In this document: one piece after another, positions 1 through 44,450 of the stretch
Numbering within the stretch: position 1 is the stretch's first letter
How the letters are laid out: every line of letters starts with the position of its first letter
NCBI GenBank assembly: GCA_030037475.1
Contig: JASHRH010000047.1
Coordinates: forward strand, 1-44,450
Source of the DNA: Acidobacteriaceae bacterium
GTDB taxonomy: Bacteria; Acidobacteriota; Terriglobia; Terriglobales; Acidobacteriaceae
DNA: 44,450 nucleotides
Reading direction: 5' to 3'
Notes under the pieces: generated by a model
What the model saw: only the letters and a program-made list of their open reading frames with translations
What the model was told of the DNA's origin: nothing
Database searches by the model: none
Made by a program: the position numbers and the translations under genes

Positions 1-101
1 GCGTTTCGCCGGCAGGCTTTCCATCCTCCTGCCGCGAAAATGCCGTAACCTGATACGTCCGGCAGAGCGGACGGACGAATATGACGGGAAGACGGAGTCA
101 C

Positions 102-1253
102 ATGCGCATTGCCAGTCGCCTTGATGAGGTCGGCTTCTCCGACATCGTCCAGATTCGCAACAAGGTGCTGGAGCTGCGCGCCGCTGGCCAGCCCGTCTAC
201 GCGTTTCACGGCGGCGAACCGTTCTTCGACACGCCGCAGGCCATCAAGGACGCGGTTACGCGCGCACTGGCTGACAACCTCACCCGCTACGCGCCTTCCT
301 CCGGCATTCCGCCGCTGCGCGAAGCCATCGCGCGGAAGCTGCAAACAAAGAACGACATGCACGTCACGGTGGATGACGTCCTCGTCACCGTCGGCGGCGC
401 GCACGCCCTCTATGCGGCCTTCCAGGCCGCCCTCAATCCCGGCGACGACATGCTGCTCTTCTCGCCTTACTGGACGCCCATCCGTGACATGGTCACCATG
501 ACCCAGGCGCGTCCGGTCATCGTGCCCACGACTACGGCTCGCCGCAACGGCCTCACGGCCTCGCTCGAGCACTACTCCACCCCCGCCACACGCGCCATTT
601 ACTACAACACACCGCAAAATCCCTCCGGCGCCGTCTTCACGCGCTCTGAAGCGGAAGAGGTCGCCGCCTTCGCCAAAAAGCGAGACCTCATCGTAATCGC
701 CGACGAAGCCTATGAGGATCTGGTCTATGAGGGCGAACACGTCTCCGTCGCCTCACTTCCCGGCATGGCCGAGCGCACCATCACCGCGTACACGCTCTCC
801 AAAACTTATGCCATGACAGGCTGGCGGGTCGGCTACGCCGTGGCCCACGAGCCCTTTATGACCGCCCTCCGCAAAATCGTGCTCTACTCCACAAACGGCG
901 TCTCCACACCGACGCAGTGGGCTGCCGTGCAAGCCCTCGCCACGCCGGAATCCGAAATAGCCGTCCGGCGCCAGGAATATCGCCTGCGCCGCGACAAGCT
1001 CGTCACTGGACTCAACGAGCTGGGCCTCGAGTGCCCAGTGTCCGCTGGCGCCTTCTATGCTTTTCCCAGCGTCGCGAAAATCCACAAGGATAGCCGTCGA
1101 GCCGCAGCTCTGCTTCTCGAAAAAGCCCACGTCGCGACCATTCCTGGCGTAGTCTTCGGCGCCCAGGGGGAAGGCTGCGTCCGCTTCAGTTACTCCGTCT
1201 CGCCCGAAACGATTGATGCCGGTCTCGACGAGCTGCGCAAATTCCTTACCTGA
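102..1253 (+). CDS. PLP-dependent class I/II aminotransferase (aspartate aminotransferase-like)
   Basis: ORF 81..1253; internal ATG at 102 (MRIASRLDEVGFSDIVQIRNKVLELRAAGQPVYAFHGGEP) fits family N-terminus; NPQNPSG-like YNTPQNPSGAVF and lysine motif SKTYAMTGWRVGY. Confidence 0.93.
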   Translation: MRIASRLDEVGFSDIVQIRNKVLELRAAGQPVYAFHGGEPFFDTPQAIKDAVTRALADNLTRYAPSSGIPPLREAIARKLQTKNDMHVTVDDVLVTVGGAHALYAAFQAALNPGDDMLLFSPYWTPIRDMVTMTQARPVIVPTTTARRNGLTASLEHYSTPATRAIYYNTPQNPSGAVFTRSEAEEVAAFAKKRDLIVIADEAYEDLVYEGEHVSVASLPGMAERTITAYTLSKTYAMTGWRVGYAVAHEPFMTALRKIVLYSTNGVSTPTQWAAVQALATPESEIAVRRQEYRLRRDKLVTGLNELGLECPVSAGAFYAFPSVAKIHKDSRRAAALLLEKAHVATIPGVVFGAQGEGCVRFSYSVSPETIDAGLDELRKFLT

Positions 1254-1346
1254 TGCACGAATTGCATGCATTGACACTGTGCACACGCCTGCGGACCCTC
1301 GCCGTCGGGCGTTAGCATCGAAGTATCTCGGAGTGAGTGAGCCGCC

Positions 1347-2324
1347 ATGCTGAAAGTTGGCCTCATTGAATCTGTTGATCCTGAGCTGCACCGCCTGCTT
1401 CCCGCCGGCATTGAGCTCGTCCTCATCCCTTCGTATCCCGATCGCCCTCTCGATGTGGAATTCTGGATTGCGCCGCCGCTCTCCGCCCCGGCCGAGCGGG
1501 CCTGGCCTTTTTTGCGCGGAGTTCGCGTAGTCCAGTCCACGCTCGCCGGCGTCGATGCGCTGCGGAAGCTCCTGCCCCCGGACGTGATTCTCTGCGATGG
1601 CCGCGGCATCCACACCATCTCGACTGCCGAATGGGCCGTTACGGCCATTCTTGCGTCTCTCAAGTACTTGCCGTTTTACGATGGGCTGCGCCGCGTCCAT
1701 TCCTGGTCCCGCAGGCGCGAGGCGGAAGACCATTACCGTGCCCTCCACCCCACCAGCAGACCCTTTTATCCGAACGTCCTTATCGAAGAGCTGCATGCGC
1801 AGCGCGTCCTCATCGTCGGCTACGGCTCCATCGGCCAGGCCATCGAGGAGCGCCTGAAACCCTTCGGCGCGGAGATCTTCCGCGTCGCCCGCAGCGCGCG
1901 TCCTGACGCCGCCCGGCCTGTGCACTCGATCACCGAACTGCACGCGCTCCTGCCCCTCGCTGACATCGTTGTCCTCATCGTTCCTTCCACCCGGGAGACG
2001 ACCGGCCTGATCGGCGTCCGCGAGATCGCGCTGATGAAGCACGGCGCACTCCTTGTCAACGCCGCGCGCGGTCCTGTCGTCGATACCACCGCTCTCCTTG
2101 CCGCGCTCAGCAGCGGACGCATTCGCGCCGCCCTCGACGTCACCGATCCTGAGCCGCTCCCCGAAGACCACCCGCTCTGGGACGCGCCGAACCTGCTGCT
2201 CACGCCGCATGTTGCCGCATCCACGCCGCAGTTCATGGTCCGCGCCATGCAACTGGCCGCCGCTCAGGTGAGCCGGTATCTTCGAGGCGAGTCCCTCGAA
2301 AACGTCGTCGCCGGCGAATATTAG
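1347..2324 (+). CDS. D-isomer-specific 2-hydroxyacid dehydrogenase (NAD-binding)
   Basis: Rossmann motif VLIVGYGSIGQAIEERL, NAARGPVVDTTALLAAL, and C-terminal LLLTPHVAASTPQF motif. Confidence 0.92.
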   Translation: MLKVGLIESVDPELHRLLPAGIELVLIPSYPDRPLDVEFWIAPPLSAPAERAWPFLRGVRVVQSTLAGVDALRKLLPPDVILCDGRGIHTISTAEWAVTAILASLKYLPFYDGLRRVHSWSRRREAEDHYRALHPTSRPFYPNVLIEELHAQRVLIVGYGSIGQAIEERLKPFGAEIFRVARSARPDAARPVHSITELHALLPLADIVVLIVPSTRETTGLIGVREIALMKHGALLVNAARGPVVDTTALLAALSSGRIRAALDVTDPEPLPEDHPLWDAPNLLLTPHVAASTPQFMVRAMQLAAAQVSRYLRGESLENVVAGEY

Positions 2325-2517
2325 CCGTGCGCTCTTTTCGCTCCAGCCCGCAACCCCGAATTCCAGTACCCGTTTCGTGAAGAGTTTCACCGAATTGCAC
2401 CTGACACCCTCGGGCACGCAGCAGTTCCTCTGCTGCCCTGCAGTCCTGGAACCGTGATGGAGATCACTGAAGGCGTCTTCGACAAGGCGTAGAACCCGGC
2501 CAGAAGGAAGGTGATCC

Positions 2518-3243
2518 ATGCTTTTCCTCATCTGGCTCGTGCTCTGCCTCGTTGGTGTTGCCCTGATTCTGCTTCCCACCGCGCTCTGGGTGCGAGAGAT
2601 TTATGGGCGATATTCTGGCGGTCGCCTGGTGGAATGCCCCGAAAACCAGCACGCAGCCGTCGTCGGCATTGATACCAGGCATGCGGCGGCGACCGGAGTG
2701 CATGGACGTCCCGACCTGCGTCTGTGCGACTGTACGCGCTGGCCGGATCGCGCGACGTGCGGCCAGCTATGCCTGTCCCAGGCGGTTCAGATACAACCTT
2801 ACACACCAGTACAGGGGCGAACGAAACGGATTTATCATCTCCCCATTCTTCTCGCTGCGTTTACGGCCTGGTGTGTGGGAGCCATCTGGCATGCGCAGTA
2901 TTTATTCCGCACACAGTGGACGGACGCCGTCGGACTTACCGGTGTGCAGGTTAAGCAGATTGTGTGGTGGAACTCGCCGCATCTGCTGACCCTGGGTGTC
3001 TGTGTTCTCTTTGCCTACGGAGTCGCGTGGCTCCTTGCCGCGTTCCATCGCAAAGGCGTGCTTTCGGGAGTCATGGCGGCTGTGCTGCTTTGCGGGACCC
3101 TCGTGGCAACGAACTGGTCCGGCATCGTCAGACTACCGCATGACCTGTTCGCCATTGAAACTGGTTACGCAGTTTTGGCTACGTTGATCGTGGGGGCCAT
3201 CGTCGGCGGCCTGTACGACAAGCTCATGCTGCCGTCGCAGTAA
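2518..3243 (+). CDS. Hypothetical multi-pass membrane protein
   Basis: Open frame, N-terminal TM (MLFLIWLVLCLVGVALILLPTALW) plus several further hydrophobic segments; no family recognised. Confidence 0.6.
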   Translation: MLFLIWLVLCLVGVALILLPTALWVREIYGRYSGGRLVECPENQHAAVVGIDTRHAAATGVHGRPDLRLCDCTRWPDRATCGQLCLSQAVQIQPYTPVQGRTKRIYHLPILLAAFTAWCVGAIWHAQYLFRTQWTDAVGLTGVQVKQIVWWNSPHLLTLGVCVLFAYGVAWLLAAFHRKGVLSGVMAAVLLCGTLVATNWSGIVRLPHDLFAIETGYAVLATLIVGAIVGGLYDKLMLPSQ

Positions 3244-3304
3244 GCCGTGGGTCCTGCCGCGATCTTTTGAGCAACGCGGCAGTTTCGATCGCAAGTGGCG
3301 ATCC

Positions 3305-3883
3305 CTACTGCCTGTTTGCCGGCCACTCGCAGGCGACTACGCCCAGGTTGTTCAGGATCTGCAGCGTGGCTTCTTCATTTCGCCGGACCTGTGGCTTGTC
3401 CTGCTTCGGCGCGGTCGGATCGTCCTCCACCGCGATCACACGCCCGTACGGCCACACATTCTGCGGCAGCGCCGAAAGTGCCTGCGGCAATTCGCTCAGA
3501 CGCAGCTCCAGCCGTTCCCGCCGCGCCGCCTCCGGGCGGAGGAACGCGTCTCCCGGGGCGCGCGCCGGCCCCATGTCCGGATACAGCATGGTCAGGCTCA
3601 CCGTCGACTTTGTGACCACGAGGAACGGATTCTGCCAGCTCGCCCGTGCATGGATTGCTTCGTAGACGCCCTTCGAGGGCAGCGGAATCGTTTCCAGCTC
3701 CTGCCGGTCGCCGTCCAGCGCGGAAGCCTGCGCCCGCTCGTTCTGCATGGCCGCTTCGCGCGCCTTCGCCGCCGCTTCCATTCTGGCCGCCGCCTGCGGC
3801 GCCCTGGAGCAGGCCAGCAGCGACGCCAGCAGCATCACACCGACAGCAACAGCGAGCCATTTCCTGGAACAAGTGCCGATCAC
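3305..3883 (-). CDS. Putative lipoprotein of unknown function
   Basis: Within ORF 3305..4072(-); GTG start at 3883 gives VIGTCSRKWLAVAVGVMLLASLLAC, a signal peptide with LLAC lipobox. Confidence 0.65.
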   Translation of the reverse strand: MIGTCSRKWLAVAVGVMLLASLLACSRAPQAAARMEAAAKAREAAMQNERAQASALDGDRQELETIPLPSKGVYEAIHARASWQNPFLVVTKSTVSLTMLYPDMGPARAPGDAFLRPEAARRERLELRLSELPQALSALPQNVWPYGRVIAVEDDPTAPKQDKPQVRRNEEATLQILNNLGVVACEWPANRQ

Positions 3884-4015
3884 AGCCCAAATTTCCCCAC
3901 ACAGAATACCAAGGACACGGCCTGAAGCTTCGTGACCTGCTCTCTTCCAGTTTCTCAGGCCGGCGACATCCAGGCAGGCTGTACCGCGTAGCTTGCCCCG
4001 CCGTAGAATCGTCCG

Positions 4016-5425
4016 GTGACGACGAGCTTGTTCGATCTCTTCAAGATCGGCATTGGACCCTCCAGCTCCCACACCATGGGTCCCATGCGTGCCGCTCGCC
4101 GCTTCGCTCTTGAACTGGAAGAATCCGGTGTCCTTCTGCGAACGGCAAAGGTTCAGGTCGACCTCTATGGGTCACTCGCTCTCACTGGATCAGGCCACGG
4201 CACCGACCGCGCCATCCTCCTCGGCCTCAGCGGCGAAGAGGCTGCGACGATCAACCCCGCCACGATCGAACCGAAGCTCGGGGAGATTCGCGCTTCCGGT
4301 AAGCTCTCGCTGCTCGGTCGCCATCCTATTCCCTTTCGGGAACCCGACCACCTGTTCCTGCACCGCGACCAGATGCTTCCTCCCGGCGCAAAGACTCACC
4401 ATCCCAATGGCGTTCGCTTCACGGCCTTTGATACGGCGGGCCAGGTGCTCCGCACCGACACGTTCTTTTCTATCGGCGGCGGCTTCATTGTCGCGGACGG
4501 CGAGAAGCCTGAGAGTGCGGCTGGTGGTAAAGCTGCGGAACTTGCCCTGCCGTATCCGTTTTCCAGCGCCGCCGAGCTGCTCGAGAAGGCTCAGACCGCA
4601 GGGCTCGCCATCTGGCAATTGATGCTCGGCAATGAATCCGCGATCCGCCCGGCGGAGGAGGTCCGCGCCGGGATCCGGCGCATCTGGTCCGTGATGCAGG
4701 GCTGCATGGAGCGCGGCATGATCACGGAAGGCATTCTTCCCGGCGGGCTTGCCGTACGCCGCCGCGCGCCGCGCCTGGCCGAACGTCTGCGTCAGAAGGG
4801 ATCGAGCGCCGCGGCTCCGAGTTCGGATCCGCTTGCGCCGCTCGACTGGGTCACCATTTACGCCATGGCAGTGAACGAGGAGAATGCCGCGGGAGGCCGC
4901 GTGGTGACGGCGCCCACCAATGGCGCTGCCGGCGTCATCCCTGCTGTCGCCCGCTACTATCTCGATTTCATTCCCGGCGCGGATGAGGACGGCATCCTGC
5001 GTTTCTTCCTCACCTCCGCGGCCATTGGCGCGCTGTATCGGGAGAATGCCTCCATCAGCGGCGCCGAGGTAGGCTGCCAGGGCGAGGTCGGCGTGGCGTG
5101 CTCGATGGCCGCCGGCGGCCTGGCCGCTGCGCTGGGCGGCAACAACGATCATGTGGAGCATGCCGCCGAAATCGGCATGGAGCACAACCTCGGCATGACC
5201 TGCGATCCCGTCGGGGGCCTCGTCCAGATCCCCTGCATCGAGCGCAACGCGATGGGCGCGGTCAAGGCCGTCCAGGCTTGCCGCATCGCCATGAACGAAA
5301 CCGAAGGCCACAAGATTTCGCTCGATCAGGTGATCCGAACGATGTATCTCACCGGCCTCGACATGCAGAGCCGGTATAAGGAAACGTCGCTGGCGGGATT
5401 AGCGCTGAATGTGATTGAGTGCTGA
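4016..5425 (+). CDS. sdaA: L-serine ammonia-lyase (iron-sulfur type, single chain)
   Basis: [75 protein letters not shown] start. Confidence 0.96.
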
Positions 5426-5446
5426 GGATTACGCATCGAGCGCAAC

Positions 5447-6211
5447 TTAGCTGAGCCGGCCCCAGCACGCCACGCAGTCGTACTGGATGGTGACGGTGCC
5501 GTTCTGTTGCGTCTCCGTGAAGAGCTGCCGGATCGCCGCCTGCATCTCCGCGAAGCGCGGATGCCCCGGTTGTGGAATATAGGACGAGGAGAGAATCCTC
5601 CCTTCCAGCGCGCCCAGCGTCAGCGACTGCGCGTTGGGGAAGACGTGGCAGTGCATCTCTTCCGGCGCAAAGAACTGCGCCAGCCGACGGCGGCCGACGT
5701 GCTGCTCTTTGACGTTCATATAGTCGATGCCGAACTCGCGCAGCAGGCGCTCGTAACCGTTGTGGAAGGCGTCGCCGCCGAGCCGACGGTTGTTGTAGAT
5801 CACCGCGCAGCCGCCTCCGGGCTTGAGAATGCGCGCAAACTCGGCCCGCGTTCGCTCCAGATCGAACCAGTGCATCGCCTGCGCGACGGTGATCAGGTCC
5901 GCCGAGGCATCGGGAAGGCCGGTTGCTTCGGCTGTGCCGGCGATGCAACGCAGCTTTGGGTACTTCGTCCCGAGCGATGCGCAGGCCGCGCGCATCTCGT
6001 CGTTCGGCTCGAGCGCAGTCACCGCGAACCCCGCCGCCAGAAGGATTTCGGTCAGCAGGCCCGTCCCGGCCGCGACATCTACTACCGTCGCGTCATTGCT
6101 CAGTCCGCAGTCGGTCCGCAGCCACTCCACCAGTTCGGGTGGATACCCCGGCCGATACCGCCGGTAACTCTCGACGCGACCTGTAAAGCGCTCGGTTGGA
6201 TTCGGAATCAA
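5447..6211 (-). CDS. Class I SAM-dependent methyltransferase
   Basis: VVDVAAGTGLLTEILLAAGFAVTALEPNDEM (motif I); likely TTG start at 6211 overlapping the thiolase stop (TTGA). Confidence 0.88.
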   Translation of the reverse strand: MIPNPTERFTGRVESYRRYRPGYPPELVEWLRTDCGLSNDATVVDVAAGTGLLTEILLAAGFAVTALEPNDEMRAACASLGTKYPKLRCIAGTAEATGLPDASADLITVAQAMHWFDLERTRAEFARILKPGGGCAVIYNNRRLGGDAFHNGYERLLREFGIDYMNVKEQHVGRRRLAQFFAPEEMHCHVFPNAQSLTLGALEGRILSSSYIPQPGHPRFAEMQAAIRQLFTETQQNGTVTIQYDCVACWGRLS

Positions 6212-7401
6212 CGCTGGACCCTTTCGACCGCCATGGCCACGGAGTTGCCTCCGCCGAGGCACAGCGCCGCCAGGCCGCGCTTCGCGCCGCGCCGGATCAG
6301 CTCGTGCATCAGGGTCACCAGCACACGGGCGCCGCTGCAGCCGATGGCGTGACCGATGGCTACCGAACCGCCGTTCACGTTCGCCTTGTCGAGCGGAATG
6401 CCCAGCTCGCGCAGCACGGCAAGCGCCTGCGCCGCAAAGGCCTCGTTCACCTCGAAGAGATCAATGTCGCCGACCGACCATCCGACCTTCTCCATCGCTC
6501 GGCGCGCACCGATCACCGGCGCCATCATCACCCACTTCGGATCGATGCCGCTGGTCGCGTGCGCCACGATGCGCGCCATCGGTTTGAGTCCCAGCTCCTT
6601 CGCCTTCGCCGCACGCATTACCACGACGGCGGCTGCGCCGTCGTTGACTCCCGGAGCATTGCCGGCGGTGACTGTGCCGTCCTTTTTAAACGCCGGCTTG
6701 AGCGCACGCAGCGCTTCCAGGCTCGCGTCCTCCCGGATCGCCTCGTCCTTATCGAAGAGCTGCGGCGGCTCGCCCTTTTTCTTTGCCGGAATCTCCACGG
6801 GGACGACTTCAGCGGCGAACCAGCCTTCACGCCACGCTCGGGCCGCACGGCGATGCGACTCCAGCGCAAAGGCGTCCTGCTCCTCGCGCGTGATGCCGTA
6901 CTTCTCCGCGACCAGCTCCGCGGTCTGGCCCATATGGAAGTCGTTGTACACATCCCACAAGCCGTCGTGCACCATGGAATCGACCGCGACCTGGTTGCCC
7001 ATGCGGAAACCGGCGCGCGCCTGCGGCAGCAGATACGGTGCGTTGGTCATCGATTCCATGCCTCCGGCGACGATGATCTCCGCATTCCCCGTCTGGATCG
7101 ATTGCGCCGCCAGCGCGATGGCGCGCAACCCCGACCCGCAAACCATGTTCACGGTCACCGCGCTGACTTCCGGCGGCAAACCGCCATAGATCGCAGCCTG
7201 GCGCGCGGGATTCTGCCCCAGCCCCGCGGACACGACGTTGCCCATGATGCATTCGTCCACCTGCTCCGGCCGCAACTGTGCGCGTTTGACGGCTTCGCGC
7301 ACCACCACCGCGCCCAGGCGCGTGGCGGAAACGCCGGAGAGCGAACCCTGAAACTTCCCAACCGGCGTGCGCACACCGGAGACGATTACGATTTCTTCCA
7401 T
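6208..7401 (-). CDS. Acetyl-CoA acetyltransferase (thiolase)
   Basis: NMVCGSGLRAIALAAQSI (nucleophilic Cys), NVNGGSVAIGHAIGCSGARVLVTL, C-terminal CLGGGNSVAMAVER. Confidence 0.96.
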   Translation of the reverse strand: MEEIVIVSGVRTPVGKFQGSLSGVSATRLGAVVVREAVKRAQLRPEQVDECIMGNVVSAGLGQNPARQAAIYGGLPPEVSAVTVNMVCGSGLRAIALAAQSIQTGNAEIIVAGGMESMTNAPYLLPQARAGFRMGNQVAVDSMVHDGLWDVYNDFHMGQTAELVAEKYGITREEQDAFALESHRRAARAWREGWFAAEVVPVEIPAKKKGEPPQLFDKDEAIREDASLEALRALKPAFKKDGTVTAGNAPGVNDGAAAVVVMRAAKAKELGLKPMARIVAHATSGIDPKWVMMAPVIGARRAMEKVGWSVGDIDLFEVNEAFAAQALAVLRELGIPLDKANVNGGSVAIGHAIGCSGARVLVTLMHELIRRGAKRGLAALCLGGGNSVAMAVERVQR

Positions 7402-7475
7402 AACTTTTCTCGCTGCATGATTCGATGCGAAACTGGCCGTTGGAACAGAGGAAGATATCAGACCGCGAGGTAACC

Positions 7476-8216
7476 ATGCACGTTCCGCAATCGGAAGCCG
7501 CAGCCAGGTGGCGCAGCCGGCTCACCGCCGCCGTGGCTCCATGGTGGCACACAGCCCTGCTTGTACTGCTGCTCGGCAGCGTCTCGTTCCTGAATGCGCG
7601 TCGTACCCGCCATGGCGGCCTGGGCGCCCATCACGTGCAGCTTTACGCCACCGCCATCGTCTCGGAGTGGGTGTTGTTCCTGCTCACGTGGTGGGGGCTC
7701 CGGATGAAGCGCATTCCGCTCGCCGAAGTGCTGGGCTTTCGCCGCGGCCTGCGCGCCTGGGCGCAGGATCTGGGCGCCGCGCTGATCTTCTGGATCGCCG
7801 CCGTTATGATCCTGGCGGTCATCGCCGGAGTGCTGCGGCTTGCGCACTTCGCGTCGGCGCAAAAGGCCGTGACCGCGCTGGCGCCGCGCAACGGCGCGGA
7901 GATGCTGCTGTGGATTGCGCTCTGCCTGACCGCGGGCTTCTGCGAGGAGTTCGTCTTCCGCGGATATTTCCTGCGCCAGTTCTCCTCTCCGCTCCATCGC
8001 CTGTGGCTCGGCGTTCTCCTCTCCTCGCTGCTTTTCGGCATCAGCCACGGTTACGAAGGCGCAGCGGGCATGATCGCCATCGTCGTCTACGGCGCTCTCT
8101 TCTGCGCGCTCGCTCTCGCGCGGGACAGCCTTCGTCCCGGCATGATCGCACACGCGTGGCACGACATCATCACGGGAATCGCGCTGGTTGTGCTGCGTCA
8201 CGCACACCTGCCGTGA
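7476..8216 (+). CDS. CPBP family intramembrane metalloprotease (Abi/CAAX)
   Basis: EEFVFRGYFLRQF (EExxxR) and FGISHGYEG (FxxxH) motifs, multi-pass membrane; start ATG 7476. Confidence 0.88.
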   Translation: MHVPQSEAAARWRSRLTAAVAPWWHTALLVLLLGSVSFLNARRTRHGGLGAHHVQLYATAIVSEWVLFLLTWWGLRMKRIPLAEVLGFRRGLRAWAQDLGAALIFWIAAVMILAVIAGVLRLAHFASAQKAVTALAPRNGAEMLLWIALCLTAGFCEEFVFRGYFLRQFSSPLHRLWLGVLLSSLLFGISHGYEGAAGMIAIVVYGALFCALALARDSLRPGMIAHAWHDIITGIALVVLRHAHLP

Positions 8217-8290
8217 TCGGATCCTCGCGAGCAGGTCTCGCGCGTGTTTGCATGAATGGACTTCCACCAGGAAAAAACTGAATTTTTCTC

Positions 8291-8319
8291 TTGACACTGC
8301 GGGTGCGGAACTCTATACA
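8291..8319 (+). promoter_or_regulatory. Sigma70-type promoter: TTGACA - 17 bp - TATACA
   Basis: TTGACA at 8291-8296, spacer 8297-8313 (17 nt), TATACA at 8314-8319; sits directly upstream of the tiny ORF at 8385. Confidence 0.75.
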
Positions 8320-8384
8320 TTCGTTAACTGCAACATTTATGTTGCAGACATCGATGTTCGCATCGAAAAGGGAGAATAGAAACT

Positions 8385-8453
8385 ATGGCAACGAAAAAGG
8401 CAGCGAAGAAACCGGCGAAGAAGGCAGCGAAGAAGGCCGGGAAGAAAAAGTAA
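8385..8453 (+). CDS. 22-aa Lys/Ala-rich histone-H1-like peptide (MATKKAAKKPAKKAAKKAGKKK)
   Basis: ATG at 8385, TAA at 8451-8453, AGGGAG-like SD ~10 nt upstream (aaaagggagaatag), own promoter and terminator. Below the ORF-track length cutoff. Confidence 0.7.
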   Translation: MATKKAAKKPAKKAAKKAGKKK

Positions 8454-8471
8454 GCCATCCACGGCAACACT

Positions 8472-8510
8472 TCGGGGGGATGCGATGAGCATCCCCCCGA
8501 TGCTTTTTGC
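8472..8510 (+). terminator. Rho-independent terminator: perfect 12-bp stem, 5-nt loop, T-tract
   Basis: TCGGGGGGATGC (8472-8483) / GATGA / GCATCCCCCCGA (8489-8500) followed by tgctttttgc. Confidence 0.85.
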
Positions 8511-8612
8511 AGCCAGTATTCATGCGGGTTTCAGCGATTTTCCCTCCGCGCACGATCCTCCCTTTCCCGGCCCCGTGCGCCGCTCGCTGTTGCGCCGCAG
8601 TACTCTGTATCC

Positions 8613-9344
8613 ATGACGCGTCGCCGCTGGATCGCCGATACCTGGGACGAAGCGACGGCCTCGCTGGTGGGCAGCCAGGCCGCCCACCTGATCCGCGTGC
8701 TGCGCGCGCAGCCGGGCATGGAATTCGATCTGGTCGCCGGCGGACGCGTTTTTCACAGCGTCCTCGCCGGCATCTCGGGCGACGAGGTTCGCTTCAATCT
8801 GATCGCCGAAGTCGAGGCCGATCCCGCCCTGCCCGTTACGCTGCTGATCTCGGTCTTCAAGTTCGATCGCATGGAATGGGCCATTGAGAAAGCTGCTGAA
8901 CTGGGAGCCGAAGGCATCGTTCCCATGATCGCGCGGCGCAGCGAGAAACACCTCGCGCAGGCGGCGGCCAGCCGCGTGGAGCGCTGGCGGCGGATTGCCC
9001 TGGAAGCCTCGCAGCAATCGCGCCGCTCGGATGTGCTGCGCATCGCCGACCCGCTGCCGCTCAAGTCCGCCATTCGCCAGGAGGAGCAGACGCTGCGCCT
9101 GGTGCTGGCGGAACAGGAGCGCTCGACGACTCTGCATCATGCACTCAGCGAGGCTTTGACGGCCGCCGGCGACGAGATGCCCACCATCCGCATTGCGTCC
9201 GGCCCCGAAGGCGGATGGACCGCGGAAGAGGAAGCCATGCTGGACGCGGAAAACTGGAAGGCAGTGAGTCTCGGCCCGCGCATCCTTCGTGCCGAAACCG
9301 CTGCGATCGCCGCTATGGCGGTCACCGCATCGCTGCTGGAGTAA
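8613..9344 (+). CDS. rsmE: 16S rRNA (uracil(1498)-N(3))-methyltransferase
   Basis: MTRRRWIADTWDEATASLVGSQAAHLIRVLRAQPG; SPOUT motifs ASGPEGGWTAEEE and SLGPRILRAETAAIAAMAV. Confidence 0.95.
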   Translation: MTRRRWIADTWDEATASLVGSQAAHLIRVLRAQPGMEFDLVAGGRVFHSVLAGISGDEVRFNLIAEVEADPALPVTLLISVFKFDRMEWAIEKAAELGAEGIVPMIARRSEKHLAQAAASRVERWRRIALEASQQSRRSDVLRIADPLPLKSAIRQEEQTLRLVLAEQERSTTLHHALSEALTAAGDEMPTIRIASGPEGGWTAEEEAMLDAENWKAVSLGPRILRAETAAIAAMAVTASLLE

Positions 9345-9383
9345 CGCGTGAGAGCGGACCTGATCTGCCGAGTCGGGCCGTGG

Positions 9384-11528
9384 CTATTTACCGCTGGTCT
9401 CGTTCCACAGGAAGGCCATCTCGTCCGCGTAGTCGCTCACCAGTTGCCGCATCGAAACACCGGAGCTGTGCCCGCCCTTCACTGAATAGTGCAACAGGAT
9501 CGGCCGGTCGCTCCCGCTGGATGCCTGCATCAGCGCCGTCATCTTGCGCGCATTCATGGGATCCACGCGCGTATCGTTGTCACCGGTGAAAAACATGATG
9601 GCCGGGTAATGCTCGCCTTTGTGCACGTTCTGGTAGGGGGAATACCTGATCAGGTACGCAAAATCCTTCGCGTTTTGCGAGCTGCCATATTCCGTGGTCC
9701 ACAGCCGGCCAAACTCGAAGTACTGGTAGCGGAGCATATCCAGCAGCGGGTACCCGCACCAGATGGCGCCGAAGAGATCGGGACGCTGGGTCATCGCCGC
9801 ACCCATCAGCAATCCGCCATTGGAGCGCCCGCGGATCGCGAAGTGCTCCGGCGACGTGTAGCGGTGGGAGATCAGGTACTCCGCCGCGGCGTAGAAGTCA
9901 TCGAAGACATTCTGCTTCCTGCCGAACATCGCGGCCTTATGCCAGGCCTCGCCATACTCGTCGCCGCCGCGCAGGTCTGGCAACGCGAAGAAGCCACCTT
10001 GCTGCATCCACCAGGCATATTCGGGGTTCCACTCCGGCAGCATAGGCAAATCGAATCCGCCATAACCGGTCATCAGCAGCCGTGCCTGGCCATCGCGCTT
10101 CAGGCCCTTCCTGCCGGCAATGAACATCGGCACCCGCGTGCCGTCCTTCGATGCGTAGAAGACCTGCTTCACTTCATACTGCGCGGAATCGAACGGCACC
10201 TCCGGTCGCGCGAAGATCGTCGACCGGCCGGTTCGCGTGTCGTATCGGTAGATCGTCGGCGGGATGGTGAATGACTGAAAGCTGTAGAAGCCTTCCGTCT
10301 GCCCGGGGCGCCCGTAGACTACTGTTCCCGTGCCGATTCCCGGATAGGGCAGCGTGCCAACCTGCTTTCCATCCAGCGAATAGATCGTCGTCTCCGTCTT
10401 CACATCGTGCAGCCGCGAGACAAACATCCTGCCGCCGACGATGCTGAAGCTGTCGATGACGTCCTTCCCCTGCGGGATGATTGTCCTCCACGCCGAGGTT
10501 CCCTTGCCGGGGAACGCCTCCACAATCTGGCTGTTCGGCGCCTGGTAATCCGTCAGCAGAAAAAAGCGGTCTCCGGCATCGGTCATGCGCAGGTGCGCTT
10601 TCACACCATACACCAGCGGCACCAGCACACCGTCCGGCTTGCGCAGGTCCTGGAGCAGGATGTCCTGGCTTGTGGAAGGCACGCCGTGCTCGATTTCGAC
10701 GATCAGCCAGCGATGGTTATCGCTGACGCGGACGTTGACCAGATCCAGTTCGCCCAGGTGCTGCCCGCGATATTCGCCGCCGAAAATCTTTCGGTCTGCG
10801 CTCACTGGCGTGCCGAACCTGTGGAACCACACATTCGATCCCTGGTGGGTGAACTTTGAGTAGTACAGGCCGGTGTTGCCGAGGCTCAGCCCGAGGCCGA
10901 AGTAGCGCGCCGCGGGCAGCACGTCTGGCAGCTCCTGTCCGGTGCGAACGTTCAGCACGTGGATGGAACCCTCGTCGGCGCCGCCCTGACGCACCTCATA
11001 CACCAGCAGGTTGCCGTCATCGGAAATGTCCCGAATGCCGATATTGGTGTTCTGGTCAGCACTCAGTTTCGTGGCGTCAATCAGCCGGTGGTCCGTGCCG
11101 TTCCAGCCGTCGCGAACATAGATCGACCCCTGGTTTTCATCGGGTAGCTGTTTCCTGAAGAAATACTTTCCGCCGCGCAGCGCTGGCATGGAGTACGTCT
11201 CCACGCGCATCAGCGCCGTCAGGCCGCGCTCCACCTGAGGCAGATCCTTCAACTGGTCCAGATACTTCTGCGTGTACGCGTTTTCTTCGGCGATCCACGC
11301 ACGCGTTTGCGGACTCTTCGCGTCTTCCAGCCAGCGATACGGATCCTCGACTTTGGTCCCGAAGTAATCGTCCGTGACCACGTGCACCGCGGCAACCGGC
11401 GGCGGCGGCAGGGTGATATCGCTGTCGCCATGGATCGATATGGCTTGCTGCGCCTGCATCACTGGGCAACACGCCGTGAGGGTGAAAGCTGCGCCAAGGC
11501 TCAACGCAAACATGCGCCGGATCTGCAT
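9384..11528 (-). CDS. Prolyl oligopeptidase family serine peptidase (S9), secreted
   Basis: Signal peptide; VEDPYRWLED; catalytic GRSNGGLLMGAAMTQRPDLFGA; C-terminal GGHSSG. Confidence 0.94.
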   Translation of the reverse strand: MQIRRMFALSLGAAFTLTACCPVMQAQQAISIHGDSDITLPPPPVAAVHVVTDDYFGTKVEDPYRWLEDAKSPQTRAWIAEENAYTQKYLDQLKDLPQVERGLTALMRVETYSMPALRGGKYFFRKQLPDENQGSIYVRDGWNGTDHRLIDATKLSADQNTNIGIRDISDDGNLLVYEVRQGGADEGSIHVLNVRTGQELPDVLPAARYFGLGLSLGNTGLYYSKFTHQGSNVWFHRFGTPVSADRKIFGGEYRGQHLGELDLVNVRVSDNHRWLIVEIEHGVPSTSQDILLQDLRKPDGVLVPLVYGVKAHLRMTDAGDRFFLLTDYQAPNSQIVEAFPGKGTSAWRTIIPQGKDVIDSFSIVGGRMFVSRLHDVKTETTIYSLDGKQVGTLPYPGIGTGTVVYGRPGQTEGFYSFQSFTIPPTIYRYDTRTGRSTIFARPEVPFDSAQYEVKQVFYASKDGTRVPMFIAGRKGLKRDGQARLLMTGYGGFDLPMLPEWNPEYAWWMQQGGFFALPDLRGGDEYGEAWHKAAMFGRKQNVFDDFYAAAEYLISHRYTSPEHFAIRGRSNGGLLMGAAMTQRPDLFGAIWCGYPLLDMLRYQYFEFGRLWTTEYGSSQNAKDFAYLIRYSPYQNVHKGEHYPAIMFFTGDNDTRVDPMNARKMTALMQASSGSDRPILLHYSVKGGHSSGVSMRQLVSDYADEMAFLWNETSGK

Positions 11529-11574
11529 CGGGATCTCCTCGTCAGCAGGATTGAACTACAGAGAAGTGCTCAGT

Positions 11575-12099
11575 TTACCCGTTTTGCGACGCATCGCTCC
11601 AGAAAGCGTGCGCGCGCGAGGAGATTCGATCCGGGAACTCCTGATAGAGGGCATTCAGAGCTCGGAAAAGCGCCTGCGATTCCGCCCCGAGTCCCAGCAG
11701 CAGCGTCGAGCGCAGTATCCGCGTCAACCGCAGGTGATTGTGGTTTCCCGGCCAGAGCCAGTTCTGCGCGCGCTCGCGAAAATTCTCCGCGCGCTCGACC
11801 GAGGTTCCGTTGCAGGCGAGGCCGTAGAAGCGGAGCATCCGCTGGAAGGCCTGGCCCAGCCGTTCCCGCATCACGGGCGTGGCGCTGAAGGTCTCGATCG
11901 TCTGCCGGTCGAGCAACGGCGCCGAAGGGTTCGCTCCACTTCGCTCCGGCAGAGGAAAGAGCCACTGAATAAAATCGTGAACAGCTTCCAACTGCTGGTC
12001 GTCCCACAACAGAATCTCAGCCAGCGTGCGGCCGCGGTCATCGCGCGCGCCATCGCGGTAGAACGCGGTCAGCGGGTTGCTGTCCTCTGCGTCCCTCAT
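11575..12099 (-). CDS. OGFr (opioid growth factor receptor) conserved-region domain protein
   Basis: ATG at 12099 (MRDAEDSNPLTAFYRDG); FIQWLFPLPE, RLGQAFQRMLRFYGL, WPGNHNHLRLTRILRS match the OGFr_N family. Confidence 0.85.
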   Translation of the reverse strand: MRDAEDSNPLTAFYRDGARDDRGRTLAEILLWDDQQLEAVHDFIQWLFPLPERSGANPSAPLLDRQTIETFSATPVMRERLGQAFQRMLRFYGLACNGTSVERAENFRERAQNWLWPGNHNHLRLTRILRSTLLLGLGAESQALFRALNALYQEFPDRISSRAHAFWSDASQNG

Positions 12100-12155
12100 G
12101 GGAAGATCTCCCTTCCGCTCCCGTCCGTTCCCCCTATTAGAATCGAGCCAGCACC

Positions 12156-13754
12156 ATGGCGTCTCCCACGATCCCGCGCTGGCGGCGGGCACTCGCGATT
12201 TTACGGCCGTCCCACCGGCATTCGCCCTTTTCGGCGACCGTGCTGCTGATGGCCTCCGTGACTGCTTCGCGCCTGATCGGACTGGTGCGGGTGAAATACA
12301 TCGCCTGGCTGCTGGGGCGCAGCGCCGCGGCTGACGCATTCAACGCCGCATTCCAGCTTCCCGACATGGTTTCGTATTTTCTGGTGGGGGGCGCGGCGTC
12401 GATCACCTTCATCACCATCCTCAGCCGCTACCGCGACCAGGGCCGGGAACATGAAGGCGAGCGAGCCATGTCCGCCATCCTCACCATGATGGCGCTGCTC
12501 CTCGGCGGCGCGACGCTGGTCGCGGAATTCGTGGCGCCACTCTACGTTCAATGGTGGTTCAGCGGGTTTCCCGCGGAGAAAGCTGCGCTTTGCACCCATC
12601 TCACGCGCATCCTGCTGCCCGCGCAGCTTTGCTTTTTTGCCGGCGGCGTCTTCGGAGCGGTGCTGTTGGTCCGCCGCATCTTCTCGGTGCAGGCGGTTGC
12701 GCCGCTCGTTTACAACGCCGGCATCATTCTCGGAGGAGTACTGGGCGGAATCTTCCTGGCACGTCAGGCCAGCGTTTCCTCGCTGGCGGTTGGCGCCCTG
12801 GCCGGCGCATTCTGCGGACCATTCCTGCTGAACGCCATCGGAGCGCATCGCGTCGGAATGCGCTTTCGCCCTGTGCTCGATCTCTCGAACCCCGGCCTTC
12901 GCGAATGGGTGCGCATGTCCATTCCGCTCATGCTCGGCGTTTCTCTGGTGACGGCTGACAACTGGATCATCAACTACTTCGCCTCGCACGTGGGCGGCGC
13001 GATTACGCTGCTTACGTACGCAAAGACGGTATTTACTGCGCCGGTTGCGCTGGGGCAGGCCGCAGGAGCGGCCTCGCTGCCCTTCCTGGCCTCGCTCTTC
13101 GGCAAATCCGACCGCGCACCTTTCGCTCGTGCCGTTAACTCCGCGGTATCGCGGATTCTTGCCTTCTCGCTGCTGCTCTCCGCCTTCATGATCGCCATGG
13201 CTCTGCCGCTGGTGGATGTGCTGGTGCGCGGCGGAGCGTTTCACCGCGCTGATTCCACTACCCTCGCGGTCTATTTTGCCATCTTCTCGATCTCGCTCTG
13301 CCTGTGGTCGGCGCAGGCACTCTACGCGCGGGCCTTCTATGCTACAGGCAACACCCTCACGCCCATGGTCGCGGGCACGCTGGTCACGGCCGCATCCATT
13401 CCCGTGTACTGGGCTCTCTATCGTTCAATGGGGCCGGCAGGACTGGCAATCGCTTCGGACATTGGCATTTTTCTCCAGACCTCGGTGCTGGCCGTGCTGC
13501 TGCATCGGCGGCGCATGGTGTCGCTCGCCGGGCTGGAGTACGCGGAGCTGGCCCGCGCGCTGCTGGCGGCGCTGATTTCTTTCGCGGCGCTCTCCGGCAT
13601 CCGGTCCTTCATGCACACGACCAGCCGTCTGCATGAACTGGCGTGGCTTGCTGGGACTACCGTTGTCTGGCTCGCGGTTTCCGTGTTGGTTTTGCAGCTC
13701 AGTGGATCTTCGCTGCCCGGCCAGCTCATGGATCGCCTGGGCAGGGAAGCCTGA
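12156..13754 (+). CDS. murJ: Murein biosynthesis integral membrane protein MurJ (lipid II flippase)
   Basis: SRLIGLVRVKYIAWLLGRSAAADAFNAAFQLPDM..., MVSYFLVGGAASITFITILSRY; multi-pass MATE-like. Confidence 0.93.
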   Translation: MASPTIPRWRRALAILRPSHRHSPFSATVLLMASVTASRLIGLVRVKYIAWLLGRSAAADAFNAAFQLPDMVSYFLVGGAASITFITILSRYRDQGREHEGERAMSAILTMMALLLGGATLVAEFVAPLYVQWWFSGFPAEKAALCTHLTRILLPAQLCFFAGGVFGAVLLVRRIFSVQAVAPLVYNAGIILGGVLGGIFLARQASVSSLAVGALAGAFCGPFLLNAIGAHRVGMRFRPVLDLSNPGLREWVRMSIPLMLGVSLVTADNWIINYFASHVGGAITLLTYAKTVFTAPVALGQAAGAASLPFLASLFGKSDRAPFARAVNSAVSRILAFSLLLSAFMIAMALPLVDVLVRGGAFHRADSTTLAVYFAIFSISLCLWSAQALYARAFYATGNTLTPMVAGTLVTAASIPVYWALYRSMGPAGLAIASDIGIFLQTSVLAVLLHRRRMVSLAGLEYAELARALLAALISFAALSGIRSFMHTTSRLHELAWLAGTTVVWLAVSVLVLQLSGSSLPGQLMDRLGREA

Positions 13755-13798
13755 GATTCAGCGGCGCGCTGCCACGACTGACCTTCGTTAAAAGGCGA

Positions 13799-13866
13799 AA
13801 GCTCCCGCAGGCATAATTCGGCCTGTTGCAGAGACCGAAAACGCTTCTCGGGAGCTTCTTTTTTGG
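13799..13866. terminator. Probable bidirectional terminator / structured convergent intergenic element
   Basis: AAGCTCCCG (13799-13807) ... CGGGAGCTT (13849-13857) then cttttttgg; inner TTCGG (13817-13821)/CCGAA (13835-13839). Lies between convergent murJ and bactofilin genes. Confidence 0.55.
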
Positions 13867-13875
13867 TCGGGAAGC

Positions 13876-14403
13876 CTACACCTGCACGGGAACCGGCCGC
13901 TCGACCGACGCATTCGCCGGCTTTGCTTCGCTCGCCTTCTCGTTCGCGCCGGGCTTGCGGATGTCGATGCCGCCCTTGAAGAACGCGCCGTCCTCGATGG
14001 AGATGCGCTGCGCCGCCACGTCTCCGGTCAGCGAGCCTTCACTGCGAATGTCCACGCGATCGCTGGCATTGACGTTGCCGCGCACCTTGCCGAGCACCAC
14101 GACCTCGCGCGCGGAAATGTTCGCCGACACCTGGCCGTTGCGCCCCACGGTCACGCGATTGCCGGGCAGGCTGATCGAGCCTTCCACCTTGCCGTCGATG
14201 TACAGCGACTCGGATCCGGTGACCTCGCCCTTAATCACCAGGCTCTTGCCGATGGTGGCCTGTTCTCCGCTGGCGCTGGGCGCAGGGGGAGCCGCAGATG
14301 GGCGAGGATTCGCTTCAAAACTCGGGGCTGCCGGCACGCTCGGCCGCTGAGGCTCGGGACTTTGCGGCCCGGTGCCGCTTCCGGTCTGATTGGGTTTCCA
14401 CAT
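13876..14403 (-). CDS. Bactofilin (polymer-forming cytoskeletal protein)
   Basis: ATG at 14403 (MWKPNQTGSGTG); IGKSLVIKGEVTGSESLYIDGKVEGSISLPGNRVTVGRNGQVSANISAREVVVLGKVRGNV. Confidence 0.93.
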   Translation of the reverse strand: MWKPNQTGSGTGPQSPEPQRPSVPAAPSFEANPRPSAAPPAPSASGEQATIGKSLVIKGEVTGSESLYIDGKVEGSISLPGNRVTVGRNGQVSANISAREVVVLGKVRGNVNASDRVDIRSEGSLTGDVAAQRISIEDGAFFKGGIDIRKPGANEKASEAKPANASVERPVPVQV

Positions 14404-14653
14404 AATTGCAGTACCTTCCTTCTCCAAATTGTTATGAAATGACCGCCTGGTCCGCAATGATTTCCGGTCTCCAGGCGCAGGCGTACAACGTCGACCCTCT
14501 TCCCTCGGGAGTCTTTTCCCCTCCGCGCAAAACGCCGCCGTTACCTGCATCTTAAACATCTTCTGTGAAAATGACACCCCTCCAGCATTCGCGCCTGGTT
14601 ACGCCCGTGCGCGTTCCTGTGGGTGCAGCCGGCTCAAGTACCATCGAATCAGC

Positions 14654-17284
14654 ATGGACGACCGCGAATTACTGCGTCACATCGAGCACCTGCCCGGCGG
14701 TCGAGCCGAATACAAGCAGCTCGTGCGGGAGCTGGGTCTCGGCGGCGGTCAGGAGCGGCGCCTTTTGCGTGAGCAGCTCAGCCGGATGGCCGGCTGGCGC
14801 CAGCTCGTGCAGATTGACAATGAACACTGGGCTTTGCCGCGAGCCGAAACCTCCGAAAGCAGAGCACACCGCAGCGAAAGACGCATCGAGAAGCGCTCCG
14901 AAGCGCACCATGCCGAAAACCTGGTGGCTGGGCGTCTCGATCTGCACCGCGACGGCTACGGATTTGTCCGGCCCAATTCGCCTGCTCCCGGCGCATCCAC
15001 CACGATCGACGAAGACATCTTCATTCCCGCCCGCGAAATCGGCGGCGCCATGCAGGGCGATCAGGTCCTTGTCGAGCTTGCCCCACCGCGCTTCGGTCGC
15101 GGCGGTCTTCGCCGCTCTGGACGCGTCCTGCGGATCCTCACCCGCCGCAATCCAACGGTCGTCGGCATTTTTCATTATTCCCGCCGCGACTCCGAACGTG
15201 GCGGCAATCTGGTTGTTCCCTTCGACGAGCGGATGACGCAGCCTATCGTTATCCCTTTCGGCCAGGAACTGCCGCTCTCCGGAGCTGCCCCGACTCCGCA
15301 TCGCATTCTGGGCACTGAAGCACGCGCAGCTGCGCGTCATCAGGACCTCGAAGGTCTCATCGTCGACGTGGAAATCACTGACTGGCCAACGCCCACGCGC
15401 GCTGCTCGCGGCCGCATCCTGGAAATCCTGGGCGCGGAAGACGATTTTGGCGTGGACGTTGAAATGGTCATCCGCAAACACCATCTGCCCCGCGTATTTC
15501 CTGATGCTGTTCTCGCCGAGGCCCGCCGCGCCGCGCATCTCGACCCCGCTCTTGTGGCCGCTCGCCGCGATTTCCGCAGCCTTCCCATCGTGACTATCGA
15601 CGGCGAAACCGCCCGCGATTTCGACGACGCCGTTCTGGTGCGGCATGACGAGAATGGCACCTGGGAACTCCAGGTGCACATCGCCGACGTGGCGCAGTAT
15701 GTTCGGCCCGATTCCGCGCTGGACCTCGAAGCCCGCCTGCGCGGCACCTCGGTGTACTTTCCCGATCGCGCCATCCCCATGCTGCCGCAGGAGCTCTCGA
15801 CGGACCTGTGCAGTCTGCGCCCGGGCGAAGACCGCCTTGTGCTTTCCTGCCTGATGCGCATCAATCCACAGGGCGAGATTCTGGATTACGAGATCTGCGA
15901 AGGCGTCATCCGCTCGGCCCGGCGCATGACCTATACCCAGGTCCACGCCATCCTCGATGGCGACACATCCCTGCGCGCTGAGTTCGCCCCCCTTGTTCCG
16001 GAATTCGAGCGCATGCTCGATCTGGCGCGGATCCTGAACCGCAAGCGCGAACGTCGCGGTTCCATCGATTTCGACTTGCCGGAGCCGCTGATCGAGTTCG
16101 ACGAATTTGGCGCTATGCAGTCCGTCACCCGCACCGAGCGCAACTGGGCGCACCGACTCATCGAGGAGTTCATGCTCTCAGCGAACGAGTGCGTGGCCTC
16201 GTGGATCGAGAACCTGGGCGTCCCCTCGCTTTATCGCATCCATGAGAAGCCCGAACCCCGCCGCGTGGTCGAATTTGAAGAGATCGCCGCGGCTTTCGGC
16301 TATTCGCTCGGCATCGGCAGCCTGCCCGTTCGCACCTTCACCATGCGCAGCGAGCGCCGCGAACAACGCCACGGCGGCCGCGCACCGCGGAGTTATGAGG
16401 TGCCGCAAGATATCCCGGTGACGCCGCGGATGTATCAGAAGCTGACCGAGAAAATCGCCGGCAAGCCCGAGGAACGCATCCTGTCTTACCTGATGCTGCG
16501 CTCGCTGCGTCAGGCTCGCTACAGCGAGAAGAATGGGGGCCACTTCGCTCTGGCCGCGCGCTGCTACACCCATTTCACTTCGCCTATCCGCCGCTATCCC
16601 GATCTCATCGTTCATCGCATTGCGAAGGCGCTGCTGCACTCGGGCGTGAGCGGCCATGGCGACTTCGCGTCGAGCGGGGCGAGTTTCGCGCCGGAGCAAC
16701 GCTTGCGCAGCGACGCAGCAGCACCGCCGTTTGCGCCGATCGCCGAATCCGACCTCGCTGCAATCGCCCGGGAATCCAGCGAAAACGAGCGCCGCGCCGC
16801 GGATGCCGAACGCGAGCTGGTGGAGTGGAAAAAGATCAAGTTCATGCGCGATCGCGTCGGCGAGATCTTCCGCGGCATGATCCTCAACGCCACGAAATTC
16901 GGCCTCTTCGTCGAGCTCGACGATCTGTTTGTCGAAGGCCTGGTGCCCATCCACACGCTCGGCCTCTTCGACAACGACCGCTACACCTATCGCGAAAACA
17001 CGCGGCAGATCGTCGGCGACCGCCGGGGCCGCAAGTTCTCCGTTGGCGAACGCGTTCAGGTCGTGCTTGATCGGGTGGATGCGGTCGAGAAGCGGCTGCA
17101 GTTCTCCATTCCGGATGAAGAGGAATCGGCGCCGGCGAAGAAGCGCGGTCATGCAGCGCAAAAAACGAAGAAGAAGCCACGCCGCGAGAGGGCAGTGGCG
17201 CAGCCCGCTCCGCCGTCCGCGAAGAGGCAGCGTCGCGCCGGGAAACTCAGGCGATCAGCACGAAAAAAGAACCTGCACCGCTAG
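14654..17284 (+). CDS. rnr: Ribonuclease R
   Basis: RNB motif TIDGETARDFDDAVLV, HTTFTSPIRRYPDL-like YTHFTSPIRRYPDLIVHR, S1 domain GMILNATKFGLFVELDDLFVEGLVPIHTL, basic C-terminal tail. Confidence 0.95.
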   Translation: MDDRELLRHIEHLPGGRAEYKQLVRELGLGGGQERRLLREQLSRMAGWRQLVQIDNEHWALPRAETSESRAHRSERRIEKRSEAHHAENLVAGRLDLHRDGYGFVRPNSPAPGASTTIDEDIFIPAREIGGAMQGDQVLVELAPPRFGRGGLRRSGRVLRILTRRNPTVVGIFHYSRRDSERGGNLVVPFDERMTQPIVIPFGQELPLSGAAPTPHRILGTEARAAARHQDLEGLIVDVEITDWPTPTRAARGRILEILGAEDDFGVDVEMVIRKHHLPRVFPDAVLAEARRAAHLDPALVAARRDFRSLPIVTIDGETARDFDDAVLVRHDENGTWELQVHIADVAQYVRPDSALDLEARLRGTSVYFPDRAIPMLPQELSTDLCSLRPGEDRLVLSCLMRINPQGEILDYEICEGVIRSARRMTYTQVHAILDGDTSLRAEFAPLVPEFERMLDLARILNRKRERRGSIDFDLPEPLIEFDEFGAMQSVTRTERNWAHRLIEEFMLSANECVASWIENLGVPSLYRIHEKPEPRRVVEFEEIAAAFGYSLGIGSLPVRTFTMRSERREQRHGGRAPRSYEVPQDIPVTPRMYQKLTEKIAGKPEERILSYLMLRSLRQARYSEKNGGHFALAARCYTHFTSPIRRYPDLIVHRIAKALLHSGVSGHGDFASSGASFAPEQRLRSDAAAPPFAPIAESDLAAIARESSENERRAADAERELVEWKKIKFMRDRVGEIFRGMILNATKFGLFVELDDLFVEGLVPIHTLGLFDNDRYTYRENTRQIVGDRRGRKFSVGERVQVVLDRVDAVEKRLQFSIPDEEESAPAKKRGHAAQKTKKKPRRERAVAQPAPPSAKRQRRAGKLRRSARKKNLHR

Positions 17285-18564
17285 CGGCGAAATACCACAC
17301 GTCCCTCACTCACTGTCAGCCGCACACGGCCCTGTAATTCCCATCCGTCGAACGGCGTGTTCTTCGACTTCGATCGCGACTCCGCGGCGCGAAAGACCCA
17401 CTTGTCAGCCGGATCGAAGGCCACGACATCGCCGGCTGCGCCGGGCGCGAGAGTTCCGCGCTTCAGCCCCATCGCCTGCGCCGGGCGACTGCTCAGCAGA
17501 GCCAGCACGCCAGCGAGCGGCACTTTGTGGCGGATGTGCAGGATCGAAATCGCCAGGCCCAGCGCGGTTTCGAGGCCGGTGATCCCGTTGGGCGCGCGAT
17601 CGAATTCCTGCTCTTTCTCGTGCGCGGCGTGCGGCGCATGATCCGTCGCGACAGCATCCACCGTCCCATCCAGGAGTCCCTCGACCATCGCCGCGCGATC
17701 GCTCTCCGCGCGCAGTGGCGGATTCATCTTCGCGTTCGTGTCATAGAGCCCCACACGTTCCTCAGTCAACGCAAAGTGGTGCGGCGTGACTTCGCAGGTG
17801 ACATGCAATCCGGCGCGTCGTGCCGCGCGCACCGCGTCCAGCGCCTTCCTGGTCGAGAGATGGGCTACGTGCAGATGCCCATTCTTCACCTGTTTCAGCA
17901 GCTCCAGATCGCGTTCCACCAGGTTCGACTCCGCTTCGACGCTCATGCCGCGTAACCCCAGCCGAAACGCCAGCGCGCCCGCGTTCATCGAGCAGCCGCC
18001 GGTCAGCCGCGTATCTTCCGCATGCTGGATTACCGGCAGGTCCAGCACTGCTGCGGACCGCAGCGCCTCCAGCATCATGGCGTCGTCAAGAATCGGCTTC
18101 CCGTCATCGGTGACCGCCACAGCCCCGGCCTCTTTCAGCGCCGCGTAGTCCGTCAGCGCCTCGCCCATGGAGCCGCGCGTCGCAGCAGCAATGGGAAACA
18201 CGTGCGCCGAGGCCTTCCGCTCGAACGCCTGCATCCAGCGCGTCGTTTCCGGCGCGTCGTTTACCGGAACGGTGTTCGGCATCGCGCACACGCTGGTGAA
18301 TCCGCCTGCCGCGGCCGCGGCTGTTCCCGTGGCAATCGTCTCCTTATAGCCCTGGCCAGGCTCGCGCAGATGCACGTGAATATCCACCAATCCCGGTGCG
18401 ACTACGAGTCCTTTGGCGTCGCACACTTCGGCATCCGCCGCGCGGATTTGTCCCGGATTCTCGACCGCCGCGACCTTCCCTTCGCGCAGCAGCACGTCGC
18501 GCTTCGCATCCAGGCCGCTGGCCGGATCGACCACGCGACCGCCGCGAATCAGAAGCGCCTTCAT
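17281..18564 (-). CDS. pyrC: Dihydroorotase
   Basis: GLVDIHVHLREPGQGYKETIATGTAAAAAGGFTSVCAMPNT; VATDHAPHAAHEKEQEFDRAPNGITGLETALGL. Confidence 0.96.
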   Translation of the reverse strand: MKALLIRGGRVVDPASGLDAKRDVLLREGKVAAVENPGQIRAADAEVCDAKGLVVAPGLVDIHVHLREPGQGYKETIATGTAAAAAGGFTSVCAMPNTVPVNDAPETTRWMQAFERKASAHVFPIAAATRGSMGEALTDYAALKEAGAVAVTDDGKPILDDAMMLEALRSAAVLDLPVIQHAEDTRLTGGCSMNAGALAFRLGLRGMSVEAESNLVERDLELLKQVKNGHLHVAHLSTRKALDAVRAARRAGLHVTCEVTPHHFALTEERVGLYDTNAKMNPPLRAESDRAAMVEGLLDGTVDAVATDHAPHAAHEKEQEFDRAPNGITGLETALGLAISILHIRHKVPLAGVLALLSSRPAQAMGLKRGTLAPGAAGDVVAFDPADKWVFRAAESRSKSKNTPFDGWELQGRVRLTVSEGRVVFRR

Positions 18565-19574
18565 CGCCGGCCGCCTTTCAGCGCTCGGGCCAGCAGCGCC
18601 ATTCGGATCGGCACACCGTTCGCAACCTGCGCCGCAATGGCCGACCGGGGACCATCCGCGACTTCGCTCGTGATCTCCATGCCGCGAATGATCGGCCCAG
18701 GATGCAGGACCGGAGCCTTCGGCGCGCAGGCTGCGATGCGCTCCGCGTTGGCCTGATAGCGGCTGCGATAATCGTCAAGGTCAATCTTCAGGCCGGCCAG
18801 CCGTTCTGCCTGGATGCGCAGCATCATCACCATCTGCGACCGCCGCAGGGCGACCTCGAAATCACGCTCAATCGAGATTCCCGGACCGATTTCGGTCGCG
18901 TTCTCCGGCAGCAGTTTCTCGGGCCCGCAAAAGATCACCTTTGCGCCCAGTTTCGTCAGCAGCAGGGCGTTGGAGCGCGCCACGCGGCTGTGCAGAATGT
19001 CGCCGCAAATGGTCAGCGTGATGCCGCGCAGGCACCTCTCGTTCACCGCCGCTGCGCGAATCCCCCGCAGTTGCAGGATCGTTCGCAGATCCAGCAATGC
19101 CTGCGATGGATGCTCCGCCATGCCGTCTCCGGCGTTCAGAACCGGCAGTCCTGTGGCTTGCGCCAGCAGATACGGCGCGCCTGAATACGGGCTGCGCAGG
19201 ATGATGCATTCCGCGCCCAGCGCTTTCAGCGTGATGCCGGTATCCCTGAGCGACTCGCCTTTCTCGATGCTCGACGAGAGCGAGCTGACCAGGGTGGTAT
19301 CGGCGCCGAGCGCCTTCGCCGCCAGTTCGAATGAGGTGCGCGTCCGCGTGCTCGCCTCATAAAACAGCAGCGCCACGCGCCGCTTGGCCAGGCGCCTTGC
19401 TCGGCGCAGCGGATCCTCGCGTTCCAGCGCATCGGCAGCAAGTAGAATCTGTCGGACCTGCGCGACAGAAAAATCTCCCGCGGAGATTGCCGACCCCGGA
19501 TGAATCGGTAGCTGAAAAAGGGAAGGGGCGGAGAACTTGCGCGCCTTGCGGGATGGTCTCCTGATCTCCACCAT
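18561..19574 (-). CDS. pyrB: Aspartate carbamoyltransferase catalytic subunit
   Basis: FYEASTRTRTSFELAAKALGAD, EHPSQALLDLRTI, HPGPIIRGMEI. Confidence 0.96.
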   Translation of the reverse strand: MVEIRRPSRKARKFSAPSLFQLPIHPGSAISAGDFSVAQVRQILLAADALEREDPLRRARRLAKRRVALLFYEASTRTRTSFELAAKALGADTTLVSSLSSSIEKGESLRDTGITLKALGAECIILRSPYSGAPYLLAQATGLPVLNAGDGMAEHPSQALLDLRTILQLRGIRAAAVNERCLRGITLTICGDILHSRVARSNALLLTKLGAKVIFCGPEKLLPENATEIGPGISIERDFEVALRRSQMVMMLRIQAERLAGLKIDLDDYRSRYQANAERIAACAPKAPVLHPGPIIRGMEITSEVADGPRSAIAAQVANGVPIRMALLARALKGGRR

Positions 19575-19608
19575 CTCCTTCGAATCGCATTGCTGCGCTG
19601 TGCGCGGC

Positions 19609-20181
19609 CTAAACCCGCTCCACCAACAGCACCTGATCGTCGTTGTCCACTTCGCGCAGCTTCACTTCGATAATCTCGCGCTGCGAAGTCGGCACCGACC
19701 GGCCGACAAATGTCGCCTCAATCGGCAGCTCCCGGTGCCCGCGATCGATGAGCACCAGCAACTGCACGCGCCGCGGACGGCCATGATCGAAGAGCGCGTC
19801 CAGCGCGGCGCGAATCGTCCGGCCCGTGTACAGCACGTCATCGATCAGGATCACGTCCCGCCCATTCACGTCGAATCCCAGCGAACTGGGCGCTACGACC
19901 GGCCGCACATCGCGCGTCGACAGGTCGTCGCGGTAGAAGCTGATGTCGAGCACGCCGGTATCCACGGGATGTTTTTCGATCCCGCTGATAAGAACCGCCA
20001 GCCGCTCAGCAATGGGAACGCCGCGCCGCCTGATGCCCACCAGCCCCAGTGTCTCGGCCCCGTTGTTCTTTTCAATGATCTGATGAGCCAGCCGGACCAG
20101 CGTCCGTTCGATCTCCGAGGCGGACATAATCCGCCCCTTCTCGCGCAATTTGGGCGTAGCGTCGGTTTGCAGCTCAGACAT
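19609..20181 (-). CDS. pyrR: Bifunctional pyr operon regulator / uracil phosphoribosyltransferase
   Basis: DVILIDDVLYTGRTIRAALDAL PRPP-binding motif; MSASEIERTLVRLAHQIIEKNNG; immediately upstream of pyrB. Confidence 0.94.
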   Translation of the reverse strand: MSELQTDATPKLREKGRIMSASEIERTLVRLAHQIIEKNNGAETLGLVGIRRRGVPIAERLAVLISGIEKHPVDTGVLDISFYRDDLSTRDVRPVVAPSSLGFDVNGRDVILIDDVLYTGRTIRAALDALFDHGRPRRVQLLVLIDRGHRELPIEATFVGRSVPTSQREIIEVKLREVDNDDQVLLVERV

Positions 20182-20253
20182 AAGGTTAAAGGCGATGATA
20201 CGAGGCCGCGACCCGCGCCGCAAGAGCGTCAGCCAGCCGATCCGCCTGGCGCC

Positions 20254-20937
20254 TCACATGCTGCGCTGCGCGCGCGCTCGAGTCGACTGCCACCAGCCGC
20301 CGAGTGCGCCGCCCAGTGCGGCAAACAGCAGGATGCCCACGGACATGGTCAATGCCGTCATCAATTGCAGGGCGGCGTGGCCGTCCGGAGACAGCACGAA
20401 TCCAGCCATCATTTTCATCATGCGCGCCGCCTCCGCCGGAGACGCCCCCTGCTGCGCGCTGGCTTTGTTCCACATGTCGAGGAACTGGTGGGCGTATGCC
20501 TGATACGCCGAATCGATGGCTGCGCCTCCATGCATCACATAGCGCTCAATCACCATGCGTATCGCATAAGCGCCGCAGGCCAGGAGTGCCGCAACGATCC
20601 CCAGAATTGAACCGACCCGCCACCCCAGACGCCCATCTATCCGCCCGGCAGTGCGCCTCTGGTACAGCCAGATCGTCAGAACTCCCGCGCCCAGAACAAC
20701 AACCAGGCTCGTGGCTACCAGTCCGGAAAACAAGCCCAGAGGAACGGCTGTCATCAACGCCGACAAAATCGCCGCCCGCCACTGAACCCGGTGGGCTTCG
20801 CTCTGAAACCGGATCGCCGTTTGTGCCGGAGTCCCGGGCTCAACGGCCTCCACGACATATTGCGGCGCACCGCAATGCGGGCAAAATACCTCGCTCTCCT
20901 GCAGAGCATTTCCGCAGCGATGGCACAGCAACTCCAT
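20254..20937 (-). CDS. Zinc-ribbon membrane protein of unknown function
   Basis: N-terminal CHRCGNALQESEVFCPHCGAPQ zinc ribbon followed by TM segments. Confidence 0.8.
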   Translation of the reverse strand: MELLCHRCGNALQESEVFCPHCGAPQYVVEAVEPGTPAQTAIRFQSEAHRVQWRAAILSALMTAVPLGLFSGLVATSLVVVLGAGVLTIWLYQRRTAGRIDGRLGWRVGSILGIVAALLACGAYAIRMVIERYVMHGGAAIDSAYQAYAHQFLDMWNKASAQQGASPAEAARMMKMMAGFVLSPDGHAALQLMTALTMSVGILLFAALGGALGGWWQSTRARAQRSM

Positions 20938-21006
20938 GATTTGAACCTATCGTATGCAGGCGGCGGGCGCAACGCGCCAGGGGTTCTGAACCCCGCAGGA
21001 TTCGCG

Positions 21007-21615
21007 TCAATCGCTGTTACCGGAGTTTCCCGTGCTGCCGCCGGGCAGTTGCAGGTCGATCAGCGCGAACCGAGTTCCCTGGCCGCTGCTCTTCAGCGCG
21101 AAGATATGCTGGTGATGTTTCGACCCCGCGCGGAGCGTGAAGTCGTTCTTATCCTCTACATTCACTCCGTTCACCTGGACGCGGGAGTTGCTTTCGTGGC
21201 ATGTCAACCCTTCGCTGGTGACTGTGGGCGTGCCCACCGCGCGATCTCCCTGGCAGGAGAGCACGTCGCCGAATCGCCCGAGCGCGTTCCTGTAGAACGC
21301 GACCACCTTGTTCTGCGCATCGAGGGTTGTGTACGTCACCACGTCCACGCGCATCTGCCATTGACCAAATCCCATCCGCACATCCGCCGACTTGTCCCCG
21401 TCGCTGTCCGGCGTCAATTGCGCTCCCGGATACGCGGGCAAGCCAAGGTCCGCCGCCGTCGTCTGGCCGGAGCGCACCTGCATTCCGCCCAGCGGCGTCT
21501 CGATCCGGACATTCTTGTCCTCGCCGTTCTTTCCTTTGTCCACCTGGACGTGGCACCCGGCCACACCCAGCATTGCTCCTAAAATCAGCACACCCGGCAG
21601 TACACGCATCCTCAT
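21007..21615 (-). CDS. Putative lipoprotein of unknown function
   Basis: ATG 21615 (MRMRVLPGVLILGAMLGVAGCHVQVDKG) with lipobox VAGC; ORF-track start at 21891 runs into the tRNA and is rejected. Confidence 0.75.
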   Translation of the reverse strand: MRMRVLPGVLILGAMLGVAGCHVQVDKGKNGEDKNVRIETPLGGMQVRSGQTTAADLGLPAYPGAQLTPDSDGDKSADVRMGFGQWQMRVDVVTYTTLDAQNKVVAFYRNALGRFGDVLSCQGDRAVGTPTVTSEGLTCHESNSRVQVNGVNVEDKNDFTLRAGSKHHQHIFALKSSGQGTRFALIDLQLPGGSTGNSGNSD

Positions 21616-21851
21616 ACCCGATACCTCTACACGAGAACCATACGCCCTGGGAGGGAGCTTAGTTCCCACCAATCTCTCGAGATAGTTGCGGTGTGCCCAG
21701 GGGTCTGCCCGAAGACAAATGACCGCGGTCCGATGAGAATCAGGGCTGGAGGCAATCTCGATACGACAGATGCTCCAGGAGATGCCGAGGCGTACGACTG
21801 CTCCGGGATCGCAGATCGGCTTCCGAATGTGTAAGTGGTTGATTCTGGAAA

Positions 21852-21928
21852 TGGTCGGGACGGGCAGATTTGAACTGCCGACCCCTCGCACCCCAAGCGA
21901 GTGCTCTACCAGGCTGAGCCACGTCCCG
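21852..21928 (-). tRNA. tRNA-Pro (anticodon GGG), CCA encoded
   Basis: CGGGACG...CGTCCCG acceptor + ACCA; anticodon arm CTCGC-TTGGGGT-GCGAG; T arm GGCAG-TTCAAAT-CTGCC. Confidence 0.95.
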
Positions 21929-22098
21929 ACTCCTGCAAGTCTACCACCCCCCTCCGCTCAGCAGTTCAGCCGCCTCGCCGACTCATCACGGCTGGGTCAG
22001 CTCTTCGATGGCCTCGTTCCCGATGTTCAGAGCCGCAGGGATCCAGGCGATTCGACTCCACTGTTGCCTTCAGGGGAATCCGCTCATTACACCAAACG

Positions 22099-24303
22099 TT
22101 ATGGCAGCGCGAAGGCGATGTAGCTGCCGCCGGTGGGACCGTTCGGATCGCGTCCGCCGCTCGAAGCTACGACGACATACTGCTTTCCGTCGACGGAGTA
22201 TGTCGCCGGAGTTGCAAGCCCCGCGAATGGCAGCGTTGTTTGCCAGAGCAGCGCGCCGGTTCGGCTGTCAAAGGCCCGAAACATGCGATCGTAAACGGTG
22301 GCAGCGATAAACACCAGTCCGCCCGCCGTCAGCACTGGTCCACCATAGTTTTCCGAACCCGTGTTGCCCATGCCATGCGCGGCCAGCGCGGGATACTGTC
22401 CGAGCGGGATCTTCCAGAGATATTTGCCGGTGTTCAGGTCAATCGCGCTCAGGGTGCCCCACGGCGGGGCGATGGCTGGATAGCCATCGGGGTCCAGGAA
22501 CTTGCGGTACCCGGTGAAGTTGTATTGCGATCCGGGCCCGCCGGCCATGATTGCGTTCTGTCCGCGCTCTTCGATGGGGTTTCGAAGATACCCATAAATG
22601 AGGGCGACCTTGTTCGCACCCAGTGCCGGGAACGCCGGCATCCGTCCGCGGCCATGCGCAATGATTCCCGCCATCTGCTGCTCGCTGAACTTCTCCGTCA
22701 CGTGCTGCAGCGACGGGAAAGCCGGCGGCGAACCGGCGCGATCCTGCCCATGGCAGATGGCGCACTGCGCGTGGTAGAGCGCCGAACCCGGTGACTGGCC
22801 CGGAGACTCGCGGGTCAACCCGCCTGTCCATGCCATTTCATTAGCATTGACGTACAGAACGCCGGTAACCGGGTCGACCGCGGGCCCTCCCCATTCTGCG
22901 CCGCCGTCAAAGCCGGGAAAGACGATGGTCTGCTTATCTACAGCAAAGGGGACAAACTGACCATCGCTGCGGAAGGTGGCGAAGGTCCTGAGCGCCCAGG
23001 CATGCGCTGCCGGAGTGCGTGTCGTGAGCATGTCGGCGGTGAGTCGCTGCCGCGTGAATGGCATGGGCAACAGAGGCATCGGCTGGGTCGGCGATGCCTT
23101 CTCGCCGGGGACAGTGCTCGCGGGGTAGGCATGTTCCTCGATGGGAAAGAGCGGCGCACCGGTGACGCGATTGAACAGATAGACCACGCCCTGCTTGGTC
23201 GTCTGAGCGATCGCGTCCACCGCGTGGCCATCGCGCTCCACCGTTACCAGCGCCGGCGGAGCAGGCAAATCACGGTCCCAGATATCGTGATGAACGTCCT
23301 GAAAATACCAGAGGCGCTTGCCCGTCGCCGCGTCGAGCGCGATCAGGCAGTCGGCGAAGAGATCGTTGCCGATGCGATCGGCTCCATAGAAATCAAAAAC
23401 GGCTGAACCGGTGGGCACATAGAGGATGCCGCGCCGTGCATCCAGCGTCATCCCGGCCCAGTTGTTCGCCGCGCCCGCCGTTTTCCAGGCGCCGGATGGC
23501 CATGTGCTGTTTCCGAACTCGCCTGGCCGGGGAATCGGATGAAACGTCCAGCGCAACTTGCCGGTGCGCACGTCGAAGGCACGAATGTCCCCCGGAGGCG
23601 CCGGATGCGTCTCGGGATTGCGCCCGCCGACGATGATCAGATCGCGATAAACGAGTCCCGGAGTGGTGAGCGCGATGGATTGCTGCCGGTAGTCCTCGCC
23701 GGGGCGCAGACCCCTGCGCAGATCGATGCGGCCGTTCTCGCCGAATTCGCGTACTGGTTGACCGGACGCCGGGTCAAGTGCATACAGGTAATTCATCACT
23801 CCCGCGAAAAGACGGGCATGGTGGCCATCAGTCCAGTACGATAACCCGCGCGAAGGCTGCGAATTTTCCACGCCGGGGTCGAACTGCCAGAGTCGTTTGC
23901 CCGCCGTCGCATCGAGTGCGAAGATTTTGCCGCCCGGCGTACAGGCAAACAATCGTCCGTCGATGATCAGCGGATTGGTCTCGATATTGCCGGTCTCGCC
24001 TGTGTCATAGCGCCACGCGACGCGTAAGCGCTGCACGTTGGTGCGATTGATCTGCGTCAGCGGAGAATAGTGGTCGCCGTTGATCTCTCCGTTGTAGGTG
24101 GCCCAGTTTACGTCCGTGCCAGATGGATGGCTGTGATCCAAAAACAGCACAGCGGCGGCCGCAAGGCAGGCCAGAGCCGCGCCCCGGAGGATAAGAGTAC
24201 GAGAGCGCCGATGCAAGTGCGGTGTCCTGAAAATCAGTTCAAACAGTCTACTGCCCGTCAACATCCGCTCGCCAGGTTTGCGAGCTCTGCCCGGAACACG
24301 CAT
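22099..24303 (-). CDS. PQQ-dependent (quinoprotein) membrane dehydrogenase with internal cytochrome c domain
   Basis: N-terminal TM; DVNWATYNGEINGDHYSPLTQINRTNVQRLRVAWRYDTGE; beta-propeller repeats; CAICHGQD haem c motif. True start could be an internal ATG (MLTGSRLF). Confidence 0.9.
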   Translation of the reverse strand: MRVPGRARKPGERMLTGSRLFELIFRTPHLHRRSRTLILRGAALACLAAAAVLFLDHSHPSGTDVNWATYNGEINGDHYSPLTQINRTNVQRLRVAWRYDTGETGNIETNPLIIDGRLFACTPGGKIFALDATAGKRLWQFDPGVENSQPSRGLSYWTDGHHARLFAGVMNYLYALDPASGQPVREFGENGRIDLRRGLRPGEDYRQQSIALTTPGLVYRDLIIVGGRNPETHPAPPGDIRAFDVRTGKLRWTFHPIPRPGEFGNSTWPSGAWKTAGAANNWAGMTLDARRGILYVPTGSAVFDFYGADRIGNDLFADCLIALDAATGKRLWYFQDVHHDIWDRDLPAPPALVTVERDGHAVDAIAQTTKQGVVYLFNRVTGAPLFPIEEHAYPASTVPGEKASPTQPMPLLPMPFTRQRLTADMLTTRTPAAHAWALRTFATFRSDGQFVPFAVDKQTIVFPGFDGGAEWGGPAVDPVTGVLYVNANEMAWTGGLTRESPGQSPGSALYHAQCAICHGQDRAGSPPAFPSLQHVTEKFSEQQMAGIIAHGRGRMPAFPALGANKVALIYGYLRNPIEERGQNAIMAGGPGSQYNFTGYRKFLDPDGYPAIAPPWGTLSAIDLNTGKYLWKIPLGQYPALAAHGMGNTGSENYGGPVLTAGGLVFIAATVYDRMFRAFDSRTGALLWQTTLPFAGLATPATYSVDGKQYVVVASSGGRDPNGPTGGSYIAFALP

Positions 24304-24489
24304 ACCTGATCTGCCCGATCTTTTGTACCAGCCGGAAAGTTAGTCTTCGACGGGTTCAGATTGCAGTCAGCACGCAGCCAGCCGCGTACTGACTGGTGGT
24401 CCAAAAAAGCCGGGACCGATCAGCGGAACTCTGAATCTTCGCAGACCCAGCTTCCCGGTTCTCGATCCGATGGACAACCTGTTGAAACC

Positions 24490-26814
24490 TCACAACCAGC
24501 GCGCCAAGCCGACACGCCGCAGCAGGTCCTGAAAGCGCGGATCGGACTTCAGCCCTTCCAGGCCTGGCCGGACAGCAAGGCTGACCAGAAGGCTGGCACG
24601 TTGCCGGTACGCCTCTTCGAGCCAGCGTATGGCCTCGTCATGGTCGCCAAGCACCGCGCAGGTACACCCGAGGAAAAAGGCAGCGGGGCCGGTGACGCGC
24701 GCGTTCCTGAAGGGTTCCAGGACGCGGCGGGAGTCATCCGGCTTGCCGGTGAGGGCCAGGATCATTCCGCGGCCGAGCTCGGTGGGGACTGCGAATCCAC
24801 GTGCTTTCTCCAGCTCTTCGAAGGCCTTTTCCGGAAGCTGTTTCCAGGCGTAGCAGATGCTCAGGACAAAGTGCGACAGGACGAACTCCGGCTCCAGTTC
24901 CAGGGCGCGCAGAAATCCCGCGATGGCCTCATCGAAGTGGCCGGAATAGTAATGGAGCAGCGCGCGGTAATACACCGACAAGACACTGAGAGGGTTGAGT
25001 TCGAGCGCCCGGTCGATTCGGCGCAAGGCGTCGTCAAACTTGCCCCGGTACAGGAACAGGTGGCATGTGATCCACAATCCGGCTTCGGAGTTTGGGTCGA
25101 GATCCAGAGCGCGGCGAGCTTCCTGATCGGCTGATTCCCACTGCCAATCGAATACATGGACAAAGGCCAGAGCCGCGTGGGCGTCGGCCAAATCCGGGTC
25201 GATGGCGAGAGCCTTCATGGCGGACGCCCTGGCGTTGTAGGCTGCCTCGCCCACAGGCAGCAAGCTGAGTACCTGCGACATGATGTACTGCATCGCGATC
25301 CACGCATGAGCGGAGGCGAACTCCGGATCGATAGCCGTCGCCTGGCGGAAGTATTCCAGGGATTGCAGCAGTCCCTGAGCGCCACGAGCGCTCGTGTGGC
25401 GAGCGCGGAGGTAGAGTTCGTACGCCTCGGGGCTCTGCGTATGCCGCCTGGCGAGCTGCTTCTCTTCCGTGGGACTCAGCTTCACCTTCAGCTTGTCGAA
25501 GATGACCCGGGCGATTTCCTCCTGGACATCGAAGATGTCGTCGAGCTGGCGCTTGTAGCGCTCACCCCAGAGCTGCCATCCGTTGCGAACATCGGTGAGC
25601 TCCGCGCTGATGACCAGGGTTCCTCCACGCTGCATCACGCGGCCGGTGAGCACGGCGCGGACCTTCAGCTCGCGCCCAACTTTCTGCGGATCCCCGGTCT
25701 GGCCCTTGTAGCGGAAGGCGGCGCCGCGCGCCAGCACGCGCAGCCGGCCAAGCTGCGAAAGGCTGTTGATGAGGCTTTCGGCGATTCCATCGCTGAGGTA
25801 TTCGGAGTCGGGATCTCCGCTGGCGTTTTCGAAGGGAAGCACGGCGACGGCGTCGGCCTCTTCCCCCGACTGGTCATCCTTTGCGGCTGCGACGGCCACG
25901 CTGCCTGAATCGAGGTCGCGCTTGAGCCGCTTGAGATCCGCCAGCATGTCACCAGCAGTCTGGTAGCGGAGCTGACGGTCCTTCTCCATCGACCTGGAGA
26001 CGATTTCCCCAAGCCTCTTGGGAAGCACAGCGTTCAACTGAACCGGCGGCGGTGGAGTCTGGTGCAGAATCGCATCGAAGATCGCGGCGGAGGTTGGGCC
26101 TGAGAAGGCCTGCCTGCCGGTTGCGACTTCGTAGAGCACCAGTCCGAAGCTGAACAGATCAGTGCGCGCGTCGAGTTCCTGGCCGAGCGCCTGCTCCGGC
26201 GACATGTAGGCGATGGTGCCCATGGCGGTTCCGGGGCTGGTGAGCGCTTCTTCGGGACTTCCGGTGACTGTCGGCGCCGCGAACTGGCCGAAGGAGGCGT
26301 CTTTGGACGGCGCGAACTTCGCGAGACCGAAGTCGAGAATTTTGGCCTGGCTGCGGTCGGTGATGAGGATATTGGCCGGCTTGATGTCGCGATGCGTGAT
26401 GCCTCGCTGGTGCGCGCTGTCGAGCGCGTCAGCGATCTGAACGGCGAGGTCGAGCAGAACCGTTATCGGCATCGGCGGAGTCACCTTTCCCGAGCGGTCA
26501 CAGGACGCCGAGAGATGTTCCCTGAGCGTCTGGCCCTGAAGCATCTCCATGGCGATGTACGGCAGCCCTTCGTGCTCGCCGAGGCCGTAAAGGGTGCAGA
26601 TGTTGGGATGGTTGAGCGAAGCGAGGACTTTGGCTTCGCGCTCGAAGCGGCCGATGCGCTCCGTGTCGGCGGCGAAGGCGGCGGGCAGGACTTTGAGAGC
26701 GACTTCGCGACCGAGCCTGGTGTCGCGGGCGCGGTACACCTCGCCCATGCCGCCACTCCCGATGGAGGAGAGGATCTCGTACGGGCCGAGTTTATCGCCT
26801 GGAGAAACGGGCAT
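24490..26814 (-). CDS. Serine/threonine protein kinase with C-terminal TPR region
   Basis: GSGGMGEVYRARD, HRDIKPANILI, KILDFGLAKF, GTIAYMSPEQALG; C-terminal tandem TPR-like repeats. Confidence 0.94.
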   Translation of the reverse strand: MPVSPGDKLGPYEILSSIGSGGMGEVYRARDTRLGREVALKVLPAAFAADTERIGRFEREAKVLASLNHPNICTLYGLGEHEGLPYIAMEMLQGQTLREHLSASCDRSGKVTPPMPITVLLDLAVQIADALDSAHQRGITHRDIKPANILITDRSQAKILDFGLAKFAPSKDASFGQFAAPTVTGSPEEALTSPGTAMGTIAYMSPEQALGQELDARTDLFSFGLVLYEVATGRQAFSGPTSAAIFDAILHQTPPPPVQLNAVLPKRLGEIVSRSMEKDRQLRYQTAGDMLADLKRLKRDLDSGSVAVAAAKDDQSGEEADAVAVLPFENASGDPDSEYLSDGIAESLINSLSQLGRLRVLARGAAFRYKGQTGDPQKVGRELKVRAVLTGRVMQRGGTLVISAELTDVRNGWQLWGERYKRQLDDIFDVQEEIARVIFDKLKVKLSPTEEKQLARRHTQSPEAYELYLRARHTSARGAQGLLQSLEYFRQATAIDPEFASAHAWIAMQYIMSQVLSLLPVGEAAYNARASAMKALAIDPDLADAHAALAFVHVFDWQWESADQEARRALDLDPNSEAGLWITCHLFLYRGKFDDALRRIDRALELNPLSVLSVYYRALLHYYSGHFDEAIAGFLRALELEPEFVLSHFVLSICYAWKQLPEKAFEELEKARGFAVPTELGRGMILALTGKPDDSRRVLEPFRNARVTGPAAFFLGCTCAVLGDHDEAIRWLEEAYRQRASLLVSLAVRPGLEGLKSDPRFQDLLRRVGLARWL

Positions 26815-26924
26815 AAGGATGACAGAAAGAGTCTAACCGAGCCAAAGGCAAATTACCCTGCCGGTGCGTTGCCCTCCAGGGTGAGAATCCGCGGAAGGCG
26901 GATCGCCTTTTCGGAGAGAGTGTC

Positions 26925-27171
26925 TCAGCGAACCTTGATGCAGAAGAAGCGGAGAGATGCCAGCCGCAGCGTCGTCATGCTGGAACTGTACTTCAGCTTG
27001 CTGAAAAGCATGGCCTGGTATTGCCGGATGTGGCCGGGACCAAGCTGAACGGGACGACGATGGAAGTACTGAATTGAAATGTTCCACGCCATGGACGCAG
27101 GACAGGATGGTTGAATCGGCGAAGTTACGCCGCCGTAACTCCTCAATCATGAGCTGACGCTGATGGGTCAC
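26925..27171 (-). pseudogene. Decayed tyrosine recombinase/integrase fragment (N-terminal SAM-like core-binding domain)
   Basis: Frame 1: VTHQRQLMIEELRRRNFADSTILSCVHGVEHFN; continues in another frame: YFHRRPVQLGPGHIRQYQAMLFSKLKYSSSMTTLRLASLRFFCIKVR*; no catalytic domain downstream. Confidence 0.65.
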
Positions 27172-27420
27172 AGATAAGTTCTCCTTCTCTGCGCCCCAGC
27201 CTGCTCGTCGGCCACAAACGCCAGCGCCGCAGCATGCGAATGCGTCCGCCGCAAAGCGGCTTCGTTCAAACGGGCTGACCGGCGATCCAGTCGTGCGCAC
27301 TCTGCGTTGCCTCGATTCCCATCACGCATGATCAACAGAGTGCGCCAGGCCAGCAAAATTGCGTTGCTGCTTAGAGTGTCCGGTCAGATCGGCCGGAGAA
27401 CGCTTTGCGTTACAGGCGAT

Positions 27421-28701
27421 TCACTTCACGTTTCCGATGCCGCCACGCAGCTCTGCTTTGATGGAGGCGATTTTGGAGCCGACCTCGGGATCCTGTTTCA
27501 TGGATTTCCAGCTATCCTGCAACAGCGCTGTGAGAACACCCAGGATGAGTCCCAATATCGTTGCGACGAAGAGGATGAGGAGGCGCTTCGGAGACGACTT
27601 GTGGTCCGGCACGATGGCCGGATCCACCACCTGAATCGGCGCGCCTTCTCTCGCCTGGTCCAGTCTGGCCAGCTCGTACTGCCGCGCCAGCACTTCGAAG
27701 ATCGTTTCGTAATATTTGACGTCGCGCAGCCGACGCACGTACTCCAGGCTGGCCTGAGGCACCATGCCTTTGGGTATGATCAGGGAATTGGGGTTCTGCT
27801 GCGAGCCGGCCAGACTTGCCAACTGGTCCTGGAGGCCTTTCAGTTCCTGCTGTGCCTCGATGATCTGGGCATTTTCGCCGGTAGCGAAGGTCTCCAAAGC
27901 CTGAATCTGAACCTCCTTGGCTGCAATCTGGGCACGCAGAGTAATGCCAGCATCAATCAGCGCACGCGCCTGGCTGGTGGGCTCGATCACGCCCGAGGTT
28001 TCCTCCATCTGCTCCAGAGACACTTCCGCATCCGCAAGCTTGTCTTTCGCCTGCTCGAGCTGCCCTCGGAAGAACTGAGCCCTCTGTCCCGCTTCCGTGA
28101 TCGCCAGGTGCTGCGAAAGATCCCGAAATAGATCGATGTAGCCATTGGCCAGCTCGGCGGCGCGCTGTGCATTCCGGTCCTCGACCGAGACATGGATCAG
28201 CCCGTCCTTGCCGTCGCCTTTGACCGTGACGTGATCCTCAAATTGCCTGCGTGCCGTTGAAAGGAGCTTCTTATGATATTCGCGCATCAAGCCGAAACGC
28301 TGCACCATACCATCCTCGACGGTTTGGCTTTTCAGCATGGCAACACACATGTCAATCGGATTTCTGATTCCGAAGCCGCCGCCGGTCAGTCTTGCCAGCG
28401 CGTCCAGGCTGCCCATCTCGGAGCCGAACGCTGCCGAAAGAGAAGACGATTCCAGCTGCGGGGGAAGCAGGACGACCTCCGCGGTGTACTCTTTCGGGGT
28501 GAGAAACGCGAGAAGGATACCCACCAGTACGCAGCTCGCCGTCACCCATGCAACTGTCCTCTGCCGCCTCGCGACGACGAGAACCAGGTCGAGCATAGAG
28601 ACTTCATGCTGATCGCAGCCGCCTGAAACATCAGTCCCCAGCGGTCGCGGGGAAGTCCTGGGCGACTGCTCGAAGTCGGAAACAGGTGTTTCGGTATTCA
28701 T
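27421..28701 (-). CDS. Wzz/GNVR-type polysaccharide chain-length determinant (co-polymerase)
   Basis: N-terminal TM after basic region, LTPKEYTAEVVLLPPQ; coiled coil; QYELARLDQAREGAPIQVVDPAIVPDHKSSPKRLLILFVATILGLILGVL. Confidence 0.92.
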   Translation of the reverse strand: MNTETPVSDFEQSPRTSPRPLGTDVSGGCDQHEVSMLDLVLVVARRQRTVAWVTASCVLVGILLAFLTPKEYTAEVVLLPPQLESSSLSAAFGSEMGSLDALARLTGGGFGIRNPIDMCVAMLKSQTVEDGMVQRFGLMREYHKKLLSTARRQFEDHVTVKGDGKDGLIHVSVEDRNAQRAAELANGYIDLFRDLSQHLAITEAGQRAQFFRGQLEQAKDKLADAEVSLEQMEETSGVIEPTSQARALIDAGITLRAQIAAKEVQIQALETFATGENAQIIEAQQELKGLQDQLASLAGSQQNPNSLIIPKGMVPQASLEYVRRLRDVKYYETIFEVLARQYELARLDQAREGAPIQVVDPAIVPDHKSSPKRLLILFVATILGLILGVLTALLQDSWKSMKQDPEVGSKIASIKAELRGGIGNVK

Positions 28702-28777
28702 TTATATCCAGGTCAGATCCTGTCTGATATTTTTAGTTTCCATGTCCGGATGTCCCAGAGATACTGAGAGCCATGCA

Positions 28778-29386
28778 CTATGGCTTTATCTGCGCAGTAG
28801 CGTCGATATCAATCGATACATCTTTACTCACCCGCAGCACGAAAGTGCTTGGATCTTTCAGTCCCCATTGAACATAAGGTACATCGAACTTCGCAACGAC
28901 AGACATTGCGCCCGGTGTCGGGTGAAGGTTAACAGTCACCTGCAAAGGATGATCCTGTCCTTGTAAATTAAGAACACCATCGATGGTCAGCGTCTGTGCG
29001 TGGTCCGGATCAAAAGCGCCATTTAGGTGTACCGGGCGGAAAGTTATCTCTCGATATTTATAACTCTCGAGAATGTTTTGGTGCATCTTCTGGTCTCGCG
29101 CAGTATTTCCGCTTTCTCCGCTTGTGGCATCGACGTCGAGCAGCCCCGTCATCTCGCCGGTTTTCAGATCAAGATGAACAAAGCCGCTCTTCAGTCTGAA
29201 GCTGCCATGAACGGTATGCAAAACAGCACCGAGCGTCCAATGAATTGAGGTGCTCGCTGGATCGAATGTTATGTCTATGCTTGACTTCTGCGCTCTGGCG
29301 GATATGTTCAACAGAAACAAAATCGGACAGAGACAAATACATGCCCTCAGCATCCGGTTTCGACCATGTGTAACTCTATGTTTCAC
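28778..29386 (-). CDS. YceI family secreted lipid-binding-like protein
   Basis: Signal peptide; ITFDPASTSIHWTLGAVLHTVHGSF; SGESGNTARDQKMHQNILES; GVLNLQGQDHPLQVTVNL. Confidence 0.88.
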   Translation of the reverse strand: MKHRVTHGRNRMLRACICLCPILFLLNISARAQKSSIDITFDPASTSIHWTLGAVLHTVHGSFRLKSGFVHLDLKTGEMTGLLDVDATSGESGNTARDQKMHQNILESYKYREITFRPVHLNGAFDPDHAQTLTIDGVLNLQGQDHPLQVTVNLHPTPGAMSVVAKFDVPYVQWGLKDPSTFVLRVSKDVSIDIDATAQIKP

Positions 29387-29437
29387 GCTGTTTGATCTCC
29401 ATCAGGTACCTGCATCACATTTCATCTCAGTTGAGAC

Positions 29438-30727
29438 TCATTCCAGATGCGATTCCCAGGCTGGTTGCGTAAGCCGGTGCGCTTTATCATTGGATTCTGC
29501 TAAGTTAATCTCCTGGTGCGACTTCGGCCCGGTATGTCGCATCCATCTCCAGGCAAGGAGAAATGGCCGAAGCGGAAGATAAAGCCAGAAAAGGCGATCC
29601 GGGAGACGCAGCAGTTCGAAATCGACAGTGGAGTACGCGACTTCTGCGAAGGCCTGGCGCCAGGACCTGCGGGGCCGGAGCAAACCTTCGTAATGTGGTT
29701 GGCGCATCATCATACGGAATCTGGCGAGAAGAGAAAGTCGATGTATTTCGGTCCGAGCCTGCATGCAGACGGACACGTGGTCAAGGAGCAGGACGGGCAG
29801 GCTCTCAGCCGCTTCGCGCAGAGCCTCGGGCACGGGCAGCCCGTGCAGCTCCTTCAGCAGACGCAGGCTTTGCAGCAGCGATTTTTCTGAGCCTGTGTCG
29901 CAACCATCCCGATAAGCGGCATCCCAATCCACATAACCCATCGCATACATACGAGCGAGGTCACCCAGCCATTTCGACCGGAACCACGCGTGGCCGCTGC
30001 CGTGTTCGCAAAGATGGAGAGTCAGGTCAGTCCTGCTCAGAGACTGAAAGCGGAGGCCGTTCCAGGCCGATGCGGTGCTTCGCTCCCATTGTCTCGCCGT
30101 GCGATCACGAGTTTCCCATCTCGTACGCCAGTGGAGGTCGAGGGAGCACCGGTGCAGCGGATGCCAGTAGACTATGTGGTGATGGATCTCAAAATACACC
30201 TCACTATGGCGGGGGCTGAACGTCGGCTGCAGGTGCACTCGCCAGCCCATCTTCTCAAGCCGCGCCTGAGCCGTGGACATATCGTTAAAAGCCACCATGA
30301 TATCGATGTCCTGAGAATGACGAATCCCCAGGTCGCCGTAGAGTTCGAGCGAAAGAAGCGGGCCCTTCAACAGGATCAGGGGAATGCCCGCCTGGTTGAA
30401 GTCTTTGAGCACCTGCATCAGCAGCGACGTCAGCCTCGTCGCCTGCATCCGGCAGGCGGCGCTGTGCCGCTGCAGCGGCACCCTGACCGTTGCCGGAATA
30501 TTTGCCTCTGGCACCCGCTTCAGCGTTTCCCAGCTCAGAACCGGAGTTCTGTGCCGCTGGACGAGAGTGAGATACTCGTCCCAGTCCGGGCCCGAGTGCA
30601 GGGCTGAGCGAATCGCTCGATCCTGATGCTCCTGCCACGGCTCCGGCGCCAGCCAGGAAGTAGCGAGCATGAGCCGGAATGCGGGACTGCGGCCTGAGAA
30701 CGTTTTGGATCTCTTTGTTGTCATCAC
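29438..30727 (-). CDS. NTP_transf_5-type nucleotidyltransferase (lasso/EPS-associated)
   Basis: ILLKGPLLSLELYGDLGIRHSQDIDIMV motif; EIHHHIVYWHP; DLHWRT. Confidence 0.88.
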   Translation of the reverse strand: MMTTKRSKTFSGRSPAFRLMLATSWLAPEPWQEHQDRAIRSALHSGPDWDEYLTLVQRHRTPVLSWETLKRVPEANIPATVRVPLQRHSAACRMQATRLTSLLMQVLKDFNQAGIPLILLKGPLLSLELYGDLGIRHSQDIDIMVAFNDMSTAQARLEKMGWRVHLQPTFSPRHSEVYFEIHHHIVYWHPLHRCSLDLHWRTRWETRDRTARQWERSTASAWNGLRFQSLSRTDLTLHLCEHGSGHAWFRSKWLGDLARMYAMGYVDWDAAYRDGCDTGSEKSLLQSLRLLKELHGLPVPEALREAAESLPVLLLDHVSVCMQARTEIHRLSLLARFRMMMRQPHYEGLLRPRRSWRQAFAEVAYSTVDFELLRLPDRLFWLYLPLRPFLLAWRWMRHTGPKSHQEINLAESNDKAHRLTQPAWESHLE

Positions 30728-30852
30728 CGATATAGCATTCGCCGCGACTGGCCACTCAACATTCGACTTCTGTGCGGTGGAGAATCTAATTGCCGCAGCA
30801 GCCGGATCATATTTCGCACAACAGGTGCAGAGTCAGATCAATTGGTCATTCA

Positions 30853-32757
30853 TTAGCCAGTACTGCTCAGGGCCGCGGGGAACTCATTTCCCGAAGCCGC
30901 TATGCTGGGCATCTGTTCGGAAACTGAGAACAGCGTTCCGTCCTCCAGACGGCGCAGAAAGCGTCCCAGCGAAAGTGCGCGGAGCAGCCTGGGCCAATGG
31001 CGCAGCATCCCGCCGCGTGCGTCGCCCTGCGACAGAGACAGCCGCAGCATGGCTTCCATTGCCGGCAGGTCGAGTGCATGGCCGATCAGATTCACCTGCT
31101 TCATCCGCTCCAGCTCGACCAGAGCCTCCTCGCGCACCGACTCAAAGCGGGTGCTGAAATCGGCGGCCTGCAGCCCTTTGCGGCGCTCAGTGCGCACCTG
31201 CTCCGGCAGTCGCCCGATCATTGCATTACGAATCAGCGAGCGGGGCACACCCTTTTCGCAGTAGTACTCGACAGGAACAGAGAGGCAATATTCGATTACT
31301 CTCCGGTCGCCCGCAGGATCGGACATGCCCACACCGGTTAGCTGCCGGAAGCCTGAAGTAAAGGGTCCCGGGTCGGCTCTGAGCAAAGCCAAAAGACGCA
31401 ACCCGCGGCTGTCGAGCCTGGCGTGGCTTTGCTCCAGTGCCATCAGACCAAGGTCGTGCTTGTGCGCGAATTCCCGTTGGATCATCGAGTACTCGTGCGT
31501 GGCTGCGAATTGACCATGCAGACGGTCGATTGCATAACGCACACGCATCGGCATCCAGGGACGAAGCATCTCGTGTACGAGCGATCGCCAGTGCCGCGGG
31601 CCCTGGCGGTGCAGGTCCCGCGCCAGACGTGCGAAGGCTGCGAGTCGCCCTTTCCGCAGGAGCGACTGCAACGCGCGATCCCCGCTGTAGCTGATGCTGT
31701 AATTGCCACACCCGCCGGTCAGGAGTATTTCTATGCCACGCTGCTGAGCCCGCAGACAAATCTCATAGATCCAGTCATAATTCGACGGGTTGAAGATTGG
31801 CTCTTCCTGCACCGAATTGAACAGATCGATCACGGAAAACAGGGAATGCGCTCCGTGCCGCACCAGAATGTGATCGATATTCGGGTACATGGCCGCTACC
31901 GCGGCCGCGTGCGGCCCCTCGTCGGTGAACCGGCCTGGTACCTCAACGGCATGCTTCGGAACCGCCGTGAAGGCAAAGAGCCCGCGGCCTTCCTGATTCA
32001 GCAGTTGCGCCGCTGTAACCGTGACTGAGGAGCTGTCCAGCCCTCCGCTTAGTTGCGTGCCAACTGCCGAAGTTCCCGTCATGCGGTCTCGTACCGAGCG
32101 CTCGAGCATCTCCACGAGGCCCTCGGCATATTCGCGCGAATCGCGCAGCCGGAGCAGCGGAGTCTCCTCCGGCCGCCAGAAGCGACGCACGGAAATGGAC
32201 CCATCCTCGACGGCCAGAGTGGTCCCCGGTATCAGACGAAAGATCCCATCGAAGAAGGTTTCGGTTGTCGGTTTGGGGAAGAGCGCGAGCCACCGCGCAA
32301 TATGCCGCTCGTTTGGGCGCGCGAGTACGCCCGGCCAGCGCAACAGATGGCGAATTTCATCGGCAAAAACCAGGTCATTGCCGCGCTGGGTGTAGTAGAG
32401 CGGCCAGCTGCCCAGGGGATCGCGGCCCAGGAGCAGTCGCTGCCTATATGCATCCCACAAAACAAAGGCATAGTCGCCGTCTATGTGATTCGGAAATTCG
32501 TCGCCCTGTTTGCGGTATGCGCACAGCAGGAACGACGCCTGATCCGCCGGCTCCGCTCCCAGCTCCCGCCTCTTATCCGCCGTTGCGAATACTTTCCCTG
32601 ACAGCAGCACATACAGGCTGCCGTAAGCAGCGTCAGGCTTCCGGCCCCACAATGTTAGTCTGGAGCCGCTGGACACATAAGAAGGTATCTGAGCCAGACC
32701 AGCTCTATCATCTGGGCCGGCTCTCGCTCCTGAACCGAGGACTCCGAGAAAAGACAT
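30853..32757 (-). CDS. Asparagine-synthase-like protein, probable lasso macrolactam synthetase (C protein)
   Basis: DGDYAFVLWDAYRQRLLLGRDPLGSWPLYYT; ATP-PPi loop QLSGGLDSSSV; N-terminus MSFLGVLG lacks the catalytic Cys2 of glutaminases. Confidence 0.9.
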   Translation of the reverse strand: MSFLGVLGSGARAGPDDRAGLAQIPSYVSSGSRLTLWGRKPDAAYGSLYVLLSGKVFATADKRRELGAEPADQASFLLCAYRKQGDEFPNHIDGDYAFVLWDAYRQRLLLGRDPLGSWPLYYTQRGNDLVFADEIRHLLRWPGVLARPNERHIARWLALFPKPTTETFFDGIFRLIPGTTLAVEDGSISVRRFWRPEETPLLRLRDSREYAEGLVEMLERSVRDRMTGTSAVGTQLSGGLDSSSVTVTAAQLLNQEGRGLFAFTAVPKHAVEVPGRFTDEGPHAAAVAAMYPNIDHILVRHGAHSLFSVIDLFNSVQEEPIFNPSNYDWIYEICLRAQQRGIEILLTGGCGNYSISYSGDRALQSLLRKGRLAAFARLARDLHRQGPRHWRSLVHEMLRPWMPMRVRYAIDRLHGQFAATHEYSMIQREFAHKHDLGLMALEQSHARLDSRGLRLLALLRADPGPFTSGFRQLTGVGMSDPAGDRRVIEYCLSVPVEYYCEKGVPRSLIRNAMIGRLPEQVRTERRKGLQAADFSTRFESVREEALVELERMKQVNLIGHALDLPAMEAMLRLSLSQGDARGGMLRHWPRLLRALSLGRFLRRLEDGTLFSVSEQMPSIAASGNEFPAALSSTG

Positions 32758-32836
32758 GCCGATTCAACACATCGAGTAGTGAATTGATGAGGTTGCTATC
32801 TGGTTCACCGAATGCTCTCGGTTCTGCGCAGCACTG

Positions 32837-32998
32837 CTAACTGGCATCGGCATAGACACCCAAATCGGGGCCGCCGCCGCTCACAACGTTCTCGGCCTTG
32901 CTCACGAGCAACTCTTCGACGTCCGGTGTTTGCCAGGGCCTCCGCGCGAAATCTCCTTGTTCCTGATTCACTTTGGCGTTGTGGTTCACTTTTTCCAC
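32837..32998 (-). CDS. Candidate lasso-peptide (RiPP) precursor, 53 aa
   Basis: GTG start at 32998 with AAAGGAG SD 7 nt upstream; translated: MEKVNHNAKVNQEQGDFARRPWQTPDVEELLVSKAENVVSGGGPDLGVYADAS*. WxxP-x-VEEL leader motif; Gly-rich core with PD; C-terminal Ser; immediately upstream of the cyclase. Confidence 0.72.
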   Translation of the reverse strand: MEKVNHNAKVNQEQGDFARRPWQTPDVEELLVSKAENVVSGGGPDLGVYADAS

Positions 32999-33111
32999 GA
33001 TTGATCTCCTTTAGGGTTGGGAATCTGTGCGATTTAGTCCGGACGGAGCCCTGGTTCAAGGGTGACTTTCATTCGATTCTCGAATCGGGAAGAAGACTCC
33101 ATACGCACCGT

Positions 33112-33146
33112 TCGCGATATAGCATGGCCTGTGCCGAGCATCGCGA
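33112..33146 (-). promoter_or_regulatory. Stem-loop in the untranslated region upstream of the precursor
   Basis: TCGCGAT (33112-33118) / ATCGCGA (33140-33146) with inner GCATGGC-CTGT-GCCGAGC pairing (one mismatch, one wobble). Confidence 0.4.
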
Positions 33147-33337
33147 CCAGCGAGAGGATTCTGCGAAGGCCGGTCAAATGTCCCGACAGCAATACGTTTA
33201 CAACAGGGCTCTGGCGAGATTTGTCACGAAATTGTTATTAGAATGCCGTTTGTTCCTGAAACATTGCTTGCCATTAGCGATCCACTCCTCAAAGCGCATA
33301 CTGTACCGATCGCGGTAATCGACCGTCCGCCAGACCA

Positions 33338-33790
33338 TCACCGCGCAAAAAAACCAATCTCGACGCAGTGATGCGCCTCGGGATAGCCGGTTACCTCGAT
33401 GCCGCAAACATCGACCCATGCATGGGTAATCAACTTCGCGCGTTCCGGGTCGCGCGATGCACCGCAGTGGATGCGGCTCCAAATCCCGCGCACATGCAGC
33501 ATCTGCCATGCGGCCAGCGCGCGGGGCAAACAGACCAGCCGCACAGGCAGAAGCCAGGCAGACCGGTTGATCGCCCAGGAGATTTCGCGTGCGACCATTC
33601 GATTCCTGCTCGAATCAGCCCGAAGATCGGCGGGGGCATGCAAATGGCCGATGTGGCGAGCAATGAGCGGAAACCTCACAAGCACGAGGGCGAACCTGGC
33701 CATGACCAGCCAGAATGCCGCCTCGAGGAGAAGAGAGCGTCGTCTCCACGACAGCCCGCGAAATTTATGCCATAGCCGGAGGACGGACAT
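33338..33790 (-). CDS. Lasso peptide biosynthesis B2 protein (transglutaminase-like leader peptidase)
   Basis: VCLPRALAAWQMLHVRGIWSRI ... THAWVDVCGIEV: Cys/His/Asp arrangement of the B2 family; start ATG 33790 overlaps PqqD gene. Confidence 0.88.
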   Translation of the reverse strand: MSVLRLWHKFRGLSWRRRSLLLEAAFWLVMARFALVLVRFPLIARHIGHLHAPADLRADSSRNRMVAREISWAINRSAWLLPVRLVCLPRALAAWQMLHVRGIWSRIHCGASRDPERAKLITHAWVDVCGIEVTGYPEAHHCVEIGFFAR

Positions 33791-34061
33791 CGATGGCCTT
33801 TCGGAGAAGCAATTGATCGAGAAACGCGAGCACCTCCGGTCGCGCCGCGTCCGGCTCGATGTCAAACTCGCGGCTCAAAGCCTCGCACAAATCCGAAACA
33901 CTGCGCGGCGATTCCAGCAACTCCCATATACGGCTGCCCGATCCCGTGAGATTCAAATAAAATTCGCTTTCGGCATGCATCATAATGAGGCTCTCGTCCA
34001 CCCACGCGGCAATCCATCCTTCGCGCCGGGCAATCAAACTGTTTTCAGTCACTGTGAGCAC
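33765..34061 (-). CDS. PqqD family protein (B1 / RiPP recognition element)
   Basis: GESEFYLNLTGSGSRIWELLESPRSVSDLCEALSREFDIEPDAARPEVLAFLDQLL-type PqqD signature (window reads HAESEFYLNLTGSGSRIWELLE...). Confidence 0.9.
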   Translation of the reverse strand: MLTVTENSLIARREGWIAAWVDESLIMMHAESEFYLNLTGSGSRIWELLESPRSVSDLCEALSREFDIEPDAARPEVLAFLDQLLLRKAIDVRPPAMA

Positions 34062-35062
34062 TCCTTCCGCAAATTGGCTTCCTCGCGCGATTCCAGCCCG
34101 CTGGGCGTGCCAACTGCGGAATGCGCCGATTCCACCAGCCGGGCAACCTCACCCAGGCGGTCCAGTGCGCGCGGGCGGTCCAGACGATATATGGGCACAG
34201 TCGCGGCCACCGTGGCGATATGACGAAAAAGCTGGTTGTGCAACCCCAGATTATGGCCCATCCACCCGCGATGGGCCTGGTTCTCGATAAAGGCGAAGGC
34301 ATCCTTGCCTCGGAGCGGTGATCGACTTACCTGATCTCCCCCAGGCGTATCCAGCGCATAGACTGCCCCCAATGGAATCGCATGTCGAATCGCCTCCACC
34401 GACTGAATGGCAGCCACGCCGAAGTGTCCCTTCAGCCCTTGTGCCGCCTGGGAATACGTGACTGCCTCCCCCATTTGGAAGCAATCGATCGCATCGCGCA
34501 GTAACTTGACTCGCGGAAAGGCGGGTCGAAGCATCGGCTGCCTTAGATTGCTCAGGTCGATCGCGCAAACGTCATCGCAGAGTAGCGGATGGCCGCGCCG
34601 CGCCAGTGCCGTCGCAAGAGTGGATTTCCCCGTTCCTCTCGCGCCGGAGAAGACTATGGCCTTGCCATCCAAAAGCACGCACGAACCGTGCAACGGAAAG
34701 AGGCCGCGCCGATAACAGAGAATTGCCAGTACAGACCCGAACAGATATGCGCGCAGCAACAGCGGATCCACGCCCTCTTCCGGTTGAACGGTAACGTGGT
34801 CGGCTCCAGGATTCACTCGAAAGCCCGCGACACCCTTCACGCGGAGCGAAATGCCATCCTCGCCATTGGTAAAGGGGTCTTCAGTGTCATCCAGTGGCGA
34901 TCCCTGCAATTCGATCCGGATGCTTTCCTCAGGGCGCAATTTCTGCGATTCGCCCCATGGCATGAGCTCCGGCAGTGGGATGGCCGACTCCAGATGCCAG
35001 CCGCAGAGAACATACGGGCCATATTGGGAGGCGCCATTGAATGACATCGCGTTAACGCTCAT
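34049..35062 (-). CDS. HPr kinase-like (HprK-related) kinase, putative lasso peptide kinase
   Basis: LFPLHGSCVLLDGKAIVFSGARGTGKSTLATALARRGHPLLCDDVCAID (Walker A GARGTGKST). Confidence 0.88.
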   Translation of the reverse strand: MSVNAMSFNGASQYGPYVLCGWHLESAIPLPELMPWGESQKLRPEESIRIELQGSPLDDTEDPFTNGEDGISLRVKGVAGFRVNPGADHVTVQPEEGVDPLLLRAYLFGSVLAILCYRRGLFPLHGSCVLLDGKAIVFSGARGTGKSTLATALARRGHPLLCDDVCAIDLSNLRQPMLRPAFPRVKLLRDAIDCFQMGEAVTYSQAAQGLKGHFGVAAIQSVEAIRHAIPLGAVYALDTPGGDQVSRSPLRGKDAFAFIENQAHRGWMGHNLGLHNQLFRHIATVAATVPIYRLDRPRALDRLGEVARLVESAHSAVGTPSGLESREEANLRKECSQ

Positions 35063-35107
35063 CTGCCGGACGCGATTGTCCGGAAAGCATCCTCGTCCGA
35101 TACTCGA

Positions 35108-36070
35108 TCAATGTTGTTGCGGCGCGGAGCCGAAGCGACAACTCAGCAGCCCCCGCAGATTAAACAAACCATCGTTCGTCACGGGCGCGCCTTGAGTTCG
35201 ACTGACCGCCAGAGGCGCATAAAATGCATCCACGGTAAAGGCAATCCGCCTGGTGAACAGATAGCTGGCGCCGCCCACTGTCGAGAACATTCCGCCACGT
35301 GTCCATTGCCGCGTTTGCGCCAGGCCAATGGTGAGCGGTGCGTGCGACTGGAAAGCGACATCGACAAAAGTGCCAGCCACAGAGGCATGAGGAACCAGTT
35401 TCGGCAGCCGCGGCAGCGGGTGCGATACCTGAAACTGCATTCCCGCAAAGTGCAACGAAGCTATATCTGCGGACAGTGCTATGCAATCGGTGGGGTTTTC
35501 CGATGAGCCGGGGGGAAATGCCAGTACACTCTGTGGGCAAGTGAATGCGCCTTTTACCGACCCGACTTGCCCATATCCCTGCCAATCAAGTGTCCATCGC
35601 CCACGCTCCAATAAAGGTCGCTCCAGGCCGAATGCAAAGAGCCGCGGCTTGATGCCAAACGTGGAGATGGGCGGTGGCGCGGTCGCGAATGCCCTGAGGT
35701 TCCATGGCAGTTGTACTCCGATGACAGGCCGGATCAGTACGGGCGCCTTATTCAAATCTTCAAACTTAGTCCCGTTGAAGCCGACGGTCTCCTGGGCCAC
35801 GCTGAGCGTCGGTAGCCAATCTGTTTCCAATCCCACCGAAATCGCGCCGGCACTCCGCTGTTCCTCCGGAGCAGCCGGCAGCATCGTACTCGGCAGGGTC
35901 GCCGCGTCAAAACGCCTGAGAGCCCAAGCCTCCGGACGGTCGAAGCTGATATGCAGGTTCGGAATCGCACTGGAGGTTTGAGCGACGATGCTGCCGCTGA
36001 CGGTGATTCCCAGGAACATAATCAGACCAGTTATTTTTCCAATCGGAAGGCGGGAAGTGAATGAAATCAT
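35108..36070 (-). CDS. Secreted/outer-membrane protein of unknown function (beta-barrel-like)
   Basis: Signal peptide-like N-terminus (GLIMFLGITVSGSIVAQT); beta-rich pattern; AGGAGA SD upstream of ATG 36070. Confidence 0.6.
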   Translation of the reverse strand: MISFTSRLPIGKITGLIMFLGITVSGSIVAQTSSAIPNLHISFDRPEAWALRRFDAATLPSTMLPAAPEEQRSAGAISVGLETDWLPTLSVAQETVGFNGTKFEDLNKAPVLIRPVIGVQLPWNLRAFATAPPPISTFGIKPRLFAFGLERPLLERGRWTLDWQGYGQVGSVKGAFTCPQSVLAFPPGSSENPTDCIALSADIASLHFAGMQFQVSHPLPRLPKLVPHASVAGTFVDVAFQSHAPLTIGLAQTRQWTRGGMFSTVGGASYLFTRRIAFTVDAFYAPLAVSRTQGAPVTNDGLFNLRGLLSCRFGSAPQQH

Positions 36071-36731
36071 GGCATCTCCTGCTAAACCGTGTCTGGATCG
36101 TATCTGCTAAACATCAATGCCCCACCCTCTGTGGCCACTCATGGGGACCAATGGTGCGGCAAGCTCGACTGGCATTGCGGCCATCGGGCGCATTCGGCAA
36201 GCGCGCGGCAGCACAGAATGTGACTGCACTGACGCACCCCGTTTGTGAAACCAAGCCTAGGCCCCGTCTTTCCGCATAGTTGTCAAAGAATTGTCAGTTC
36301 GAGGTCATCATTTAGCGGGCAACTCCGTTCGCGGTTCGGGGAAGCTCTGAAAACATGCATGATGGCGAAGGCGCTTAGCACAGGCTGCCAATTCTGCATT
36401 CGGGTCTTTTCGGTGACGCCTGAGCGCAGAAATGAGATGGGTTGTTCAGGTTGAGCGATGCGCCTTAGTTACACAACGGCAACCGCGGCGCAGGAGGGGG
36501 ACTATCGGTTAATTGTCTGTGCGATGTCACATAGAGATGACAATGCCGCCTCGCGCATCCGCCTGGTTTTACAAGCGGAGGACAATTTGCTGATCGTGGC
36601 ATGACACCCGGCGCCTTCCGGGACGATAGCATCATGCGCAAAGATATCCGGTTGCTGCGCGATTTCATATCGCTCCTGGGAATGGAGCTGGAACTCGCGC
36701 AACTTCAAATTGAAAGAAGGACTCCCCTTCG

Positions 36732-37718
36732 ATGAATATCGTGGCCTTTCCGGAGTTGTCGGGAACTGAAATGCCAGGGACCACCGCGGCCACTACAATG
36801 GACCATTTCAGCCTATGGGTTGTGTCGCCTGCCCGTCGCGGCCTTGATTGCTGCGCGGCGGCGGCGGCGCTGTTCTGTTGCCTGCCATTGTTCATGCTGG
36901 CCGCGGTGGCTGTGCGGCTCAGTTCCCCGGGGCCCGTCCTGTTCCGCCAACGACGGGTGGGGCGTCATGGTGTGACATTCACTCTCTATAAGTTTCGATC
37001 GATGCGCGTGAACGATCAGGGTGGTGTTCCAATCACAATACTCGGGGACCGCCGTGTCACAAAGGTCGGACAGTTTCTCCGTCGATTCAAGCTGGACGAG
37101 CTGCCACAGTTGTGGAATGTCCTCTGCGGCGACATGGCTCTCGTGGGCCCTCGTCCCAAGCTGCCCCAGCACGAGGGTCTGAATCTTTGCTGGCGGCCCG
37201 GGCTGACCGGCGCGGCAAGCCTCGCATTTCGAGACGAAGAAGAATTGCTCTCCGAAATTCCTGAAGAACAGCTCGAAGAGGTTTACGAGAGATACGTAAA
37301 ACCTACAAAAGCATGTCTCGATTCCGAATACATGCTGAACGCAACACTCTTGTCGGACATCGAAATCTTATGGAAAACGGCTGTTTCCTGCCTTACTCCA
37401 TGGAAATGCGCTCGCGTGCTTTCCGCTGACTTCCTCGAAAGCCCTTTGGCCCGCCCGTTGTGCAGTGCGGACATCGCCCAGGAACTCGCGTCCCTTACCA
37501 TGCGTTCTTCGCCGACCCGGAAGCGCAGCGCCTTATTCCGCCTCTCCACAACTCGCGTCAGCAGCTCGACGATCACCGGCACTTCCAGCGGTTCCGGGAC
37601 TTTATCAAAGGAAAGCGAACTCATCTCCTCATCGCCGCGCGGAGGTGTTTGCGATGCGTGCAGTTACAATCCCGGCGGGGCTTTCGAGGACTTTTCAACT
37701 AAGGTCATTTCATCCTGA
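36732..37718 (+). CDS. Undecaprenyl-phosphate sugar phosphotransferase (bacterial sugar transferase)
   Basis: [75 protein letters not shown]. Confidence 0.93.
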
Positions 37719-37815
37719 CTCAGGACCCTGCGACCACAACTGGGTGAACTGAGGAACCTGTTCGATCATCAGGAACCCCAAGAATATCCTGGATCGGCAA
37801 GAAAATGAGGCAAGT

Positions 37816-40557
37816 TTGTCGCGGACTGATCTCACTGGGCTTAGAGCGGAAGCGGCACCGGCATTTGCTTTTCTCTCCTGCAATTTCGCTGTCGTGTTAT
37901 TTTCTTTGCGCCGTGTCTTCGCCTCCCGGCTTGCCGCGCTACGTTTCCGGGACAGCCTCACTATCCTCGCGGCCCTCCTGGTCCTGGCGCTCGCCACCAA
38001 TCCTGCGGCTCGCGCCCAGAATCTGCCGGATCAGGACCTTCTTGGTTCGGGCAGTTCGGCCGTTCAAAGCCAGCATAACTCAACGGACTGCTCCGATCCT
38101 CTGCTGGCGAACTCGGCGCTTTGCTCCTCGCTCAGTTCCGGCCAGGATTCAGCCGTTTCACCCATGCTCCTGGGAACTGTGGGTATGGTGCGGCCCGGCG
38201 CCTCCAATTACATGGATCTCAAGCCCTTCGGTAACCCACACAGCTCCTCTCCGCCGGTGAAACTTCCTCCGCAGCCGCTCACCGAATTCCAGAAGTTTGT
38301 GGCGTCCACCACCGGCGAGGTACTGCCTATCTTCGGCGCGGACTTATTCCGCGAAGTGCCGTCCACCTTCTCCGCGCTGAGCATGACTCCCGTCCCTCCC
38401 AGTTACCTCATTGGTCCCGGCGACGAGCTGCGCATCCGGGTCTGGGGCCAGGTTAACTTCAGCGCTGACGTGCGTGTGGACCGCGCCGGTGAAATCTATC
38501 TGCCCCAGATCGGCCAGGTGCACGTCGCGGGCCTGTCGTTCTCCGATCTGCAAAGCCATCTGCGCGACGCGATCAGCCGCGTGTACCGTAATTTCCAGCT
38601 CACGGCCGATATCGGCAGCATTCGTTCCATCCAGGTCTACGTCACTGGCCAGGCACGCCGCCCCGGCGTCTATACCGTCAGTTCGCTCAGCTCTCTGGTC
38701 GATGCGATCTTCTCGAGCGGCGGTCCATCCGCCTCCGGCTCTCTGCGCCACATCGAGCTGCGCCGCAATAGCCGTACCGTCACGACATTCGATCTCTACG
38801 CGCTGCTCATCCGTGGCGATAAATCGCAGGACGCGCCGCTCCAGTCAGGCGACGTCATTTTCATCCCGCCCGTCGGCCCGCAGATTGCCTTTGTCGGCAG
38901 CGTTCGCAACCCGGCCATCTACGAAATGCTTCCTGGCGAGCCGCTCTCGCAGGCCATCGCGGACGCTGGCGGACCCTCGGCCGTCGCCTCGCAGACGCGT
39001 ATCTCCGTCGAGCGCATCGACGCCCATCGAGATCGCTACGCCATGGAGGTCACCTGGAACTCGGCTGGCCTGGCCACGCCGCTGCATGACGGCGATCTGG
39101 TGCGCCTGTATTCCATCCTGCCCCTCTACCAGAAGACCGTGACCCTCCGCGGCAATACCGCCAATCCCGGCCGTTTCGCCTGGCATGAGGGCATGCGCCT
39201 CAGCGACCTGATCCCCGATAAGGCTTCTCTGGTAACACGCAATTACTGGTGGAAACGCGCCCAGCTCGGTCTGCCCGCGCCGGAATTTGAGCTGCTCGAC
39301 AGCTTCCCGTCCCTGCTTCAGCCCAGCGGCCCTGTGGATCTCGCTCGTGCCCAGTTCCTCGGCCAGGCGCCCGCTCCGCTTTCGCAAGATTCCACGGCCC
39401 CTTCCGCTTCCGGAAGCGGCGCGCAGCAGGAGGCCAATTCCTCAATCTCGCCGCAGACCGATGCATCCGGGACGGCGCCAAACTTTGCGAATCCCTCGGC
39501 CCAGCCGCGCTCGGCCAGCGCCTCGGTTGCCGCGGAATATGCCGCACCCTCCATGCAAGGCACCACGTCGCGCACCACCGTCGGCGCGTTGGCTCCCGAT
39601 ATCGACTGGCATTACGCCGTCATCGAGCGCCTGGACCCCAGGACCCTCAAAACCCGCCTGATTCCCTTTGACCTTGGCCGCCTCATTCTCGACCACGATC
39701 CTTCACAGAACCTTCCGCTTCAGCCCGGTGACGTGGTCACTGTCTTCTCCCAGGCTGACATTCGCGTTCCCATCGAGCAGGAAACCAAATTCGTCACCCT
39801 TGAAGGCGAGTTTGTTCACGCCGGCGTTTACACCGTGCGTCCTGGCGAAACCCTGCGCGATCTCGTCCGCCGTGCCGGCGGCTTTGCGCCTGGTGCGTAT
39901 CTCTACGGTTCGCAGTTCACGCGCGAATCCACACGCGCCCTGCAGCAGCAGCGCATCGACGAGTACGTGGACGAGCTGGAAATGGAAATGCAGAACAGCG
40001 CGATGGCTCTCATCTCCGCTGCCGCCGTATCTCCCGGCGCCATGGCCGGAGCACCCGCTGCTCAAACCAGCGAGCAGGCGCTCATTGCCCGTCTGCGCAG
40101 CGTCCGTGCGACCGGACGCATCGTGCTCCAGTTCAATCCCCGCAGCAGCGGCCTCGCCGTGCTTCCCAGCATCGTTCTCGAAAACGGCGACCGCTTCGTC
40201 GTGCCTCCTGTCCCTTCGAGCGTGAATGTCGTGGGCGCCGTCTACGATCAGAATTCATTCCTGTACCGTCCCGGGATGCGAGCCGGCGAGTATCTGCACC
40301 TGGCCGGCGGTCCCAACCGGGACGCCGATCGCAGGCACATGTTCATCATTCGCGCCGACGGCTCCGTCGTCAGCCGCGACGCTGCCAACACACTATGGGG
40401 CAATGGAATCGACGCCCTGCTCATGAATCCCGGCGACACCATCGTGGTGCCGCAAAGGGTCCTGAAGCCTTCGCCGCTGCTGGGCATGCTGGCCTGGTCG
40501 CAGTTGTTCTCGCAGTTCGCTTTGGGCGCTACCGCCCTCAGCGTAGTAGCTCCCTGA
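37816..40557 (+). CDS. SLBB-domain polysaccharide export protein (Wza-like)
   Basis: Signal peptide; PSYLIGPGDELRIRVWGQVNFSADVRVDRAGEIYLPQIGQV; multiple SLBB repeats (VYTVRPGETLRDLVRRAGGF). TTG start as given; exact start uncertain. Confidence 0.93.
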   Translation: MSRTDLTGLRAEAAPAFAFLSCNFAVVLFSLRRVFASRLAALRFRDSLTILAALLVLALATNPAARAQNLPDQDLLGSGSSAVQSQHNSTDCSDPLLANSALCSSLSSGQDSAVSPMLLGTVGMVRPGASNYMDLKPFGNPHSSSPPVKLPPQPLTEFQKFVASTTGEVLPIFGADLFREVPSTFSALSMTPVPPSYLIGPGDELRIRVWGQVNFSADVRVDRAGEIYLPQIGQVHVAGLSFSDLQSHLRDAISRVYRNFQLTADIGSIRSIQVYVTGQARRPGVYTVSSLSSLVDAIFSSGGPSASGSLRHIELRRNSRTVTTFDLYALLIRGDKSQDAPLQSGDVIFIPPVGPQIAFVGSVRNPAIYEMLPGEPLSQAIADAGGPSAVASQTRISVERIDAHRDRYAMEVTWNSAGLATPLHDGDLVRLYSILPLYQKTVTLRGNTANPGRFAWHEGMRLSDLIPDKASLVTRNYWWKRAQLGLPAPEFELLDSFPSLLQPSGPVDLARAQFLGQAPAPLSQDSTAPSASGSGAQQEANSSISPQTDASGTAPNFANPSAQPRSASASVAAEYAAPSMQGTTSRTTVGALAPDIDWHYAVIERLDPRTLKTRLIPFDLGRLILDHDPSQNLPLQPGDVVTVFSQADIRVPIEQETKFVTLEGEFVHAGVYTVRPGETLRDLVRRAGGFAPGAYLYGSQFTRESTRALQQQRIDEYVDELEMEMQNSAMALISAAAVSPGAMAGAPAAQTSEQALIARLRSVRATGRIVLQFNPRSSGLAVLPSIVLENGDRFVVPPVPSSVNVVGAVYDQNSFLYRPGMRAGEYLHLAGGPNRDADRRHMFIIRADGSVVSRDAANTLWGNGIDALLMNPGDTIVVPQRVLKPSPLLGMLAWSQLFSQFALGATALSVVAP

Positions 40558-40644
40558 TGTGGTGCGGCATTCAGATTGTCGATTACGAAGGATGGCGCAG
40601 GAACGGCACTGCTGATCGTCCATTTGAGATGGAGATTCATTTCG

Positions 40645-41955
40645 ATGTCTGGATCACGCTTCAGAGGCACTTCCTGGAAGACCCTTGACAGGGTCATAGG
40701 GAGCTCGCTGGCGCACGACTCGGGGTGGGTCTTTGTGGGGCAGGGAATGAGTTACGCCTTTCAGGTGGGTTACTTCATTCTTCTGGTGAGAATGCTGGGG
40801 GTGGAACAATACGGCGTCTTCGCCGGAGCCGTAGCTCTGGCTGGGATCGCTGCTCCTTTCGGCAGTCTGGGCGCGGGCATGCTGTTCATGCAATATGTCA
40901 CCCGCGATCCGAGTGAATTTCAGCGGTATTGGGGCAACGTTTTTTTGTCGACCGCCGGCATGGGAATCCTGCTGGTCGTTCTGTTACGGGCAGCGGCTCC
41001 GCACTTTCTCAGCACCGGAAGCGCCGCAATCATCGTGCCGGTAGCCATTGCCAGTTGTCTCCTGGCCCAGTTTATCCAGTCGGTAGTACAGATTTTTCAG
41101 TCGTACCAGCGCATGCGCGTGGCCGCTTTCTGGAGCACGCTGATGAACCTGTTGCTGTTTCTGGCAGGGGTCGGCCTGTTTCTTGCCTTTCGACGCATCA
41201 CCGCCGAGCAATGGGCAGTGACCTTTGCCTCTGTATCCGCAGTGATCGCGCTCGCCGGGGCGTTTGCGGTCACGATGCAATACGGGAGGCCCAGGCTGGA
41301 ACCTCGCCTGACGCTGCGCAGGGCAGCGGAAGGCGTGACGTTTTCCGTTTCCAGTTCGACAACTTCGTTTTACAGCGATTTCGATAAGACCCTGCTAAGT
41401 CACTATGGGATGAATATAGCCAACGGGTTCTACACCGCGGGTTTTCGCATCATCACAATGGCTTCGCTTCCGGTTTATTCCGTGGAGTGGGCATCCCTGC
41501 CGCGCTTTTTCCAGGAGGCGAAAAACGGCGTACCCGCAGTGGTCCGCCAGGCACACAAGATTCTCCGCCACGTGTGCCTGATCGGCGCGCTGGCTGGAGC
41601 CGGAGTGCTGCTTCTCTCTCCTGTCGTTCCTCACCTTCTTGGCCAGGGCTTCGCGCACAGCGTCTCGGTGCTGCGCTGGCTGTTTCTGCTGCCCGTCTTC
41701 CGGAGCGTGCATTACATCATGGGCGCCGCTCTGACCGGAACAGGGTACCAGCGATATCGCACAGCAGCGCAGATACTGGTGGCCCTGCTGAACCTTGGCC
41801 TCAATCTGCTCTGGATTCCGGAACACAGCTGGCTCGGCGCGGCGATGGCCAGCCTCATCAGCAATGGCGCGCTGGCGGCGATCTGCTGGACCCTGATCGT
41901 GTATCTGGCGCGGCGATCCCCAGGCATGCCTCGCACGGATGGGAGAGCGGCATGA
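40645..41955 (+). CDS. Oligosaccharide/polysaccharide flippase (Wzx-like)
   Basis: WVFVGQGMSYAFQVGYFILLVRMLGVEQYGVFAGAVALAGIAAPFGSLG; ~12 hydrophobic segments. Confidence 0.9.
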   Translation: MSGSRFRGTSWKTLDRVIGSSLAHDSGWVFVGQGMSYAFQVGYFILLVRMLGVEQYGVFAGAVALAGIAAPFGSLGAGMLFMQYVTRDPSEFQRYWGNVFLSTAGMGILLVVLLRAAAPHFLSTGSAAIIVPVAIASCLLAQFIQSVVQIFQSYQRMRVAAFWSTLMNLLLFLAGVGLFLAFRRITAEQWAVTFASVSAVIALAGAFAVTMQYGRPRLEPRLTLRRAAEGVTFSVSSSTTSFYSDFDKTLLSHYGMNIANGFYTAGFRIITMASLPVYSVEWASLPRFFQEAKNGVPAVVRQAHKILRHVCLIGALAGAGVLLLSPVVPHLLGQGFAHSVSVLRWLFLLPVFRSVHYIMGAALTGTGYQRYRTAAQILVALLNLGLNLLWIPEHSWLGAAMASLISNGALAAICWTLIVYLARRSPGMPRTDGRAA

Positions 41956-43448
41956 CACTGAGGCTCCTGCCCATCCGCAGCAAATCGCACCGCAACTTGC
42001 GGCGGATTGCCGGTCGGATGCCGCACGTCCTGCGGCGCGGAATCGGCCTGCTGCTGATTTCCACCGCTTTCACGTTCGTCGTTTTGCACGCGCTTTCCTT
42101 CAGCCTGAGCCTCGCCGGGCTGTCCGTCATGCTGCTGCTCATCGCCTTCCTCATCCTGATTGCGGTTGCATCCACGCAGCAGGGAATCACAGGTCTGATC
42201 GGACTTTTCTTCTTAACCACCGTTGTGTTCAACCTCGGCAGACCGATTTTGTGGCTGTTCACCCGAGAGGATACTGTCTACGATCTGGCATTTGGCTTCA
42301 GCTATTCCGCGCCGGAAGACATCAAGATTCAGTTACTGCTCTTCTGGTGCATTGCAATTGCCGGGTTCTTTGGCGGCTATTTTGCATTCTTCCGCGAGCG
42401 GCCTTCCACCTGCCCGCCTCTTGCGCCTGTCACCCTTGGGTACTGCCGGCGCGCATTCTTCATGACTCTGGCTATCATCTGCACGGTAATCCCCTTCCTG
42501 CTGGCCAGCAATCTGCGCACGTTCGCTGCTGCGGGATATGCCGGCCTGTACAGGGTGCAGACGCACTACCGCTTCAGCCTGCTTCGGGTGGCGGAATACC
42601 TTCTGCCGGTTCTGTTTGCTCTGGCCGTTCTGCTTCGCCGACGGCGGTATGCACGGCTGACGGCCATCGTAGCAGGGTTTTACATTCTGACCGGTCTGCT
42701 GGTGGGCCAGCGAGCTTCCATCGGCGAGTGGATTCTGGTGGCCATCTGGTACATGACCACGATCTCAGGGAGGCGTCCCAATCGCTGGTTCCTGCTCGGG
42801 GGCGGTGCGGTGATGATCGTGTTTTTTCAGCTTTTGGCAGGATGGCGGCAGGGGCAGACAACTTCGCTGACGGCACTTGAATTCTTCATCCAGCAGGGTG
42901 TGACGTTTCTGCTGCCGGAACTCAGCAGCCAGTTTCCGCGCCCCCCGATCCATACGGTCGCCGCCAGCCTGTTTCCGCTCGGAGGCATGGATTCGCTACT
43001 CGGCATCGGCTCGGCCGAGACGGAGAGCCTGGGAAACTATCTCAGCTCTCACGCGAACATTCTGCGGTTCGAGGCCGGTTACGGGATGGGGAGCACCTTT
43101 TCCCTCGAAATCTATTATGCCGTTGGCGCCATTCTTGTTCTGTTTGCGGCAGGGTGCGTCGTTGCAGGCTGGATCCTGCAGAGATGGGAGGCTGGCGCAC
43201 AGCGGGGCAATCTGGCGCGCTTTTACCTGTGCGCCTGCCTTCCCTATATTTTCTTTCTGCCGCGGGGCAGCATTTCTCTGGTTAATGCGGGGTTGATTTA
43301 TGCGAGTGCCTATATGGCAGGTGTCTGGTTCCTGATTACCGTGCTGGTTTTCGCTTCCCGCCCGCGATCAGCTGGTATGCGAAAACACCTGGTGATGGGC
43401 GGTCCGCTTTCCAGCACAGACCACTCACCGGAAAGCCTCCAAAGCTAA
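41952..43448 (+). CDS. O-antigen/EPS polymerase-like membrane protein (Wzy-like)
   Basis: ATG 41952 overlaps Wzx stop (ATGA); many TM segments, large periplasmic-type loop; genomic context Wzx-Wzy-GT. Confidence 0.8.
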   Translation: MTLRLLPIRSKSHRNLRRIAGRMPHVLRRGIGLLLISTAFTFVVLHALSFSLSLAGLSVMLLLIAFLILIAVASTQQGITGLIGLFFLTTVVFNLGRPILWLFTREDTVYDLAFGFSYSAPEDIKIQLLLFWCIAIAGFFGGYFAFFRERPSTCPPLAPVTLGYCRRAFFMTLAIICTVIPFLLASNLRTFAAAGYAGLYRVQTHYRFSLLRVAEYLLPVLFALAVLLRRRRYARLTAIVAGFYILTGLLVGQRASIGEWILVAIWYMTTISGRRPNRWFLLGGGAVMIVFFQLLAGWRQGQTTSLTALEFFIQQGVTFLLPELSSQFPRPPIHTVAASLFPLGGMDSLLGIGSAETESLGNYLSSHANILRFEAGYGMGSTFSLEIYYAVGAILVLFAAGCVVAGWILQRWEAGAQRGNLARFYLCACLPYIFFLPRGSISLVNAGLIYASAYMAGVWFLITVLVFASRPRSAGMRKHLVMGGPLSSTDHSPESLQS

Positions 43449-43453
43449 ACAGG

Positions 43454-44332
43454 ATGATTTCCCTCATTGTGAGCACCCTCGGCCGAACCGATGAACTGGA
43501 GCGGTTTTTGGCAACTCTCGATACCCAGGTCTTCCGCGATTTCGAAGTGATTCTGGTCGACCAGAATCCGGACGATCGCCTGAAGCCGCTGCTGGCGCGG
43601 CATTGCCGGCTGCCAATACAGCATCTGCGGTCGGCGAAGGGGCTTTCGCGGGGACGAAATGTCGGCCTCGCGGTCGCTCGCGGAGAGATCGTCTCGATCC
43701 CCGATGACGATTGCTGGTACCCGCCCGATCTGCTGGCTGAAGTGCATTCCTGGTTTCAGCAACACACGGACTTCGCGATCCTGTTTACAGCGGTTCGCGA
43801 CGAGACCGGGGAACTGCAGGGTCCAAGGCGGAGGAGTGTCGAGGCGTGCGAGTGCGACCGAAACGCGGTATGGCATTGCGGAATTTCCTTTAATGCCTTT
43901 TTGCGTCGATCGGTGACACAGAGTGTCGGACAGTTCGACGAGAGGCTTGGAGTCGGGTGCCCAACCGTCTTCAAGTCCGGCGAGGAAACGGATTATTTCC
44001 TGCGCGCGCTGGATCTGGGGTATCGCGTGTGGTATCAGCCGGAGTTATCCATTTGTCACCCATTTCTTCGCAATGTGAAGCGCATACGCAGGGACATCTA
44101 TCCTCGTGCGATGGGGGTTGGTTTCGTTCTGCGCAGACACGGGTACTCACTCGTGCGCCTGTGCACGAATTTTGTGGCCCGTTCATTCGGCGGCAGCCTG
44201 ATCTCGCTCTGCACTATGGATTTCGGCATGGCACAAGTGCGCCTTCTGCAGGGCTGCGGCCAGCTGGCTGGCTATATTCACGCGGGCAAATTGCTGCGGT
44301 GCGAGATTTGCGTCCAGGGAGAATGCTCCTGA
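43454..44332 (+). CDS. Glycosyltransferase family 2
   Basis: MISLIVSTLGRTDELERFLATLDTQVFRDFEVILVDQNPDD; GLSRGRNVGLAVARGEIVSIPDDDCWYPPDLL. Confidence 0.93.
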   Translation: MISLIVSTLGRTDELERFLATLDTQVFRDFEVILVDQNPDDRLKPLLARHCRLPIQHLRSAKGLSRGRNVGLAVARGEIVSIPDDDCWYPPDLLAEVHSWFQQHTDFAILFTAVRDETGELQGPRRRSVEACECDRNAVWHCGISFNAFLRRSVTQSVGQFDERLGVGCPTVFKSGEETDYFLRALDLGYRVWYQPELSICHPFLRNVKRIRRDIYPRAMGVGFVLRRHGYSLVRLCTNFVARSFGGSLISLCTMDFGMAQVRLLQGCGQLAGYIHAGKLLRCEICVQGECS

Positions 44333-44450
44333 AGCGCTCCTCGTCAACAATCCCGGCAGGGCCGCGTGGCTCTTCAAGCCGCGCGACGTCGGAAACCGGG
44401 CGTGATGATACTCTCGTCTTCAATTTCTTTTCCGGCATCCTGCAACGGGG
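44323..44450 (+). CDS. Partial 5' end of a downstream CDS (possible glycosyltransferase), truncated by window end
   Basis: ATG at 44323 overlaps the GT2 stop; open for 42 codons to the window edge (MLLKRSSSTIPAGPRGSSSRATSETGRDDTLVFNFFSGILQRG). Confidence 0.4.
   Translation, partial: MLLKRSSSTIPAGPRGSSSRATSETGRDDTLVFNFFSGILQR

Follow-up and report, generated by a model that had tools for sequence, protein, structure and literature searches.

Phosphorylated lasso peptides of the paeninodin type (PadeA/PbaA), described from Bacillota, arise from precursors with a WxxP leader motif at positions -15 and -12 and a C-terminal Ser, which is the phosphorylated residue of paeninodin (PMC13352647), and their clusters encode a discrete RRE and B2 protease, an HPr-kinase-like kinase and an NTP transferase. 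The leader of PbaA is numbered W-15, P-12 and L-10 in the solved RRE complex (PMC13381572). The bsf cluster of Bradymonas sediminis (PMC10368454) includes A, B1, B2, C, kinase and nucleotidyltransferase genes, and its precursor carries YxxP at -17, Ile at -2 and Gly at core position 1; the kinase acts on Ser3 and an ABC transporter is present. Metanodin from Steroidobacterales, with Thr(-2) and an isopeptidase in its cluster, was overlooked by automated annotation, and Asn as the first ring residue is reported as first proved there, in 2025 (PMC12670498). The window analyzed in this study, a stretch of 44,450 nucleotides from an Acidobacteriaceae bacterium, carries on the minus strand an operon of kinase, RRE, B2, precursor, cyclase and nucleotidyltransferase genes. 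The enzyme set and the leader, with Trp22 and Pro25, agree well with the paeninodin type, as do the kinase motif and the C-terminal Ser53, but the source is acidobacterial, Ala replaces Thr at -2, core position 1 is Asn and the enzymes are only distantly similar. The same gene set and a non-Thr penultimate leader residue are shared with bsf, and the first ring residue and the escape from annotation with metanodin.

An overlooked precursor gene

The peptide MEKVNHNAKVNQEQGDFARRPWQTPDVEELLVSKAENVVSGGGPDLGVYADAS, 53 residues in length, is the translation of positions 32837..32998 of the minus strand, starting at GTG with AAAGGAG located 7 bases upstream, exactly as an earlier note on this DNA had described the ORF, its coordinates, start, spacing and translation. 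It lies between the gene for the lasso B2 protease and that for the Asn-synthetase-type cyclase. The listed ORF at 32805..33059, which that note had dismissed as wrong-frame, runs in a different frame, and stop codons interrupt that frame in the matching part of the ortholog L051. At the equivalent position upstream of the cyclase, L051 encodes MEKVNCPAEVNRKQQDHARRAWQTPVVEELLVNETEVVISGKGPDGGIYSDS and L081 encodes MEEMNGTEEIGQLQEVGARKPWQTPVVEELPMNEAEAAIHGSGGDFGIYS; their cyclases are 79% and 69% identical to that of the window and their precursors 62% and 44%, respectively. Conservation upstream of orthologous cyclases, the check that the note had proposed for its own refutation, was thus found in both loci. 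The pairwise dN/dS of the precursor orthologs is 0.35-0.40 and all indels are whole codons, a pattern that marks the ORF as being under purifying selection in orthologous loci.

Among 399 genomes drawn from the family, 30 contained relatives of the cyclase, and the closest named matches are Acidobacteriaceae MAGs. About 30 further related cyclase loci carry a matching precursor, either adjoining the cyclase or a short distance away. The window was also searched for small RBS-preceded ORFs with WxxPx[LVI], Ala or Thr at Trp+13 and Asp or Glu at Trp+21..23, and 32837..32998 was the single match, while a set of 200 first-order Markov sequences, each as long as the window, contained 4 matching ORFs in total; since the pattern was derived from the relatives, this search is supportive rather than stand-alone evidence for the ORF. 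A GTG start and the lack of a family match in Pfam or NCBIfam might suggest a chance or decayed frame, with the true precursor encoded elsewhere, but the conservation under selection in two orthologous loci, the position-matched precursors in some 30 more and the absence of any other motif-bearing ORF from the window leave that explanation scarcely credible, and conservation by itself largely refutes it. A second convincing copy of the peptide was not found in its own genome. On these comparative grounds the short ORF is a genuine gene, predicted to specify the precursor of a lasso peptide, a knotted molecule made of a ring and a tail.

Enzymes of the operon and the predicted product

The cyclase C (30853..32757, minus strand, 634 aa) matches PF00733 (9.9e-26, over the Pfam cut-off) and retains the SGGLDSS motif, with no Cys after Met1; its best NCBIfam model is the lasso cyclase NF033535, at 240 bits, below the curated cut-off of 525. 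B2, the transglutaminase-like leader peptidase (33338..33790, minus strand), scores 73.9 bits with NF033537 (cut-off 33) and matches PF13471. Its ORF opens at 33865, from which C112 (CLPRAL) and H148 (HAWV) are numbered, and the start is likely to be the ATG at 33790. B1 (33765..34061, minus strand, 98 aa) is a PqqD-like RRE with PF05402 at 2.3e-16, over the Pfam cut-off, and 56.8 bits against NF033536 (cut-off 80), and its profile matches the lasso RRE structures in the PDB best, 9x90_B (a lasso PqqD chaperone) first together with TbiB1 (5v1u). The HPr-kinase-like peptide kinase K (34049..35062, minus strand), with TIGR04352 at 3.5e-10 and PF07475 at 1.9e-6, both below cut-off, matches HPr kinases in the PDB and keeps the H..GxxGxGKS..DD motif intact as H125, GARGTGKS and DD163. 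The nucleotidyltransferase N (29438..30727, minus strand; NTP_transf_5, PF14907 2.9e-47) belongs to a type that accompanies phosphorylated lasso clusters, and its homolog follows C directly in L051 and L081. None of the operon genes was recognized as encoding a transporter. The gene at 35108..36070 was considered as a further member and rejected, its homolog being absent from every related locus.

With this enzyme set, its active-site motifs intact, we consider it highly probable that the product of the ORF is processed into a phosphorylated lasso peptide resembling paeninodin, with the ring between Asn37 and Asp45 and the leader cut after Glu36, even though the cyclase, B1 and the kinase all score below curated NCBIfam cut-offs. 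By analogy with the binding, order and chemistry established for paeninodin and Bsf (PMC5067487; PMC10368454), B1 would bind WQTPDV (-15 to -10), phosphorylation by the kinase would precede removal of the leader, B1 and B2 would jointly cut after Glu36, and the cyclase would link the Asp45 side chain to the Asn37 amino group, closing a 9-residue ring around the tail LGVYADAS, which is presumed to be threaded. The most likely phosphorylation site is Ser53, because the C-terminal Ser is kept across the window's own clade (L051, L081, L082, L087 and L088) and is the residue modified in paeninodin; Ser40 (core 4) would be the second option, given that BsfK acts on Ser3. An RRE, an HprK kinase and an NTP transferase are common to the clusters of linear polyphosphorylated peptides (LPPs) as well (PMC13381572), and threading cannot be read from a sequence, so that the product might instead be an unthreaded, branched-cyclic peptide or a linear phosphorylated one. 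LPP clusters, however, are described without a macrolactam cyclase and with an archaeal-type signal peptidase, whereas this operon has both a cyclase and a B2 whose motifs are intact, no signal peptidase is found among the annotated operon genes and the position of the Asp is conserved for ring closure, and a non-lasso product is accordingly rated as very improbable.

Exopolysaccharide genes (Wzz, sugar transferase, SLBB/Poly_export, Wzx, Wzy and GT2) flank the cluster at 27421-28701 and 36732-44332 of the window, an arrangement that echoes the paeninodins of Bacilli (PMC13381572). As a general feature this association was rejected, since, of 24 relatives, G522 alone has Poly_export less than about 15 kb from the cyclase (at 11 kb), many of the contigs being short, and it is probably local. 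In several Acidobacteriaceae (G135, G531, G477, G107 and G394) the cluster is split: the cyclase, with the precursor where found, is separated from the B1, B2 and kinase genes (L089, L096, L099, L103 and L086 versus L183, L186, L187, L188 and L182) by distances from tens of kb up to Mb, or lies on a different contig, and one genome sometimes encodes two or three cyclases. In L087, the interval 1482-5793 contains a pair of divergent cyclase genes, each sharing about 52% identity with that of the window, and a recognized precursor lies beside only one of them. L030 has at 6635-8084 a B2 and kinase pair close to that of the window, with 48% identity for B2, and neither a precursor nor an RRE or cyclase gene in the vicinity.

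Register of the core

Alignment to L051, L081, L082, L087, L088 and L100, together with the W-15 numbering, assigns residues 1-36 to the leader and residues 37-53, NVVSGGGPDLGVYADAS, to the core. The motif WQTPDV then occupies -15..-10 and the leader ends in SKAE with Ala35 at -2 and Glu36 at -1, followed by the ring NVVSGGGPD, in which Asp45 is core 9, and the 8-residue tail ending in Ser53. The core start at Asn37 follows from the paeninodin-type leaders, whose Trp(-15) and Pro(-12) correspond to Trp22 and Pro25. In the Thr-bearing relatives L051, L082, L087, L088 and L045, Trp+13 is the penultimate leader position, as seen at the junctions (slash) ETE/VVISGKGPD in L051, QTE/NSTVFATD in L082, ETE/SDFIAVTD in L087 and ETE/SGVSVPSSD in L088. 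With the core placed at Trp+15, Asp or Glu falls at core 7-9 in all 26 precursors that have Ala or Thr at Trp+13 (core 9 in 13, core 8 in 11 and core 7 in 2). A second precursor group (L083, L097 and L111-L114), with Thr at Trp+14, was left out of the register setting.

The earlier note had listed Asn37, Val38 and Val39 as possible starts, of which the first, with its 9-residue ring, is supported by the relatives and the leader numbering, and the other two are not. A core beginning at Val38 or Val39, with a ring of 8 or 7 residues, would still be made by the same lasso system; the Y-17/P-14/L-12 numbering of Bsf (PMC10368454), if laid on Trp22, would give Val39, and a start at Trp+16 is only slightly worse, leaving the acid at core 7-9 in 24 of the 26 relatives (13 of 26 at Trp+14). 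Thr at Trp+13 in the Thr(-2) relatives, with which the Val39 start conflicts, and the W-15 numbering of the paeninodin-type WxxP leader both place the core at Trp+15, however, making these shorter rings very improbable. A start at Gly43 with a 2-residue tail, also raised before, was rejected, because no relative has such a geometry. The register beginning at Asn37 is thus the supported one. As the note had observed, Gly, Ala or Ser is indeed missing from core position 1; Asn recurs there in L082, L095, L100 and L117. Its main reading, that of a divergent lasso precursor whose leader carries WxxP, is borne out by the relatives and by the paeninodin-type RRE-leader numbering (PMC13381572), while its alternative of a different macrolactam chemistry finds no support, since the aligned relatives explain the odd features. 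As judged from sequence, this is an unusual-looking but standard lasso precursor in a known family, with no new chemistry.

The penultimate leader residue and the recognition domain

The note was also right that the expected Thr(-2), a usual though not strictly defining lasso feature, is absent, Ala35 standing in its place, while the nearest ortholog, L051, retains Thr. Ala is the commonest residue at this position, in 21 of the 26 related precursors. Non-Thr residues at -2 (Ile, Val and Ala) were predicted earlier, and as far as the citation of that work goes Ala(-2) is on record as a prediction only (Kretsch 2023, as cited in PMC10368454). For Bsf, Ile(-2) is proved and BsfB1/B2 process the non-Thr leader, but the Ile(-2)Ala variant was not cleaved (PMC10368454).

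Tyr36 of B1 aligns with BsfB1 Tyr37 and FusE Tyr33, which belong to the S2 pocket, and a tyrosine at this position is proposed to touch Thr(-2). When this position was compared (window 33765-34061; L098, L101, L109, L034, L181 and L189-L198), Cys stood in the RRE of 16 out of 21 systems with Ala(-2), and Tyr in that of 30 out of 31 with Thr(-2); the 52 pairs, made by genome and not by operon, as many Ala systems have the RRE elsewhere in the genome, comprise Thr/Tyr (30), Ala/Cys (16), Ala/Tyr (5) and Thr/Cys (1). Changes on the tree were few (4 and 5), and a phylogenetic sign test with 4 independent pairs (2 agreeing, 0 disagreeing and 2 without difference) was too small for significance. The window is an exception, combining Ala(-2) with Tyr36 in an RRE that groups with the Thr/Tyr systems. 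A Tyr-to-Cys change in the RRE was therefore rejected as the cause of its own Ala(-2), which is best read, because Tyr36 is kept and the RRE groups in this way, as a recent, tolerated change. It is possible, though we put it forward tentatively and at somewhat less than even chance, that the S2 pocket of Acidobacteriaceae lasso systems has been reshaped, with Thr(-2) giving way to Ala and the RRE Tyr to Cys, and that the window represents a state in which Ala(-2) has arisen with the Tyr still there.

The locus contributes a further lasso precursor, one of those overlooked by motif-based annotation, and offers a rule for reading such precursors, by counting 15 from the Trp of WxxP. Asn1 in L082, L095, L100 and L117 widens the single proved case of metanodin. 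The pairing of a leader residue with the domain that recognizes the leader and completes the pocket of the protease presents a testable case of co-evolution.
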